Below, piece by piece: positions 1-64,000 of a stretch of 64,000 nucleotides of DNA; position 1 is the first letter of the stretch; the number at the start of each line of letters is the position of its first letter. This stretch comes from Mesorhizobium sp. GTDB lineage: Bacteria; Pseudomonadota; Alphaproteobacteria; Rhizobiales; Rhizobiaceae. A program made the position numbers and the translations under genes. The stretch spans positions 1 to 64,000 of the forward strand of contig NZ_JAFKIC010000107.1 of NCBI RefSeq assembly GCF_017306585.1, written 5' to 3'. Under the pieces are notes generated by a model. That model did no database searches, had not been told where the DNA came from, and saw only the letters and a list, made by a program, of their open reading frames with translations.

Positions 1-107
1 GGCGCGACCGGCAATTGCGGATAGGCCACCAGCCCGGCGGCGAGCAGGCCGAACGTCAGCAGGGTCGTCGCCACCGGCCGCCGGATGAAGGGAACCGAGA
101 GGTTCAT
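1..107 (-). CDS. RND efflux pump inner-membrane subunit, MdtC-like (5' end only)
   Basis: Only the first 35 codons are inside the window; the gene runs off the left edge. The N-terminus ([17 protein letters not shown]) is the cytoplasmic start and first membrane helix typical of RND multidrug pump subunits. Its ATG overlaps the stop of the preceding pump gene in an ATGA arrangement (104-107), so the two are translationally coupled. Two RND subunits in a row after an adaptor gene is the MdtABC layout, in which MdtB and MdtC form a mixed trimer. The assignment to the MdtC position rests on this order. Confidence 0.75.
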
Positions 108-3100
108 GGCCTGGCGTCCGCACCATGGGGGCGGGGAGATTTGGGGGGACGGACAGTTTTGGAGGCGCGGGGAAGATCCGGCTGGACGCCGCGCAGCCGG
201 TTCGAAAGCCGGTCGAACCAGAGATAGATCACCGGCGTCGTGAACAGCGTCAGCAACTGGCTGAGCAGCAGGCCGCCGACGATGGTGACGCCCAGGGGAT
301 GGCGCAATTCCGAGCCGACGCCGGTGCCGAGCATCAGCGGCAACGCTCCCAGCATGGCAGCCAGCGTGGTCATCAGGATCGGGCGGAAGCGCAGCAGGCA
401 GGCCTGGTAGATCGCCTCGCGCGGCGTCTTGCCCTCGTTGCGTTGCGCGTCCAGCGCGAAGTCGATCATCATGATGGCGTTCTTCTTGACGACGCCGATC
501 AGCAGGATGATGCCGATGATCGAGATGATGGTCAGATCCTGGCCGGCGATCATCAGCGCCAGCAGCGCGCCGATGCCGGCCGAGGGCAGGGTCGACAGGA
601 TGGTGATCGGGTGGATGAAGCTCTCATAGAGCACGCCGAGCACGATGTAGACCGTCACCACGGCGGCCAGGATCAGGAACAGCGTGTTGTCGAGCGAGGC
701 CTGGAAGGCGCGCGCCGCGCCCTGGAAGCTGGTGATGATGCTGAGCGGCATGCCGATGTCGGCCTGCGCCTGCTCGATCGCCGTCACGGCTTCGCCGAGC
801 GATGCGCCGGGGGCGAGGTTGAACGAGACGGTGGCGGCCGGAAACTGCCCCATATGGGTGATCTGCAGCGGCGTGGTGGTGACGTGGGTGCTCGCCACCA
901 CCGACAAGGGGATCGGTGCGCCGCCCGTCGACGACGGCAGGTAGACGGAGGAAAGCGCCTTCAGCGAATCCTGTTCAGAGGGAGCGGCTTCGAGGATGAC
1001 GCGATACTGGCTGGATGTGGTGTAGATGGTCGAGACCATGCGCTGGCCGAACGCGTCGTAAAGCGCGTTGTCGACGGTCGCCGGCGTGATGCCGAAGCGG
1101 GCGGCCTGATCGCGGTCGATGTCGACGAAGACGGCAAGGCCGCTGTTCGACAGGTCGCTAGCGACATCGGCGAGTTGCGGCAACGTGTTCAGCCTGGCGA
1201 GCAGCTTCGGCGTCCACTCGTTGAGCTCGTCCGCATTGGCGTCCTGGAGCACGAATTGATACTGGGTGCGGCTGACCTGGCCGTCGATGGTGAGGTCCTG
1301 TACCGGTTGCATGTAGAGGGTGACGCCGGCCACCGCGCCGGCCTCCTCCTTCAGCCGCGCGATGACGTCGGTGATGTCGGCGGTGCGCTGCTCGTGCGGC
1401 TTGAGGTTGATCAGGATGCGGCCGACATTGAGCGTGGTGTTGGTGCCGTCGACGCCGATGAAGGACGACAGGCTGTCGACGTCGGGGTCTTTCAGGATGA
1501 TGGCGGCCAGTTGCTGCTGGCGGTCGGCCATGGCGGCAAAGGAGATCGACTGCGGCGCTTCCGTGATGGCCTGGATGACGCCGGTGTCCTGGACCGGGAA
1601 AAAGCCCTTGGGGATGACCACGTAGAGGAAAGCTGTGAGCACAAGGGTGGCCGCGGCGACGACCAGCATCAGCGTCTGGCGGTCGAGCACCCAGGTCAGC
1701 GCCCGGCCGTAGCCGCGGATCACCCAATCGAAGAAGTCGTGGCTGGCGCGCTGCAGGGCGTTCTCGTGCACCGCTTCCAATGGCTTGAGCAGCTTGGCGC
1801 AGGCCATTGGCACCAGGGTCAGCGACACCACAGCCGAGATCAGGATGGTGGTGGCGAGCGTGATCGAAAACTCGCGGAACAGCCGGCCGACGACATCGCC
1901 CATGAACAGAAGCGGGATCAGCACGGCAATCAGCGAGACGGTCAGCGAGATGATGGTGAAGCCGATCTGCTGCGACCCCTTCAGCGCCGCCTGCAACGGT
2001 GTGTCGCCTTCCTCGACATAGCGGGCGACGTTCTCGATGACGACGATGGCGTCGTCGACAACGAAGCCGGTGGCTATGGTCAGCGCCATCAGCGACAGAT
2101 TGTCGAGACTGAAGCCGAACAGATACATTACGCCCAGCGTGCCGACCAGCGACAGGGGAACCGAGAGGCTCGGGATGAGCGTGGCGTGCGCGCTGCGCAG
2201 GAAGACGAAAATGACCAGAACCACCAGGATGATGGCGAGCGTCAGCTCGTATTCCACGTCGCGCACCGAGGCGCGGATGGTGGTGGTGCGGTCGGTCAGC
2301 ACCTTGACGTCGACGGCGCTCGGCAGCGAGGCCTGGAGCTGCGGCAGCAGCGCCTTGATGCGATCGACCACCTCGATGACATTGGCGCCGGGCTGGCGCT
2401 GGATGTTGAGGATGATCGCCGGGGTCTCGTTCATCCAGGCGGCGAGCCGGTTGTTTTCCGTCGCATCGATCACATCGGCCACGTCCGTCAGCCGCACCGG
2501 GGCGCCGTTCCTGTAGGCGATGATCAGCGAGCGGTATTCGTCGGCGCTCTTCAGCTGGTCGTTGGCGTTGATGGTGTAGGCGCGCGAGGGGCCGTCGAAA
2601 TTGCCTTTCGGCGTGTTGACATTGGCGCTGCCCAGCGTGGTGCGCAGGTCGTCGAGGTTGAGGCCGTAGGCGGCGAGCTTGCGCGGATCGGCCTGGACAC
2701 GCACGGCTGGGCGCTGGCCGCCCGAGAGACTGACGAGGCCGACGCCCGGCAATTGCGATATCTTCTGCGCCAGCCGCGTGTCGGCAAGCTGCTGCACGTC
2801 GCGCAGCGGCATGGTGGCGGAGGTCAGGCCGAGCGTCAGCACCGGCGCGTCGGCCGGATTGACCTTGGCGTAGATCGGCGGCGCCGGCAGGTCGGCGGGC
2901 AAGAGATTGCCGGCGGCGTTGATGGCGGCCTGCACTTCCTGCTCGGCGACATCGAGCGAGATCGCCAGGCTGAACTGCAGCGTGATGACGGAGGATCCGG
3001 CCGAGCTCACCGAGTTCATCTGGTTGAGGTTGGCGATCTGGCCGAGCTGGACCTCCAGCGGCGCGGTGACAGAGGAGGTCATCACGTCGGGGCTGGCGCC

Positions 3101-3256
3101 GGGATAGAAGGTCTGCACCTGGATCGTCGGATAGTCGACCTCGGGCAGGGCCGAGACCGGGAGATAGCGGTAGGCGAGCAGGCCCGACAGCATGATGGCG
3201 ACCATGAACAACGATGTCGCCACCGGCCGCAGGATAAAGGCGCGCGACGGGCTCAT
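104..3256 (-). CDS. RND multidrug efflux permease, MdtB-like
   Basis: This 1050-residue protein has the usual length of HAE1-family RND pumps, which export drugs or other amphiphiles by proton antiport across the inner membrane. It shows the conserved start (first helix near residues 10-30), the periplasmic [10 protein letters not shown] segment, and the TM4 proton-relay motif [13 protein letters not shown] near residue 400, where the two aspartates are expected. The C-terminal half repeats the pattern ([13 protein letters not shown]). It overlaps the adaptor gene upstream and the MdtC-like gene downstream, each by 4 bp (ATGA). The substrate is not predictable. The C-terminus ends in a basic, proline-rich tail. 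Confidence 0.9.
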
Positions 3257-4719
3257 TGCTGCTGCCCGGACTCCGGCTGTCCTGATCCTTGCTGTCCGGA
3301 TTGGGCCGCATCCGGATGCCGGTGCTTGTGGACCTGGTGCTTGTGGGTTGCGCCATCAGTTCCCTGCCCGTCGGAGGGTGCGTCGGTCTGCGCCGGCGCC
3401 TGCGCCGGTGGCGCGGTCTGATTTCCGGCCTGGGCTGGCGCCGCCTGGCTGGTGCCCTGGGCGGGCGCTGCCGCCTGGCTTGTGCCCTGCGCCGGCGCGG
3501 AGGCCTGCGCGGCCGGCGCCTGGCCGTCCTGGCGCAGGTTGATCGTGGCGCCGTCGCGCAGCTTGTCGGCGCCGTCGACGACGACACGGTCGCCGGGGTT
3601 CAGCCCGGACGCGATCTCGACGCGCTCGCCATTGGTGACGCCGAGCGCCACCTTGCGCACGGAGACGGTGCTGTCGGGATTGACCAGGTAGACGAATGTG
3701 CCGGGCAGGCCGCGCTGGATCGCGGCGATCGGCGCGATCGCCACATCCTTGTGCTCGTCGACGAGAAGCTCGACGTTGACGAACTGGTTGGGATAGAGGA
3801 GGCGCTGGTCGTTGGCGAAGCTGGCCCGCAGCTTGATGGTTCCGGTGCTCGGGTCGATCTGGCTGTCGAAGGTTTCGAGCTGGCCGTCGGCGAGCTTCTT
3901 GGTTCCGGCGCGGTCGAAGGCGGTTACGGGCAAGGTGGCGCCCTGCTGCATGCGCTGCGCGATCGCCGGCAGTTCGTCCTCGGGTACGTTGAACAGCACA
4001 CTGATCGGCTGGATGCGGGTGATGACGACGATGCCGTTGGCGTCACCCGGCGTCACGTAGTTGCCTTCGTCCACCTGGCGCAGGCCGGCCCGACCGTCCG
4101 TGGGCGACAGGATGCGGCAGTTGTCGAGATTGACCGTGGCGGACTGGATCAAGGCCTTGTCGTATTCGATCGTACCCGCGTCCTGCCCGACCAGGGCGAC
4201 CTGGGCGTCATAGGCCTGGTGCGTCACCGCCCCCTGGTCGACCAGCGTCTTGTCGCGCGCGAGGTCGAGCTGGGCATCGTTCAGCATGGCCTGGTCGCGG
4301 GCAAGCTGGCCCTGCGCCTGGGCGAGGGCCGCCTGGTAGGGGCGGGGATCGATCTGCGCCAGCAGATCGCCCTTCTTGACGTCCTGGCCTTCCTTGAAAT
4401 TCACCTGGAGGAGCGGGCCGGTAACCTGCGTCTTGACCGTGACGGTGGAGAGCGAGGTTACGGTTCCCAGCGCACCGAGACTGACGTCTATCGTGCCCTT
4501 GTCGATGGTGGCGGCGCCGATCGACATGGGCTGCGCGTTGCGCCGGTTGCCCTGTTGTTTCGGAACCGCCTGCGGCCGCTCGTAGAGATAGGCGCCGCCG
4601 GCGGCGACGATGGCGATGAAGATCAGCCACGGAATCCAACCGCGCGAGCGGCGTTGCGCGACGGTCGTCTGCAGGGGCATTTCCAATTGCTGGTCCATGG
4701 CGGCATCTTTCAACCCCAT
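3253..4719 (-). CDS. RND periplasmic adaptor (membrane fusion protein), MdtA-like
   Basis: This 488-residue adaptor links an RND pump to an outer-membrane channel. One N-terminal membrane anchor lies near residues 30-48. It is followed by the biotinyl-lipoyl half motif ([20 protein letters not shown]), an alpha-helical hairpin, a second lipoyl half and beta-barrel domains. Starts are possible at TTG 4722, ATG 4719 or ATG 4698, and none has a strong ribosome site. The C-terminus is unusual: about 90 residues rich in Ala, Pro and Gln with repeated [10 protein letters not shown] units, then a His-rich stretch ([11 protein letters not shown]). No outer-membrane factor gene is visible in the window. 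Confidence 0.88.
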
Positions 4720-4840
4720 CAACCAATATGACTGAACCCCGGCGAAGTCGAATTAACAGTTGGACAGGTTCGGCGCGCCCTCGCGGACCGCTCAAGCGCC
4801 CGTGATTGCTGCGATTGCGGCCGGCAGCGCCCTTCGCAAG

Positions 4841-5599
4841 CTACATGCGCATCAGCAGGCCGCCATCGACGGCAAGCTCGATCCCTGTGATGTAGCTCGC
4901 GGCGTCGGAGAGCAGGAAGAGCGCCGCATTGGCCATGTCCTGCGGCGTGCCGATCCGGCCGAGCGGGGCGTAGCTGGCCACCGCCGAGCGCTTCTCTTCC
5001 GTGTCCCAGCGCGCCTGCAACGGCGTCAGCGCCATGCCCGGGCAGATGGCGTTGGAGCGGATGCGCTCGCCGGCAAGCTGCATGGCGAGCGATTTCGACA
5101 GCGCGCAGACACCGGCCTTCGATGCCTGATAGGCGTCCTGCGGATTGGCGTCGCCGCGATACCACTGGATGGTCGAGAAATGCACCATGGCGCCGCCACG
5201 CCCGCCGGCGCGCATGTGCGGCACCACCGAGCGTGCGGTGTGGACGAAGGATTTCAAATTGATGTTGAAGACCTCGTCCCAGACGCCGAGGTCCATGTCG
5301 AGCGCCGACCTGTCCCGGCCGAACCACAGCACGCCGGCGACATTGGCGAGATAGTCGATGCCGCCGCGCTCGCGGCCGGCAGTGCCGACGACCTGCTCGA
5401 CGAAGGCAGCGTCGGTGAGATCGCCCTGGGCGAAGGTGAGCCTGTCGTCATAGGCGGCGAGCGAGGACGGGCGAGCCTTGACGTCGATGGCGGTGACGGA
5501 GGCGCCGGCATCGAGCAGCGCCAGCGTGATCGCCTCGCCCATGCCGCCGCCGGCGCCGGCGACGACCGCGTGCCTGCCGGTGAAATCGTAAGCGATCAT
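4841..5599 (-). CDS. short-chain dehydrogenase/reductase
   Basis: This 252-residue classical SDR should oxidise an alcohol with NAD(P). The cofactor loop VAGAGGGMG is near residues 13-21, and the NVAG-like segment (LANVAG) and the catalytic YQASK are present. ATG 5599 was chosen because a GAGGGGG-type ribosome site lies just upstream; a longer frame to 5644 lacks one. It is divergent from the aldehyde dehydrogenase gene at 5754, and a palindrome shared with the livG promoter lies between them. I infer it may supply the alcohol-to-aldehyde step before that enzyme. The substrate is not shown by sequence. Confidence 0.85.
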   Translation of the reverse strand: MIAYDFTGRHAVVAGAGGGMGEAITLALLDAGASVTAIDVKARPSSLAAYDDRLTFAQGDLTDAAFVEQVVGTAGRERGGIDYLANVAGVLWFGRDRSALDMDLGVWDEVFNINLKSFVHTARSVVPHMRAGGRGGAMVHFSTIQWYRGDANPQDAYQASKAGVCALSKSLAMQLAGERIRSNAICPGMALTPLQARWDTEEKRSAVASYAPLGRIGTPQDMANAALFLLSDAASYITGIELAVDGGLLMRM

Positions 5600-5685
5600 C
5601 TGAACCCCCTCATGTGCTGCCGCCGATGCGTTATCGCCGGACAATAGGGGCGGACCAGAAATCCATCAAGCCGTATTAGAAAAAA

Positions 5686-5702
5686 TTTGCCAAAATGGAA
5701 AA
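5686..5702. promoter_or_regulatory. putative operator, copy 1, in the SDR/ALDH divergent promoter
   Basis: TTTGC-N7-GAAAA, with spacer CAAAATG. The same arrangement occurs at 8664-8680 (TTTTC-N7-GAAAA, spacer TAAAATG). It sits 52 bp before the ALDH start and 87 bp before the SDR start. Sharing between two promoters flanking the XRE-cupin gene makes that regulator the natural candidate. Binding is inferred. Confidence 0.5.
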
Positions 5703-5753
5703 TAGCGGTATCGTGCCGCCAATGACCTCTCATCAAGGACGGATTTCGCAATC

Positions 5754-7163
5754 ATGAACCTGCACACCGGCGCGCGGACGTTTTCGGTGACTTCTCCGGT
5801 CGACGGCTCGACCTATGCGACGCGCTCCTACGCGGACGGCGCGGCGATCGAGGCCGCGCTTATCCGGGCACGGGCGGCCCTGCCGTCCTGGCGGCGGATG
5901 GCGCTCGCCGACCGCCTGGCGATCCTGCTGCTTTTCGGCGAGGAGATGAAGGCGCGCGCGACGCCGCTGGCCGACATGGTGGCCTGGCAGATCGGTCGGC
6001 CGCTGTGGCAGGCCGACGAGACGCCGCGCCTGGCGCTGGTCGGGGAACTGCTTGCCGATGTGGCGCCGCAAACGCTGGCCGACATGCCCTATCCTTCGGA
6101 CGAAAACATTCGCCGTTATGCAAGGCCGGTCGCCGGCGGCCTGCACCTGTCGATCTGCGCCTGGAATTACCCCACCGCCATGCTCGGCTATCTCGTCACC
6201 GCGCCGCTCGCCGCCGGCAATGTCGTGATCTTCAAGCATTCGCCGCAGACGCCGCTGATCGCGGAGGTGGCAGAGGAGGCTTTCCGCGCCGCAGGCGGTC
6301 CCGAGGGTGTGTTCCAGAGCCTGCATCTCGACCATGCAGATGCCGAGAAGCTGATCGCGTCGGGCGCGTTCAACGCGGTGAATTTCATTGGCTCGGTCAA
6401 TGGCGGAAGGCGCGTCCACGCCGCCGCCGCCGGCACTTTCACGCAGGTGCATCTCGAACTTGGCGGCAAGGATCCGACCTATGTCAGGGCCGATGCCGAT
6501 CTCGATGCCACGATCCCGCAGATCGCCGAAGGCACCTATTCCAATGCCGGCCAGTCCTGCTGCTCGGTCGAGCGCATCTATGTCGACAAAGCGATCCATG
6601 ACCGCTTCGTCGAGGCCCTGGTCGCCGAGACGGCGAAGTGGACCGTCGGCCATCCCTTCGACGAGAAGCCGATGGTCGGCCCGGTGGTGCGGGCAAGTGC
6701 CGCCGACACAATTCGCGGTCTCACGGAGAGCGCGGTGCGGGCAGGCGCGCGGCGGCTGATGCCGGGGGATGGCGCGCTGAAGGCCTCGGGCCTCGGCGCC
6801 GCCTATGTCGCGCCGGAGGTGCTGGTGGGGGTGGATCACACCATGCAGATCATGCGCGACGAACTGTTCGGGCCGGTGGCCTGCGTGCAGGCGGTCGGCG
6901 GCGATGACGAAGCCATCAGTTTGATGAACGACAGCGATTTCGGCCTGAGCGCCTCGATCTGGACCCGGGATATCGAGCGTGGCGTGGCGCTGCTCGACGA
7001 GGTCGAGGCCGGCACCGTCTATCTCAACCGCTGCGACCATGCGGACCTGCATCTGCCCTGGGGCGGCATCAAGAATTCCGGCCTCGGCCGCACCAATGGC
7101 CGCGCCGGGCTGGCGGAAGCGACGGCGGCGAAATCCTACCATATCCGTTCGGTCATCGGCTGA
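5754..7163 (+). CDS. NAD(P)-dependent aldehyde dehydrogenase
   Basis: At 469 residues this is a standard ALDH that oxidises an aldehyde to an acid. It shows the substrate/cofactor segment SICAWNYPTAM, the general-base glutamate in LELGGKDP, and the nucleophile in GQSCCSVERIYV (Cys269 by count). The C-terminal half has the expected DELFGPV and PWGGIKNSGLGR motifs. It is the first gene of a run ALDH, amidohydrolase, XRE-cupin regulator, with 16 bp to the next gene. PuuC of the putrescine pathway is an ALDH in a similar setting, but the substrate here is not known. Family is certain, role inferred. Confidence 0.9.
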   Translation: MNLHTGARTFSVTSPVDGSTYATRSYADGAAIEAALIRARAALPSWRRMALADRLAILLLFGEEMKARATPLADMVAWQIGRPLWQADETPRLALVGELLADVAPQTLADMPYPSDENIRRYARPVAGGLHLSICAWNYPTAMLGYLVTAPLAAGNVVIFKHSPQTPLIAEVAEEAFRAAGGPEGVFQSLHLDHADAEKLIASGAFNAVNFIGSVNGGRRVHAAAAGTFTQVHLELGGKDPTYVRADADLDATIPQIAEGTYSNAGQSCCSVERIYVDKAIHDRFVEALVAETAKWTVGHPFDEKPMVGPVVRASAADTIRGLTESAVRAGARRLMPGDGALKASGLGAAYVAPEVLVGVDHTMQIMRDELFGPVACVQAVGGDDEAISLMNDSDFGLSASIWTRDIERGVALLDEVEAGTVYLNRCDHADLHLPWGGIKNSGLGRTNGRAGLAEATAAKSYHIRSVIG

Positions 7164-7179
7164 CCGCGAGGTGAACCAG

Positions 7180-7983
7180 ATGGACGCCGCAAGCCTTGCA
7201 GGACTTGACGATGCGGCCATCGCCGCGCTGGCGGCGGCGAGCGTCGAACTGCTGGGGATGGAGGCGGAAAGCCCCTATCTGCTGATCGCCGAACATGCCG
7301 GCAATCGCATCCCCCAGCCGTGGCGGGACCTTGGATTGGCGCTTCCCTATCTCGGCACGCATTTCGCCGTCGACATCGGCGTCGATGCGCTGACGCGGCG
7401 GCTGTCGCGGACATTGCGGGCGCCGGCGGTGGTCGCGCACTATTCGCGGCTGTTCCTCGACTACAACAGGCCATCGACCGAATGGGATTTCATGCGTCCG
7501 GACCTTGGCGGCATCCCGGTCCCTGGCAATCTGGCGCCAGATGCCGTGGACGTGGAATTGCGCAGGCGGGTCGGCTGGGCGCCGCTCGAACAGGCGATCG
7601 CCGAGGCGGCCGCCGGCAGACGGGCGCTGATCTCCGTGCATTCCTTCACGCCGGTAATGGGTGGCGTCAGGCGCGATGTCGATATCGGCATATTGTGGCG
7701 AGAACAGTCCCCCTTCGTCACCTCGGTGCTCAAGACGCTTGGCGCTATGGGCGCGCGGGCGGGCTTCAGGATCGGCGACAACGAGCCCTATGACTGGCGC
7801 CAGGCGATCGGCTACACGCTGAACCGGCACGGGCTGGAGCAGGGCCGGCCCTGCCTCTATCTCGAAGTCCGCAACGACCTGCTTTCCGATCCGGAAACAT
7901 TCGAGCGCGTCAGCACCACGCTCGAGGCTGCGTTTGCCACCGTCGCGATGTCGCTATGGCCGAAACAAGCTATAGCCGTCTAA
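7180..7983 (+). CDS. N-formylglutamate amidohydrolase-like protein
   Basis: This 267-residue protein belongs to the FGase/HutG-like amidohydrolase family (PF05013 type). Visible features are LLIAEHAGNRIP near residues 30-41, the SRLFLDYNRP segment with its conserved Asn-Arg, and VHSFTPV. Family members hydrolyse N-formylglutamate; no histidine-utilisation genes are present here. With a GS-like ligase and an ALDH in the same cluster, the plausible job is hydrolysis of a gamma-glutamyl amide or related N-acyl acid. That activity is inference. ATG 7180 follows a GAGGTG site; the frame stays open further upstream inside the ALDH gene. The end overlaps the regulator gene if that starts at 7956. 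Confidence 0.8.
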   Translation: MDAASLAGLDDAAIAALAAASVELLGMEAESPYLLIAEHAGNRIPQPWRDLGLALPYLGTHFAVDIGVDALTRRLSRTLRAPAVVAHYSRLFLDYNRPSTEWDFMRPDLGGIPVPGNLAPDAVDVELRRRVGWAPLEQAIAEAAAGRRALISVHSFTPVMGGVRRDVDIGILWREQSPFVTSVLKTLGAMGARAGFRIGDNEPYDWRQAIGYTLNRHGLEQGRPCLYLEVRNDLLSDPETFERVSTTLEAAFATVAMSLWPKQAIAV

Positions 7984-8639
7984 AAGCTGGACGCCCTAAG
8001 GCCACCCCGCTAGAGCTTGTCGAATTGGAAACACGACAGCCAAGGGCGTGGACGATGCAGGGCAATGTGGGCAGCAAGATCCGCGACGCGCGCAAGGAAC
8101 AGAACATCACGCTGCGCGACCTCAGCGAACGCTCCGGCCTTTCGGTCTCGCAACTGTCGAAGCTTGAGAACGGCAAGGCGCGCCTGACGGTCGATGTCGC
8201 GCTGATGATCGCCGGCGTGCTGCATGTGCCGGTGGCATCCTTCCTGTTCAGCCCCAAGCCCGGCATGCAGGCACGCCGCTCCATCACGCGCGCCGGCAGC
8301 GGCATACTGCACCAGGGCAACGCCATGGAATTCGAGGTGCTGTGCAGCGATTTCCGCGACAAGACCAATATTTTCTGGCGCGTCACGCTGCGGGCACGAA
8401 GCTTCGAAGAGAACGGCGGCTGGCGCAGCCATTCGGGCGAAGAGTTCATCCATGTGCTCAGCGGCAGCCTGGAACTGCACACGATCCACTATGATCCGAC
8501 GGTGCTGCAGCCCGGCGACAGCATCCTGTTCGACGGCGAGATGCAGCACGCCTACATCGCGCTCGGCGACCAGCCCGTCGTCATGCTGATGTCGAACACG
8601 GTGCCGCGCGACGGGCTGCCGCCTGGCGCAGGCGCTTGA
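7956..8639 (+). CDS. XRE-family regulator with C-terminal cupin (PuuR-like)
   Basis: An N-terminal helix-turn-helix (IRDARKEQNITLRDLSERSG, about residues 42-61, then LSVSQLSKLENGKARLT) is followed by a cupin domain (about 140-215; SGEEFIHVLSGSLEL, LQPGDSILFDGEMQHA). This is the architecture of PuuR, the repressor of putrescine utilisation, and of many amino-acid-related regulators in which the cupin senses the ligand. The start is uncertain: ATG 7956 overlaps the previous gene by 28 bp, and ATG 8055 would give a 194-residue protein still holding the whole HTH. Location between two copies of the same palindrome suggests local control. Confidence 0.85.
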   Translation: MAETSYSRLKAGRPKATPLELVELETRQPRAWTMQGNVGSKIRDARKEQNITLRDLSERSGLSVSQLSKLENGKARLTVDVALMIAGVLHVPVASFLFSPKPGMQARRSITRAGSGILHQGNAMEFEVLCSDFRDKTNIFWRVTLRARSFEENGGWRSHSGEEFIHVLSGSLELHTIHYDPTVLQPGDSILFDGEMQHAYIALGDQPVVMLMSNTVPRDGLPPGAGA

Positions 8640-8668
8640 CCCCGTCTTGGGTCCTCAAGAATATTTTC
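8635..8668 (+). terminator. imperfect stem-loop with T-rich tail after the XRE-cupin gene
   Basis: CTTGACCC pairs with GGGTC..CAAG around a short loop (a 2-base bulge on the right arm), followed by ATATTTTC. It starts on the stop codon and runs into the operator at 8664. It could separate the enzyme operon from the liv operon. Confidence 0.4.
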
Positions 8669-8680
8669 TAAAATGGAAAA
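8664..8680. promoter_or_regulatory. putative operator, copy 2, upstream of livG
   Basis: TTTTC-TAAAATG-GAAAA, a perfect 5-bp inverted repeat matching the element at 5686-5702, including AAAATG in the spacer. A further ATGGAAAAG half-site follows at 8692-8700. It lies about 90 bp before the livG start. The likely binder is the XRE-cupin protein encoded immediately upstream; this is inferred. Confidence 0.5.
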
Positions 8681-8771
8681 AAATGCTTGTTATGGAAAAG
8701 TCGGAGGTCTAGCATCCCTTTGACCGGCCGACAGGAGAAATAGCCATCGGCCGGGATGGGAGATGTGACCG

Positions 8772-9497
8772 ATGCTGTCGGTTGAGGCAGTCAGCAAGAC
8801 CTTTGGCGGCGTGCAGGCATTGCGCAATGCCTCGCTGTCGTGCGAGGCGGGGGAAATCCTCGGCCTGATCGGCCCCAATGGCGCCGGCAAGTCGACGCTG
8901 GTCAATGCCATTTCCGGTGTGCTCAGGCCCGACACCGGCAGTGTCAAACTGGCGGGCCAGGACATTACGGGGCGCGGTCCCGAACATTGCGCGCGGGCCG
9001 GGGTCGGCCGCACCTTCCAGACCATTCGCCTGTTCAAGGATCTGACCGTTCGCCAGAACGTCGAGGTCGCGCATATCACATGCCGGGCGGTGCGCCCGGA
9101 TGCAGCTGCGCGCATCGGCGTCGACCAATTGCTCGCCCAATATCAGCTGGACGGTTTTGCCGATGTTCCCGCAGGCACGCTTTCCTACGGCAGCCAGCGT
9201 CGGCTGGAAATCGCACGCGCGCTGGCGCTGGGGCCGTCGCTGATCCTGCTCGACGAACCGGCGGCCGGCCTCAACGAGGGCGAGTCGGAGACGCTGGCGA
9301 TCGCGATCGAGGGCATTCGCAGGGATGTCGGCTGCGCCACCATCGTGATCGATCACGACCTGCGCTTCATCAACCGGCTGTGCGACCGGCTCTGCGTCAT
9401 GGACCAGGGCCAGGTGATCGCATCGGGACAGACCGAGGAGGTGTGGCGCGATCCGCGTGTCATCGAGGTTTATGTCGGGCAGTCCGCGCCGGCGTGA
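8772..9497 (+). CDS. livG: branched-chain amino acid-type ABC importer ATPase, LivG-like
   Basis: This 241-residue ATPase has Walker A GPNGAGKST, the LivG-type signature LSYGSQRRLEIARAL, Walker B LILLDEPAAGLN and the switch histidine in VIDHD. Such subunits power HAAT-family importers of amino acids, amides and related compounds. It opens an unusual order, livG, binding protein, livF, livH, livM, followed by a GS-like ligase. This suggests the cargo is an amine or amide rather than leucine. A palindrome shared with the upstream enzyme operon lies in its promoter. Confidence 0.9.
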   Translation: MLSVEAVSKTFGGVQALRNASLSCEAGEILGLIGPNGAGKSTLVNAISGVLRPDTGSVKLAGQDITGRGPEHCARAGVGRTFQTIRLFKDLTVRQNVEVAHITCRAVRPDAAARIGVDQLLAQYQLDGFADVPAGTLSYGSQRRLEIARALALGPSLILLDEPAAGLNEGESETLAIAIEGIRRDVGCATIVIDHDLRFINRLCDRLCVMDQGQVIASGQTEEVWRDPRVIEVYVGQSAPA

Positions 9498-9539
9498 CGG
9501 CGCCCACAATACCAACAACAAGTAGGAGGAGGGGTTCGA

Positions 9540-10694
9540 ATGGAGAAGATGATTTTGGGGGCAGCGGTCGTCGCCGCAGGGCTTTTGCAGGTGACGCATG
9601 CCGGCGCCGCCGATCTGAAGATCGGCCTCGCCGTGGCGATGACCGGCACCTATGCGCCCTATAGCGAGGCCGAGGGCGCGCGCTGCATGGCCGATAAATT
9701 GAACAAGGCGGCCGCGGCAGGCGATCCCAAGGTCGAGCTGATGATCGAGGACAACAGGTCCGACCCGCAGCTCTCGGTTTCGCTCGGCCAGAAGTTCCTC
9801 GACGCCGGCGCGCAGATCATTACGGGCGTGCCGTTCCCTGACGCGCTCATCCCCACCGCGCAGATCGCCGCACCCTATGGCGCCACCGTGTTCTCGGCGC
9901 CGAACACGCAGCTCGAGATGCAGCAGGCCGGGCTCGATAATTTCATTGCCGGCGCGGTGCCCGATCCGATCAACGCGGCGGCGACCGCCAACGCTCTTTA
10001 CGGCAAGGGCGCGCGCACCGTGGCGCTGATGGTGTCGCCCGATGCCGGCTCCTATTCGGAGAAACTGCCGGAATGGTTCGGCGAGGTGTTCGAGCATCAG
10101 GGCGGCAAGGTCGTCGGCAAGTTCAACTACTCCTGGGGCACGACGGACTGGTCGCCGCAGATCGCCAGCATCAAGGCGCTGCCGCAGAAGCCCGACGCCA
10201 TCCACATTTGCGGCGTGCTGCCTGATATCGGCATCTTCATCCGCCAGTTGCGCGCCAATGGCTATGACGGCTGGGTCGCCGGCTGTGATGCCTTCGATGA
10301 CAAGTCGCTGGAAGGCACGGTCGGCAATCCGGCGTCGCTGGAGAAGGTGATGTTCGCCACCCATGGCGCGACCGGGATCGACAGCCCGATCGACAAGTTC
10401 CTCGCCCAGTGCAAGGCCGATGGCTACAAGATCAACGGCATCTTCGACGCGCTCGGCGCCGACATGGTGCAGATCAGCTACGAGGCGGCGAAGAAGTCGG
10501 GCACGGTCGAGCCGGCCGCCCTTCGTGAGGCGATCCGCGCGCCGGGCGGCTATCCAGGCACCACGGCGCCCACCATCTCCTTCGCCGAGAAGAAGGGCTA
10601 TCCGGTGAAAGCCGTGCCGGTGATGGGTTTCTCCGATGGCAAGCGGGTGCTGATCACCGACACGCCGCCGACCTTCGTCCCGGCGCTGAACTAG
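9540..10694 (+). CDS. ABC importer periplasmic binding protein, LivK/amide-binding type
   Basis: A 384-residue precursor with a signal peptide (about residues 1-23, cleavage after GAA), then the Peripla_BP_6 start DLKIGLAVAMTGTYAPY. It is the only substrate-binding component in this importer and so decides what the cluster imports. Relatives bind leucine, amides, urea and aromatic acids; the ligand cannot be read from sequence. A strong AGGAGGAGG ribosome site precedes the ATG. Placement between livG and livF is atypical but keeps all five importer genes together. Confidence 0.88.
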   Translation: MEKMILGAAVVAAGLLQVTHAGAADLKIGLAVAMTGTYAPYSEAEGARCMADKLNKAAAAGDPKVELMIEDNRSDPQLSVSLGQKFLDAGAQIITGVPFPDALIPTAQIAAPYGATVFSAPNTQLEMQQAGLDNFIAGAVPDPINAAATANALYGKGARTVALMVSPDAGSYSEKLPEWFGEVFEHQGGKVVGKFNYSWGTTDWSPQIASIKALPQKPDAIHICGVLPDIGIFIRQLRANGYDGWVAGCDAFDDKSLEGTVGNPASLEKVMFATHGATGIDSPIDKFLAQCKADGYKINGIFDALGADMVQISYEAAKKSGTVEPAALREAIRAPGGYPGTTAPTISFAEKKGYPVKAVPVMGFSDGKRVLITDTPPTFVPALN

Positions 10695-10740
10695 GGCAGG
10701 CGGGGGAAGTGATGATGGATCGAGCCTGGCAGGCCGCGTC

Positions 10741-11445
10741 GTGCTGAGCGTCGACAATCTGGTCGTGCGCTACGGCGCCGTGAGCGCGGTGCGCGACCTC
10801 AGCCTGAAGGTCGGGCGGGGCGAGCTTGTCGCCCTGCTCGGTCCCAACGGCGCTGGCAAGAGCTCGACCATCAACGCGCTGACCGGCCTGGTCACGCCGG
10901 CTTCCGGCCGCATCGTTCTCGACGGCCAGGACATTTCACGGGTCCGGACCGAGGATCGCATCCGGGCGGGCCTCACCTCGACGCCGGAGGGCCGGCACAT
11001 CTTCGCCAATCTGACGGTGGGCGAGAATTTGCGGCTGGGCGCGGCGACACGGCGCGATCCCAAGGGCGTGCGCGGCGATATCGACCGGTTCCTGGCGCTC
11101 TTTCCGGTGCTCTCGGAACGCTACGGGCAAGCGGCGGGCACGCTTTCGGGCGGCGAGCAGCAGATGCTTGCGATCTCCCGGTCGCTGATGTCGCGTCCGA
11201 AGCTGCTTCTGCTCGACGAACCGTCGCTGGGCCTTGCGCCGAAGATCGTGGAACGGATCTTCGACTTCATCGGCGAGCTCAAGCGGGAAGGGCTGACGCT
11301 GCTGGTGGTCGAGCAGAACGCCAGGCAGGCGCTGCGCTTCGCCGACCGGGTCTACGTCGTCAGCGCCGGCACGCTGCGTTACGAGGGGCCGCCCGCCGAG
11401 CTCGCCGACGAACACGGCCTCTTCAACCTCTATATTGGCGGGTAG
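10741..11445 (+). CDS. livF: branched-chain amino acid-type ABC importer ATPase, LivF-like
   Basis: This 234-residue ATPase starts at GTG 10741. Walker A GPNGAGKSS, signature LSGGEQQML, Walker B LLLLDEPSLGLAP and VVEQNARQAL are the LivF hallmarks; LivF has Glu-Gln where LivG has Asp-His. It pairs with the LivG-like subunit. The livH start follows 8 bp after its stop. Confidence 0.9.
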   Translation: MLSVDNLVVRYGAVSAVRDLSLKVGRGELVALLGPNGAGKSSTINALTGLVTPASGRIVLDGQDISRVRTEDRIRAGLTSTPEGRHIFANLTVGENLRLGAATRRDPKGVRGDIDRFLALFPVLSERYGQAAGTLSGGEQQMLAISRSLMSRPKLLLLDEPSLGLAPKIVERIFDFIGELKREGLTLLVVEQNARQALRFADRVYVVSAGTLRYEGPPAELADEHGLFNLYIGG

Positions 11446-11453
11446 GCGGCGAC

Positions 11454-12353
11454 ATGGACTATGCCTTGCAGCAGCTTCTCAACGCGCTTGCCTTCGGCGC
11501 GGAATATTCCCTGGTCGCGCTCGGCCTGGCTGTCGTGTTCTCGATCATGGGCCTGGTCAATTTCGCGCATGGCGAAATCATCGGCGTTTCCGCCTACAGC
11601 GTGTTCCTGGCCGCTGCGCTCGGGCTGACCTCGCCTGTCGTGGCCGTGCTGCTCGCCGTCGCCGCCGCCGCTCTCGCGGCCGTCGCCTTCGAACGCGTGG
11701 CGTTCCGGCCGGTGCGCTACGCACCGACCACGACCGGCCTGTTGACAGCCTTCGGCGTCTCGATCGTGGTGCAGAACCTGTTCATGCTGCTGATCTCGCC
11801 CAAGCCGCAATCGGTCTCGATCCTCAACGGGCTGAACCAGATGTGGTTCGTCGGTCCTTTCGCGGTGTCGTCGCTGCAGGTCATGGAACTGATCGTTTCC
11901 GGCCTCACCATCCTGGCGCTGGTGCTGTTCCTCAACCGCTCGACGCTCGGCCTCGCCATCCGCGCGGCGTCGCGCGATTTCGCCACGGTGCGGCTGATGG
12001 GCATCAAGGCCAACCGGGTGATCGCCACGGCTTTCGCCATCTCCGGCGCGCTGGCCGGCATCGCCGCCGTGTTCATCATCGCGCGGCGCGGCAGCGTCTC
12101 GCCTGATCTCGGCTTCAGCCTGGTGCTGAAGGCTTTCGTCGCCTGCGTCATCGGCGGTTTCGGCTCGCTGGCGGGAGCGGCAGCCGGCGGCATGCTGCTC
12201 GGCTTCATCGAGGTCGGCCTGCTCGTCGCCCTGCCGCAGGAATATGGAGGCTTCAAGGACGCGCTCACCTACGCGATCATCGTCGCGCTGCTGGTCTACC
12301 GGCCGGAAGGCCTGCTCGGCCAGCGGGTCGAACTCGGCGACAAGGAGATTTGA
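11454..12353 (+). CDS. livH: branched-chain amino acid-type ABC importer permease, LivH-like
   Basis: A 299-residue hydrophobic protein beginning MDYALQQLLNALAFGAEYSLVALGLAVVF, typical of LivH. It has about eight membrane segments and the cytoplasmic coupling region RAASRDFATVRLMGI that contacts the ATPases. It forms the transmembrane pore with LivM. The livM start follows the stop by one base, so the two are coupled. Confidence 0.9.
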   Translation: MDYALQQLLNALAFGAEYSLVALGLAVVFSIMGLVNFAHGEIIGVSAYSVFLAAALGLTSPVVAVLLAVAAAALAAVAFERVAFRPVRYAPTTTGLLTAFGVSIVVQNLFMLLISPKPQSVSILNGLNQMWFVGPFAVSSLQVMELIVSGLTILALVLFLNRSTLGLAIRAASRDFATVRLMGIKANRVIATAFAISGALAGIAAVFIIARRGSVSPDLGFSLVLKAFVACVIGGFGSLAGAAAGGMLLGFIEVGLLVALPQEYGGFKDALTYAIIVALLVYRPEGLLGQRVELGDKEI

Positions 12354-12354
12354 C

Positions 12355-13452
12355 GTGGCGAGATCAGACGTGGCGCAAGCAATCGAAAATACCGCGCCCT
12401 CCGCCGCTGTCGCGCAGCCAGGCAGTGCGATGATGCGCTCGCTGGTCGGCGGACTGGTGACGGCGCTGCCGGTGCTGGCGATCGGGTTGGCGATCCTGAA
12501 TTTCGCACCGACCTATTACACCTATCTGGCGCTCGGCGCCTTCGTGAACCTGATCGTCGTCGTCGGCCTGCAAGTGTTCATGGGCAATTCCAACATCGCC
12601 AATCTCGGCCACAGCGCCTTTGTCGGCCTCGGCGCCTATGGCGTGGCCATCCTGTCGACGCCGTTGGCGATGAAGAAACTGTCGATCCCCAACGCGCCGT
12701 TCGGCTTCGCGACGCTGCAGCTCGATCCGGTTTCCTCGGCGCTCATCGCGCTGATGGTGGTCGGCATCGTCGCCGCCGTCAGCGGCAAGGTGATCAGCCG
12801 GCTGTCGGGCGTGGCGGCGACCATCGTCAGCCTCGCCCTGCTGATCATCGTCCATTCGGTGTTTCTCAACTGGACCGACCTGTTCAAGGGCAACCAGGCC
12901 TTCTTCGGCATCCCCAAGGTGGTCGGCCTGCCCTGGATGCTGGTGTTCTCCGTGGTGGTGATCGTGGCGGCACGGCTGTTCAAGGATAGCCGCTGGGGCT
13001 TGCAGCTGAGGGCCAGCGCCCAGAGCCCGCAGGCGGCCGCCGCGCTTGGCATCGACGCCCGGCGCCTGCGGCTGATGTCATGGGTGCTGTCGGCGCTGAT
13101 CTGCGGCCTTGCCGGCGTGCTCTACGCCTATTTCGCCGGGACGATCAGCCCGAAGCTGTTCTACTTCCAGATGATCTTCAACACGCTGGCGATGCTGATC
13201 CTGGGCGGCATGGCGACGGTGACGGGCGCTGTGACCGGCGTGATCGTGCTGTCGGTCGGGCTGGAATTCATCCGCAGCATCGAATCCGGCGTGACCATCG
13301 GCGCTATCCAGCTGCCGCAACTGCTCGGCCTGTCCGGTGTGGCGCTCGGCGTCGTCATCGTGCTGTGCATGGCGTTCCGGCCAAGCGGCATCAGCGGCCG
13401 CCACGAGCTCGACGAACTCTTGTCGCGATTTTTCCGGCGCAACGCGAAATAG
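12355..13452 (+). CDS. livM: branched-chain amino acid-type ABC importer permease, LivM-like
   Basis: GTG 12355 was chosen because AAGGAG (12342-12347) lies 7 bases before it, giving 365 residues; the frame is open further upstream but overlaps livH. It has multiple membrane segments, the NIANLGHSAFVGLGAYG region and the coupling loop LRASAQSPQAAAALGID. The C-terminus FRPSGISGR is typical of LivM. It is followed after 32 bp by the GS-like ligase gene, which appears to be the last gene of the operon. Confidence 0.9.
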   Translation: MARSDVAQAIENTAPSAAVAQPGSAMMRSLVGGLVTALPVLAIGLAILNFAPTYYTYLALGAFVNLIVVVGLQVFMGNSNIANLGHSAFVGLGAYGVAILSTPLAMKKLSIPNAPFGFATLQLDPVSSALIALMVVGIVAAVSGKVISRLSGVAATIVSLALLIIVHSVFLNWTDLFKGNQAFFGIPKVVGLPWMLVFSVVVIVAARLFKDSRWGLQLRASAQSPQAAAALGIDARRLRLMSWVLSALICGLAGVLYAYFAGTISPKLFYFQMIFNTLAMLILGGMATVTGAVTGVIVLSVGLEFIRSIESGVTIGAIQLPQLLGLSGVALGVVIVLCMAFRPSGISGRHELDELLSRFFRRNAK

Positions 13453-13484
13453 CGGCGTCCGGTATTCTTGGTGGAGGACTGAAA

Positions 13485-14879
13485 GTGGAATTTGAGGACA
13501 AGGCCGCGGCTTACGCGCCCCAGCTCGAGGCGTTGCAGAAGAAACTCGCGGCAAACGGCGTCGAGTTCGTCGAGGTGCATACGGTCGACACGTCGGGCGC
13601 GTTCCGCTCCAAGATCGCGCCGCTGAAGCTCTCGACCTATGGCGAATCCATCAATGCCATTCTCTATTGCGTCACCCATGGCGACGGCCAGCCGCTGGGT
13701 GATGTCGCCTTCGCCTCGCCGAGCGCCAATGAGGAGAACGGCTTCCCCAACATCAAGGGCATCATCGATCCCGCGACGGTCGTCCAGCATGGCTGGAAGC
13801 CGAAATTCGCCTCCGGCATCACGTCCTCCTACATGCTTGACGGCGCGGTCTGTCCCTTCGATCCGCGCGGCGTGCTGGCCCGTGTAGAGCAACGCGCCAG
13901 GGCGCTCGGCTACGAGCCGATGGTCGCGCTCGAATATGAGTTCGGCATCTTCCACGCCGATCACGACCTGATGCGCGCCGGACGCTACCGCGAACTGAAG
14001 CCCTGGGGCCATTCGCTGATCAACTACGATCTGGTGCGCAGCGGCGAGTACCAGGATTTCGCCGCAGAGTTCATCACCCGCATGAAGAGCATCGGCATCG
14101 GCGTCGCCTCATTGGTCACCGAATACGGCTATGGCATGTATGAATACGCGCTGACGCCGAAGCCGGCGCTGCAGGCGGCCGATGATGCCATGCGCGCAAA
14201 ACTGCATCTGCGCGAACTCTGCGCCGAGCGCGGGCTGGTGGCCACCTTCATGACGCGCTTCCAGCCGCCGGGCAAGGAGAGCGCCTGCGGGGCGCACCAT
14301 CATGTCAGCCTGTGGCAGGACGGCAAGCCGTCCTTCGCAGCCGGCCCGAACCGACTGACGCCGGTGGCCGAGAAATTCCTGGCCGGCGTGCTCAAGCGGA
14401 TGCAGGAAACGCATCTCCTGTTCCGTCCGACAGTGAATTCCTATCGTCGTTTCGACCGTGGGGCGTGGTCGCCGGAAGATGTCGCCTGGGGGTTCGAGAA
14501 CCGCACCGCGCCGATCCGTGCCATTACGACGCCCAATGACGGCGCCTGCCGGCTGGAGCACCGCGCGCCGGGCGCCGACATCAATCCTTATCTCTCGATC
14601 GCCGCGATCCTCGCTGCGGGCTGCGAGGGCATCGAGAAGGATTTGCCGCTGGAGGCGCCGGTCACCTCAAACCTTGCCGATCTGGACAAACCGAAACTGC
14701 CGCGCACGCTCAACGCCTCGATCGAGGCTTTTGCTGCCTCCGATTTCTGCGCTGAAGCGTTCGGCGAGGCGTTCCGCGACAATTATGCCGAAAGCCGGCG
14801 GGCCGAACAGGCGGCGTTCGACGCCTGGCAGGCTTCGCACATCACCGATTTCGAATGGCAGCGCTATTTCGTCAGTTGA
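13485..14879 (+). CDS. glutamine synthetase-family ligase (probable gamma-glutamylamide synthetase)
   Basis: GTG 13485 has GGAGG 7 bases upstream and gives 464 residues. GS motifs are present: the metal-binding EYEFG segment, GAHHHVSLW (GxHxHxSLW type), NSYRRF, NRTAPIRAI and the RLEHRAPGADINPYLS substrate segment. True GlnA enzymes differ in these motifs and carry an adenylylation-site Tyr that is not obvious here. Family relatives such as PuuA, IpuC and GlnA4 ligate glutamate to putrescine, isopropylamine or ethanolamine. Being last in a Liv-type import operon, next to ALDH and hydrolase genes, supports amine glutamylation. Substrate unknown. Confidence 0.85.
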   Translation: MEFEDKAAAYAPQLEALQKKLAANGVEFVEVHTVDTSGAFRSKIAPLKLSTYGESINAILYCVTHGDGQPLGDVAFASPSANEENGFPNIKGIIDPATVVQHGWKPKFASGITSSYMLDGAVCPFDPRGVLARVEQRARALGYEPMVALEYEFGIFHADHDLMRAGRYRELKPWGHSLINYDLVRSGEYQDFAAEFITRMKSIGIGVASLVTEYGYGMYEYALTPKPALQAADDAMRAKLHLRELCAERGLVATFMTRFQPPGKESACGAHHHVSLWQDGKPSFAAGPNRLTPVAEKFLAGVLKRMQETHLLFRPTVNSYRRFDRGAWSPEDVAWGFENRTAPIRAITTPNDGACRLEHRAPGADINPYLSIAAILAAGCEGIEKDLPLEAPVTSNLADLDKPKLPRTLNASIEAFAASDFCAEAFGEAFRDNYAESRRAEQAAFDAWQASHITDFEWQRYFVS

Positions 14880-14891
14880 TCACGGAAAAGA

Positions 14892-14918
14892 AGCGGACCG
14901 GCTTCCCGCCGGCCCGCT
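14892..14918. terminator. stem-loop between convergent genes
   Basis: AGCGGACCGGC and GCCGGCCCGCT form an 11-bp stem with one mismatch and a TTCCC loop. Read on the minus strand it is followed by TTCTTTTC, so it is best as a terminator for the small minus-strand gene. It may also end the GS operon. Confidence 0.55.
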
Positions 14919-14931
14919 GTCTCAATCGAAA

Positions 14932-15252
14932 TCAACCGCAGACGCGAACGTCCTCGATCACCTTATGGTGGTGGCGCCAATGCACCACGGTCTCCATGTG
15001 GCAGCGGTGACGCCAGTGGTGCCGGCGATAGCCGTCTCCCTTGTAATCACCATACTGCATGCCGTTCTCGCCGCCGTACTGGTTGTCATAGCGGCGGTCA
15101 TGATGCCGGCGGATGACAATGCCGGAATCCTCATCGGTTGAATATCTGTTGCCGTCATCGGATTGGATGACGACACTGGCAGCTTGCGTAGGGGCAATGA
15201 CTGCCGCTGTTGCGGCAAAAGCCAGCATGGAAGCCAGAATCAACTTTTTCAT
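14932..15252 (-). CDS. small exported His-rich protein, function unknown
   Basis: A 106-residue protein with a clear signal peptide (MKKLILASMLAFAATAAV, likely cut after TQA near residue 24). The mature part is hydrophilic, rich in Asp, Tyr, Gly and Arg, with a His/Arg-rich stretch (RRHHWRHRCH and HWRHHHK) and two cysteines. It could bind metal or an acidic surface; no family is recognised. ATCCTCC in the plus strand before the start is a good minus-strand ribosome site (GGAGGAT). A stem-loop with T-rich tail follows the stop. Confidence 0.7.
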   Translation of the reverse strand: MKKLILASMLAFAATAAVIAPTQAASVVIQSDDGNRYSTDEDSGIVIRRHHDRRYDNQYGGENGMQYGDYKGDGYRRHHWRHRCHMETVVHWRHHHKVIEDVRVCG

Positions 15253-15314
15253 TTCATCCTCCTGCGAGTTTCAAGACCAATAACTCGCGGAAGAACTGGC
15301 TGTTCCGCTCGGAT

Positions 15315-16163
15315 TTACACGCTTTGCGACACTGCGGATATCAAGCTGTTATCGCTCGTGCGCTCCAGCCGCACGAAAGCTGTCAGGGGCAGATGGTCGG
15401 ATGCAACGCGCGAAAGCGGCGTGTCATGGGCTTCGACGGTGGCAATCATGCCATGCCGGTTAGCCATGATCCGGTCGAGCGCCAGCAGGGGCAGGTTGGA
15501 CGGGAAGGTGGGAACCGCTGGCGGCTGCGGACCAAACGTCGCGTGCAGTGTGTTGAGGGCGGAACGATTGCCGAGCCGCCATTCATTGAGGTCGCCGAGC
15601 AGCAGCGTCGGCTTCTCGTCGGGGCTGCTCATGAGGTCGAGCACCACACGGGCCTGCTGGGAGCGCGAGCGGCGCAGCAGGCCGAGATGGGCGGCGATGA
15701 TGCGCAGCGTCTGGCTTCCCTCGAGGTCGATCTCCGCCACCACCGCGCCGCGCGGCTCAAGGCCGGGAAGCCTGATCTGGTGAACGTCGCGGACAACGCC
15801 TTTCTTGAACAGCAGGACATTGCCATGCCAGCCATGGCCTTTGCCGGTGGCGAAGATCGGCACCGGCACGAGGCCGGTTTCACGCTCGAGCCGGGGCAGG
15901 TCGAGAAGCCCGTCGCGCTCGCCGAAGCGGTTGTCGGCTTCCTGCAGCGCAATGACGTCCGGATCGATCTCGCGGATGACGCGGCTGGTCCGTTCGGGGT
16001 CGAACTTCCTGTCGACACCGATGCATTTGTGGACGTTGTAGGAGGCGACCAGCGTGCCGGTGGTGCCGGTCGCCTTGTGCGCGGCGGCGTTTGCCTTGCG
16101 CATCCGCCGGTCGCGAATGGACAAGAGCATGGTCGCCGGCAGGCTGCGTCCGTTCATCCGCAT
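15315..16163 (-). CDS. endonuclease/exonuclease/phosphatase family protein
   Basis: This 282-residue protein has the motifs of the EEP superfamily: ASYNVHKCIG, IALQEADN (metal-binding Glu), the histidine in HGWHGNVLL, AAHLGLL, LLLGDLNEW (catalytic Asp and Asn), LDRIMA and the final ASDHLPLTA His. These enzymes are metal-dependent phosphodiesterases acting on nucleic acids or phospholipids. The next gene upstream is a cardiolipin synthase, and EEP genes often sit beside PLD-family genes in rhizobia, so a phospholipid role is possible. The first 35 residues are basic and the start is uncertain. Confidence 0.82.
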   Translation of the reverse strand: MRMNGRSLPATMLLSIRDRRMRKANAAAHKATGTTGTLVASYNVHKCIGVDRKFDPERTSRVIREIDPDVIALQEADNRFGERDGLLDLPRLERETGLVPVPIFATGKGHGWHGNVLLFKKGVVRDVHQIRLPGLEPRGAVVAEIDLEGSQTLRIIAAHLGLLRRSRSQQARVVLDLMSSPDEKPTLLLGDLNEWRLGNRSALNTLHATFGPQPPAVPTFPSNLPLLALDRIMANRHGMIATVEAHDTPLSRVASDHLPLTAFVRLERTSDNSLISAVSQSV

Positions 16164-16296
16164 CGTATGCCTGACATGCCTGATTCTCTCGCCATGCCTT
16201 CAAAATAGAGTCTTTGCGCCAATGTTCCATGACCGGCATAAAACTATCTGGCAAACGCGCCTTTTGGTGAAGATGCGGTTGAAGACGGTGACCTTG

Positions 16297-17760
16297 TCAA
16301 AGATAGGGTGATCCCAGCCACAGGATCCGGTCGAACAGCCTGATGAGGAAGGGCCGGGCGCGCAGGGCTTCGAGCGTCACGGGCACGGCGGAACTCATCG
16401 CCGATCCGATGCGCGTCTCGATCTCGCCGGCAAAGCCGGCGTCGAGAACCTCGAGGTCGATCTCGAAATTCAGACGCAGCGAGCGGGCGTCGAGATTTGA
16501 GGAGCCGACATAGGCCCACACGCCGTCGATCGACAGCAGCTTCGAATGATCGAACGGTCCTTCCGTGCGCCAGACGCGGCAATAGTGCTTCAGCACCTGG
16601 TCGAATTGCGCCGTCATGGCGCGGTCGACGAGGAAGAGGTTGTTCACCGCCGGCACCACGATGTCGATCTCGACGCCGCGCCGGGCGGCGGTGATGAGCG
16701 CGCTGATCAACTCCCGGTCGGGCAGGAAATAGGGCGACATGAGCCGGATCGACTTGCGGGCGACCGAGAAGGCGCCGATCAGCAGCTTGTGATTGGTCTC
16801 GTTGCTGGCATCAGGCCCGGAGGCGACCGCCCGCACCATCATCGGCTGTCCGGCTTGCGGCGATAGCGGCGCAATTGCCCAGGCCTCGCCCTTCAGCGCC
16901 TCGTTGGTGGCAAAGCGCCAGTCCTCCGCGGCGACCGAGAACAGATCGGCGACAACCGGGCCGGTGACCCGGAAATGCGTATCCCGGGCGCTGTTGGAAC
17001 CGGCGAATTCGGCTGAAAAACCCTTGCGGATGTTCATGCCGCCGGTAAAGGCCAACGTGCCGTCGACCATCAGGATCTTGCGGTGGGTCCTGAGATTGGC
17101 ATAGGGCAGGCGCAGCCCCATGACGATGTTGCCGTTGAAGACGTCCGCGGTGATGTTGGCGCGGCGCAGATGTCCCAGGATGCTGGGGACGGAGTAGCGG
17201 GCGCCGACGGCGTCGATCAGCACGCGAACGGCGACGCCGCGCCGAACGGCATTGGCCAGCGCTTCGACGAAAAGCAGGCCGACGGCGTCATTGTCGAAAA
17301 TATAGGTTTCGAGCAGGACGCTGCGTTCGGCGCCGTCGATGGCCGCGCACATGGCGGCATAGGCCTCGTCGCCGGTCTCCAGCACGTCGATCGCATTGCC
17401 CGGATTGAGCGCGCGCCGCGCCACCCTGTCGCCGAGCGTGCGCAAACCGGTGAAACGCTGACCGTAGCGCTCGATGATCAGCGCTTCTTCGGCGGCGAGG
17501 TCGCGCTCATGCTTGGCGGAGGCCGCGTCGCCGGACAGTGGCCGCTGCGCGCTGATGGTGGCGCGGCGGATGCGGTTGATGCCGGCGACGGCATAGATCA
17601 GCACGCCGAGGATCGGCGACAGCACCATCACGCCGACCCATCCGGTGGCGGCGCGCACATCCTCCTTGGTCATGACGGCATGGCTGATGCCGACCGCCGC
17701 CATCACCACCGAGATGAACGCCAGGATATGAGGCCAGTGAGTCGCCAGGTCTTCGAACAT
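16297..17760 (-). CDS. cls: cardiolipin synthase, phospholipase D family
   Basis: ATG 17760 gives 487 residues; the open frame extends to 17796. Two N-terminal membrane segments (near 10-30 and 40-65) are followed by two HKD catalytic motifs, HRKILMVDGTLAFTGG and HSKLLSIDGVWAYVGSSN. This is the layout of bacterial ClsA-type enzymes, which make cardiolipin from two phosphatidylglycerols at the inner membrane. It lies 133 bp upstream of the EEP gene on the same strand. Family assignment is secure. Confidence 0.9.
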   Translation of the reverse strand: MFEDLATHWPHILAFISVVMAAVGISHAVMTKEDVRAATGWVGVMVLSPILGVLIYAVAGINRIRRATISAQRPLSGDAASAKHERDLAAEEALIIERYGQRFTGLRTLGDRVARRALNPGNAIDVLETGDEAYAAMCAAIDGAERSVLLETYIFDNDAVGLLFVEALANAVRRGVAVRVLIDAVGARYSVPSILGHLRRANITADVFNGNIVMGLRLPYANLRTHRKILMVDGTLAFTGGMNIRKGFSAEFAGSNSARDTHFRVTGPVVADLFSVAAEDWRFATNEALKGEAWAIAPLSPQAGQPMMVRAVASGPDASNETNHKLLIGAFSVARKSIRLMSPYFLPDRELISALITAARRGVEIDIVVPAVNNLFLVDRAMTAQFDQVLKHYCRVWRTEGPFDHSKLLSIDGVWAYVGSSNLDARSLRLNFEIDLEVLDAGFAGEIETRIGSAMSSAVPVTLEALRARPFLIRLFDRILWLGSPYL

Positions 17761-17848
17761 CGCCGGGACTATCCAGCGCGCTCTCGCAGAAGGCAATGCA
17801 ACCTATTGCTTCTGGCATAAGCGATATCACCAGGCGGACATTCAAACG

Positions 17849-19405
17849 TCAGTTTTTGCTGTCCGTCATCCGAGCGAAGCTTTCCGCGACTGCCAAAACA
17901 GCGGCGTGAATCGGTCCTGCCGTGAGGCTTGGCAGGATCGAGGCGTCGACGACGAAGAGATTGTCGAGCGCCTTGAGCCGCAGATCGGCATCGACGGGGG
18001 CATCCGCGTCCTTGCCCATCCTGCAGGTGCCGCAGGGATGATGGTGGGTGATGACGGCCTTCGCTATGAAATCGTCGATGCTGCTCTTGTCCAGGCCCGC
18101 CGGCAAAAGTTCATGATCGCGCCATTCGCCGAGTTCGTCGTGATGGCCGATCTCTCTCGCCGCCGCCAGGGCCTGGCGAAACAGCGCCCGGTCACGGCCG
18201 GTCTGCAGATAGGCGGGATCGATGATCAGGCGATCGCCCAGTTCCGGTCCGCTGATGCGCACGCTGCCACGGCTCGTCGGATGGGTGATCCCGAAAAGCA
18301 GCGAGTAGGCCGTGCCGGCGGCGGGCGCCTCAAAACACTCCGAGACGATCGGAGCGATGCCGCAGCCGACGACGATCTCCGGCTGGCCGCCGGCCGTGAA
18401 GTCGCCGGCTCGCATATACGCCATCGATTCCGAGTGCTGAAGGCGCGATGGCGGAACCGGCTGGCGCGCGGCGTAAAGGTTGCCGGCACCAAGCAGATGG
18501 TCCTGAAGGTTGCGTCCGATATCGGGCATGTCGATCAGGCAATCCACGTTCGCGTCACGGAGCGTGTCTCGCGGGCCGATTCCTGAACGCATCAACAAGG
18601 CCGGGCTTTCCAGCGACCCGGCGCAAAGCACGATGCGGTCCGCGACGATTTCGGCGGGACCGTCCGGTCCAACCACCTCCAGTGTCCGGACCTTGTTGCC
18701 GTCGAGTTCGAGCCGGCGGACCCTGGATCCCCTGAGGATCGTCAGGTTGGCCCGGCTGCGGACCGTGGGCGTGAGCCAGGCATCCGCGACCGTCACCCGG
18801 CGACCGTCGCGAATGTTGAGGGAATTCGGGGTGACGCCGATCATCTGTCCGCTGTTGTGGCCCTCAAGGCGCGGCAGGCCGAGGGATGCACCGGCTTCGA
18901 TGAAGGCGCGCGCGACCGGGCTGACTTCGTCCGTCGGCAGATGGACCGGCATCGGCCCGCCCTTGCCGTAGAGACCATTGCCGCCGAGCGGATGATCCTC
19001 GTTGGCCTGGAAAGCGGGCAGCAGTCCGTCCCAGCTCCATCTGTTGTCGCCGGTCGCTTCGGCCCAGGCCTGGAAGTCCAGGGGATGACCGCGCATGTAG
19101 CCCATGGCGTGCAGGCAACTGGAGCCGCCCACCACCCGCCCGCGCGCCCAGTGATGCACGCGGCCCGCGGTGCCGGCTTGCGGCTCGGTGCGATAGTCCC
19201 AGTCGTAGCTGCGCCCCTGAAGCGCTGGCCAGGCGGCCGGGTTCCAGATGTCGGGGTCCGACGCCTCTTCGCCTGCCTCGATCAACAGGACGCGGCGGGC
19301 GGAATCCTCACTCAGTCTGGCAGCTAGCAACGCACCGGCCGAGCCGCCGCCGACGATGACGAGATCGGCGTGTTGTTTGCGCTCGGAATTGGCACTGCTC
19401 ATCAT
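17849..19405 (-). CDS. pyridoxine 4-oxidase (GMC flavoprotein)
   Basis: This 518-residue GMC oxidoreductase has the FAD loop VGGGSAGALLAARLSE, the second signature RGRVVGGSSCLHAMGYMRG and the active-site histidine in HHHPCGTCRMG; the usual C-terminal Asn position reads PIHAAV. In M. loti the FAD enzyme oxidising pyridoxine to pyridoxal with O2 is of this family and sits at this position, next to a GntR gene at the edge of the B6 cluster. Context is the main reason for the substrate call. Three start codons in a row (GTG 19408, ATG 19405, ATG 19402) make the first residues uncertain. Confidence 0.82.
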   Translation of the reverse strand: MMSSANSERKQHADLVIVGGGSAGALLAARLSEDSARRVLLIEAGEEASDPDIWNPAAWPALQGRSYDWDYRTEPQAGTAGRVHHWARGRVVGGSSCLHAMGYMRGHPLDFQAWAEATGDNRWSWDGLLPAFQANEDHPLGGNGLYGKGGPMPVHLPTDEVSPVARAFIEAGASLGLPRLEGHNSGQMIGVTPNSLNIRDGRRVTVADAWLTPTVRSRANLTILRGSRVRRLELDGNKVRTLEVVGPDGPAEIVADRIVLCAGSLESPALLMRSGIGPRDTLRDANVDCLIDMPDIGRNLQDHLLGAGNLYAARQPVPPSRLQHSESMAYMRAGDFTAGGQPEIVVGCGIAPIVSECFEAPAAGTAYSLLFGITHPTSRGSVRISGPELGDRLIIDPAYLQTGRDRALFRQALAAAREIGHHDELGEWRDHELLPAGLDKSSIDDFIAKAVITHHHPCGTCRMGKDADAPVDADLRLKALDNLFVVDASILPSLTAGPIHAAVLAVAESFARMTDSKN

Positions 19406-19448
19406 CACTCCATCTGGCGCTTGCTTGTCCGGGTGGCCGGCATGTCTG

Positions 19449-19473
19449 GCGCGGGCATGGTGAAAGCCCGCGC
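19449..19473. other. intergenic hairpin between the GntR and pyridoxine oxidase genes
   Basis: GCGCGGGC and GCCCGCGC form a perfect 8-bp stem with a 9-base loop in the 142-bp gap (19406-19547). No T-run follows on the minus strand, so it is not a convincing terminator. It may affect mRNA processing. Nothing else was recognised in the gap. Confidence 0.35.
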
Positions 19474-19547
19474 AACGCTGCGTTTGGCGGATACGCGATC
19501 CGCAATCTCGGAAGACGTCGAGTTTCCGGCGCCGCCCTTCGAAAAAC

Positions 19548-20219
19548 TCAGACGTCGCTGTCCATGGATATTTTCGCTGCCGCCTTCGCCCGCAGGACGT
19601 GCTGTTTGGAAGCCTTTCGGGCGGCCTTCTCGTCGCCGGCAGCGATGGATTCGAATATCTCCCTCATCTCCGCCAGGCTGCTTTGCGCCCTGCCTTCCAA
19701 TGACATCGACCGTCCCCGGAAGAAGCTGATCCTGGCCACCAGGCCGCGATGGACTTCCTCCAGGATCGGATTGCCGCAATTGGCAAGAATGATCGAATAG
19801 AAGTCGGCTGCGGTCATCACCTGCGCAATGCTGTCATTGCTGGACGCCGCCTCCTCGAAAGCGGAAAGCGATCTCTCGAGTTCACGCAGCTGCGCGGGGG
19901 TAATTCTCGAAGCGCAGCGGCCTGCCGCCTCGACTTCCAGCAGTTCCCGAACCTCGTAGATGGCGGTCGCCACTTCCCAGGAGAGCGCCGGTATCGACGG
20001 TCCGCGATTGGGCACGATCTCGATCAGGCGCTCGGCCTCGAGACTGCGCAGGGCTTCCCTGAGCGAGGGCCTGCTGATGCCCAACTGCGCGCAGAGCTGG
20101 CTTTCGATCAACCGGCTGCCCGGCTGGAACAGCCCGGACAGGATGGCGAGCCGCAGCTTGTCGACAGTCTCCTGCTGCACCGTTCGTGGCGAAATCCGCA
20201 AATTCAGATCTGGCGGCAT
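19548..20219 (-). CDS. GntR-family transcriptional regulator, FCD-type ligand domain
   Basis: A 223-residue regulator: winged helix at residues 15-75 (AILSGLFQPGSRLIESQLCA, then GISRPSLREALRSLEAERL) and an all-helical FCD effector domain at about 90-215. FCD proteins usually bind small organic acids and act as repressors released by ligand. It is divergent from the E2AMS hydrolase/monooxygenase operon and upstream of the pyridoxine oxidase gene, so it is the natural regulator of B6 catabolism. A GntR-type palindrome (TGTCAGACA, 20358-20366) lies in the shared promoter region. Confidence 0.88.
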   Translation of the reverse strand: MPPDLNLRISPRTVQQETVDKLRLAILSGLFQPGSRLIESQLCAQLGISRPSLREALRSLEAERLIEIVPNRGPSIPALSWEVATAIYEVRELLEVEAAGRCASRITPAQLRELERSLSAFEEAASSNDSIAQVMTAADFYSIILANCGNPILEEVHRGLVARISFFRGRSMSLEGRAQSSLAEMREIFESIAAGDEKAARKASKQHVLRAKAAAKISMDSDV

Positions 20220-20331
20220 CGGTTACGTCTCATGGGCGTTGGGGTGATGGGCGCTAGAGTAACGGGCATTGGGGTCACGATCTCACGCATCATATGCGAC
20301 ACCGCAGCCATTGGACAGCAGGAATAGTCAG

Positions 20332-20368
20332 ATTGTCAATTCTCAAGATTGAAAGAATGTCAGACAAT
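20332..20368. promoter_or_regulatory. putative GntR operator in the divergent B6 promoter
   Basis: TGTCAGACA at 20358-20366 is a perfect TGTC-N-GACA palindrome of FCD-GntR type, extended as AATGTCAGACAAT. An ATTGTC half-site at 20332-20337 mirrors the GACAAT at 20363-20368. The site lies 70-105 bp before the E2AMS hydrolase start and about 115-150 bp before the GntR start. No convincing -35/-10 pair was identified nearby. Confidence 0.55.
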
Positions 20369-20438
20369 CCTGTTGACGTGCCCCATCGTTCTATGATCCT
20401 CTTGGGTCAGACGGGTAGCAGTGGTGAGGAACAGACAC

Positions 20439-21269
20439 GTGGCGACAGACATGCCTTCCGGCCAGCCGGGTTCGCGACGCGTCGATACGGGCCGCATCTC
20501 GCTGAATGTCCGCGAGAGAGGCGCCGGCCCGCTGATGCTGTTTTTCCACGGCATTACCTCCAACTCCGCTGTTTTCACGCCCCTGATGGCGCGGCTGTCG
20601 GACCGGTTCACCACCATAGCGGTAGACCAGAGGGGGCATGGCCTCAGCGACAAGCCGGAGACTGGTTACGAGGCTAACGACTATGCCGAGGACATCGCGG
20701 CCCTGATCCGCACGCTCGATCGCGGCCCGGCCATTCTCGTCGGGCATTCGCTCGGCGCCAGGAATTCCGTGACGGCGGCGGCGAAGTATCCGAACCTGGT
20801 GCGCTCGGTCGTCGCGATCGACTTCACGCCTTATATCGAGGTTGAAGCGCTGGACGCGCTGGAAGCCCGGGTGAATGCGGGTAGCCAACTTTTCGACAAT
20901 CTCGGGGCCGTCGAGGCTTACCTTGCCGGCCGCTATGTGAACATACCCGCCGCTGCCATCAGGATCAGGGCCGAAAGCGGCTATCAGGCGGTCGATGGCG
21001 GCCTGCGTCCCCTGGCTTCGCCAACGGCGATGGCGCAGACCGCCAAAGGGCTGCGGGCCGACCTAGTTCCCGCCTACCGGGACGTGACGAAGCCTGTGCT
21101 CATCGTTCGCGGCGAGGCGAGCAAGCTGGTTTCAGCGGCGGCGCTGGAAAAGACCAGCCGGTTGCGCCCCGATCTGCCCGTCGTCGTCGTTCCGGGCGCC
21201 GACCACTATGTCAACGAGGTGTCTCCCGAGATCACTCTGAGAGCCATCACCAATTTCATCGATGCCTGA
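20439..21269 (+). CDS. 2-(acetamidomethylene)succinate hydrolase (alpha/beta hydrolase)
   Basis: The last step of B6 degradation: hydrolysis of (E)-2-(acetamidomethylene)succinate to succinic semialdehyde, acetate, ammonia and CO2. The 276-residue protein has the oxyanion-hole FFHGITSNS, the nucleophile elbow VGHSLGA (Ser near 104), DFTP for the acid region and the C-terminal catalytic His in GADHYVNE. GTG 20439 was chosen for the GAGGA site 8 bases upstream; GTG 20421 and ATG 20451 are alternatives. It precedes the ring-opening monooxygenase gene by 40 bp, the gene order known from M. loti. Confidence 0.88.
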   Translation: MATDMPSGQPGSRRVDTGRISLNVRERGAGPLMLFFHGITSNSAVFTPLMARLSDRFTTIAVDQRGHGLSDKPETGYEANDYAEDIAALIRTLDRGPAILVGHSLGARNSVTAAAKYPNLVRSVVAIDFTPYIEVEALDALEARVNAGSQLFDNLGAVEAYLAGRYVNIPAAAIRIRAESGYQAVDGGLRPLASPTAMAQTAKGLRADLVPAYRDVTKPVLIVRGEASKLVSAAALEKTSRLRPDLPVVVVPGADHYVNEVSPEITLRAITNFIDA

Positions 21270-21309
21270 CGGCAAATCGCCGTCCCTTGGTACGCAGCAG
21301 GATCAGAAA

Positions 21310-22449
21310 ATGGCCAATGTAAACACGAGTTCGGGTAAAACGCGTTGTGCCGAGGTTGCCGGCGGCGGCTTTGCCGGCCTGACAGCCGCCATTGCTCTCA
21401 GGCAGAACGGCTGGGACGTCAGGCTGCACGAAAAGAGCGCCGAACTCAGGGCTTTCGGCGCGGGCATCTATCTCTGGCACAACGGGCTTCGCGTGCTTGA
21501 GGGAGTGGGCGCGCTGGACGAGGTCCTGCAGGGTTCGCATACGCCGCCGACCTACGAAACCTGGATGCACAACAAGTCGGTGTCCAAGGAGACGTTCAAC
21601 GGCCTTCCCTGGCGCATCATGACCCGCAGCCATCTGCACAATGCGCTGGTCAACCGGGCTCGCGCCGTGGGTGTCGATATCAGAGCCAACTCCGAAGCGG
21701 TCGCCGCCGATCCGGAAGGCCGCCTGACCCTGCAGACCGGCGAGGTTCTCGAAGCCGACCTCATTGTCGGCGCCGACGGCGTCGGTTCCAAGGTCCGCGA
21801 TTCCATCGGCTTCAAGCAGGACCGGTGGATTTCCAAGGACGGCCTCATCCGGCTGATCGTGCCGCGCATGAAGAAAGAACTCGGCCATGGCGAATGGGAC
21901 AACACCATCGACATGTGGAATTTCTGGCCGCGTGTGCAGCGCATTCTCTACTCGCCCTGCAACGAGAACGAGCTCTATCTGGGCCTGATGGCGCCGGCCG
22001 CCGATCCCCGCGGATCGCGCGTGCCGATCGATCTCGAAGTCTGGGTCGAGATGTTCCCGTTCCTGGAGCCCTGCCTGATCGAGGCGGCGAAGCTGCAGAC
22101 CGCCCGGTACGACAAGTACGAAACGACCAAGCTGGACAGCTGGACGAGAGGCAAGGTGGCCCTTGTGGGAGACGCCGCGCATGCGATGTGCCCGGCTCTC
22201 GCCCAGGGCGCCGGCTGCGCCATGGTCAACGCCTTCAGCCTGTCGCAGGATCTGGAAGCAGGCTCATCGGTCGAGGACGCGCTCGTCGCTTGGGAACAGC
22301 GTATCCGCCCAATCACCGATCGCTGCCAGGCCCTGTCCGGCGACTATGCGGCGAACCGTTCGCTGTCCAAGGGGAACATGTTCACACCGGCCGCGCTGGA
22401 AGCCGCGCGCTACGACCCGCTGCGCCGTGTCTTTTCATGGCCGCAGTAG
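21310..22449 (+). CDS. 3-hydroxy-2-methylpyridine-5-carboxylate monooxygenase (ring-opening, FAD)
   Basis: This 379-residue class A flavin monooxygenase (MHPCO) hydroxylates and opens the pyridine ring, giving 2-(acetamidomethylene)succinate. It shows the FAD loop EVAGGGFAGLTAAIAL, the DG motif LIVGADGVGSKVRD and the GD motif ALVGDAAHAMCPAL. Length and sequence agree closely with what I recall of the crystallised M. loti enzyme, including GAGIYLWHNGLRVLEG. ATG 21310 (MANVN) has AGGA upstream; the frame is open to 21262 but that would overlap the previous gene. A 17-bp triple repeat covers its stop codon. Confidence 0.95.
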   Translation: MANVNTSSGKTRCAEVAGGGFAGLTAAIALRQNGWDVRLHEKSAELRAFGAGIYLWHNGLRVLEGVGALDEVLQGSHTPPTYETWMHNKSVSKETFNGLPWRIMTRSHLHNALVNRARAVGVDIRANSEAVAADPEGRLTLQTGEVLEADLIVGADGVGSKVRDSIGFKQDRWISKDGLIRLIVPRMKKELGHGEWDNTIDMWNFWPRVQRILYSPCNENELYLGLMAPAADPRGSRVPIDLEVWVEMFPFLEPCLIEAAKLQTARYDKYETTKLDSWTRGKVALVGDAAHAMCPALAQGAGCAMVNAFSLSQDLEAGSSVEDALVAWEQRIRPITDRCQALSGDYAANRSLSKGNMFTPAALEAARYDPLRRVFSWPQ

Positions 22450-22490
22450 TGTTTGGGCCGCAATAGAGTTTGGGCCGCAATAGAGCGCGG
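22440..22490. repeat. three tandem 17-bp units across the monooxygenase stop codon
   Basis: Units at 22440-22456, 22457-22473 and 22474-22490 share GCCGCAATAGAGTTTGG with small changes (GCAGTAGTG in the first, GCGCGG ending in the third). The first unit contains the TAG stop of the ring-opening monooxygenase. Slippage duplication at a gene end is the simplest explanation. Confidence 0.85.
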
Positions 22491-22516
22491 ACAGGCCGGC
22501 CAACGATTTAATCGGC

Positions 22517-22535
22517 GCGCGCATGAGATGCGCGC
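22517..22535 (+). other. hairpin before the AA_synth-family gene
   Basis: GCGCGCAT-GAG-ATGCGCGC is a perfect 8-bp stem with a 3-base loop, 18 bp before the next ATG and just ahead of its AGGAGA ribosome site. No T-run follows. It may stabilise or attenuate the downstream message. Confidence 0.4.
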
Positions 22536-22553
22536 TCCCTTCAGGAGATAGAG

Positions 22554-23144
22554 ATGAATTATTCCAGTGCAGTCGAACGGGATTACGATGTCCGGGGGTG
22601 GTACGCGTCGGTCCAGGAGAGCCGCCATGATGGCGGCGCTCCTGGACAGGCGCTGGTCAAGATCGCGACAGGCGTCGTCATCCGCAACCCGTACGCCGGC
22701 AAGTTCGTCGCCGAATTGTCCGATCTGACCGGTCCGAGCGCGGCTATCGGCCATGCGCTTGGTGAGCGCGCCGTGGCGCTGCTCGGCAACAGGCCGGTCG
22801 AGAGCTATGGCAAGGGCGGCATCGCGGGCACGTCGGGCGAACAGGAACATGTCGTCGCCTGCATCACGACTGTATTCGGCGATCCGCTGCGCGAGCAGGT
22901 GGGCGGCGGCAAGGCCTGGATCTCGTCGGTCAGCAAGGTCGCGGTGGCCGGCACCACTATCGACATTCCGCTCGCCCACAAGGACGAGCTCTATATCCGT
23001 TCCCACTACGATGCCGTCACCTTCTCCGTGCCGGATGCGCCGCGTCCGGACGAACTGCTGATCTGCATCGCCGTCGCATCGGGCCCGCGCGTGCATCAGC
23101 GCGTCGGCGGCAAAACCGTCGCCGACCTGAAGGCTGGCGTCTAG
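22554..23144 (+). CDS. amino acid synthesis (AA_synth, DUF1185-type) family protein, role unknown
   Basis: A 196-residue protein resembling the 'amino acid synthesis' family (PF06684 type), whose biochemical function is not established. Visible features are GVVIRNPYAGKFVAELSDL, the Gly-rich YGKGGIAGTSGEQEH and a C-terminal DELLICIAVASGPRVHQRVGG. It is cytoplasmic, with no signal peptide. It sits inside the B6 operon between the ring-opening monooxygenase and a PEBP-family gene, yet no step of the known pathway lacks an enzyme. It may act on an unstable intermediate or on a related substrate. AGGAGA precedes the ATG. Confidence 0.72.
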   Translation: MNYSSAVERDYDVRGWYASVQESRHDGGAPGQALVKIATGVVIRNPYAGKFVAELSDLTGPSAAIGHALGERAVALLGNRPVESYGKGGIAGTSGEQEHVVACITTVFGDPLREQVGGGKAWISSVSKVAVAGTTIDIPLAHKDELYIRSHYDAVTFSVPDAPRPDELLICIAVASGPRVHQRVGGKTVADLKAGV

Positions 23145-23174
23145 TTTCACCGAAATCGCTCAAGGACGAATTCA

Positions 23175-23633
23175 ATGCCCCTGAATATCAAGGACCTCAA
23201 GATAACATCGGTTGATTTCCAGCCGCTCGGAAAACTGCGCGACGAGCACGCGGGCGACAAGGGCAACGTGCTGCCCCGGCTCAAAGTCAGTGGCGTTCCG
23301 GCGGGGACGACGGAACTGGCGGTCATCTGCCATGATCCGGACGCGCCGCTCGCCAATGGTTTCACACACTGGGTCGTCTACGGCATCGATCCCTCGACCA
23401 CCGACCTTTCGGACGCGCAGGAAAAGTTCCGCGTCGGTCCCAACGGCGCCGGCCACAAGCAGTATTACGGTCCCCAGCCGCCGGCTGGCCACGGTGAGCA
23501 TCACTACTATTTCTGGGTCTACGCCCTCGACACCAAGGTCGAAGGGACGCCCACCCGGGAGGAGTTCCTGGCAAAATACGCCGATAACATCATCGAGCAG
23601 AACCGGATCGTCGGGCTCTACGAGAACAAGTGA
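23175..23633 (+). CDS. YbhB/YbcL-type Raf kinase inhibitor-like (PEBP) protein
   Basis: A 152-residue cytoplasmic protein of the phosphatidylethanolamine-binding protein family. The motifs are AVICHDPDAPLANGFTHWVVYGI (the DPDxP...HW core) and YYGPQPPAGHGEHHYYFWVYAL (the GPxPPxG...H ligand loop). Bacterial members have no settled role; the pocket binds small anionic ligands. It lies 31 bp after the AA_synth gene and 69 bp before the HMPDC decarboxylase gene. Its place in a catabolic operon suggests binding of an anionic pathway intermediate, which is inference. Confidence 0.85.
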   Translation: MPLNIKDLKITSVDFQPLGKLRDEHAGDKGNVLPRLKVSGVPAGTTELAVICHDPDAPLANGFTHWVVYGIDPSTTDLSDAQEKFRVGPNGAGHKQYYGPQPPAGHGEHHYYFWVYALDTKVEGTPTREEFLAKYADNIIEQNRIVGLYENK

Positions 23634-23702
23634 AATCCGCGGCGTCGGCGGCCGATAACAATAACAAGAATGGCCGCCACCGCCGCAATGGGAGAATTGG
23701 AA

Positions 23703-24425
23703 ATGACAGACAGCAACCCCGCGCGCCAGAAGCTCTTCGGAGAGCTGGTTACCGCCACCAAGATCCTTCTGAACGAAGGCATCATGGATACGTTCGGGCA
23801 CATCAGCGTCCGTGACCCCGAGGATCCCGAAAGCTTCTTCCTGGCGCAGAAGCTCGCTCCGAGCCTGATCACCGTCGAAGACATCCAACGCTTCAACCTG
23901 GATGGCGAGACCTCGGACAACCGGCCATCCTATCTCGAGCGCTATATCCACAGCGAGATCTACAAGGCGCGGCCCGACGTCCAGTGCGTGCTCCACACCC
24001 ACTCTCCGGCCGTGCTGCCCTACTGCTTCGTTGATACGCCGCTTCGGCCGGTCACCCATATGGGCGCGTTCATCGGCGAGTCCGTCCCGGTCTACGAAAT
24101 CCGCGACAAGCATGGCGACGCGACCGATCTCTTCGGCGGCAGCCACGACGTCTGCGCGGATATCGCCGAAAGTCTCGGCAAACAGACCGTGGTCCTGATG
24201 GCGCGGCATGGCGTCGTCAATGTCGGCAACTCCGTGCGCGAGGTCGTCTTCCGCGCCTTCTATCTCGAGCAGGAAGCGAAGGCGCTCACGGCCGGCCTGC
24301 AGATCGGCAAGGTCAAATATCTGTCGCCGGGCGAGATCAAGACGGCGGGAAAACTCGTCGGCGCCCAGATCGACCGTGGATGGAATCACTGGTCGCAGCG
24401 TCTGAGAGAGGCTGGCCTGGTCTAG
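23703..24425 (+). CDS. 3-hydroxy-2-methylpyridine-4,5-dicarboxylate 4-decarboxylase (class II aldolase fold)
   Basis: This 240-residue protein of the class II aldolase/adducin family removes the 4-carboxylate from the pyridine dicarboxylate, giving the monooxygenase substrate. Metal-binding histidines are visible in [13 protein letters not shown] and [10 protein letters not shown], and [10 protein letters not shown] is the family N-terminal motif. The M. loti enzyme is metal dependent and of this family. ATG 23703 has GGAGAA upstream; an earlier in-frame ATG at 23670 has none. The pathway setting makes the call firm. Confidence 0.9.
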
Positions 24426-24509
24426 CGCCGGCGGGCCTCAGGAATAGCTGGATCATCCGAGCGCATGCCCTGATGATCCAGGCCCGGTTTCAACAGTTCC
24501 CTGGCGCAT

Positions 24510-26177
24510 ATGAGCCGGACCAAGGCAGTGAAACAGACAATGCCGCACGCTGAAAGCTACGACTACATCATCGTTGGGGCCGGATCGGCCGGTTGCGTGC
24601 TGGCCAACCGGCTGAGCGCCGATCCCAAATGCTCGGTGCTGTTGCTGGAGGCCGGCGGCTGGGACCGCGATCCGATGATCCACATTCCGCTCGGATGGGG
24701 AAAGATCCTGACCGAGCGGCGCCATGACTGGATGTATTTCTGCGAGCCGGAAGACAATGTCGGCGGGCGCAAGGTCGAGTGCGCACGGGGCAAGGTCATC
24801 GGTGGCTCGTCGTCGACCAACGCCATGGCCTATGTGCGCGGCAATCGCGGCGATTACGATCGCTGGGCGGCCTCGGGCCTCAGCGACTGGTCGTATGAGA
24901 AAGTACTGCCCTATTTCCGCAAGCAGGAAAGCTGGGAAGGCGGCGAGAGCAAATTTCGCGGCGGCTCCGGCCCGCTAACCACGCAGTTCTGCCGCTACAA
25001 GGACACGCTGATCGACGCCTTCGCGCAGGCCAGCGTGCAGGCGGGCTACGAACAGACGAGCGATTACAATGGCGAGCGGCAGGAAGGGTTCGGCCGCCTG
25101 CAGATGACGATCTCGAAAGGCCGGCGCTGTTCGACCGCGACCGCCTATCTGCGGCCGGTGCTGAAGCGCCCCAACCTGACGGTGCTGACGGAAGCCAGCG
25201 CGACCAAGATCGTGCTCGAAGGCGCTCGGGCGACAGGCGTTACCATCAGCCATCAGGGAAGCGAGCGCACGGTCGTTGCCCGCAGGGAAGTGCTGCTTTC
25301 CGGCGGTGTGATCAACACGCCGCAACTGATGATGCTGTCGGGGATAGGCGCGCAGGATGAGCTTGCCGCGCAGGGCATCCAGACGCGGGTGAACCTGCCC
25401 GCGGTCGGCAAGAACCTGCAGGACCATGTCTCGGTCATTCTCATGTACCGGCGCCGGGCGCCGGGCGGTCCGTTCCTGCGCAATATGCGTGCCGACAGGA
25501 TCGGTCTGGATTTCGCCAAAACCTATCTGACGGGTCATGGGTTCTCGGCCGACGTGCCTGGTGGCGTCGTCGCCTTCCTGAAGAGCGGACCGGAGCGGCC
25601 ATTGCCGGATGTGCAATTGCTGTTCACGGCGGCGCCTCTTGCCGCGTGGCCCTATTTCAAGCCGTTCAAGGCGCCGTTCCCGGACGGCTTCGCGACGCGG
25701 ATCGTGGCGACGCAGCCCGAGAGCCGGGGCGCGGTGAAACTGGCCTCGGCCGATCCCGCAGCGGCGCCGCTGATTCACCAGAATTTCCTTGCCTCGCCCA
25801 AGGACTGGGAATCGCTGCGGGCCGGATTCCGGGTGGCGAGAAACCTCGCCTCGCAGCCTTCCATGCAGCCCTTCATCCAGGCGGAGTTCTTTCCCGGACC
25901 GAAGTGCCAGAGCGACGACGAGATCGACGAGCATATCCGCAAGACCTCCATCACCGTGCACCATCCGGCCGGGACGTGCCGCATGGGAGCCGACGAGGCC
26001 TCGGTCGTCGATCCGCAATTGCGCGTTCGCGGCGTCGCCGGCCTGAGGGTGGTGGACGCCTCCGTGATGCCCGACCTGGTCTGCGGAAACATCAACGCGG
26101 CGGTGATCATGATTGCCGAAAAAGCCGCCGACCTCATCGCGGCATCAAACATGGCAATGGAAAGCAGGGCAGCGTGA
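24510..26177 (+). CDS. 4-pyridoxate dehydrogenase (GMC flavoprotein)
   Basis: A 555-residue GMC oxidoreductase that oxidises the 5-hydroxymethyl of 4-pyridoxic acid to the aldehyde; the M. loti enzyme is membrane-associated and uses FAD. Features are [50 protein letters not shown] with the catalytic His, and [16 protein letters not shown] with the partner Asn. A second in-frame ATG at 24540 may be the real start. Its stop overlaps the next gene start (TGATG), which couples it to the enzyme that consumes its product. Confidence 0.9.
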
Positions 26178-27106
26178 TGATCAGACGTATCGCCATCATC
26201 GGTCTGGGCACGATGGGGCCGGGCATGGCCGCCCGGCTCGCCAGGGGTGGCCTGCAGGTCGTCGCCTACGACGTTGCGCCTGCGGCGATCGAACGCGCGG
26301 GCACCATGCTTGGCGTTGCGGAAGGCGTCCTCGATTCCCTCGGCATAACGCCGCCGGCATCCGGCGCTGGAACGGTCCGCTTCACCGACGACATCGCCGA
26401 CGCTGTGTCGGGCGCCGACCTTGTCATCGAGAACGTTCCCGAGAACATCTCGATCAAGGCCGATGTCTATCGCACCATCGACGGCCTGATCGGGCCGGAG
26501 ACCATCGTTGCTTCGGACACGTCAGGCATCCCGATCACCAAGCTGCAGGCGCATATCTCGCATCCGGAGCGGATGGTGGGCATGCACTGGTCGAACCCGC
26601 CGCACATCATCCCGATGATCGAGGTGATCGCAGGCGAGAAGACCGCGCCTGAGATCGTGACTGTCATCCGCGACCTGATCCGCTCGATCGGCCTGCTCCC
26701 TGTCGTGGTGAAGAAGGATGTCCCCGGCTTCGTCGAAAACCGCGTGCTCTACGCGCTGCTGCGCGAGGCGGTCGACCTCGTCGAGCGCGGCGTCATCGAG
26801 CCTGAGGACCTCGACACATGCGTGTCCTGGGGCATCGGCTACAAGATCGCCGTGATCGGGCCGATGGCGCTGCTCGATATGGCTGGCCTCGATATCTACA
26901 AGTCGGTCTCGTCCTTCCTCAACGCCGATCTCTCCAATCGCGACGATGTCGCGGCCATGGTGCTGGAAAAGACCAACGCCTCGAAGTTCGGCATCAAGTC
27001 GGGCGAGGGGATGTTTTCCTACACGCCCGAGAAGATCAAGGCGCTGCAGGGCGAGCGGGCGCGCAAGCTCGTCGCGGTGCGGCGCATCCTGGAGGGCCGG
27101 GACTAG
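26177..27106 (+). CDS. 5-formyl-3-hydroxy-2-methylpyridine-4-carboxylate 5-dehydrogenase
   Basis: A 309-residue member of the 3-hydroxyacyl-CoA dehydrogenase family, unusual because it oxidises an aldehyde with NAD rather than a hydroxyacyl-CoA. The Rossmann loop IIGLGTMGPGMAARL is at residues 7-21, and the active-site MHWSNPPH places the catalytic histidine at residue 137, the position known in the M. loti enzyme. The C-terminal domain has VPGFVENRVLYALLREA. It overlaps the previous gene by one base and ends 2 bp before the ATPase gene, so enzymes and importer are one transcript. Confidence 0.93.
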   Translation: MIRRIAIIGLGTMGPGMAARLARGGLQVVAYDVAPAAIERAGTMLGVAEGVLDSLGITPPASGAGTVRFTDDIADAVSGADLVIENVPENISIKADVYRTIDGLIGPETIVASDTSGIPITKLQAHISHPERMVGMHWSNPPHIIPMIEVIAGEKTAPEIVTVIRDLIRSIGLLPVVVKKDVPGFVENRVLYALLREAVDLVERGVIEPEDLDTCVSWGIGYKIAVIGPMALLDMAGLDIYKSVSSFLNADLSNRDDVAAMVLEKTNASKFGIKSGEGMFSYTPEKIKALQGERARKLVAVRRILEGRD

Positions 27107-27108
27107 CC

Positions 27109-27942
27109 ATGCGCATTGAACCCATTCGAGCAGCAGGCGGCCGGTCGACCCACATCCGCCACGATGACGACCTGATCGCCGCCAAGGGCGTTTCGGTCGT
27201 CATGGCCAGGCAGTTGGTGCTGCAGAATATCGATCTTGCGATACCGAAGGGGTCCTTCGTCTCGCTCATCGGCCCGTCCGGCTGCGGCAAGAGCACCTTG
27301 CTCAAGGTTCTGGCGGGGCTGGTGGAGCCGACGAGCGGCAGCGTTTCGATCGCCGGGCTTTCGCCGGTCGATGCGGCGCGCAAGCGCATGATCGGCCTCG
27401 TTTTCCAGGAGGCGAATCTGCTGCCCTGGAAGAATGCGGTGGACAATGCCTCGATGCTGCTCGGCATCGCCGACAAGTCGCTGTCGCGCGCGCAGTTGAA
27501 AGAACGCGGCCAGGAGATGCTGGAACTGGTGGGGCTGGGTGACAGCGCCCATAAGCGTCCCCATGAATTGTCCGGCGGCATGCGCCAGCGCGTCGCCATC
27601 GCGCGGGCGCTCGCGCTCGATCCGGCGGTGCTGCTGATGGACGAGCCGTTCGGCGCGCTCGACGCCATTACCCGCGATTCCATGGGACAGTCACTGCTGG
27701 AGATCTGGCAGCGCACCGGCAAGACCATCGTGCTCGTCACCCATTCCATCGACGAGGCCATCCATCTCTCCCGCCATGTCCATGTGCTGGGCATCAAGCC
27801 GGGGCGTATCACCGAAAGCCTCGACATTGGACTGCCCTATCCGCGTGATCTCTCGGTGACGGAAGATCCGGAATTCGTCAGGCTGGTGGTTCAATTGCGC
27901 ACCATGCTGCGCGCCAGCCATCAACCGGGAGGCGCGTCATGA
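27109..27942 (+). CDS. ABC importer ATPase, nitrate/sulfonate/taurine class (candidate B6 importer)
   Basis: A 277-residue ATPase of the SsuB/TauB class: Walker A GPSGCGKST, Q-loop FQEANLLPW, signature LSGGMRQRVAIARAL, Walker B VLLMDEPFGALD, switch His in VTHSIDEA. An extra 25 residues precede the domain. It starts 2 bp after the FHMPC dehydrogenase and overlaps the permease gene by 4 bp (ATGA). Being locked into the B6 operon, it most likely powers uptake of a vitamin B6 compound or pyridoxate. The ligand is inferred only from position. Confidence 0.9.
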   Translation: MRIEPIRAAGGRSTHIRHDDDLIAAKGVSVVMARQLVLQNIDLAIPKGSFVSLIGPSGCGKSTLLKVLAGLVEPTSGSVSIAGLSPVDAARKRMIGLVFQEANLLPWKNAVDNASMLLGIADKSLSRAQLKERGQEMLELVGLGDSAHKRPHELSGGMRQRVAIARALALDPAVLLMDEPFGALDAITRDSMGQSLLEIWQRTGKTIVLVTHSIDEAIHLSRHVHVLGIKPGRITESLDIGLPYPRDLSVTEDPEFVRLVVQLRTMLRASHQPGGAS

Positions 27943-28754
27943 GCGATCAATCCGTGACCAATCTTTCCGAATCGCGTTTTGCCTCCAGCTGGAGCGCGGC
28001 GACGGGCAGCTGGCTGCCGGCGGTCATCCTGCTGCTCGCGACGATTGCGGTGTGGGAAATCGTTGTGCGGGTCTTCGCCATTTCGGCTTTCATCATTCCC
28101 GCTCCATCCGAGATTGCAAAGTCGCTGGCCGCGAACTGGGCGACGCTGATGCAGGCGACATTGGTGACGGCGGGAGAAATCCTGTTCGGCTTCCTCGTCT
28201 CCGTCGTGGTCGGCATAGCTATCGCGCTGGTCATCGTGCGCTTCGACTGGCTGGGGAGGGCGCTCTATCCGCTGGTGGTGCTGTTCCAGAACGTGCCCAA
28301 GGTGGCACTGGCGCCGATCTTCATCCTCTGGTTCGGCTATGGGCTCGCGCCCAAGATCGGCCTGATCCTGGTGATTGCCTTCTTCCCGGTGACGCTGTCG
28401 ATGCTGGCTGGCATGCAGTCGGTCGACCGCTCGCTGCTGTCGCTGATGAATTCGGTCGGCGCCAGCCAGACGCAGATTCTGTTCAGAATCCGCGTTCCGC
28501 ATTCGCTACCGAACCTGATGGCCGGAACCAAGATCGCCGCCACGCTCAGCGTCATCGGCGCCATCGTCGGCGAATTCGCCGGTGCTTCGGACGGGTTGGG
28601 CTACGTCATCCAGTTCGCCTCGACCCAGCTCGATACCGCGCTGGTCTTCGCGGCCCTGCTGCTCGTCTCGGTGCTGGGCATCGCCTTCTACTACGCAGCC
28701 GAAATTCTCGAACGCATCGTGGTGCCGTGGGCACCGAAATTCAGCCACGCCTAG
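27939..28754 (+). CDS. ABC importer permease, SsuC/TauC class
   Basis: A 271-residue permease with about six membrane segments. The EAA coupling loop is visible in IVGEFAGASDGLGYVIQFAS, and the segment before it (FFPVTLSMLAGMQSVDRSLL) is typical of nitrate/sulfonate/thiamine-precursor permeases. Its ATG overlaps the ATPase stop. It is followed after 36 bp by the binding-protein gene. Part of the candidate B6 importer. Confidence 0.9.
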   Translation: MSDQSVTNLSESRFASSWSAATGSWLPAVILLLATIAVWEIVVRVFAISAFIIPAPSEIAKSLAANWATLMQATLVTAGEILFGFLVSVVVGIAIALVIVRFDWLGRALYPLVVLFQNVPKVALAPIFILWFGYGLAPKIGLILVIAFFPVTLSMLAGMQSVDRSLLSLMNSVGASQTQILFRIRVPHSLPNLMAGTKIAATLSVIGAIVGEFAGASDGLGYVIQFASTQLDTALVFAALLLVSVLGIAFYYAAEILERIVVPWAPKFSHA

Positions 28755-28790
28755 GCCCCTAGGACAGCCAACTTCAGGAAGGATCGAACA

Positions 28791-29801
28791 ATGCTGAGAC
28801 GCTCACTCATCAAGGCAGCCGCGCTTGCGGCCTGTGTCGGGACACTCGGCTTCTCCAGCGCGGCGTTTGCGGCCGACAAGGTCAACGTCCAGCTCGACTG
28901 GGTGGTGCGCGGCAACCACGCGATGTTCTTCGTCGGCAAGGAAAAGGGCTTCTTCGCCAAGAACGACATCGACGTCGCCGAGATCCGCAAGGGCTCGGGC
29001 TCGCCGGACGCCATGCGTCTGGTCGGCAACGAGAACGCCGATTTCGGTTTCGGCGATCTTCCGACGCTCGCCGTCGCCCGCTCGCAGAGTGTTCCCGTCG
29101 TGGCGCTGGCCGCCGTCAACCAGCATTCGCCACTGGCAATCATCTCTCTGGCCAAGACGGTGAAGCTTGGCTCGCCGGCAGATCTCAAGGGGCTCACCAT
29201 CGGCATTCATCCGGCGGGCTCGACCTACATCTTCTTCAAGGGTTTCCTGGCGGCCAACGGCCTGACGGAAAAGGACATGACGCTGAACAGCGTCTCGCCG
29301 CCCTATGAAAGCTACCTGCTGCTCGGCCGCGTGCAGACCGTGGTCGGCTATGTCGACGCCGAGGTTCCCGAACTGGAGGCCAAGGCCGGCGGTCCGGGCT
29401 CGCTCAGCATCATGATGGGCGCGGATCACGGCTGGAAGGCTTACGGCTCCGGCCTGTTCACCTCGGAGAAGATGATCAAGGACAAGCCCGAGGTCGTCGC
29501 GCGCTTCGTCAAGGCCTATCGCGAAGCCTTCGACTATGTCGTGGCCCATCCGGAAGAGGCCGCCGAAATCACTGCCAAGGCGGCTCCAGGCTATGCCGAC
29601 AAGAAGGATGTGCTTTTGGCGCAGATCAACGCCGACATCGCCTCGACCTTCACCAGCGACGACACCAAGGAACATGGCCTCGGCTGGATGACCAAGACGC
29701 AGTGGGAGGAAACGCTGAAGACGCTCACCGATCAGGGCGTGCTGAAAGCGGCCCTGCGGGCGGACGACGTGTTCACCGACAAGTTCCTGGCGAAGGAGTA
29801 G
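28791..29801 (+). CDS. ABC importer binding protein, NMT1/THI5-like (candidate B6 binder)
   Basis: A 336-residue precursor with a signal peptide ending near AFA (about residue 24). The mature start VNVQLDWVVRGNHAMFFVGKE is the NMT1/THI5-like domain also found in ThiY-type binders of thiamine pyrimidine precursors. In yeast the THI5 fold uses PLP itself as substrate, so a pyridoxine-type ligand is chemically sensible. It closes the enzyme-importer operon that began at the E2AMS hydrolase. The ligand is inference. A small convergent gene follows at 29839. Confidence 0.88.
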   Translation: MLRRSLIKAAALAACVGTLGFSSAAFAADKVNVQLDWVVRGNHAMFFVGKEKGFFAKNDIDVAEIRKGSGSPDAMRLVGNENADFGFGDLPTLAVARSQSVPVVALAAVNQHSPLAIISLAKTVKLGSPADLKGLTIGIHPAGSTYIFFKGFLAANGLTEKDMTLNSVSPPYESYLLLGRVQTVVGYVDAEVPELEAKAGGPGSLSIMMGADHGWKAYGSGLFTSEKMIKDKPEVVARFVKAYREAFDYVVAHPEEAAEITAKAAPGYADKKDVLLAQINADIASTFTSDDTKEHGLGWMTKTQWEETLKTLTDQGVLKAALRADDVFTDKFLAKE

Positions 29802-29838
29802 GACGCGCCATGCCGCTGGCCGACGGATCGATGGGCGC

Positions 29839-30264
29839 CTACCGGCACGCCAGCCTGTCCTGCTCGTCATCGCAGGACACGGTGCGCGCGCCCTTGGCCG
29901 CGTCGGCCCGCTCGAGCGTGATCTGCGACCGGGTGGCATATGCACGGCCCGAGAAGCCGCACCACAGCCGTTCGATCGGCAGGTTCTCGCGCTTGTCGTT
30001 GAGGATGGTGAAGGTGCCCGTCTTGGGATCGAACCAGAGTTCGAGGCGGGCGCTCTTGCCCGGCTCGACCGTCGCGACGCCGGCTGAATACCAGTGCGCG
30101 AAATCGGCGTTGCAGGAAACGCCTTCCTTGCCCGCATTCGAGATCGTCAGCGGCACCATGTCGAGGCCGTCGGTGCCGGTGCGGACGATGACATGGTGCA
30201 ACTCGACCGCGTTGGCGAAGGACGTCAGCGCCAACGTAACGGGGAGGACATAACGGATCTTCAC
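29839..30264 (-). CDS. small secreted protein with four cysteines, function unknown
   Basis: GTG 30264 (preceded by GGAG at nine bases) gives 141 residues; the frame is open further upstream to 30480 but that part would cross the next gene's promoter and start. A signal peptide (VKIRYVLPVTLALTSFANA) is followed by a mature part with four cysteines (GVSCNAD, RLWCGFSG, TVSCDD, RLACR), enough for two disulfides. No family recognised. It lies between the two B6-cluster importers on the opposite strand and shares a 100-bp promoter region with the second one. Confidence 0.6.
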   Translation of the reverse strand: MKIRYVLPVTLALTSFANAVELHHVIVRTGTDGLDMVPLTISNAGKEGVSCNADFAHWYSAGVATVEPGKSARLELWFDPKTGTFTILNDKRENLPIERLWCGFSGRAYATRSQITLERADAAKGARTVSCDDEQDRLACR

Positions 30265-30364
30265 TTTGCCTGATCTCCAAGGGGTAATTTTCTCAGGCAG
30301 TCTATCTCGCTTCCGCGCAATAACAACAAGAATATTGATGTGTAAATCAAACGAAGAGGGTAAC
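30265..30364. promoter_or_regulatory. divergent promoter region before the BMP-type binding protein
   Basis: 100 bp between the secreted-protein gene and the BMP gene. It is more AT-rich than its surroundings and contains GAAGAGGG at 30353-30360, the ribosome site for ATG 30365. No TGTC-N-GACA palindrome like the one at 20358 was found, so shared GntR control is not shown by sequence. Confidence 0.4.
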
Positions 30365-31393
30365 ATGCTAAAGATTCTTAAAAGCAGCGTAAGTGCATTT
30401 ATATTGAGCAGTGTTCTTCTTGGCAGCGCGCTTGCTGGAGAAGTCAAGTCTATCGCCATCCTGACGCCGGAAGAAGGCACGGATTACGGCTGGAACCAGC
30501 AGGGCATCGACGCCGCCAAGGCTGCCGGCAAGGCCGCCGGCGTCGAAGTGGTCGTGGCCCAGGGCCTCGGCTATGGCGACGTCCGTCCGACCTTGCGCGA
30601 GCTCGCCTCCGACGGCGCCAGCCTGCTCATCGCCCACGCCAGCGGCTACAACACCTCGGCGCCTGAAATCGCCAAGGAACTGAAGGTTCCGGTGGCGATC
30701 GTGGACACGCCGAACGGCCTGGAGAAGGGCCTCGTCGCCGACTACACGCTGAGCGGCCATCAGGGCGCCTATCTCGCCGGCCGTCTCGCCGCCAAGATGT
30801 CGCGCTCGAAGTCGGTCGGCATCGTCGTCTCCGGCGAGCCTCCGTCGTGGAACTCGCAGTCGGCGGCGTTCGCGCAGGGCGTCAAGGCGGAGAATCCGGA
30901 CGTCAAGATCACCTACGCGGTGATCGGACCGGCCGCCTATAGCGACGCGGCCGGCGGCAAGCGCGTCACCGAAAGCGTGATCGCATCCGGCGCCGACATC
31001 ATCTTCGGCCAGGGCAACGGCTCCAGCTTCGGCATGCTGCAGGCGGTGGAAACGACCAAGGCAACGGATGGCGGCAAGGTCTATTTCATCGACGTCATCG
31101 GCGACAAGTCGCCGATCGACAAGGGCTTCCTGTTGTCGTCGGTGGTGTGGAACATCGAGCCGGTCTACGCGGCGATGATCGCCGACATCAAGGCCGATAC
31201 GTTCGGCACCAAGCACTACGCGATCGGTCTCAAGGACGATTCCGTGAAGCTCCTGAAGACGGCCGCGATCCCGGACAAGGTCTGGTCCGAAATCCAGGCG
31301 GTGCGCGAGGACGTCATTTCCGGCAAGATCAAGGTCGATCCGGTTTATGACGCCGCCGCGGTCAGGGCGCTGATGACGAGCGTCGCGCAGTAA
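30365..31393 (+). CDS. BMP-family (PnrA-like) ABC importer binding lipoprotein/periplasmic protein
   Basis: A 342-residue precursor: signal peptide to about residue 24 (LGSALA), then EVKSIAILTPEEGTDYGWNQQGID, the start of the basic membrane protein family. These bind purine nucleosides or other aromatic heterocycles through aromatic residues; WNQQG and YNTSAPEIA resemble that pocket. No lipobox Cys is present, so it is a soluble periplasmic form. It heads a four-gene importer placed just before three B6 enzymes, making a B6 vitamer a plausible ligand. ATG 30365 has a close GAGGG site. Confidence 0.88.
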   Translation: MLKILKSSVSAFILSSVLLGSALAGEVKSIAILTPEEGTDYGWNQQGIDAAKAAGKAAGVEVVVAQGLGYGDVRPTLRELASDGASLLIAHASGYNTSAPEIAKELKVPVAIVDTPNGLEKGLVADYTLSGHQGAYLAGRLAAKMSRSKSVGIVVSGEPPSWNSQSAAFAQGVKAENPDVKITYAVIGPAAYSDAAGGKRVTESVIASGADIIFGQGNGSSFGMLQAVETTKATDGGKVYFIDVIGDKSPIDKGFLLSSVVWNIEPVYAAMIADIKADTFGTKHYAIGLKDDSVKLLKTAAIPDKVWSEIQAVREDVISGKIKVDPVYDAAAVRALMTSVAQ

Positions 31394-31410
31394 GGCGACC
31401 AACAGTCTGC

Positions 31411-31455
31411 TCCGGAGGGGTGATCGGTTCGCCCCTCCGGATATCTCCTGTTTTT
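31411..31455 (+). terminator. stem-loop with T-run between binding-protein and ATPase genes
   Basis: TCCGGAGGGG (31411-31420) pairs perfectly with CCCCTCCGGA (31432-31441); after a short gap comes TTTTT at 31451-31455. It probably attenuates transcription so that the binding protein is made in excess over the membrane components. Confidence 0.7.
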
Positions 31456-31470
31456 CAGTGCTGGGCTTTC

Positions 31471-33035
31471 ATGAGCAGTCAATCTTCATCGTCCGTCGAG
31501 AAGCGCGACATCGTCGCGCTCGAAGGCGTGACCAAACGTTTTCCGGGCATCGTCGCCAACGACAGCATCAACCTGTCGATCCGCCCCGGCGAGGTGCATG
31601 TGCTGCTCGGCGAGAACGGCGCCGGAAAGTCGACCCTGATCGGCATGCTGTCGGGCCTTCAGCAGCCGGACGAGGGACGGATACTGGTCGACGGCAGGCC
31701 GACGCCGATCACATCGCCGCGCCATGCGCTGGCGCTCGGCATCGGCACGGTGTTCCAGCACATGATGCTGGTGCCGACGCTGACCGTGGCGGAGAACCTG
31801 CTGCTCGGCGGTTCCTGGTGGCAACGCCCCAGGACCGAGGAACTCGAGGCGAGGGTGGCCGAGATCACAAGCAGCCTCGGCATCACCGTGAAGCTGCATG
31901 CCAAGGTGTCGGAGCTTTCGCTCGGCGAACAGCAGCAGGTCGAGATCGTGCGCGCCATGGTGCGCAACAGCCGGCTGCTGATCCTCGACGAATCCACGTC
32001 CATGCTGACGCCGAAGGGCATCGAGGAACTTGGCGCGCTGATGCGCCGGCTCGTCGAGAAGGGGCTGGCTATCGTCTTCATCACTCACAAACTCAAGGAA
32101 GCGGCGGCCTTCGGCGACCGGATCTCGGTGCTGAAGCTCGGCCGCAAGGTGGGCGAAATCCCGCCGGAGCGTTTTCGCGCGCTCGGCGAACAGGAAATCA
32201 TCTCCGAAATCGTCGAACTGATGTTCGGCAAGCAGAAGGACGATCCCGAGGCTGCCGAACGCCCCATCCGCACGGTCCAAGCGCAAGCCGCGCCGCTGCT
32301 GCAGGTCGCCGACCTCGCGGTCGCCGCGACCGACAACGCGCCGGGGCTGTCGTCGATCTCCTTCGATATCCGCCCGGGCGAGATACTGGGCATCGCCGGC
32401 ATCGACGGCAACGGCCAGAAACAGCTGGCGGAGGCGCTTGCCGGTCAACGCACGGCGACCAGTGGATCGGTGCGGCTCGAAGGCGCGCCCATCGAGGGTT
32501 TGAGCGTCGGCGAACGCCGCCAGCGCGGACTGCGCTACCTGACCGACGACCGGCTCGGCGAGGGCACGGTCGGAACCTTCCCGGTCTCCATCAACTTCTT
32601 CCTCAAGCAGGTCGGCGCGGCACCCTTCTGGCGCGGCGGCGTCGAGCAGCGCGCCGAGATCGATCGGCGCGCGGCCGAACTGGTTCGCGAATACGATGTG
32701 CGCACGCCGAGCCTGAAGACGCCGGTCGCACGGCTCTCTGGCGGCAACATCCAGAAGGTGCTCCTGGCGCGCGAATTGGCCGAAGGGGCCAAGGTGGTGA
32801 TCTTCAACAAGCCGACCTACGGGCTCGACCTCGCCAACACGCTGGCCTCGCGCCAGCGCATCCGCGACACGGCGGCGCGCGGACTGGCCGTGCTGCTGAT
32901 CTCCACAGACCTCGAGGAACTGCTCAGCATGTGCGACCGCATCGCCGTCATCGCCAATGGCGCGCTGGTCGGCACCGTCGCCAATGCCGACGACGCCCGC
33001 ACCAAGGTCGGCCGCCTGATGATCGGACTTGCCGC

Positions 33036-33039
<4 letters not shown>
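31471..33039 (+). CDS. BMP-type ABC importer ATPase with two nucleotide-binding domains
   Basis: ATG 31471 gives 522 residues in two ATPase halves. The first has Walker [10 protein letters not shown], signature LSLGEQQQVEIVRAM and Walker B LLILDEST. The second is degenerate: GIDGNGQKQLAEAL replaces Walker A, as in this family, and Walker B reads VVIFNKPTYGLD without the acidic pair, while LSGGNIQKVLLAREL is intact. Degenerate second sites are usual in nucleoside-type ATPases; the FNKPT sequence is more divergent than most I recall. It overlaps the first permease gene by 4 bp. Confidence 0.9.
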
Positions 33040-35926
<2,887 letters not shown>

Positions 35927-35950
35927 GCCTTTAATCCGGAGACCAAGACC

Positions 35951-37129
35951 ATGCGCTATTCCGATCATGCCGATCCGGTGCTCACGCTGACGGCGGGCCC
36001 GGTAAACGCCTATGCCGAGGTGCTGCGGGGCCTCAGCCGTACCGTGCTCTACGACTACGATCCGGCCTTCCAGCTGTTCTACGAGAAGGTCGTCGACAAG
36101 GCGCAGAAGGCGATGCGGCTCTCCAACAAGCCGCTCATCCTGCACGGCGAACCCGTGCTTGGCCTGGAGGCGGCGGCGGCATCGCTGATCACGCCGGACG
36201 ACGTGGTGCTGAACCTTGCATCTGGCGTCTACGGCAAGGGTTTCGGCTACTGGGCAAAGCGCTATTCACCGCATCTGCTCGAAATCGAAGTGCCCTATAA
36301 CGAGGCGATCGACCCGCAAGCGGTCGCGGCCATGCTGAAGGCGCATCCCGAGATCACCATCGTCTCGGTCTGCCATCACGACACGCCGTCGGGCACCATC
36401 AACCCGATCGATGAAATCGGCGCGCTGGTCTCGGCGCATGGCGGCTATCTGATCGTCGACGCGGTTTCCTCCTTCGGCGGCATGAAGACGCATCCGGAAG
36501 ACTGCAAGGCCGATATCTACGTGACCGGCCCCGGCAAGTGCCTGGGCGCGCCGCCGGCGCTGACGATCATGGGCGTGAGTGAGCGCGCCTGGGCCAAGAT
36601 GAAGGCCAACAAGGCGGCGCCGCGCGCCTCGATGCTGAGCATCGTCGACTGGGAGAATGCCTGGTCCCGCGAAAGGCCGTTCCCTTTCACGCCGTCGGTG
36701 GCGGAGGTGAACGGCCTCGACGTGGCGCTGGACCTTTATCTCAACGAAGGGCCGGAAGCGGTCTGGGCGCGCCATGCGCTGACGGCCAAGGCCATGCGGA
36801 CCGGGGTCGTCGCCATGGGCCTGTCGATCTGGGCCGCCAGCGACAAGATCGCCTCGCCGAGCACGACGGCGGTTCGTACGCCCGACGGCGTCGACGAGAA
36901 GGCGCTTCGGGCCGCTGCCCGCGCCCGCTACGGGGTGGTGTTCTCTTCCGGCCGTGGCGAGACCTTGGGCAAGCTGACGCGAATCGGCCACATGGGGCCG
37001 ACCGCGCAGCCGATCTACGCGATCGCGGCGCTGACGGCGCTTGGCGGCGCCATGAACGCGGCCGGCCAGAAACTCGCGGTCGGCAAGGGCATCGACGCGG
37101 CGCTGGCCGTCATCGACGCCGACGCATGA
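35951..37129 (+). CDS. pyridoxamine-pyruvate transaminase
   Basis: A 392-residue fold-type I aminotransferase that converts pyridoxamine and pyruvate to pyridoxal and alanine. It is exceptional in using pyridoxal as substrate rather than PLP as cofactor. The Schiff-base lysine lies in VTGPGKCLGAPP (Lys196 here; Lys197 in the M. loti protein, which has one extra N-terminal residue), and IVDAVSSFGG carries the aspartate that contacts the pyridine nitrogen. The G before the lysine replaces the Asn I recall in the M. loti sequence. It lies 24 bp after the lactonase gene. Confidence 0.94.
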   Translation: MRYSDHADPVLTLTAGPVNAYAEVLRGLSRTVLYDYDPAFQLFYEKVVDKAQKAMRLSNKPLILHGEPVLGLEAAAASLITPDDVVLNLASGVYGKGFGYWAKRYSPHLLEIEVPYNEAIDPQAVAAMLKAHPEITIVSVCHHDTPSGTINPIDEIGALVSAHGGYLIVDAVSSFGGMKTHPEDCKADIYVTGPGKCLGAPPALTIMGVSERAWAKMKANKAAPRASMLSIVDWENAWSRERPFPFTPSVAEVNGLDVALDLYLNEGPEAVWARHALTAKAMRTGVVAMGLSIWAASDKIASPSTTAVRTPDGVDEKALRAAARARYGVVFSSGRGETLGKLTRIGHMGPTAQPIYAIAALTALGGAMNAAGQKLAVGKGIDAALAVIDADA

Positions 37130-37155
37130 ACAGACATCATCGGATCACATATTGA

Positions 37156-37913
<758 letters not shown>

Positions 37914-37914
<1 letters not shown>

Positions 37915-37976
37915 CATTTCACCGTTTCACGGAAACGGTGAAATGCACTGGCGCCGCGACAAGGTCTTTGTCGCGG
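37914..37976. repeat. double palindromic intergenic element (rhizobial repeat type)
   Basis: GCATTTCACCGTTTC (37914-37928) and its exact complement (37932-37946) form a 15-bp hairpin with loop ACG. A second hairpin follows: CCGCGACAA (37954-37962) and TTGTCGCGG (37968-37976). Neither has a T-run. I recall similar GCATTTCACCGTTTC hairpins as dispersed elements in rhizobial genomes. It also sits where the B6 operon and the convergent BKACE gene end. Nothing was recognised in the rest of the gap to 38076. Confidence 0.7.
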
Positions 37977-38076
37977 TGGCGTGAGGCTGACGCTCGCTCG
38001 CGCCCGCACGGCCGACGGCGGCGAACCGGTGCGGGCGCACCCGATGGATGGTGTGGCGAAGCCGGTCAGGGAGGCG

Positions 38077-38901
38077 TCAGACGGCCCATTGGCCACGCAA
38101 TGCATCGGCATCCGCTACAGCAAGGCCGCAGGCTTCAAAGGCCTGTCTTGCGGCGGCGACCAAATCCTGGTTGCCAGAAGCCTGCGTTCCGTCCGGCAGG
38201 AAAAGATTGTTCTCGAATCCGACGCGGGCGTGCCCGCCGAGCAAGGCGGCGGTGGCAACACAGGCCGTTTCCTGGCCGCCGAAGGCGCAAACCATCCAAT
38301 GGCCGAATGATGGACGGCCAGGCGCCAGGAACGGCAGCAGGTCGGCTGGAGCGGACTTCTGCCCGACCGTATAGCGGCCGAGCACATAGAGAACCGCCGG
38401 ATTGTCGAAAGGGATCAGGCCGCGGCCCGCGAGCGCCGCCAGATAGGTCGCTTCCTCGGGCGTATAGAGGATGATCTGCGGCGTGATCTTTTCCCTGCGC
38501 AATGTTTCGAGGAAGGAGGCGAAGCCCGCTTCATGGGTCTGGTCGGGCAAGAGCTCGCGCAAGGCTAGCGAAACCGCTTCGGGCCGCGCTTCCAGCACCA
38601 CCTGCATCTGCTGTTCCGGCCGGTAGATGCCCAGCGCCTCGCTGGTGATCTGGAGGACGAGCCTGTCACCGACGCTTGTCCTGATCGCCGCGGTCGCGGC
38701 TTGGTAGGCTTCGGCGTCGAGAAGGTGGCGCCCGTCGTCGTCGCGGACATGGACATGGATCATGGCGGCGCCGGCCTCGAGCGAGGCGGCCGCCACCAGC
38801 GCCAACTCGTCCGGAGTGGTCGGCAAGGCTGGATGATCGGCTTTCATGCGCCGGCCGCCGTTTGGTGCCACGGCGATCGCAACGCGATTCTGGTCCGGCA
38901 T
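38077..38901 (-). CDS. beta-keto acid cleavage enzyme (BKACE, DUF849)
   Basis: A 274-residue TIM-barrel protein of the BKACE family. These zinc enzymes condense a beta-keto acid with acetyl-CoA, giving acetoacetate and a new CoA ester; the founder acts on 3-keto-5-aminohexanoate in lysine fermentation. Visible motifs are AVAPNGGRRM at the start, the metal-binding MIHVHVRDDDGRHLLD and GGHARVGFENNLFLPDG near the C-terminus. It is divergent from an RpiR regulator and a class III aminotransferase, which could make its beta-keto acid from a beta-amino acid. The actual substrate is unknown. Confidence 0.88.
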   Translation of the reverse strand: MPDQNRVAIAVAPNGGRRMKADHPALPTTPDELALVAAASLEAGAAMIHVHVRDDDGRHLLDAEAYQAATAAIRTSVGDRLVLQITSEALGIYRPEQQMQVVLEARPEAVSLALRELLPDQTHEAGFASFLETLRREKITPQIILYTPEEATYLAALAGRGLIPFDNPAVLYVLGRYTVGQKSAPADLLPFLAPGRPSFGHWMVCAFGGQETACVATAALLGGHARVGFENNLFLPDGTQASGNQDLVAAARQAFEACGLAVADADALRGQWAV

Positions 38902-38914
38902 CGGTTGCTCCAAT

Positions 38915-38942
38915 TGTTGCAAAATTAGGAAGTATTGCAACA
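38915..38942. promoter_or_regulatory. putative RpiR operator between BKACE and regulator genes
   Basis: TGTTGCAA (38915-38922) and TTGCAACA (38935-38942) are exact inverted repeats with centres 20 bp apart, two helical turns, followed by a further ATTGCAT at 38946-38952. The site lies between the divergent starts at 38901 and 38983, so one regulator could control both genes. Confidence 0.6.
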
Positions 38943-38982
38943 TATATTGCATAGTCATGCATTCGCGTCTATCGTTGTCGGC

Positions 38983-39873
38983 ATGATCCGCGCACCGCTC
39001 ACCGATGCCATCGTCGAGGTTTTCGACAGTTTGCCTTCGCAGTTGCAGGACGCCGCCCGCTATCTCATCGACAATCCAGAGGACGTCGCATTGCTGTCCA
39101 TGCGCGAGCAGGCGCGCCGCGCCGGCCTGCAGCCCTGGACGATGGTGCGGCTGGCCAAGCGGCTGGGTTTCGACGGCTACGAGCCGCTTCGCTCGCTCTA
39201 TGCGAATGCCATGCGGCAGGGCGAGCTCGGCTTTGCCGGCAAGGCGGGCGCGCAGCTCGCGCGGCAAAGCGAGGTCGGCGACCGCGCCCTGGCGGGCGAG
39301 ATGGTGAGGTCGCTGGCCGAGCAGGTCGCCCGGCTGGGCGAACCCGAACGGCTCGACACGCTTGTCGCGGCGGCCGAGCGGCTCTATGCCGCGCGCCGGA
39401 TATTCTGCCTCGGACTGCGCTCCAGCCACCCAGTCGTCGCGCATTTCGGCTACGTCCTGTCCTTCCTCGGCGAGAAGACGGTCATGCTGGATGGAGCGTC
39501 CGGGGCGGGCACGGACGCGATCCGGCTCGCGACGTCGCAAGACATGCTGTTCGTGGCCAGCGTCGCTCCCTACACCAGGCTTACCGTCGAGCTGGCCCGG
39601 CGTGCCGCGAGTGGTGGCGTGCCGGTGATCGCGCTTACCGACAGCGCGGTCTCGCCGCTCGCTGGCCTTGCAGCTCTGTCGGTGCTGGTTGCGACGGACA
39701 GCCCATCCTTCTTCCACACCATGACGCCGGCCTTCGTGGTCGGCGAAATCCTCGCGGCGCTGATCGCCGGCAAGGGTGGAGACAAGGCGCTGGCCGCCAT
39801 CCGCCGCACCGAGGAGCAACTGTCGCAACTCGACATCCACATCTTGCCGCCGCGCGGCCGGAGAACATCATGA
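38983..39873 (+). CDS. RpiR/MurR-family transcriptional regulator with SIS domain
   Basis: ATG 38983 gives 296 residues (open frame from 38935). The N-terminal HTH (about 5-80; LSMREQARRAGLQPWTMVRLAKRLGFDGY) is followed by a SIS domain (about 125-260; RIFCLGLRSSHPVVAHF, VASVAPYTRLTVELARRA). SIS domains usually sense phosphosugars, although RpiR members also control amino acid genes. Its stop overlaps the aminotransferase start (ATGA), tying it to that gene. Confidence 0.88.
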   Translation: MIRAPLTDAIVEVFDSLPSQLQDAARYLIDNPEDVALLSMREQARRAGLQPWTMVRLAKRLGFDGYEPLRSLYANAMRQGELGFAGKAGAQLARQSEVGDRALAGEMVRSLAEQVARLGEPERLDTLVAAAERLYAARRIFCLGLRSSHPVVAHFGYVLSFLGEKTVMLDGASGAGTDAIRLATSQDMLFVASVAPYTRLTVELARRAASGGVPVIALTDSAVSPLAGLAALSVLVATDSPSFFHTMTPAFVVGEILAALIAGKGGDKALAAIRRTEEQLSQLDIHILPPRGRRTS

Positions 39874-41195
39874 CCCATATCCTGCATCGCCAGATCAACA
39901 CCGCGCTTCCGGTCGCCAGCTGCGGCAAGGGCATCGAGCTCTTCGACAGCGATGGGCGCGCCTATATCGACGCCTCCGGCGGCGCCGCCGTTTCCTGTCT
40001 CGGCCACGGCCATCCCGATGTCATCGCCGCCATTCACCGGCAGGCTGACACATTGGCCTATGCCCACACCTCCTTCTTCACCAGCGACGTTGCCGAAGCG
40101 TTGGCCGACCGGCTCGTGGCCGACGCGCCGGCCGGCCTCAGCCATGCCTATTTCGTCTCCGGCGGCTCGGAAGCGGTCGAGGCGGCGCTGAAGATGGCGC
40201 GGCAGTATTTCGTCGAGATCGGTCAGCCGCAGCGCCGCAACATCATCGCACGCCGGCAGAGCTATCATGGCAATACGCTCGGCGCCCTTGCGACCGGCGG
40301 CAATGAATGGCGCCGCGCGCAGTTCCGGCCGCTGCTCATCGAGACGCACCACATCGATCCCTGCTTCGCCTATCGCTTCCAGGAAGCCGGCGAGACGGAC
40401 GAGGCCTATGCCACCCGGGCGGCGCAAGCGCTCGAGGACAAGATCCTCGAACTCGGGCCGCAGACGGTGATGGCCTTCGTTGCCGAGACGGTCGTCGGCG
40501 CGACGGCCGGCGCGGTGCCGCCGGTAGCGGACTATTTGCGCCGCATCCGCGATATCTGCGACCGCCATGGCGTGCTCCTGATCCTCGACGAGGTGATGTG
40601 CGGCATGGGCCGCACCGGAACGTTGCATGCCTGCGAGCAGGACGGCGTCGCTCCCGACCTGATGACGATCGCCAAGGGGCTGGGCGGTGGCTATCAGCCG
40701 ATCGGAGCGGTCTTGCTTAGCCGAAAGATATTCGACGCCTTCGCCAAAGGCTCGGGCCTCTTCCAGCACGGCCATACCTATATCTGCCATCCCATGGCTT
40801 GTGCCGCGGCGCTCGCCGTCCAGGAAGTCATCGCTCGCGACAGGCTCATGGACAATGTGAAAGCCATGGGCGCGCATCTGGCGCGCCGGCTTGGCGAGCG
40901 TTTCGGCAACCATCCCAACATCGGCGATATCAGAGGGCGCGGCCTGTTCATGGGCGTCGAGCTGGTGGAGGACCGTTCGACGAAGCAGCCTTTCGATCCG
41001 AAGCGGAAGCTGCACGCGCGCATCAAGAAGGCCGCGATGGCCAACGGGCTTCTCGTCTATCCCATGGGGGGCACGGTCGACGGCGCCAATGGCGACCACG
41101 TACTGCTGGCGCCGCCCTTCATCTGCGACGTCGCGGCCGTCGACGCTATTGTCGAGCGGCTGGGTGAAGCCATCGATCAGGCTTTGCGCGGGTAG
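39870..41195 (+). CDS. class III pyridoxal phosphate aminotransferase
   Basis: A 441-residue enzyme of the omega/beta-amino acid aminotransferase group. Visible are SGGSEAVEAALKMARQY (phosphate binding), SYHGNTLGALATGG, LILDEVMCGMGRTG (Asp contacting the pyridine nitrogen) and the Schiff-base lysine in TIAKGLGGGYQPIGAV. It is coupled to the RpiR gene and faces a BKACE gene. A beta-amino acid donor would give a beta-keto acid for that enzyme. Substrate not predictable from sequence alone. Confidence 0.9.
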   Translation: MTHILHRQINTALPVASCGKGIELFDSDGRAYIDASGGAAVSCLGHGHPDVIAAIHRQADTLAYAHTSFFTSDVAEALADRLVADAPAGLSHAYFVSGGSEAVEAALKMARQYFVEIGQPQRRNIIARRQSYHGNTLGALATGGNEWRRAQFRPLLIETHHIDPCFAYRFQEAGETDEAYATRAAQALEDKILELGPQTVMAFVAETVVGATAGAVPPVADYLRRIRDICDRHGVLLILDEVMCGMGRTGTLHACEQDGVAPDLMTIAKGLGGGYQPIGAVLLSRKIFDAFAKGSGLFQHGHTYICHPMACAAALAVQEVIARDRLMDNVKAMGAHLARRLGERFGNHPNIGDIRGRGLFMGVELVEDRSTKQPFDPKRKLHARIKKAAMANGLLVYPMGGTVDGANGDHVLLAPPFICDVAAVDAIVERLGEAIDQALRG

Positions 41196-41379
41196 TGGGC
41201 TAACGGCTGAAATCATTGAAGATTTCGGGGACAAGACGCTGCCATGGGGTCGCGTCTTCGGTATGATTTCAACAGTCTGGGTGGATTTTCGTAGCGGGCC
41301 GCCGCTACATCGTAGCCCTTTCTCCAGTTCGTGTTGCCGGATCTTGCGGCGCCTGCCGCGCTCGTAGGCCTGCACGAAA

Positions 41380-41466
41380 TTTCATGTACTGATTTTTCTA
41401 CCAAAAGCCTTGACGGGCACTCTCAAGCCGCCTATGCAGGATCGCGAGGGATTTCATGTAGTGAAA
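41380..41466 (+). promoter_or_regulatory. promoter flanked by two copies of a SorC-type operator
   Basis: TTTCATGTACTGATTT begins at 41380 and TTTCATGTAGTGAAA, a TTTCA-N5-TGAAA palindrome, lies at 41452-41466; centres are 72 bp apart. Between them is a possible sigma-70 promoter, TTGACG (41410-41415) and TATGCA (41433-41438) at 17-bp spacing, the -10 being weak. Inverted GAAATTTC blocks with TGCA flanks add to the symmetry. The SorC protein encoded at 45164 is the likely binder. Nothing was recognised in the gap at 41196-41370. Confidence 0.6.
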
Positions 41467-41524
41467 TTTCTTGCACCATGCAGGTGATGGGCTCCATCAC
41501 CTTGGGCTTCAAGCGGAGGAAAAC

Positions 41525-42544
41525 ATGAAAAGGGTAAAACTGGCCGGCGCGCTGAGCGCGGCCACGATGGCTGTTGCGCTCATGTCCACGGGCATCGCAT
41601 CGGCCCAGAGCAAATTCCAGTGCAAGGAAGGCGAGACCTACGTCATGAACGTCATGGTTTCGGCGCATCCTTATTGGGTTCCGGTCTACCAGGGCTTCAA
41701 GCAGGCCGCCCAGGCCATGGGCTGCAAGACGGTTTTTTCCGGAACCCCGGACTATGACATCACCAAGCAGATCGCATCGTTCGAACAGGATCTGATCAAG
41801 AAGCCGGCCGGCGTGCTGCTGCATCCGATGCAGGCCGACCCCTTCATCGAGCCCATCAACGCGGCGATCGCCAACGGCACCACCGTCGTGACCTTCGCCG
41901 CCGACTCGCCGAAGTCGAAGCGCGTCTCCTACATCACCTCCGACAATCTGGCGGAAGCCAAGTTCGCCGCCGAGGAGATCGTCAAGCAGGTCGGCGACAG
42001 CGCCGAATACGCGGTTCTCGAGAACCCCGGCCAGAGCAACCACGATCTTCGCGTCACCGCGTTGATCGACTATCTCGCCAAGAACTACCCGAAGATGAAA
42101 CTGGTCGGCCGTCAGGCCTCGAACCAGGATGCCACGGTCGCCAACAAGGCGGTCGCCTCGATGCTGCAGGCAAATCCCAACCTCAAGGCGCTGTGGATTC
42201 CGGAAGCCGGCTCGGCTGAAGGCGCGGTGGCCGCGGTTCTGGAAGCCAAGGCCAAGGTGCTGATCATGCATGCCGACATCACGCCAGCGACGCTCGAGCA
42301 GATCAAGGCCGGCAACATCCACATGGCGCTCAGCCCGAACCAGGGCATGCAGGGCTATCTCGGCTTCGTCGCAACCTTCATGGCGGCGCATCCGGACCTG
42401 ATCGATCCGTTCAACGACTACAAGACCTCGGGGTACAATCCGATGGCGATCCCCTTTGCCGACAACGGCTTTGCGGTCATCACCAAGGAGAACGCCGACT
42501 CGTTCGACCTGAACAAGTACATGGAAGGTCGCGACCCGAGCTAA
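41525..42544 (+). CDS. sugar-type ABC importer periplasmic binding protein (Peripla_BP_4)
   Basis: A 339-residue precursor with a signal peptide (MKRVKLAGALSAATMAVALM, cut near ASAQ). The mature part has the ribose/AI-2-type pattern: YVMNVMVSAHPYWVPVYQGFKQAAQAMGC, VLLHPMQADPFIEPINAAIANGTTVVTF and NLKALWIPEAGSAEGAVAAV. Two cysteines (FQCKEGE and GCKTV) might form a disulfide. It heads the SorC-controlled operon. GGAGGA precedes the ATG, and a terminator-like hairpin follows, as expected for an over-expressed binding protein. Ligand unknown. Confidence 0.88.
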   Translation: MKRVKLAGALSAATMAVALMSTGIASAQSKFQCKEGETYVMNVMVSAHPYWVPVYQGFKQAAQAMGCKTVFSGTPDYDITKQIASFEQDLIKKPAGVLLHPMQADPFIEPINAAIANGTTVVTFAADSPKSKRVSYITSDNLAEAKFAAEEIVKQVGDSAEYAVLENPGQSNHDLRVTALIDYLAKNYPKMKLVGRQASNQDATVANKAVASMLQANPNLKALWIPEAGSAEGAVAAVLEAKAKVLIMHADITPATLEQIKAGNIHMALSPNQGMQGYLGFVATFMAAHPDLIDPFNDYKTSGYNPMAIPFADNGFAVITKENADSFDLNKYMEGRDPS

Positions 42545-42559
42545 GACCGCAACCTCTCT

Positions 42560-42595
42560 GGCCCGCGCCTCCTCATGGCGTGGGCCTTTCCTTCC
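42560..42595 (+). terminator. attenuating stem-loop after the binding-protein gene
   Basis: GGCCCGCGCC (42560-42569) pairs with GGCGTGGGCC (42577-42586), one G-T pair, followed by TTTCCTTCC. It separates the binding protein from the ATPase gene in an otherwise continuous operon. Confidence 0.65.
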
Positions 42596-42613
42596 AACGC
42601 TGTCGTGAATGCA

Positions 42614-44134
42614 ATGGATCACCCTGTCATCCTCAAGATATCGAACCTCAGCAAGTCGTTCGGACCGGTCCAGGCGCTGCAGGGTGTCGATCTGGAACTG
42701 CGCCGGGGCGAAATCCACGCGATCGCCGGCGAGAACGGCGCCGGCAAATCGACCCTGATGAAGGTCATTGACGGCATCCTGCGTCCCGACAGCGGCGACA
42801 TCGTCATCGACGGGAAAGCGGTCACCATCGCGTCGCCGACCGAGGCGCAAAAGCTCGGCATCGGCTTCGTGCATCAGGAGATCGCGCTCTGCCCTGATGT
42901 CTCGGTCGCCGAGAACATCTTCATGGGCGTGACCAACACCAGCAAAGCCCTGCTGATGAATTACGCGGACCTGAGGAAACGCGCCTCGGCCATCCTTCGG
43001 CAACTCGGCGACATCGATGCTTCCGCCCTGGTGCGCACGCTTTCCATTTCCCAGCAGCAGCTGGTCGAGATCGCCAAGGCGCTGACGCTCGATTGCCGCA
43101 TCCTGATCTTCGACGAACCAACCGCCGCGCTGACCGAGCGCGAAGCCAAGATCCTGTTCGAGATCATCCACCGGCTGGCGGGCCAGGGCATCGCCATCAT
43201 CTACATCTCGCATCGCATGGCCGAGATCTTCGACAATTGCGACCGCGTCACGGTCTTGCGCGACGGCCGCTACATCACCACGCACGACATCAGCGATACG
43301 ACGCCCGAACAGGTGGTCGCGGCGATGGTCGGGCGCGTCATCGACAAGCTCTATCCGGAAAAGCAGCGCGCGGACGAGAAGTCGGATGAGATCATCCTCG
43401 ACGTTTCCAACCTCTGCGAAGCCGCGCGCTTCCGCGACGTCTCCTTTAAATTGAAGAAGGGCGAGATCCTCGGCCTCGGAGGATTGATCGGCGCGGGGCG
43501 CAGTGAAATCGTCAAGGGCATCTGCCGTCTCGAAGGCGACGTGACCGGCACGGTCGCCTTGCACGGCAAGCCGCTTTCGCTGGCGCATTATGGCGACAGC
43601 ATCGACGCCGGCCTGGTCTATCTCTCCGAGGACCGCAAGGGCGAGGGCCTGTTCCTCGACATGTCGATCGCCTCGAACATTTCAGCGCTCGCGGTCGAAC
43701 GGGTCGCTTCTCGCGCGGGGCTGATCAACGCTGGCCGCGAAACAAGGCAGGCACAGGAACTGGGCCGCCGCCTGGCGCTCAAGTGCGGCCATGTCAACGA
43801 TGCGGTCTCCACGCTCTCGGGCGGCAATCAGCAGAAAGTGGCGATCGCCAAGATGCTGTCGGTGGCGCCGAAAGTGATCTTTCTGGATGAGCCGACCCGA
43901 GGCGTCGATGTGGGCGCGAAGGCCGAGATTCACCGGATCGTCCGCGATCTCGCCCGCAGCGGCGTCGGCGTGGTTATCATCTCATCGGAACTGCCTGAAC
44001 TGATCGGCGTGTGCGACCGCGTGCTGGTTGTGCGCGAGGGGCGGATAACAGGCGAGGTCGCCGGCGACGACATGACGGAGGAGAACATCATGTACCTGGC
44101 ATCGATCGCGGACGAACGGCCGCGCGCGGCATGA
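42614..44134 (+). CDS. sugar-type ABC importer ATPase, two domains (RbsA/LsrA-like)
   Basis: ATG 42614 (MDHPV) gives 506 residues. The first half has Walker [25 protein letters not shown] and [11 protein letters not shown]; the second has [14 protein letters not shown], the usual degenerate Walker A, then [16 protein letters not shown] and [16 protein letters not shown]. This is the CUT2 ATPase type, which imports pentoses, polyols or AI-2. It overlaps the permease gene by 4 bp. The open frame extends upstream to 42575 but through the stem-loop. Confidence 0.92.
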
Positions 44135-45144
44135 GTGTCGAGGGAACCATGGCAACGACAACCAACTCCGTGGATGGTGAGGCGGGCTCAGCCGGCAACG
44201 CGCTTGGCCGTCTGTTCAGGATGCGCGAGACCGGCCTTATCCTGATCATCGCGGTGCTGTTCATCGTGATGTCCTTCGCGTCGCCCTACTTCCTCACCTG
44301 GGACAACATGCGGGCGATGGCGATGGCCTTCGCGGTCGAAGGCATTGTCGTCGTCGGCATGACAATCCTGCTGATCTCGGGCGGCATAGACCTTTCGGTC
44401 GGCTCGGTCACCGCGCTGGCGATGGTGATCGCCGGCTGGCTCTTCCTCAACGGGCTGGACCCCTGGACGGCGTCGCTGATCGCCATCGCGGCGTGTACGG
44501 CGATCGGTGCGATCATGGGTTTTTTCGTCACCCGGGTCGGCCTGCATCATTTCATCGTGTCGCTGGCGGTGATGGTCATCGCGCGCGGACTTTGCCTGCT
44601 GGGCACTGGCGGGCGTCCGCTCGGCCTCTACACGTTGCCGCTGGAGTTCAAGTTCATCGGACAGGGTTCGATCGGACCGATCCCGGTGGTGATCGTCATT
44701 TTCGTCCTGTTCGTCGTGGTCTTCGACTTCATGCTTCGGCGCACGACGATCTTTCGCAAGGTGTTCTACACCGGCAGCAACGAAAAGGCGGCGGCCTATT
44801 CCGGCATCCGCACGAGCAAGGTGATCTTCCTCACCACCACGCTCTGCGCTGCGCTGAGCGGGGTCGCGGGCATCATCTACATGGCGCGGTTCGGCTCGGC
44901 GCAGCCGACCTTCGGCGTCGGCATGGAACTGAACGTGATTGCCGCCGCGGTCATCGGCGGCGCAAGCCTCAAGGGCGGTTCGGGCACAATTCTGGGGGCG
45001 ATCCTGGGGACAATCCTGCTTTCCGTGGTGTCCAGTTCGCTCGCCCTGCTGGACGTTTCCATCTACTGGCAGGACATTATCCGCGGCTCGATCCTGCTGA
45101 CCGCGGTGACGATCGACCACTATCTGAACAAGCGTCGCGGCTGA
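44131..45144 (+). CDS. sugar-type ABC importer permease (RbsC-like)
   Basis: A 337-residue CUT2 permease with about ten membrane segments. Conserved features are [21 protein letters not shown] and the coupling region [19 protein letters not shown], then [22 protein letters not shown]. Only one permease gene is present, so it should act as a homodimer with the two-domain ATPase. The SorC regulator gene begins 19 bp later. Confidence 0.92.
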
Positions 45145-45163
45145 CGGGGGATCGGACAAAACC

Positions 45164-46144
45164 ATGGCTGACGGCAAAGAAGAGTTCTCGACCATCCGGC
45201 AGATCCACACCGTGCTGGTGCTGCATTTCATAGACGGCATGAAGCAGAACGACATCGCCGCCGCGCTCAACCTGTCGCCGTCCAAGGTGAACCGGTTGAT
45301 CGCGCAGGGGCGCAAGCTCGGCATGCTGAAGATCGCCATCGAAAGCCCGTTCCAGTTGCTGGTGGAGATCGAGCAGAAGCTCGTCGCGTTCTCAGGGCTG
45401 CAGAGCGCGCTGGTGACGCCGACGGTGATCGGCAGTCCCGACAGCACGCTGCAGCAGGTCGGCCGCGCCGCGGCGAACCAGCTGCTCGAAACTCTGCGCG
45501 ACGGCGACGTCATTGCCATTACCGGAGGCAAGGCGGTCAGCGCCGTCGTCGAGAACATCGAAGCCGAGCGTGCGTTCGACGTGACGGTGGTTCCGCTGAC
45601 CGGCGGGGTTCAGGGCAAGTTCTACACCGATGTCAATCATCTCGCGACGCGGCTGGCCGAGCGGCTCGGCGGCTCGACGCTGCTTCTGCACGCGCCGCTC
45701 TTTGCCGAAAGCTCCACGCAGCGCGACCTCTTGATGGACATGGCGTCGGTGCGTGAGGTTTTCGACCTTGCCCGCAAGGCTGCCATCGCGCTGGTCGGCA
45801 TCGGCTCGATCCAGACGCCGGGGTCGAGCTACTTCGACCTGCTGCCAACCTCGGGTCCGGACCGTGAAATCCTGGCCAGGAGCGGCGCTGTCGGCGAGTT
45901 CCTGGCCCACCTTATCCGGGAAGACGGGACGATCGCCGACTATCCGCCGAATTCGCGTCTGGTTGCCCTGGACCCAGCTGACCTCTCGCGTTGCCGCATG
46001 GTCATGGGCGTCGCCTCCGGCGTCGAAAAGGTACAGCCGATCCGCGCCGCGCTGAACGGCGGCTATCTGAAATCACTCGTCGTCGACGAGGACACGGCCC
46101 ACGCCGTATTGGGCAATACCGGGAGCATTCGAGATGTCGCTTGA
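45164..46144 (+). CDS. SorC-family transcriptional regulator
   Basis: A 326-residue protein: N-terminal HTH (about 10-55; LHFIDGMKQNDIAAALNLSPSKVNRLIAQ) and the SorC sugar-phosphate-binding domain (about 60-320; VIAITGGKAVSAVVENI, VPLTGGVQGKFYTDVNHLATRLAE). LsrR, SorC, DeoR(Bs) and EryD belong here; they sense a phosphorylated substrate and leave DNA when bound. The operon's FGGY kinase would make such a ligand. TTTCATGTA repeats at 41380-41466 are its likely targets. It overlaps the next gene by 11 bp. Confidence 0.9.
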   Translation: MADGKEEFSTIRQIHTVLVLHFIDGMKQNDIAAALNLSPSKVNRLIAQGRKLGMLKIAIESPFQLLVEIEQKLVAFSGLQSALVTPTVIGSPDSTLQQVGRAAANQLLETLRDGDVIAITGGKAVSAVVENIEAERAFDVTVVPLTGGVQGKFYTDVNHLATRLAERLGGSTLLLHAPLFAESSTQRDLLMDMASVREVFDLARKAAIALVGIGSIQTPGSSYFDLLPTSGPDREILARSGAVGEFLAHLIREDGTIADYPPNSRLVALDPADLSRCRMVMGVASGVEKVQPIRAALNGGYLKSLVVDEDTAHAVLGNTGSIRDVA

Positions 46145-47129
46145 AACCTTGACACGGAAGATCGGCCGATCCGGCATCGAAGCGTCCGCGGTCGGACTTG
46201 GCACCTGGGCGATCGGCGGGTGGATGTGGGGTGGAACCGACGAGAGCCAGTCGATCGACGCTATCCGCGCTTCCATCGACGAGGGCGTGTCGTTGATCGA
46301 CACCGCGCCGGCCTATGGCCAGGGCCTGTCGGAAGAGATCGTCGGCAAGGCCATCAAGGGCCGGCGCGACAAGGTGGTTCTCGCGACAAAGCTGGGACTT
46401 GTCTGGCACACGATCAGGGGCAACTTCTTTTTCGATTACGATGGCAAGCCGGTGCATCGCTATCTCGGGCGCGACTCCGTCGCCTATGAAGTGGAGCAGA
46501 GCCTGAAGCGGCTCGGCACGGACTATATCGACCACTACATCACGCACTGGCAGGATCCGACGACACCTGTCGCCGAAACAATGGAGGCGCTGGAGCGTCT
46601 CAAGGCGCAGGGCAAGATCCGGTCGATCGGCGCCAGCAATGTGGTTCCGGCCGACGTCAAGGCCTACCTTGCCGCGGGCCAGCTCGACGCGATCCAGCAG
46701 GAATACAGCATGGTGGCGCGCGACATTGAGGCCGAATTGGCGCCCTATTGCATCGACAATGGCGTCTCGATCCTGAGCTATTCGTCGCTGGGGCTAGGAC
46801 TTCTGTCTGGCAAGGTCGGCCCCGACCGGGTGTTCTCCGGAGACGACCAGCGCAAGGACAATCCGCGCTTCTCCAAATCCAATCGCGAAAAGGTCGCCCG
46901 GCTGATGGGAGAGATAGGCCCGATCGCGCATTCGCATGACGCCACCGAGGCCCAGATCGTGATTGCCTGGACGCTGCAGCAACCGGGGATCACCTTCTCG
47001 CTGTGCGGCGCGCGCAACCCGCAACAGGCGAAGGAAAACGCCAGGGCCGGGCGTATCCGGCTTTCAGACGAAGAGATCAAACGCATCAGCGAGGCGGCGA
47101 AACAGAATCTGACTGATCTCGACGCCTGA
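46134..47129 (+). CDS. aldo/keto reductase
   Basis: A 331-residue AKR of the general-stress/YdbC-like group. The tetrad is visible: Asp and Tyr in LIDTAPAYGQG, Lys in VLATKLGL and His in DHYITHWQDP. C-terminal GARNPQQAKENARA binds NADP. It would interconvert a sugar aldehyde or ketone and its alcohol before phosphorylation. It overlaps the SorC gene by 11 bp, so it belongs to the operon. The substrate is not known. Confidence 0.88.
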   Translation: MSLETLTRKIGRSGIEASAVGLGTWAIGGWMWGGTDESQSIDAIRASIDEGVSLIDTAPAYGQGLSEEIVGKAIKGRRDKVVLATKLGLVWHTIRGNFFFDYDGKPVHRYLGRDSVAYEVEQSLKRLGTDYIDHYITHWQDPTTPVAETMEALERLKAQGKIRSIGASNVVPADVKAYLAAGQLDAIQQEYSMVARDIEAELAPYCIDNGVSILSYSSLGLGLLSGKVGPDRVFSGDDQRKDNPRFSKSNREKVARLMGEIGPIAHSHDATEAQIVIAWTLQQPGITFSLCGARNPQQAKENARAGRIRLSDEEIKRISEAAKQNLTDLDA

Positions 47130-47188
47130 CACTAAACGCACAATCCGAAGAAAGATCGGCCACGCCTCAGGTGGTCAACGGCGAAGCC

Positions 47189-48919
47189 ATGCCCGAACAA
47201 AGAGACGAAAATCTCAGGAAAATCCGCCTCGACGGTGCATTCGACGTCATTGTTCTTGGCGGAGGCATCAACGGCATCGGCGTGTTCCGCGAGCTGGCCC
47301 TGCAGGGCCTGCGCGTGCTGCTGGTCGAACGCAACGATTTCTGCTCGGGCTGCAGCGCGGCGCCGTCGCGCATGATCCATGGCGGGTTGCGCTATCTCGA
47401 AAACGGCGAGTTCGACCTGGTGCGGGAATCCCTGGCGGAGCGCGACGCCCTGTTGGCCAACGCACCGCATATGGTGAAGCCGTTGCCGACGACGATCCCC
47501 ATCCGCTCGACATTCTCCGGCCTGCTGAACGGAGCCGCGAATTTCCTGGGATTGTCCGAAACGCCGTCGAACCGCGGAGCCCTTGCGGTAAAGGCCGGTC
47601 TTGCCCTCTACGACTGGACCACTCGTCACCGCCGCGTCCTGCCTCGCCATGTGTTTCGCGGCGCGCGGCGGACCTTTGCCCAATGGCCCGGTCTGGATCC
47701 GAAGCTGCGCTATTCGGCCACCTATTACGATGCATGGATAAGCCACCCGGAAAGGCTCGGCATCGAGCTGCTCCTCGATACCGCGCGCCTCGCCCCGCAA
47801 AGCGTCGCGTTAAACTATGCGCAACTGTCCCGGGAAGGGGCGGGATTGATCGTTACCGATGGCGTCGCCGACATCGAACTGGATGTCACGGCGAAAGTGC
47901 TGGTCAATGCCACCGGCGCATGGGTCGATCAATCCCTCGCGCAGCTGGGCATTGGCGCTCCCGCCGATGGCCGCCTTGTCGAAGGCACCAAGGGATCTCA
48001 CCTGATCCTCGACTGCGAACCGCTCTATCGCGCGCTCAATGGTCACATGATTTTCTACGAGAACCAGGACGGCCGGGTGTGCATCGTCTTCCCGTATCTG
48101 GGCAAGGTGCTGGCCGGATCGACCGATATCCGTGTCAGCCAGGTCGACCGCGTTCGCTGCGAACCCGAGGAACTGGACTATATCCTGGGTTCGCTGCGCC
48201 TGGTCTTCCCCGAGATCGACGTCAACGCCTCGCAGGTCGTATACAGCTATAGCGGCATCCGGCCCCTGCCGAAGAGCGATCATGCCTTCACCGGGCGCAT
48301 CTCGCGGGGGCATTTCGTGCACCGGCTCGAAGGCGACGTTCCGCAATTCTGCATGATCGGCGGCAAGTGGACGACCTTCCGCGCTTTCGCCGAGCAGACA
48401 GCCGACGCCGTGCTCGGCGAACTCGGCAAGCCACGGCTGACTTCAACCCTGGCGCTGGCAATCGGTGGCGGCGCCGGTTTCATCGGCGACGGGGCGGATA
48501 CGGTCGAAGCCCTGATCAAGGAGTACGGCATCGACCGATCACGCGCCGATCATCTTATCGCGGCATATGGTGCCAATGCCGTCGCGGTGATGGCATTTTG
48601 CCACGGTCGGGCCGACGACGTCAGGCTCGACGAGCGGACCGAAATCACCGGAGCCGAGATCGTCTACCTGATCTCGGGCGAATTCGTTGTCGGCCTGTCG
48701 GACCTGCTGCAACGGCGCACGTCGCTGGCGATCAGGGGGCAGCTTTCGAGAGAACTGATCGAGCGGGTCGCCACAATTCTCGGGCACGATCAGCGCTGGA
48801 ACGCAAATCGCCGGCGCGAGGAAGTGCAGAGGTTTATCGGAGACCTCGAAACCTATCACGGCGTCTCAGGCGAGACGCTCGACCAACGCACACAGGACAG
48901 GAGTACCGCATGCGCTTGA
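47189..48919 (+). CDS. FAD-dependent glycerol-3-phosphate dehydrogenase-like protein (GlpD/EryB type)
   Basis: A 576-residue FAD enzyme of the GlpD family: DVIVLGGGINGIGVFRELA (FAD loop), the SRMIHGGLRYLE motif, VLVNATGAWVD, a C-terminal DAO_C domain after about residue 400 and KWTTFRAFAEQTADAV. It oxidises a polyol phosphate and passes electrons to quinone. In rhizobia EryB, a member of this family, oxidises erythritol 4-phosphate. With a separate glycerol pathway absent here, it probably acts on the product of the operon's FGGY kinase. ATG 47189 was preferred; GTG 47171 is in frame. It overlaps the aldolase gene by 10 bp. Confidence 0.85.
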   Translation: MPEQRDENLRKIRLDGAFDVIVLGGGINGIGVFRELALQGLRVLLVERNDFCSGCSAAPSRMIHGGLRYLENGEFDLVRESLAERDALLANAPHMVKPLPTTIPIRSTFSGLLNGAANFLGLSETPSNRGALAVKAGLALYDWTTRHRRVLPRHVFRGARRTFAQWPGLDPKLRYSATYYDAWISHPERLGIELLLDTARLAPQSVALNYAQLSREGAGLIVTDGVADIELDVTAKVLVNATGAWVDQSLAQLGIGAPADGRLVEGTKGSHLILDCEPLYRALNGHMIFYENQDGRVCIVFPYLGKVLAGSTDIRVSQVDRVRCEPEELDYILGSLRLVFPEIDVNASQVVYSYSGIRPLPKSDHAFTGRISRGHFVHRLEGDVPQFCMIGGKWTTFRAFAEQTADAVLGELGKPRLTSTLALAIGGGAGFIGDGADTVEALIKEYGIDRSRADHLIAAYGANAVAVMAFCHGRADDVRLDERTEITGAEIVYLISGEFVVGLSDLLQRRTSLAIRGQLSRELIERVATILGHDQRWNANRRREEVQRFIGDLETYHGVSGETLDQRTQDRSTACA

Positions 48920-49752
48920 GCACCAAGGCCCGCATGAACCGCATGTTCACGAACGGCAAATGCCTGGACGTGGCTCTCGATCACGGCGTCTGCAACGAGC
49001 CGAGCTTTCTGGCGGGTCTGGAAAACATGCCTGATGTCGTCGATGCCCTGATCCGCGCCAGGCCGGACGCGATCCAGATGGCCTATGGGCAGGCGGATCT
49101 GCTGCAGGCGCGTCCGGAGAAGGACAAGCCGGCGCTTGTCATGCGCATCGACATGGGCAATCCCTACAATTCCCAGCGCCATCGCGTGATGTGGTCCATG
49201 CTGCAGAATGCCGACGAACCGATCATCGGCGCGCTCGAAATGGATGCCGCATGCGTGGTGGTCAACCTGTTCATGCTGCCCGATGAGCCCGAGCTTTTCC
49301 GCCAATGCGTCGAGAATATCAGCCGCGTGCGCGCTGCCTGCCATCGCTATGGCATGCCGTTGATGATCGAGCCGCTTGTCATGCTGCCCAACGATGTGCG
49401 AGGCGGCTATCAGGTCGATGGCGACGCCGAGAAGATCATCACGCTGGTGCGGCTGGCATCGGAGATGGGCGCCGACATCATCAAGGCCGACCCGACGGAG
49501 CATGCGGAAGATTTCCACAAGGTCGTCGAGGCGGCCAGGGTGCCGGTGCTGGTTCGCGGCGGCGGCAAGGAGGATCTGAAGGTGGTCCTGAACAAGTCGG
49601 CAGCGCTGTTGAAAACCGGCGTCAGGGGGCTGGTCTATGGCCGCAACATCTACCAGCACTCTAACCCGAAGGCGGTGGTTGGCGCCTTGATGGCCCTGAT
49701 CCACAATGAGGCCAGCGGCGACGAAGCATGGGACATCTACAATCGTGGCTGA
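48910..49752 (+). CDS. class I aldolase of the DhnA/LsrF family
   Basis: A 280-residue TIM-barrel protein of the FbaB/LsrF family. LDVALDHGVCNE carries the DH(G) motif, GADIIKADPTEH places the Schiff-base lysine, and VRGGGKEDL plus GLVYGRNIYQHSNPKAVV are the phosphate-binding end. Members cleave phosphorylated ketoses; LsrF acts on phospho-AI-2. It follows the GlpD-like gene and precedes the kinase, with overlaps at both ends, so kinase, dehydrogenase and aldolase form a logical path to triose-level products. Substrate unknown. Confidence 0.88.
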   Translation: MRLSTKARMNRMFTNGKCLDVALDHGVCNEPSFLAGLENMPDVVDALIRARPDAIQMAYGQADLLQARPEKDKPALVMRIDMGNPYNSQRHRVMWSMLQNADEPIIGALEMDAACVVVNLFMLPDEPELFRQCVENISRVRAACHRYGMPLMIEPLVMLPNDVRGGYQVDGDAEKIITLVRLASEMGADIIKADPTEHAEDFHKVVEAARVPVLVRGGGKEDLKVVLNKSAALLKTGVRGLVYGRNIYQHSNPKAVVGALMALIHNEASGDEAWDIYNRG

Positions 49753-51262
49753 TCGACAGCGCTATCTGCTCGGCCTCGACGCCGGCAACACAGTCATCAA
49801 GGCGGTCCTGTTCGACCTCGCCGGCCGGCAGATCGCCATGCATGCGATCGACGGCCGGTCGCATACGCCGCGGCCCGGTCATGTCGAGCGCGATCTGAAC
49901 GAGCTGTGGGCCAATGCGCGCGAGGCGATCCGCACCTGCATTTCGACGGCCGGGATTGATGCATCGGCGATCGCGGCCGTCGGATGCGCCGGCCATGGCA
50001 ACGGCCTCTACCTTGTCGACACGGCCGGCAATCCGCTGCTGGGTATCCAGTCACTCGATACGCGCGCTGCCGAGCTCGCGGCGTCGCTCGACGCCAGGAC
50101 AGGCGATGCGCTGCACGCGATCTGCCTGCAGAAGCCCTGGCCATCGCAGACGCCAACCCTGCTTGCCTGGGTGAAGGCCGATCAGCCAGGGCTCTATGCC
50201 GGCGCGGCCACCGTCATGTTGTGCAAGGACTTCATCACCTTCCGGCTGACCGGAGAGCGGGTGAGCGACATTTCCGATATGTCCGGGGCCGGCTTCGTGC
50301 GAATGCCCGAGGCGGCTTACGATGACGAACTTCTGGCGCTCTATGGGCTCGAGGATGCCAGGGCGAAACTGCCGCGCCTGCTCGATCCGGCTGATGTCGC
50401 GGGGTTTGTAACGGCCGAAGCCGCGGCGCAGACAGGTCTCGCGGCCGGTACGCCGGTGATCGCCGGCTATTTCGACGTGGTGTCGAGCGCCATGGGCGCC
50501 GGTGTTGTCGGGGCAGGCGAGGCGTCCATCATCGCCGGAACGTGGTCCATCAACCAGGTGTTTTCGCGGACGGCGGGGGTTGATGCCGGCGTCTTCATGG
50601 TGGCGCGGTTCGGACCCGGCCGCTTCGTCAACATCGAATCCAGCGCCACCTCGGCGGCAAACCTCGAATGGTATGTGCGTGAGCTTGTCGAGCGCGGTCA
50701 TCACCATGACGACCCTTTCGGACACTGCAACGCGCGGATTGCCGATGTGCCGCCGGCGGCCGACGATCCGATCTTCCATCCGTTTCTCTATGGCTCGCGC
50801 CTCGGTTCGGATTATCGTGGCGGCTTCTATGGCGTCGGCGGATGGCACAGGGAAGGCCATCTGCTGCGCGCGCTTTTCGAGGGTGTCATGTTCGAACATC
50901 GGCGGCATATCGAGGTTCTGGCAAAGGCCGGCGTGAGCTTCGACCGCGCTGTCTTGTCGGGCGGCGGATCGCGCAGTCCGCACTGGCCGCAAATGTTCGC
51001 CGATGGCCTCGGCGTGCCGATCACCGTGCCCGAGGCGCGCGAGACCGGGGCGCTTGGCGCCGCGATCGGGGCCGGTGTCGCGGCGGGATTGTTTGCCGAC
51101 TATGAGGCCGGCATTGCCGCGATGACGCGGCCGCGCTCCGTCTATCAGCCGGACCCGGCAATGACCGCGCATTACGACAGGCGCTATCGCCTCTACGGCG
51201 CCATGGCCGATGCCATGCGTCCGCTGTGGAACGATCTGATATCGGGGCCGAAGCAGGCATGA
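49745..51262 (+). CDS. FGGY-family carbohydrate kinase
   Basis: GTG 49745, overlapping the aldolase stop by 8 bp, gives 505 residues. The ATP-binding start LLGLDAGNTVIKAVLFDL, the CAGHGNGLYLVD region, TWSINQVF and the C-terminal LSGGGSRSPHWPQMFADGLG are FGGY hallmarks. It should phosphorylate the imported sugar or polyol. The closest functional groups by feel are L-xylulose/erythritol kinases and LsrK, but I cannot choose. Its phosphorylated product is the likely inducer sensed by the SorC regulator. Confidence 0.88.
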   Translation: MADRQRYLLGLDAGNTVIKAVLFDLAGRQIAMHAIDGRSHTPRPGHVERDLNELWANAREAIRTCISTAGIDASAIAAVGCAGHGNGLYLVDTAGNPLLGIQSLDTRAAELAASLDARTGDALHAICLQKPWPSQTPTLLAWVKADQPGLYAGAATVMLCKDFITFRLTGERVSDISDMSGAGFVRMPEAAYDDELLALYGLEDARAKLPRLLDPADVAGFVTAEAAAQTGLAAGTPVIAGYFDVVSSAMGAGVVGAGEASIIAGTWSINQVFSRTAGVDAGVFMVARFGPGRFVNIESSATSAANLEWYVRELVERGHHHDDPFGHCNARIADVPPAADDPIFHPFLYGSRLGSDYRGGFYGVGGWHREGHLLRALFEGVMFEHRRHIEVLAKAGVSFDRAVLSGGGSRSPHWPQMFADGLGVPITVPEARETGALGAAIGAGVAAGLFADYEAGIAAMTRPRSVYQPDPAMTAHYDRRYRLYGAMADAMRPLWNDLISGPKQA

Positions 51263-52866
51263 GCCAGCGCGCTGACATCGGAACGTTCGACTATGTGATC
51301 GTTGGCGCGGGTTCTTCCGGCTGCGTGCTGGCCAACCGTCTGAGCGCCGATCCGGCCAAACGCGTGCTGCTGCTGGAGGCCGGCGGGTCTGATAATTACC
51401 ACTGGATCCACATTCCGGTTGGCTATCTCTACTGCATGGGCAATCCGCGCACCGACTGGTGTTACCGCACGGATGAGGAGCCGGGGTTGAACGGCCGCTC
51501 GCTCGCCTATCCGCGCGGCAAGGTGATGGGTGGCTGCTCCTCGATAAACGGCATGATCTACATGCGTGGCCAGGCCGCCGACTACGACCACTGGCGCCAG
51601 CTCGGCAATCCCGGCTGGGGTTGGGATGACGTGCTGCCGCTGTTCCGGAAATCGGAGGACCACCAGCGGCTGAACGGCCTCTTCCACGGCCAGGGCGGCG
51701 AGCTGCGCGTCGAACGCCAGCGGCTCTCATGGCCGATCCTCGACGCCGTGCGCGAGGCCGCCGAGGAGCTCGGCGTGCCGAAGGTCGACGACTTCAACAC
51801 CGGCGACAATTTCGGATCGTCCTATTTCGAGGTGAACCAGAAGGCCGGCTTCCGCTTCAACGCGGTTCGCGCCTTCATCCGTCCGATCCGCCATCGCAGG
51901 AATCTCGTCATCCTGACCGGGGCGCAGGCAGAGCGCGTTGTGCTGACGGGCCGCAGGGCGACGGGCCTGGAGTTCCGCCACAAGGGTGCGCCGACAAAGG
52001 TCTCGGTGGCGGATGAACTCATCCTGTCGGCCGGCGCGATAGGCACGCCCCAGATCCTGCAGCTCTCCGGCATCGGCCCGGGATCGCTGTTGCAGCGGCA
52101 TGGCATCGACGTCCTGCATAATCTGGCCGGCGTCGGCGAGAACCTGCAGGACCATCTCCAGATACGCACCGCGTTCAAGATCACCGGCGCACGGACGTTG
52201 AACGAGCGGCAGGCATTGCTGTCGGGCAAGGCGCGCATCGCGCTGGAATACGCCTTCAAGCGCTCGGGTCCGATGTCGATGGCGCCAAGCCAGCTCGGCA
52301 TCTTCATGAAGTCCGATCCGCGTTTCGAGACCGCGAATGTCGAATTCCATGTCCAGCCGCTGTCGCTGGAAGCATTCGGGCAGCCGCTGCACGATTTTCC
52401 GGCCATCACGGTCTCCGTCTGCAATCTGAGGCCGCAGTCGCGCGGGACAGTGCGCATCGCCTCGCCGCGCTTCGGCGATCACCCGGCCATCGCGCCGAAT
52501 TATCTCTCGACCGATGGCGACCGCGAAGTCGCGGCCAGTTCCATTGTCGCCGCGCGCCGGCTGATGGCGACGAGGCGGATGGCTGAGTTCAAGCCGGAGG
52601 AGTTCAAACCGGGCGTGCATATCCAGACGCCCGACGACCTCGCCCGCGCCGCGGGCGATATCGCCACGACCATCTTTCATCCGGTTGGCACGGCCAGGAT
52701 GGGAACCGACGACACCGCCGTGGTCGACCCTGAACTGAGGGTCAGGGGCATCGAAGGTCTGCGCGTCGCCGATTGCTCGGTCATGCCGACCATCATATCC
52801 GGCAACACGCACGCGCCTGCCGTCATGATAGCCGAAAGGGCGGCGCAACTGGTCCTCGCGGCCTAG
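51259..52866 (+). CDS. GMC oxidoreductase, choline dehydrogenase-like
   Basis: A 535-residue GMC flavoprotein: [20 protein letters not shown] (FAD), RGKVMGGCSSINGMIYMRGQ, TIFHPVGTARMG with the active-site His and GNTHAPAVMIAERAAQ where the second catalytic residue is His. It oxidises a primary or secondary alcohol to carbonyl. Last gene of the SorC operon, coupled to the kinase by ATGA. It is the third GMC gene of the window and is not part of the B6 pathway. A terminator follows its stop. Confidence 0.88.
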   Translation: MSQRADIGTFDYVIVGAGSSGCVLANRLSADPAKRVLLLEAGGSDNYHWIHIPVGYLYCMGNPRTDWCYRTDEEPGLNGRSLAYPRGKVMGGCSSINGMIYMRGQAADYDHWRQLGNPGWGWDDVLPLFRKSEDHQRLNGLFHGQGGELRVERQRLSWPILDAVREAAEELGVPKVDDFNTGDNFGSSYFEVNQKAGFRFNAVRAFIRPIRHRRNLVILTGAQAERVVLTGRRATGLEFRHKGAPTKVSVADELILSAGAIGTPQILQLSGIGPGSLLQRHGIDVLHNLAGVGENLQDHLQIRTAFKITGARTLNERQALLSGKARIALEYAFKRSGPMSMAPSQLGIFMKSDPRFETANVEFHVQPLSLEAFGQPLHDFPAITVSVCNLRPQSRGTVRIASPRFGDHPAIAPNYLSTDGDREVAASSIVAARRLMATRRMAEFKPEEFKPGVHIQTPDDLARAAGDIATTIFHPVGTARMGTDDTAVVDPELRVRGIEGLRVADCSVMPTIISGNTHAPAVMIAERAAQLVLAA

Positions 52867-52874
52867 TTCCCAGG

Positions 52875-52905
52875 CGGCAGGCACGCGACGAACGCCTGCC
52901 GGTTT
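52875..52905 (+). terminator. stem-loop ending the SorC-controlled operon
   Basis: CGGCAGGC (52875-52882) pairs exactly with GCCTGCCG (52894-52901) and is followed by GTTTGAGTT. The stem is only 8 bp and the T-run short, but it is placed 9 bp after the last stop of a long operon. Confidence 0.6.
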
Positions 52906-53161
52906 GAGTTGCTTCAAAATCATCCGTCCGCCGCCGGCACGATCAAGACCTTTTCGCCATAGTACCATCAAGCGTCAGCGACACGTTCGCTGACGCAACA
53001 ATGGACGTGGCCTGGAGCTTTGAAATCATGGAGGATTTTCGGGCGAGGCGCCGCTTCCGAGCTATTTGCGTCAACTCAAGATCTGGAGCCCAAGCGCTTT
53101 TGAAGAGATGGTCCTCGCGACGTCATCGTTCGGAAATCCCAGCCTGTCGCGCCCTCACTTA

Positions 53162-53220
53162 TGTTTATAAATAAACAAAATTGCCTTATAATTGTGATGA
53201 ATATAGACATATATGCGAAG
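53162..53220 (+). promoter_or_regulatory. AT-rich regulatory region before the first ROK-module importer
   Basis: TGTTTATAAATAAACA (53162-53177) is a near-perfect palindrome, followed by ATTGCCTTATAAT and ACATATATGCGAAGG. The order TTATGT, ATAAA, ACA, AATTGCCT, ATAAT and ATATGCG recurs at 59221-59282. It is the shared element of two importer promoters. No other feature was recognised in the 414-bp gap 52867-53280 apart from the terminator at its start. Confidence 0.55.
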
Positions 53221-53280
53221 GCGGTGTAGCGTTGCGAGAGGCTATCGGGAAGTAGCCTCGACACTCTGGGAGGAGACAAA

Positions 53281-54270
53281 ATGAAATCGAAGCTACTTTT
53301 GCACGCCTCCGCTGCGACCTTGCTTGCGGCGAGCTGCTGCATCGCCTTTGGCGCTTTTGCCGGTGAGAAGCCCAAGGGGCTGATGCTGTTTTCGTACCTT
53401 GGCGACCAGGCCTATGTGCGGCAGTACAATGTCGCCAAGGGCCGCGCGGGAAAGATCGAAGACGTTCAGATCGACGTCAAATCGGGGACGTCGCGTGGCG
53501 ACGTCAACTTCTTCATCCAGGAAATCGTCAATGCGCCCGCCGAGGGCTACAAGGTCATCGCCGTCAACACGGGCGCCACCTCCAAGGAACTGGTCAGTGC
53601 GCTCAATGACGCGACCAAGCAAGGCATCAAGGTGCTGTCCTTCGACGGTGCGCCCCCGCCGATCGATGACCTGACCGCTCAGGTGAACTACGATCCGGTC
53701 GGGGCAGAGAAGGCGGTTGTGCAGGAATTTACCAGGCAGATCCCCGCGGGAGGCGAGATCGGCGTCATCCGCTGTATTGCCGGCCTGGCGGACACCGATG
53801 CGTTCATCAATGCGTTCAAAGATGCCGTGAAGGACACGAAGTTCAACATCGTCGCCGAGGGCGACGCCCGTTGCGATCCCGAGAAATCGAGAACGATCGC
53901 CGAGGGCATGCTGAACGCGCATCCCAATCTGGTCGGCATCTACGACATCTTCGACGTTTCGGCGCAGGGAACGCTGCAGGCGCTGGAGGCCGCCGGATCC
54001 AATGCCATTGTCGGTTCCGTGGGCGGCCAGGAATACGCGCTGAAGGCGATCGCCGCCGGCAACAAGAACTGGAAATTCACGGTGCCTTATCCGTTCGAGG
54101 TGATAGCCAGAACCGCGACCGACACGACCGCCGAGCTGGTGCGCGGCAAGAGCGTCGAAAAGCTCGTGGTAGTGCCGGCGCAACCCGTCCAGACGTCTCA
54201 GAATGCCGGCGGCATGCTGAAGATGGTCTCCGACGTGGTGGCCGGCAATGTCGACGACGTCGTGAAATAG
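53281..54270 (+). CDS. sugar-type ABC importer periplasmic binding protein (ROK module, first importer)
   Basis: A 329-residue precursor with signal peptide to about residue 27 (AFAGEKPKG). Peripla_BP_4-type features: LMLFSYLGDQAYVRQYNVAKGR, VIAVNTGATSKELVSALNDATKQGIKVLSFDG and NLVGIYDIFDVSAQGTLQALEAAG. The ligand-facing segment SYLGDQAYVRQY is unlike the RbsB or FrcB patterns I know, so the sugar is probably different. GGGAGGAG precedes the ATG. The permease gene starts 9 bp after the stop. Confidence 0.87.
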   Translation: MKSKLLLHASAATLLAASCCIAFGAFAGEKPKGLMLFSYLGDQAYVRQYNVAKGRAGKIEDVQIDVKSGTSRGDVNFFIQEIVNAPAEGYKVIAVNTGATSKELVSALNDATKQGIKVLSFDGAPPPIDDLTAQVNYDPVGAEKAVVQEFTRQIPAGGEIGVIRCIAGLADTDAFINAFKDAVKDTKFNIVAEGDARCDPEKSRTIAEGMLNAHPNLVGIYDIFDVSAQGTLQALEAAGSNAIVGSVGGQEYALKAIAAGNKNWKFTVPYPFEVIARTATDTTAELVRGKSVEKLVVVPAQPVQTSQNAGGMLKMVSDVVAGNVDDVVK

Positions 54271-54278
54271 CGCGACCG

Positions 54279-55316
54279 ATGGGAGCCGATGTCGACATTG
54301 CGGGGAAGTCGTCCGGCACGGCGACGGGACGCCGCGATGCGCTCTCGATCGTGTTGCTGCTCCTGCAGGCCGGGCCGATCATTATTCTGGTGACCCTGGT
54401 CGTGGCGTTCGGCCTGCTAGCCCCGCATTTCATATCGGTGCGCAATCTTCAGAACCTGCTTGCCCAGAGCGCGATCGTCTGCGCCCTGGGCCTCGGGCAA
54501 TTCCTCGTCATTCTGGTTCGCGGCGTCGATGTCTCGGTCGGCAGCGTCATTGCGCTCAGCGTCGTAACGGTGGCTACCCTGACCGGCGTCGACCAGCCCA
54601 GCTCGATTGCCCTGGTCATCTATCCGCTTGTCGGCCTCGTCGTCGGCCTGATCAACGGCTTGCTCATCGTCAAGGGCGGCATTCCGCAGCCTCTCGTTGT
54701 CACCGTGGCCATGCTCGGCATCGTTGCCGGCGTAGTCCTGCTGATCAGCGGCGGCAACACGCTGGTCGGCGTCTCGCCCGCCGTGCATTGGCTGGCGAAC
54801 GGCAAGGTGCTCGGCATACCCGCCGGCGCGTTGATGGTGCTGATCCTTGCCGGTCTGTTCTGGCTGCTGTTACGGCGTACGCAATGGGGCCGCTGGCTCT
54901 ACGCGGTGGGCGGCAATCCGGATGTCGCGCAATGGGTCGGCCTGCCGCGCGACAGGCTCATTATGAGCGCCTATGCCATCTGTGGAACGACGGCCGGCAT
55001 TGCCGGCATGCTCTATCATGGCCGCACGGGATCGGCTTCGCCGCTTTCCGGTGTCGGCTACGAGCTTGATGCCATCACGGCGGTGGTTGTCGGTGGAGCA
55101 AGTCTCTTTGGCGGTCGCGGCAGCATCACCAACGTGCTGTTCGGCGCGCTTATTATCGCCACCATCCGCAGCGGCCTGCAGCAGCTCGACGTTTCGCCAT
55201 TCTGGTCGTCGGTGGCGATCGGCATCGGCATCCTTGTGGCGCTCGAACTCGATGTCTTGCGCAAACACATCGAAAACCGCATTCGCACGCTGCGGGCGAG
55301 GCAGGTCAACCAATGA
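54279..55316 (+). CDS. sugar-type ABC importer permease (ROK module, first importer)
   Basis: A 345-residue CUT2 permease with about nine membrane segments. ALGLGQFLVILVRGVDVSVGSVIAL and the coupling loop GRWLYAVGGNPDVAQWVGL are conserved, as is TAVVVGGASLFGGRGSITNVLFG. The ATG is 9 bp after the binding-protein stop, and its own stop overlaps the ATPase gene by 4 bp. Confidence 0.9.
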   Translation: MGADVDIAGKSSGTATGRRDALSIVLLLLQAGPIIILVTLVVAFGLLAPHFISVRNLQNLLAQSAIVCALGLGQFLVILVRGVDVSVGSVIALSVVTVATLTGVDQPSSIALVIYPLVGLVVGLINGLLIVKGGIPQPLVVTVAMLGIVAGVVLLISGGNTLVGVSPAVHWLANGKVLGIPAGALMVLILAGLFWLLLRRTQWGRWLYAVGGNPDVAQWVGLPRDRLIMSAYAICGTTAGIAGMLYHGRTGSASPLSGVGYELDAITAVVVGGASLFGGRGSITNVLFGALIIATIRSGLQQLDVSPFWSSVAIGIGILVALELDVLRKHIENRIRTLRARQVNQ

Positions 55317-56101
55317 GCGCCGCCTCGCCGGAACGGATTTCAAACGGCATCTCGGACAAACGCCTGGTTCTCTCGGTCCGCGAAGCGCGCAAGGCCTATG
55401 GGTTTGTGACCGCGCTGGCCGGGGCGTCGCTCGACCTTTGCGAAGGCGAGATCGTCGCCTTGCTCGGCGACAATGGCGCGGGCAAGTCGACCCTCATCAA
55501 GGCGATCACCGGCATCGTGACGCTGGATTCCGGTGCCATCGAGCTTGATGGTCGTCCGCTGCGGCTGCGATCGCCCGCCGACGCGCGGGCGTCGGGCATC
55601 GAGACCGTATTTCAGGACCTTGCCGTTTTCGACAATCTGACCGTTTCCGACAATTTCCTGATCGGGCGCGAGCAGACGTGGCCACGCTGGCTCGGTCCGT
55701 TGGGCTTTCTCTCCGCACGGCAAGAGCAGAGGCAGTGGCGGGAACATGCGAGTGCGCTGAGCGTCAGCCACGTCTCACCCTCCCACGAGATCGGCCTGAT
55801 GTCGGGCGGTCAGCGCCAGGCCGTGGCGGTCGCGCGCGCCGTGGCGTTTGCCCGCCGGGTCGTCATTCTGGATGAACCGACGGCAGCACTTGGCGTGCGC
55901 GAATCCGACGAGATATTGACGATGGTCAGACGCCTGCCGGAGCGTGGCCTGTCGGTCATCATCGTCAGCCACAATATGGACCACGTCGTGCGCGTGGCGG
56001 ATCGCGCCGTCGTCATGCGGCAAGGCCGGAGCGTCGGCGAGATGGACGTGCGCCAAGGCGTCCAGAAGGACCTTGTCGCCATGATCATGGGCGTCACCTA
56101 G
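55313..56101 (+). CDS. sugar-type ABC importer ATPase, single domain (FrcA-like)
   Basis: A 262-residue ATPase of the FrcA type, which has one domain instead of the two in RbsA. Walker [17 protein letters not shown], signature MSGGQRQAVAVARAV, Walker B VVILDEPTAALGVRE and switch His in VSHNMDHVV. A homodimer should drive the homodimeric permease. The gene ends 8 bp before the stop of the convergent ROK gene. Confidence 0.9.
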   Translation: MSAASPERISNGISDKRLVLSVREARKAYGFVTALAGASLDLCEGEIVALLGDNGAGKSTLIKAITGIVTLDSGAIELDGRPLRLRSPADARASGIETVFQDLAVFDNLTVSDNFLIGREQTWPRWLGPLGFLSARQEQRQWREHASALSVSHVSPSHEIGLMSGGQRQAVAVARAVAFARRVVILDEPTAALGVRESDEILTMVRRLPERGLSVIIVSHNMDHVVRVADRAVVMRQGRSVGEMDVRQGVQKDLVAMIMGVT

Positions 56102-56109
56102 GCCAGAGC

Positions 56110-57315
56110 CTATCGGTCGCTGGTCCGCCTATCGATCAAATCCTCCACTTTTTCGAGGCTGAAGATGTCCTCCAGCGCCAGATAGGCGGCGCCGAAAAGG
56201 GCGCTGTCCTTCTGCGGGTTGGCAAGCACGATCTGCAACTCGCGCGTGGCGAGCGGAAGGCAGCGCTGGTAGACGAGTTCGCGGATGCCCGACAACAGAA
56301 ACTCGCCGCCCCTGGCCAGTGTGCCGCCGACCACGATCAGGCTGGGGTTGAGGATGCTGACGACGTCGGAGGCGACTTCGCCGATCACCCGGCCGGCGCT
56401 GCGCAGCAGCATCAGCGCTTCCGGCTTCTGCATTTCAACCAACGAAATGACATCGCGGGCGTTCTCGGCCTTGAAGCCCCGGCTCGAGAGATCGCGGGCG
56501 ATCGCCCACCCGCCGGCGCGCGCTTCCACGCAGCCAAGCTTGCCGCAACGGCACAAGGGCGCGTTGTCGGAACTGAACTGGATATGGCCGATATCGCCGG
56601 CCGCGCCCTGAGCACCCCGAAAGATCTTGCCTCCGGCGACAATGCCGCTACCGATACCCGTTCCCGCCTTGATGAAGAACATGTCGTCGACATGCCGGAA
56701 ATTCTGACGGTGCTCGTGGATCGCCATCAGGTTCACGTCGTTTTCGACATAGATCGGCGCATCGAAACGGCTGCCCAGCCAGCCGATAATATCGAACTCG
56801 TCCCAACCGTGCAGCACCGAGGGACCGACGACGCGGCCGTGCTTGAAATCGACCGGCGTAGGCATGCTGAGACTGACGCCGAAAAGGGAGCCGTGGCTGG
56901 CCTGAGCCTCGGCGGCAAGGATGTCGAAACCGTCGGCGATCTGCGCGAGCGAGGCCGCCGGTCCGTCCGAGGCATTGAACGGGATCGTGCTTTGCGAAAC
57001 GATCGCGGGCTCGAGATCCATGGCCGCAAGATGGATGTAGGTTTCGCCAATATTGGCAACGAGAAAGAACCCCGCCCGTTCGTTGATCCCCAGCACGCGC
57101 GTCGGCCTGCCGCCGCTCGGCATCGTGCGCGCCGTCTCGCGGACCAGGCCGGAATCGATCAGCGCATTCAGCCGTTGGGTAACGGTCACACGCGACAGTC
57201 CCGACGCTTCGAGCAGCGCCGACCTGGACGTGGCGGCGCCGGTCGCAATCAACGAGAGGATCTCACCGCTGTTTACAAGGGCGGGGCGTTCCGCCATGGC
57301 ATTTGTCTTGGGCAT
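56110..57315 (-). CDS. ROK-family transcriptional regulator (NagC/XylR type)
   Basis: ATG 57315 gives 401 residues (the frame is open to 57414). A winged HTH at about 8-70 (ATSRSALLEASGLSRVTVTQRLNALIDSGLV) precedes a ROK domain with GSGIVAGGKIFRGAQGAAGDIGHIQF and the zinc site CRCGKLGCVEARAGG. It is a sugar-responsive repressor type. It is convergent with the first importer, divergent from the kinase, and its promoter contains TATACAAAAGATAT (minus-strand reading of 57390-57403), which nearly repeats at 59265-59278 before the second importer. Confidence 0.88.
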   Translation of the reverse strand: MPKTNAMAERPALVNSGEILSLIATGAATSRSALLEASGLSRVTVTQRLNALIDSGLVRETARTMPSGGRPTRVLGINERAGFFLVANIGETYIHLAAMDLEPAIVSQSTIPFNASDGPAASLAQIADGFDILAAEAQASHGSLFGVSLSMPTPVDFKHGRVVGPSVLHGWDEFDIIGWLGSRFDAPIYVENDVNLMAIHEHRQNFRHVDDMFFIKAGTGIGSGIVAGGKIFRGAQGAAGDIGHIQFSSDNAPLCRCGKLGCVEARAGGWAIARDLSSRGFKAENARDVISLVEMQKPEALMLLRSAGRVIGEVASDVVSILNPSLIVVGGTLARGGEFLLSGIRELVYQRCLPLATRELQIVLANPQKDSALFGAAYLALEDIFSLEKVEDLIDRRTSDR

Positions 57316-57577
57316 TCCGTGTCCCCAGTTCGCTCTGAGATTTAGCCATAAACCCAGGCGAGATAAAGCAGCGTTCACGGGAAAGCGTGATATCTTTTGT
57401 ATAAATATATGCAATAATACATTGACTTATAGATATATCGATAGATAAGAGGGTAATGTCCAGGAGGACGTGCGAGCATGCGTGAACCGGCTGCGTGTGT
57501 GAAATCTCTCTCCTACGCCTGATCGACGGAATCGCACGTTCGGTCAGCGCAAAGGGCTTGGGAAGGCGGCAGGCGAG
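57316..57577. promoter_or_regulatory. divergent promoter region of ROK regulator and kinase
   Basis: 262 bp, AT-rich at 57385-57450. ATATCTTTTGTATA (57390-57403) matches 13 of 14 bases, on the opposite strand, with TATGCAAAAGATAT at 59265-59278. The best ribosome site, AGGAGGA (57462-57468), precedes a 14-codon ORF (57478-57522, MREPAACVKSLSYA) and not the kinase. No other signal recognised. Confidence 0.45.
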
Positions 57578-59173
57578 ATGATCGCAACCTATGTCATCGG
57601 ACTGGACTATGGCACCGGGTCGGCCCGCGGCGTCCTGCTTGATGCGGCAACCGGCGAACAGATCGCCAGCCACATGCATGCCTATCGCCATGACGTCATG
57701 ACGCAAAGCCTGCCTGACGGCACGCCCTTGCCGCGATCATGGGCCTTGCAGAACGCCGCCGACTATCTCGAGGCGGCGGAAGAGATCCTCGGCGTGCTCG
57801 GGCGCGGGCGGGTCATCGAGTCGATCGGGCTGGGCTTCTCGGCAAGCTCGCCGATGCCGACCACGACCGACGGCACCCCGCTTTCCGAATTCTATCCCGG
57901 TGAGCCGCATGCCTATGTCAAGCTATGGAAGCATCGCGCCGCGCAACCTTATGCGGATGCGATCAACCGTCGGGGCGGGGACTTTCTGCGCAATTTCGGC
58001 GGCAAGCTGTCAGGCGAATGGCTGTTGCCGAAGGCAGCCGAGATCGCGCACGAGGCACCGCATATCTGGAGCGCGGCTGGCCGCTTCATCGAGTCCGGCG
58101 ACTGGCTTGTCTGGCAATTGACGGGCCGCGAAGTGCGCAGTCTGGGTTTCGCGGCTTACAAGGCTCAGTATTCCGAGGCCGAAGGTTACCCGCAGGGGAT
58201 CGTTCCCGGCCTGTCCGAAAGGCTGTCGGCGCCGCACCGCATCGGCAGTTCGGGCGGCGGCCTGTCGGAGGGATGGCGCACGCGCACCGGTATCAGTGGC
58301 CGTGCGATCGTCGCCGTCGCCGTCATCGATTCCCACGTGGTGCTGCCGGCGGTCGGCGCCGTGTCGTCGGGCTGTCTCGTCGGCGCGCTCGGCACCTCGG
58401 CCGTCTATCTGTTCTTGAGCGAGCAGTTCCGGCCTTTGCCGCTGGGCATCGAAGGCGTGGCCAGGGATGGATCGGTGCGGGACCTCTGGTGCTACGAGGC
58501 TGGGCAGGCCGGGTTCGGCGATATGCTTGCCTGGTTCGTGAAGGCTTTTCCGCGCGGCGCCGACGAGGCGGAAAGTTTCCGCGCCTACAACCGGGAGGCA
58601 GCCGGGCTCATGCCTGGCGCCAACCATCTCGTGGCGCTCGACTGGTGGAACGGCAACCGCGTGCCGCTCGCGGATTCAAGCCTCAGCGGCCTGCTTCTCG
58701 GACTCACCACCGAAACCACCGGCGTCGACATCTATCGCGCACTGATCGAATCCCTGTGTTTCGGCGCCCGCACGGTGGTGGACCTCTTCGAGGCGGGGGA
58801 TTTCGCCATCGACCGCGTCATCCTGACCAGCGGGCTTGCCCAGAATAATCCGTTGCTGGTGCAGATCATGGCCGACGTGCTGGGACGTGTCGTCGAAGTT
58901 CCAAGCATTGCTCATGCAACGGCTGTCGGCGCGGCGATTCATGGCGCGGTCGCGGCCGAACTGGTGAGGGATTTCGCGCAAGGCACGGCCCGGTTCGGCG
59001 CGCGAATCTTCACGCCCTGCCAGCCCCGCCCGGAAAGCGCTGCCGTCTACCGAGATCTCTACAGGAATTACCGGGCGCTCAGCGACAGCCGGACCGTACG
59101 CGCCGCCATGCACGATCTGAACAGGGCAGCGCCGTCATCCCCCGATCAGGCGGAAGCGAGATCAGTGGCCTGA
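57578..59173 (+). CDS. FGGY-family kinase, ribulokinase-like
   Basis: A 531-residue FGGY kinase in the AraB size range. The start VIGLDYGTGSARGVLLDAATGE, the HAYVKLWKHRAAQPYADAI segment (compare the WKHHAA region of ribulokinases), LVGALGTSAVYLFL and LTSGLAQNNPLLVQIMADVLG are visible. It most likely phosphorylates a ketopentose or pentitol. It lies between the ROK gene and the second importer, so its substrate is probably brought in by one or both importers of this module. 160 bp separate it from the next gene. Confidence 0.85.
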   Translation: MIATYVIGLDYGTGSARGVLLDAATGEQIASHMHAYRHDVMTQSLPDGTPLPRSWALQNAADYLEAAEEILGVLGRGRVIESIGLGFSASSPMPTTTDGTPLSEFYPGEPHAYVKLWKHRAAQPYADAINRRGGDFLRNFGGKLSGEWLLPKAAEIAHEAPHIWSAAGRFIESGDWLVWQLTGREVRSLGFAAYKAQYSEAEGYPQGIVPGLSERLSAPHRIGSSGGGLSEGWRTRTGISGRAIVAVAVIDSHVVLPAVGAVSSGCLVGALGTSAVYLFLSEQFRPLPLGIEGVARDGSVRDLWCYEAGQAGFGDMLAWFVKAFPRGADEAESFRAYNREAAGLMPGANHLVALDWWNGNRVPLADSSLSGLLLGLTTETTGVDIYRALIESLCFGARTVVDLFEAGDFAIDRVILTSGLAQNNPLLVQIMADVLGRVVEVPSIAHATAVGAAIHGAVAAELVRDFAQGTARFGARIFTPCQPRPESAAVYRDLYRNYRALSDSRTVRAAMHDLNRAAPSSPDQAEARSVA

Positions 59174-59220
59174 GCGGACGATTTTTCGTCGCGTTCAGGG
59201 TAATGGCTTCGACAAGTGCA

Positions 59221-59282
59221 TTATGTATAAAAACATACATAATTGCCTACATAATGTTTGACCATATGCAAAAGATATGCGT
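59221..59282 (+). promoter_or_regulatory. palindromic AT-rich operator region before the second ROK-module importer
   Basis: TTATGTAT (59221-59228) and ATACATAA (59235-59242) form a perfect 8-bp inverted repeat, followed by TTGCCTACATAAT and TATGCAAAAGATAT (59265-59278). Elements recur at 53161-53220 in the same order, and the last one in the ROK gene's own promoter. It lies 52-113 bp before ATG 59334. Confidence 0.6.
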
Positions 59283-59333
59283 AACTCAGTGAGCCTTTGA
59301 GGAGAAAGGTTTTCACCAACTCGGGAGGAGTTC

Positions 59334-60350
59334 ATGTCCAATTCGCGTATCGCAACCGGCGCCAGGCCCGGAACCATCGTCAGATCAGCCGTTGCGGGCC
59401 TTGTAGTCTTTGGGGCCGCTTTTGCGGTGACCAGCCATGCCTCGGCCGACGAAGTGATTGTCGGTCTTGTCACCAAGACGGAGGTCAATCCGTTCTTCGT
59501 GAAAATGCGCCAGGCGGCCGAAGAGGAAGCCAAGGCCAAGGGCGTCAAGCTGATCGCTCGCGCCGGCAAGTTCGACGGCGACAATGAAGGCCAGGTCACC
59601 GCGATCGAGGATCTGATCAGCGCCGGCGCCAAGGGCATATTGGTGACGCCGAACAACTCGACCGGCATGCTGGGCATCATCAAGAAGGCGCGCGATGCGG
59701 GCGTGCTGGTGATCGCGCTGGATACGGCGACCGATCCCGCCGATGCGGTCGACGCCACCTTCGCCACGGATAATTTCGAGGCCGGCGTGCAGCAGGGCGC
59801 CTATGCGCGCAAGGCGCTCGGCGACAAGAAGCCGGTGCTGGCGATGCTCGATGGAACGCCGGGCGGCACGGTCGATACGTTCCGCCACAATGGGTATCTG
59901 AAGGGCTTCGGGCTCGCCGAGGGCGACCCGGCCATTGCCGGCTCGGCCATTACCAACGGCGCGCAGGACAAGGGCCAGGTCGGCATGGAAAACCTGCTTT
60001 CCAAGAACGGCGACATCAACGCGGTCTACACCATCAATGAGCCGGCGGCGGCCGGTGGTTACGCCGCGATCAAATCCTTTGGCAAGGAAGGCGATATCGT
60101 GCTGACGTCGATCGACGGCGGCTGTGCCGGCGTTCGCAACGTCAAGGCCGGCAAGATCGCGGCGACCGTCATGCAGTTCCCCTACAAGATGGCGGCCATG
60201 GGCGTCGACGCGGTTGTCGAATATGCGGCCAGCGGCAAGAAGCCGAGCGGGTTCGTCAATACGGGCTCGTTCCTGATCACCGACAAACCGATCCCGGGGA
60301 TAGACTCCAAGGACACCGAATGGGGCCTCAAGAACTGCTGGGGTGATTGA
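59334..60350 (+). CDS. sugar ABC importer periplasmic binding protein, FrcB-like
   Basis: A 338-residue precursor with a long signal region (to about residue 38, HASA). The mature part resembles FrcB, the rhizobial fructose/mannose/ribose binder: LVTKTEVNPFFVKMRQAA, FDGDNEGQVTAIEDLISAGAKGILVTPN and a C-terminus ITDKPIPGIDSKDTEWGLKNCWG. GGGAGGAG precedes the ATG. A 257-bp gap with a palindromic repeat separates it from its permease. The sugar is inferred only by resemblance. Confidence 0.87.
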   Translation: MSNSRIATGARPGTIVRSAVAGLVVFGAAFAVTSHASADEVIVGLVTKTEVNPFFVKMRQAAEEEAKAKGVKLIARAGKFDGDNEGQVTAIEDLISAGAKGILVTPNNSTGMLGIIKKARDAGVLVIALDTATDPADAVDATFATDNFEAGVQQGAYARKALGDKKPVLAMLDGTPGGTVDTFRHNGYLKGFGLAEGDPAIAGSAITNGAQDKGQVGMENLLSKNGDINAVYTINEPAAAGGYAAIKSFGKEGDIVLTSIDGGCAGVRNVKAGKIAATVMQFPYKMAAMGVDAVVEYAASGKKPSGFVNTGSFLITDKPIPGIDSKDTEWGLKNCWGD

Positions 60351-60504
60351 TTTAACTCTTTAGTTTTGACGCAATTGCTGTGGGAAAGCCATTTCACGCT
60401 TTTCCCGGAATTGCCTTGGAACTCTCCAGGCGGGTCCATGCCGGACAGGCTGTCGACAAGGTGGCCTCCGTCGCGGCATGGTTCCGTTCGTTTCCGGTCC
60501 GACC

Positions 60505-60570
60505 CTAGAGCCGGATGATTTCAGGTCGAATCGACCTGAAATCTGAATCCGCCTCTAAATCATGCTCTAG
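60505..60570. repeat. nested palindromic repeat element (rhizobial dispersed type)
   Basis: Inner arms GATTTCAGGTCGA (60517-60529) and TCGACCTGAAATC (60531-60543) are exact complements around one base. Outer arms CTAGAGC..GATGATT and AATCATGCTCTAG pair with a 3-base insertion. Similar elements are scattered between genes in Mesorhizobium as I recall. It lies in the 257-bp gap (60351-60607) between binding-protein and permease genes; nothing else was recognised there. Confidence 0.7.
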
Positions 60571-60607
60571 AGGCCAGGAATGAGGCGACTGTTCCAGAGG
60601 GGCGCTT

Positions 60608-61594
60608 ATGACTTCGCCATCGGCACTTTCTTCAGGCGGCATATCGACGGTCGCGAAGAGGCTCATCGGCACGCCGTCGGTGGGGCCGCTGCTGGTGCTG
60701 CTCGCTTTCTGCGTGATCTTCTCGCTGACCAATCCACGTTTTCTCGCCACGCAGAACCTGTCGATCATTCTCCAGCAGACCGTGATCATCGGCACCCTGG
60801 CCATCGGCCAGACCTTGATCATCCTGACCGCCGGCATCGATCTCGCGGTCGGCGCGATATGCGTGCTGGGCACGATCCTGGCCGGGAAGCTGGCGAACAG
60901 CGGCTATGACCCGGTCCTGGCCATGGCGCTCGCCGTTCTTGCCTGCACGGCGGCGGGTGTCGCCGCGGGAAGCCTGATCAGCGGCCTGCGCCTGCCGCCT
61001 TTCATCGTCACCCTTGGCATTTTGGGCATCATCACCGCCGCGCTCAGGCTGATTTCGGCAGGCGGAGCCTTCGCGGTCAACGACGACTTTCTGGGCTGGA
61101 CGGGAAGCACCATCCGCCTGCACGGTTTCGTGGTGACCTATGGCGTCATCATCATGCTCCTGCTCTACGCAGTGGTCTGGTTCCTGCTCAACCAGACCCA
61201 ATGGGGACGGCATGTCTACGCGGTCGGCAACAACCCGGAAGCCGCCCGTCTCGTCGGCATACCTGTCGGCAGGCTTCTGCTCTCGGTCTACGTCCTTGCG
61301 GCCTTCATCTACGGGATCGCGGCGTGGCTGGCACTGGGCCGAATCCCCAATGCCGACCCCAATGCGCTGCAGACCGCCAATCTCGATTCCATCACCGCCG
61401 TCGTCATCGGCGGCACCAGCCTGTTCGGCGGTCGGGGCGGCCTGATGGGTACACTGATAGGCGCGCTGATCGTCGGTGTGCTGCGCAATGGGTTGACCCT
61501 CGCCGGCATCGATCCGCTCTGGCAGGATCTGATCACCGGCATTCTGGTGATCGTGGCGGTGGCGCTCGATCAGTTGACGAGAGGGAGGCGGTGA
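60608..61594 (+). CDS. sugar ABC importer permease, FrcC-like
   Basis: A 328-residue CUT2 permease with about nine membrane segments; TLAIGQTLIILTAGIDLAVGAICVLG and the coupling segment GRHVYAVGNNPEAARLVGIPV are typical, as is AVVIGGTSLFGGRGGLMGTL. GAGGGGC precedes the ATG. Its stop overlaps the ATPase start (TGATG). With the FrcB-like protein upstream and FrcA-like ATPase downstream it matches the rhizobial frcBCA order. Confidence 0.9.
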   Translation: MTSPSALSSGGISTVAKRLIGTPSVGPLLVLLAFCVIFSLTNPRFLATQNLSIILQQTVIIGTLAIGQTLIILTAGIDLAVGAICVLGTILAGKLANSGYDPVLAMALAVLACTAAGVAAGSLISGLRLPPFIVTLGILGIITAALRLISAGGAFAVNDDFLGWTGSTIRLHGFVVTYGVIIMLLLYAVVWFLLNQTQWGRHVYAVGNNPEAARLVGIPVGRLLLSVYVLAAFIYGIAAWLALGRIPNADPNALQTANLDSITAVVIGGTSLFGGRGGLMGTLIGALIVGVLRNGLTLAGIDPLWQDLITGILVIVAVALDQLTRGRR

Positions 61595-62397
61595 TGGCGC
61601 CTGTCGAGCCGACAACGCAGGCGCCAGCCTCAACCGGCGTCATCCTCGAAGCGCGCAATCTGGTCAAGCGCTACGGCCATGTCACCGCTCTCGACGGTGT
61701 CGATTTCGAACTGCGTTCCGGCGAAATCCTGGCGGTGGTCGGCGACAATGGCGCCGGCAAGAGTTCGCTGATCAAAGCGCTGACCGGCGCACTCATCCCC
61801 GACAGCGGTGAAATCCTGCTGGACGGCCACCCCGTCCATTTCAAGGGTCCGCTGGAGGCACGCAAGCTCGGCATCGAGACCGTCTATCAGGACCTCGCCG
61901 TCGCGGCGGCGCTGGATATCTCCAGCAATCTGTTCCTCGGCCGGGAACGCCGCCGCCCAGGCTTTCTCGGCAATGTCCTGCGCATGCTCGACAAGAAGGG
62001 CATGCGCGCGGAAGCCGAGCGCAGCATGGCGGAGCTGAAATTCCGCCTGCCGTCGATAAGCTCCGCGGTCGAATCGCTGTCGGGCGGCCAGCGTCAGGGC
62101 GTCGCGGTCGCCAGGGCGGCATTGTTCGCCAAGAAACTTGCGATCATGGACGAACCGACGGCCGCACTCGGCGTGCGCGAGACGGGACAGGTTCTCGACC
62201 TGATCCGGGCAATCCGTCAGCGCGGACTGCCGGTCGTCCTCATCAGCCACAACATGCCGAACGTCTTTGAGATCGCCGACCGCATCCACATCATGCGCCT
62301 CGGCCGGCGTGCCGCCGTGGTCAGCCCCAAAACCCATACCATGGCCGACGTCGTCGCCATCATGACCGGCGCGGCGAAGGTCGAAGGACCGGCATAG
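61594..62397 (+). CDS. sugar ABC importer ATPase, FrcA-like
   Basis: A 267-residue single-domain ATPase: NLVKRYGHVTALDGVDFELRSGEIL, Walker A VVGDNGAGKSSLIKAL, signature LSGGQRQGVAVARAA, Walker B LAIMDEPTAALGVRE and SHNMPNVFEIADRIHIMRLGRR. It resembles rhizobial FrcA closely. ATG 61594 was chosen because GAGGGAGG (61581-61588) is 5 bases upstream; GTG 61591 is in frame. Last gene of the module. Confidence 0.92.
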   Translation: MAPVEPTTQAPASTGVILEARNLVKRYGHVTALDGVDFELRSGEILAVVGDNGAGKSSLIKALTGALIPDSGEILLDGHPVHFKGPLEARKLGIETVYQDLAVAAALDISSNLFLGRERRRPGFLGNVLRMLDKKGMRAEAERSMAELKFRLPSISSAVESLSGGQRQGVAVARAALFAKKLAIMDEPTAALGVRETGQVLDLIRAIRQRGLPVVLISHNMPNVFEIADRIHIMRLGRRAAVVSPKTHTMADVVAIMTGAAKVEGPA

Positions 62398-62585
62398 GCC
62401 GAAGCGTCGGCTATCGAGACCTACCGTGGCATCAGCGTATGCCGGAGGCAGGCGGGTTTTGATTTCCGCTTGCGGAGGCGACCTGCCACCCTGCGGCCGT
62501 AAGAATTGATTTCATTGTGGAATGCAGCGCCACGATGCCACGGGAAACAGCATTTCCCAAGGCTTTTCGATGGATGCCGGGATTT
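62398..62585. other. intergenic gap between importer and tRNA, no gene seen
   Basis: 188 bp. A perfect 6-bp stem GGGAAA/TTTCCC with a 5-base loop lies at 62542-62558, downstream of the minus-strand tRNA; it lacks a T-run on that strand, so it is only a weak processing or termination candidate. Nothing else recognised. Confidence 0.4.
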
Positions 62586-62662
62586 TGGTAGCGGGAGAGG
62601 GACTTGAACCCCCGACCCCAGGATTATGATTCCCGTGCTCTAACCAACTGAGCTACCCCGCC
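62586..62662 (-). tRNA. tRNA-Met (CAT), probably elongator
   Basis: 77 bases including an encoded CCA. The minus strand starts GGCGGGGTAGCTCAG, has a D-arm TAGCTCAGTTGGTTAGAGCA, an anticodon loop ATCATAA (CAT at plus positions 62626-62628), a T-arm with GGTTCAAGTCC and ends GCTACCA. The anticodon stem CGGGA/TCCTG holds one G-T pair. The first acceptor pair is not the C-A mismatch of initiators, so it is an elongator Met tRNA; the Ile-CAT type modified by TilS is the alternative. Confidence 0.93.
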
Positions 62663-62903
62663 AGGGCGGCGAAAGGCCCGAAATCCGCCTCAAATCGAAA
62701 GGCATTTCGGAGCGTTCGCCAAGGTCGCGCGGATATAAGGTTGGGAGGGCGAGCCTGTCAAGCTTCGAAACATTCCATATCGCCGCATATTCTCATTGCC
62801 CGAAAAAGCTTTGCCGTGCCTGCATTTGGTTGCAGCCGCCGGGGTTGAGTTCGAAGGGGCACGTCGCTATGTCTCGACCACGAGTTTTTAGAGTTTGAAA
62901 CAG

Positions 62904-63869
62904 ATGAAGCCGCGCATTGCAGTCCTCGGTTGCGGATACTGGGGCTCAAACCACATCCGCACCCTCAAGGCGCTTGGCGCGCTGCATGCCGTTTCCGACG
63001 CCAACAAGGCCCGCGCCGAAGGTTTTGCCAGCGAACAGGACTGCCTGGCGATCGAGCCCGACCAGCTCTTTGCCCGCGATGATATCGATGCCATCGTCAT
63101 GGCCCTGCCGCCGCAGTTCCATGCCGATCTTTCCGTGCGCGCCGTCGAGAGCGGCAAGGACGTGCTGGTCGAAAAGCCGATCGCGCTGACCGTGCCGGAC
63201 GCGGAGCGCTCGGTGCAGGCGGCCAAGGACAATGGCCGCGTCTTCATGGTCGGCCATGTCCTGCGCTTCCATCCGGCCTTCGAGACGCTGAAAGGGCTGA
63301 TCGACAAGGGTGAACTGGGTGAGGTCCGCTACATCCACTCGCACCGGCTCGGCCTCGGCAAATTCCACACCGAAAACGACGCGCTGTGGGATTTGGCGCC
63401 GCACGACCTGTCGATGATCCTGGCGATCACCGGCACCGAACCGATCGAGGTGCGCGGCGAGGGGGCAGCACTGCTCGACAACCTCAGCGATTTCGCGCAC
63501 CTGCACATGCGTTTTCCCAACGGGTTGCGCAGCCATCTGTTCACGTCGCGGCTCAATCCTTACCGCGAGCGGCGGCTGACCGTGGTTGGCACCAAGGCGA
63601 TGGCGGTGTTCGACGATGTGGAGCCGTGGGAGCGCAAGCTTGCCGTCTACCGCCACGCGGTCTGGCAGGACAGTGGCCAATGGGCCTTCACCACGAACGA
63701 GCCGTCCTATGTGGCGGTCGCGCAGGGCATGCCGCTGACGCGGGAGCTGGAGCATTTCATCCAGTGCATCGAGACGCGCGCAGAACCGCGCACCAGCGGC
63801 GAGGAAGCGATCAGGGTGCTGCGCATCCTGACGGCTGGCACGGTCGCCCACACCAAGTCCAAATCCTGA
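62904..63869 (+). CDS. Gfo/Idh/MocA-family oxidoreductase
   Basis: ATG 62904 gives 321 residues (TTG 62895 is in frame). The Rossmann start RIAVLGCGYWGSNHIRTLKALG and the family motif VEKPIAL are clear, then MVGHVLRFHPAFETLKGLI and the catalytic-region DLAPHDLSMILAITG. This pattern is close to WlbA-type UDP-N-acetylglucosaminuronate 3-dehydrogenases of surface-polysaccharide synthesis. No sugar-nucleotide genes are visible in the remaining 131 bp, so the role stays open. The 241-bp gap before it (62663-62903) shows no further feature. Confidence 0.85.
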   Translation: MKPRIAVLGCGYWGSNHIRTLKALGALHAVSDANKARAEGFASEQDCLAIEPDQLFARDDIDAIVMALPPQFHADLSVRAVESGKDVLVEKPIALTVPDAERSVQAAKDNGRVFMVGHVLRFHPAFETLKGLIDKGELGEVRYIHSHRLGLGKFHTENDALWDLAPHDLSMILAITGTEPIEVRGEGAALLDNLSDFAHLHMRFPNGLRSHLFTSRLNPYRERRLTVVGTKAMAVFDDVEPWERKLAVYRHAVWQDSGQWAFTTNEPSYVAVAQGMPLTRELEHFIQCIETRAEPRTSGEEAIRVLRILTAGTVAHTKSKS

Positions 63870-63913
63870 ATCCCCAACGGGGCCGTCCGTGCTTTCGCCG
63901 GAGGGCGAAGTGA

Positions 63914-64000
63914 CTATTCGGCTGGAATTTGCGCCGGCCGGGCGGCAAGCCGGCTGAGCATAGCTTCGGCCTCGGCGCCACGCTCGGAGCGCTCGATGAA
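63914..64000 (-). CDS. 3' end of an unidentified minus-strand gene
   Basis: Reading the minus strand from the window edge gives 28 codons ending TAG at 63914-63916: FIERSERGAEAEAMLSRLAA, then RPAQIPAE. Codon choice is high-GC and the frame is open, and the direction leaves a short convergent gap after the oxidoreductase gene. Too little remains to assign a family. Confidence 0.4.
   Translation of the reverse strand, partial: FIERSERGAEAEAMLSRLAARPAQIPAE

Follow-up and report, generated by a model that had tools for sequence, protein, structure and literature searches.

Genes of the glutamine synthetase (GS) family are numerous, and most GS-like ligases have no assigned substrate. In the Puu (putrescine), Ipu (isopropylamine) and Eto (ethanolamine) routes, an ATP-dependent ligase activates the free amine. 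Eto-type clusters, known from Chromohalobacter, Phaeobacter MED193 and Streptomyces (GlnA4), combine a GS-like ligase with an alcohol dehydrogenase, a PF00171 aldehyde dehydrogenase (ALDH) and a PF05013 amidohydrolase. For example, a table in PMC9397018 lists PF00120, PF00465, PF00171 and PF05013 under ethanolamine for C. salexigens (Chromohalobacter) and places Streptomyces beside PF00465. An ethanolamine route has also been proposed for Streptomyces, with a last step of the formylglutamate-amidohydrolase family and, according to a figure legend, a short-chain dehydrogenase beside glnA4 in the gene map (PMC6529630, in excerpt). Furthermore, Phaeobacter was found to induce an operon of this kind on phosphorylethanolamine (PMC10132767, in excerpt). 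The Ipu route makes an oxidised intermediate, gamma-glutamyl-L-alaninol, and its published scheme puts hydrolysis before alcohol oxidation (PMC6776027).

The window analysed here, a 64-kb stretch of Mesorhizobium DNA, holds a comparable set of ten genes at 4841-14879, given below with two putative operators. All ten are open frames with Pfam matches, which confirms the ligase, ALDH, FGase, SDR, XRE-cupin regulator and complete Liv importer named in the first-pass annotation; the importer block LivG/SBP/LivF/LivH/LivM spans 8772-13452. The host is a soil bacterium.

4841..5644, minus strand: SDR-family dehydrogenase (PF13561, 182 bits; Y-x-x-x-K motif by eye)
5686..5702, between the divergent SDR and ALDH genes: putative operator TTTGCCAAAATGGAAAA (1 mismatch against TTTTCCANNNTGGAAAA)
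5754..7163, plus strand: ALDH (PF00171, 398 bits)
7180..7983, plus strand: FGase-family metallohydrolase-like protein (PF05013, 104 bits against a cut-off of 28.9)
8055..8639, plus strand: XRE-cupin (HTH-cupin) transcriptional regulator (PF01381 and PF07883)
8664..8680, upstream of livG: putative operator TTTTCTAAAATGGAAAA (palindrome match)
8772..9497, plus strand: LivG-type ATPase (PF00005; top NCBIfam matches UrtD and LivG, both below cut-offs)
9540..10694, plus strand: Liv-type periplasmic binding protein (PF13458, 118 bits)
10741..11445, plus strand: LivF-type ATPase (PF00005)
11454..12353, plus strand: LivH-type permease (PF02653)
12430..13452, plus strand: LivM-type permease (PF02653)
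13485..14879, plus strand: GS-like ligase (PF00120, 262 bits; GTG start preceded by GGAG, by eye)

The PF13561 match of the SDR begins at residue 21, so the true start of this gene may lie at about 5599 (ATG). The SDR family is too broad to prove hydroxyl oxidation. Among the 25 NCBIfam matches listed for the ALDH, every one falls below its cut-off.

With a probability of about 0.53, we read these genes as serving the regulated breakdown of a small primary amino alcohol, one that is probably not ethanolamine. Uptake would be the task of the Liv-type importer, and the GS-like ligase would join the compound to glutamate with ATP to form a gamma-glutamyl amide. In two further steps the SDR would turn the hydroxyl of this amide into an aldehyde, and the ALDH would convert the aldehyde to the acid, a gamma-glutamyl amino acid, which the FGase-family hydrolase would split into amino acid and glutamate, so that the glutamate tag would be regained. 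The XRE-cupin protein would control both transcription units by binding two copies of TTTTCCA-N3-TGGAAAA, its cupin perhaps sensing the substrate or an intermediate. Glutamylation, two oxidations and FGase cleavage, as predicted in the first-pass annotation, give the best fit, but routes of this kind are already known. The annotation had called the pathway undescribed and the FGase a new replacement; the same enzyme-family logic is already published for ethanolamine in the excerpts cited above (PMC9397018, PMC6529630, PMC10132767), the first two of which already place a PF05013 enzyme in ethanolamine routes.

The observation that these genes sit together extends well beyond the window, with linkage above chance. 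Of the 35 loci fetched with a ligase at least 60% identical (L040-L073 and L078), 30 hold the complete ten-gene set. Most of them come from close Mesorhizobium kin, and the set is also found in Gemmobacter, Chachezhania, Taklimakanibacter, Rhizobium alvei and MAGs. The incomplete loci are L041, L052, L062 and L064, which are cut by contig ends, and L069, where the importer is not linked; in L065-L068 the two cluster halves are rearranged and still adjacent. A class I amidotransferase, noted earlier as absent, is indeed missing from the window cluster but adjoins the ligase or the regulator in four relatives (L064, L065, L067 and L068), where this extra gene beside the FGase module could encode the real gamma-glutamyl hydrolase. 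Against the proposed reading, the ligase clade also includes members with none of the SDR/ALDH/FGase set (L028, L029 and L077) or with only an SDR of it (L075 and L076, the latter a short contig). Searches with the GS-like protein at E<=1e-100 reached 9 of 297 genomes of the order and 4 of 398 of the phylum, the latter four all of the same genus, and a search with the XRE regulator over the class (E<=1e-38) returned only its own genome among 385.

The near-palindrome TTTTCCA-N3-TGGAAAA marks both control regions of the cluster. With up to 2 mismatches, it has two sites in the 64-kb window against 0.04 expected; with up to 1 mismatch, it occurs in two places in the 7.09-Mb genome, both in the cluster, and a reversed-pattern control gave 0. 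Moreover, both control regions match within 2 mismatches in 25 of the 26 distinct loci that have both in the window arrangement (L027, on the same contig as L070, being left out of the count), and 44 stretches upstream of GS genes gave 4 to 8 mismatches. The shared operator-like pair supports the proposed cluster. Against it, the SDR/ALDH region of L064-L069 and L072 has only versions with 3-5 mismatches, and matches with 1-2 mismatches lie inside the XRE coding region in L065-L068 and L072. The regulator had been likened to PuuR, which holds for its architecture, but its score against NF007408 is 27.6 bits where the cut-off is 211.

The residues of the ligase point to an organic amine as substrate rather than ammonia, as first suggested. 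The position of StGS Asp50 is occupied by Asn and that of Glu327 by Trp, and E357, R359 and H269 are kept; we take the numbering of Glu327 to be that of the GYEAP loop. The genome has 12 PF00120 matches, and among the nine of its GS paralogues tabulated only GlnA1 (L148) keeps both Asp50 and Glu327. In losing ammonia-site residues, the window ligase resembles the glutamyl organic amide synthetases (GoaS) NpaA1 and AtdA1, also of the GS family, for which the available text of PMC11335346 describes such replacements and names Glu357 as the flap residue, whereas these two enzymes take aromatic amines as substrates, in a step before that of a dioxygenase.

In a GS tree of 91 rows, made from 110 extracted proteins with the window added and with 20 Mesorhizobium-type loci of L040-L063 and L023 and L025 left out, the window ligase belongs to a clade of 38 rows (SH-aLRT 100). 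No member of this clade with an assayed substrate was found. This clade is distinct from those of the compared ligases of ethanolamine type and IpuC type, a set to which Streptomyces GlnA4 did not belong; the best-ranked Streptomyces plasmid match, followed up to place GlnA4, has a different neighbourhood, and an Embleya record has no annotation there. Among NCBIfam models, those of GlnA, type III GS and gamma-glutamylputrescine synthetase all score the window protein far under their cut-offs. The cluster shares a ligase, an ALDH, a hydrolase and an XRE-cupin regulator with the Puu pathway but is without a PuuB-type flavin oxidase or PuuD-type amidotransferase. Membership of Puu is rejected, as the ligase reaches 174.7 bits against a cut-off of 650 for the PuuA equivalog NF045547 and the regulator likewise fails the PuuR model.

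The hydrolase is a member of PF05013 by score and by conserved residues: all 26 aligned family members share H39, D65, R90, D94, N96, R97, H154, N201 and E229. No NCBIfam model matched it at E<=0.001. Its predicted model (pLDDT 94.7) is closest among solved structures to Atu2144 (2odf; E 4.5e-22, TM 0.81), and zinc carboxypeptidases appear among the more distant fold matches, as does 21dc, a poly-gamma-glutamate hydrolase (E 1.3e-5 but a TM of only 0.44). Atu2144 is itself far closer to an Aminobacter ethanolamine-type FGase (281 bits) than to the window protein (101 bits). The window FGase is no closer to the ethanolamine type (39% identity) than to the XES5 FGase (42%). Three of the six FGase genes in this genome have a GS-family gene no more than about 6 kb away.

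The cluster resembles the Eto type in having a PF00171 ALDH and a PF05013 amidohydrolase linked to its ligase. It differs in using an SDR in place of the PF00465 iron dehydrogenase of Chromohalobacter (Streptomyces being described with a short-chain dehydrogenase), a Liv ABC importer in place of TRAP (Phaeobacter) or a permease, and an XRE-cupin regulator with another operator in place of RpiR. It is also co-resident with an Eto-type cluster, a Fe-ADH/ALDH/GS/permease/FGase/RpiR set on contig C149 of the same genome whose GS scores 568 bits against 5dm3. The ethanolamine-type GS is present in 145 of the 146 genomes of the genus, compared with 35 for the window ligase. These two observations disfavour ethanolamine, and therefore the substrate is probably another amino alcohol; a check for EutB found none. 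A second, redundant ethanolamine pathway, with the same reactions and substrate carried out by non-orthologous parts, is unlikely on the same grounds. Its reaction logic and Pfam set, except for the dehydrogenase, would match the published table (PMC9397018), and the short-chain dehydrogenase beside Streptomyces glnA4 (PMC6529630, figure legend) would suit it, GlnA4 lying outside our tree. Against this, the window ligase belongs to a different clade from the ethanolamine-type references L120 and L141, so called by gene content and similarity to 5dm3, and shares only 28-32% identity with them.

Less probable again is the gamma-glutamylation of some other amine (an alkylamine, polyamine or aromatic amine), with the SDR and ALDH acting on another group or after a different, unlinked oxidation. 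The cluster shares with Ipu the GS-like activation of an amine and, as proposed, an oxidised gamma-glutamyl intermediate, and its ligase shares about 31% identity with an IpuC-clade ligase (about 31-33% across the IpuC type). In addition, plasmids SR38 and AT13, which hold IpuC-clade GS, P450 and amidotransferase genes, carry a homologous SDR/ALDH/FGase/XRE module (59-60, 49, 36 and 46-48% identity, respectively). No GS adjoins the module on either plasmid, and SR38 has an alanine racemase about 7 kb from it. However, the window cluster is not of the Ipu type, its ligase falling outside the IpuC clade (L022, L021 and L124) and its ten genes including no P450 or ferredoxin, and no oxygenase, amine oxidase or aminotransferase occurs in the conserved ten-gene set. 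Two related clusters (L018 and L074) also speak against this alternative and for the proposed alcohol oxidation, as their FGase, ALDH and same-clade ligase are accompanied by an APC permease and a GMC enzyme resembling choline dehydrogenase. Neither has an SDR of the window type, a pattern that alcohol oxidation would allow.

It is improbable that the importer takes up a ready-made conjugate, such as an opine-like, N-acyl or gamma-glutamyl compound, with the GS-like enzyme serving in salvage. The predicted model of the binding protein (pLDDT 89.4) finds Liv-type folds as its top solved matches, mostly amino-acid-binding proteins, which would favour such cargo, but an ATP-dependent ligase in a catabolic cluster most simply activates a free amine. 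In a profile alignment, the LivJ-type serine near residue 100 is replaced by Pro100-Asp101 and Asp250 is kept. If these positions have the role known from LivJ-type proteins, the pocket would be suggestive of a ligand without an alpha-carboxylate, a point that we do not lean on. Ordinary nitrogen assimilation by a glutamine synthetase paralogue and an N-formylglutamate deformylase among unrelated neighbours has only the family names in its favour and is very improbable given the lost ammonia-ligase residues and the conserved linkage and palindromes.

A literature search at the level of listings, with most subscription papers outside its scope, recognised no paper describing this cluster. Tentatively, and at somewhat less than even odds, it may serve as a dedicated gamma-glutamylation route for an amino alcohol that is not known to be broken down like this, for instance alaninol, serinol or 3-aminopropanol, with Liv-type import and a new XRE-cupin regulator and operator pair. 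Alaninol is a weak lead among these; the SDR-ALDH-FGase-XRE module on the Ipu-carrying plasmids could convert gamma-glutamyl-alaninol directly to alanine and glutamate. In this cluster one clade of GS-like ligases stands beside a transporter, a defined operator-like pair and candidates for every later step of a pathway. An alaninol-like substrate would also suggest that isopropylamine-type pollutants can reach alanine by a shorter path than the published scheme, in which hydrolysis comes first.

The ten-gene cluster at 4841-14879, in a host genome of 7.09 Mb, was proposed by the first-pass annotation to import an amino alcohol, glutamylate it, oxidise it by SDR and then ALDH, and cleave the amide with FGase. 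The cluster is real and conserved, and its genes are probably co-regulated. Its features are:

Start of cluster, minus strand: SDR, divergent from ALDH-FGase-XRE/cupin
Following, plus strand: ALDH, FGase, XRE/cupin, then LivG, SBP, LivF, LivH, LivM and the GS-like ligase
5686-5702: putative operator, 17-base near-palindrome TTTGCCAAAATGGAAAA, SDR/ALDH region, an expected promoter site
8664-8680: putative operator, 17-base near-palindrome TTTTCTAAAATGGAAAA, XRE/livG region, an expected promoter site

Among the matches listed, none of the ten genes reached an NCBIfam cut-off. When genome contigs were scanned with the ligase alignment, 103 relatives were confirmed; the best 80 were examined for the ten genes, and 35 of these loci have a ligase at least 60% identical (L040-L073, L078). 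All ten genes are present in 30 of these 35 loci, which are mostly close kin and so non-independent; contig ends truncate the cluster in L041, L052, L062 and L064, and L069 has SDR, ALDH, FGase, XRE and GS without a linked importer. The set is also kept in Gemmobacter, Chachezhania, Taklimakanibacter, Rhizobium alvei and MAGs, and in L065-L068 the importer and metabolic halves are reordered yet still side by side. The ligase is patchily distributed (35 of 146 Mesorhizobium genomes, counting its own), and its twelve best-ranked named relatives are all Mesorhizobium. By eye, RND efflux pump and adaptor genes (104-4722, minus strand) directly adjoin the cluster, and a GMC-oxidoreductase-like gene, apparently of another operon, lies about 3 kb downstream (17849-19408).

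At up to two mismatches, the pattern TTTTCCANNNTGGAAAA occurs in the window only at the two putative operators, against 0.04 expected. When no more than one mismatch is allowed, the whole genome contains it at these two places alone, with zero matches for the reversed-pattern control. Both sites lie within two mismatches in 25 of 26 distinct loci having both regions in the window's arrangement, the exception being L078 (4 and 2 mismatches), and in a rough control 44 stretches upstream of GS (155 bases each; test regions 150-313 bases) stood at 4 to 8 mismatches. Outside the genus, L070 and L073 each keep the palindrome arms, the spacer being TTT in one copy and AAA in the second. The rearranged loci speak against this pattern: their SDR/ALDH region (L064-L069, L072) holds only versions with 3-5 mismatches; upstream of livG, the palindrome is found at 2 mismatches in L066 and L072 but at 3-6 (two scans) in L065, L067, L068 and L069; and matches at 1-2 mismatches fall within the XRE gene in L065-L068 and L072. 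From linkage, we infer the XRE-cupin protein as the binder.

The GS tree (91 rows, quick method, S. coelicolor GlnA4 left out) placed the ligase in a 38-row clade with SH-aLRT 100, separate from ethanolamine-type ligases (L120 and the genome's own L141) and from IpuC types (L022, L021, L124). Aligned to its own GlnA1, the ligase has Asn at Asp50 and Trp at Glu327, in what we take to be StGS numbering, and retains E357, R359, H269 and H271. Among nine own paralogues tabulated (L141, L142, L146, L148-L153; two further PF00120 matches fall outside the table), only GlnA1 (L148) keeps both the Asp and the Glu. The loss of these residues points to an organic amine, rather than ammonia, as the likely acceptor. 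Organic-amine ligases are described with a similar loss of ammonia-ligase residues, though the flap residue, Glu327 here, is named Glu357 there (PMC11335346).

Within the same clade, the ligases of L019, L093, L099, L081, L109 and L030 accompany a DUF1116 protein and SDRs, with an alpha/beta hydrolase in most and a second GS-like ligase in L019, L030, L093 and L099; these clusters probably represent a different amine pathway. In L075, a Chromatiales MAG, a BKACE enzyme, a 3-hydroxyacyl-CoA dehydrogenase and an acyl-CoA dehydrogenase (11570-14606) adjoin the ligase-clade gene, a set that we take to be reminiscent of carnitine breakdown.

For the alcohol-oxidation step, L018 (XES5 plasmid) and L074 (Shinella lacus) combine a same-clade ligase with FGase, ALDH, a GMC enzyme and an APC permease. 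In L018, the nearest models all fall below cut-off, namely BADH and PuuC for the ALDH and choline dehydrogenase for the GMC enzyme (NF002550, 530 bits; cut-off 605). Replacement of the SDR by a choline-dehydrogenase-like enzyme is a swap that an alcohol-to-aldehyde step would allow. A point against the proposed route is that clade members L028, L029 and L077 lack oxidation genes, with an SDR retained in L075 and L076.

For the hydrolase, 26 of 26 aligned FGase proteins, two own paralogues called HutG-like among them, share H39, D65, R90, D94, N96, R97, H154, N201 and E229 without variation. Its AlphaFold model (pLDDT 94.7) best matches Atu2144 (2odf), followed by N-formylglutamate amidohydrolase 2q7s and, more weakly, poly-gamma-glutamate hydrolase 21dc (TM 0.44) and zinc carboxypeptidases. 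Three of the six FGase genes in the genome have a GS-family gene no more than about 6 kb away, against about 0.12 chance pairs by rough arithmetic (12 GS matches, 7.09 Mb), which ties the family to gamma-glutamyl chemistry; gamma-glutamyl cleavage is the proposed reaction of the window enzyme, of which gene proximity is no proof. Weighing against it, four relatives carry an extra class I amidotransferase, assigned by similarity in L067 and L068 and by the PRK09065 model above cut-off in L065 (11414-12139) and L064 (1749-2471), beside the ligase and outside Mesorhizobium; in the latter two it could be a second hydrolase or safety valve. A third GS and FGase cluster, assigned by similarity, lies on own contig C34 (64000-83000, L142). 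Alongside FGase and a very divergent GS-like protein it encodes a class III aminotransferase, isochorismatase, an RpiR regulator and a Liv-type importer, and gene content is similar on a Sulfitobacter dubius plasmid (L122).

Ethanolamine is probably not the substrate, as argued by family, because an ethanolamine-type cluster is co-resident, a GS of that type is genus-wide (145 of 146 genomes, searched by ligase alone) and EutB was absent from a search of the genome. That cluster, on contig C149, groups Fe-ADH, ALDH, GS, an amino-acid permease, FGase and an RpiR-type regulator, the composition tabulated for the Eto-type route, with identities to Aminobacter pAA03 of 65% (Fe-ADH), 57% (ALDH), 64% (GS), 43% (FGase) and 34% (regulator). 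Its GS scores 568 bits against 5dm3, presumably the Chromohalobacter protein.

A weak lead to alaninol-like compounds comes from two strains that we take to be atrazine degraders, Aminobacter SR38 and Agrobacterium AT13. Their plasmids carry homologues of SDR (59-60%), ALDH (49%), FGase (36%) and XRE (46-48%), with the SDR divergent as in the window but the XRE gene reversed, and also an IpuC-clade GS accompanied by genes for P450, ferredoxin and a type 1 amidotransferase. In SR38, alanine racemase and an Lrp gene lie about 7 kb from the module, and on TC1 pTC2 ipuC lies about 8.5 kb from alanine dehydrogenase. Gamma-glutamyl-alaninol is an intermediate of the published Ipu scheme (PMC6776027). 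At only 36-60% identity, the window cluster may have a different substrate from the plasmid module.

The pathway had been called undescribed, a claim that does not stand beside PMC9397018, PMC6529630 and PMC10132767, which present the same kind of route. The first tabulates PF00120, PF00465, PF00171 and PF05013 for ethanolamine in Chromohalobacter. The second gives deletion and in vitro evidence for ethanolamine glutamylation by GlnA4, proposes a dehydrogenase, ALDH and a formylglutamate-amidohydrolase-family enzyme thereafter, maps a short-chain dehydrogenase near glnA4, and terms the Chromohalobacter route predicted in silico. In the third, an operon of this kind that includes a TRAP importer is reported to be induced in Phaeobacter, and the route is referred to as one already demonstrated for Chromohalobacter and Agrobacterium. 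As such, the cluster is judged to be a variant, itself new, of an already known gamma-glutamylation route.
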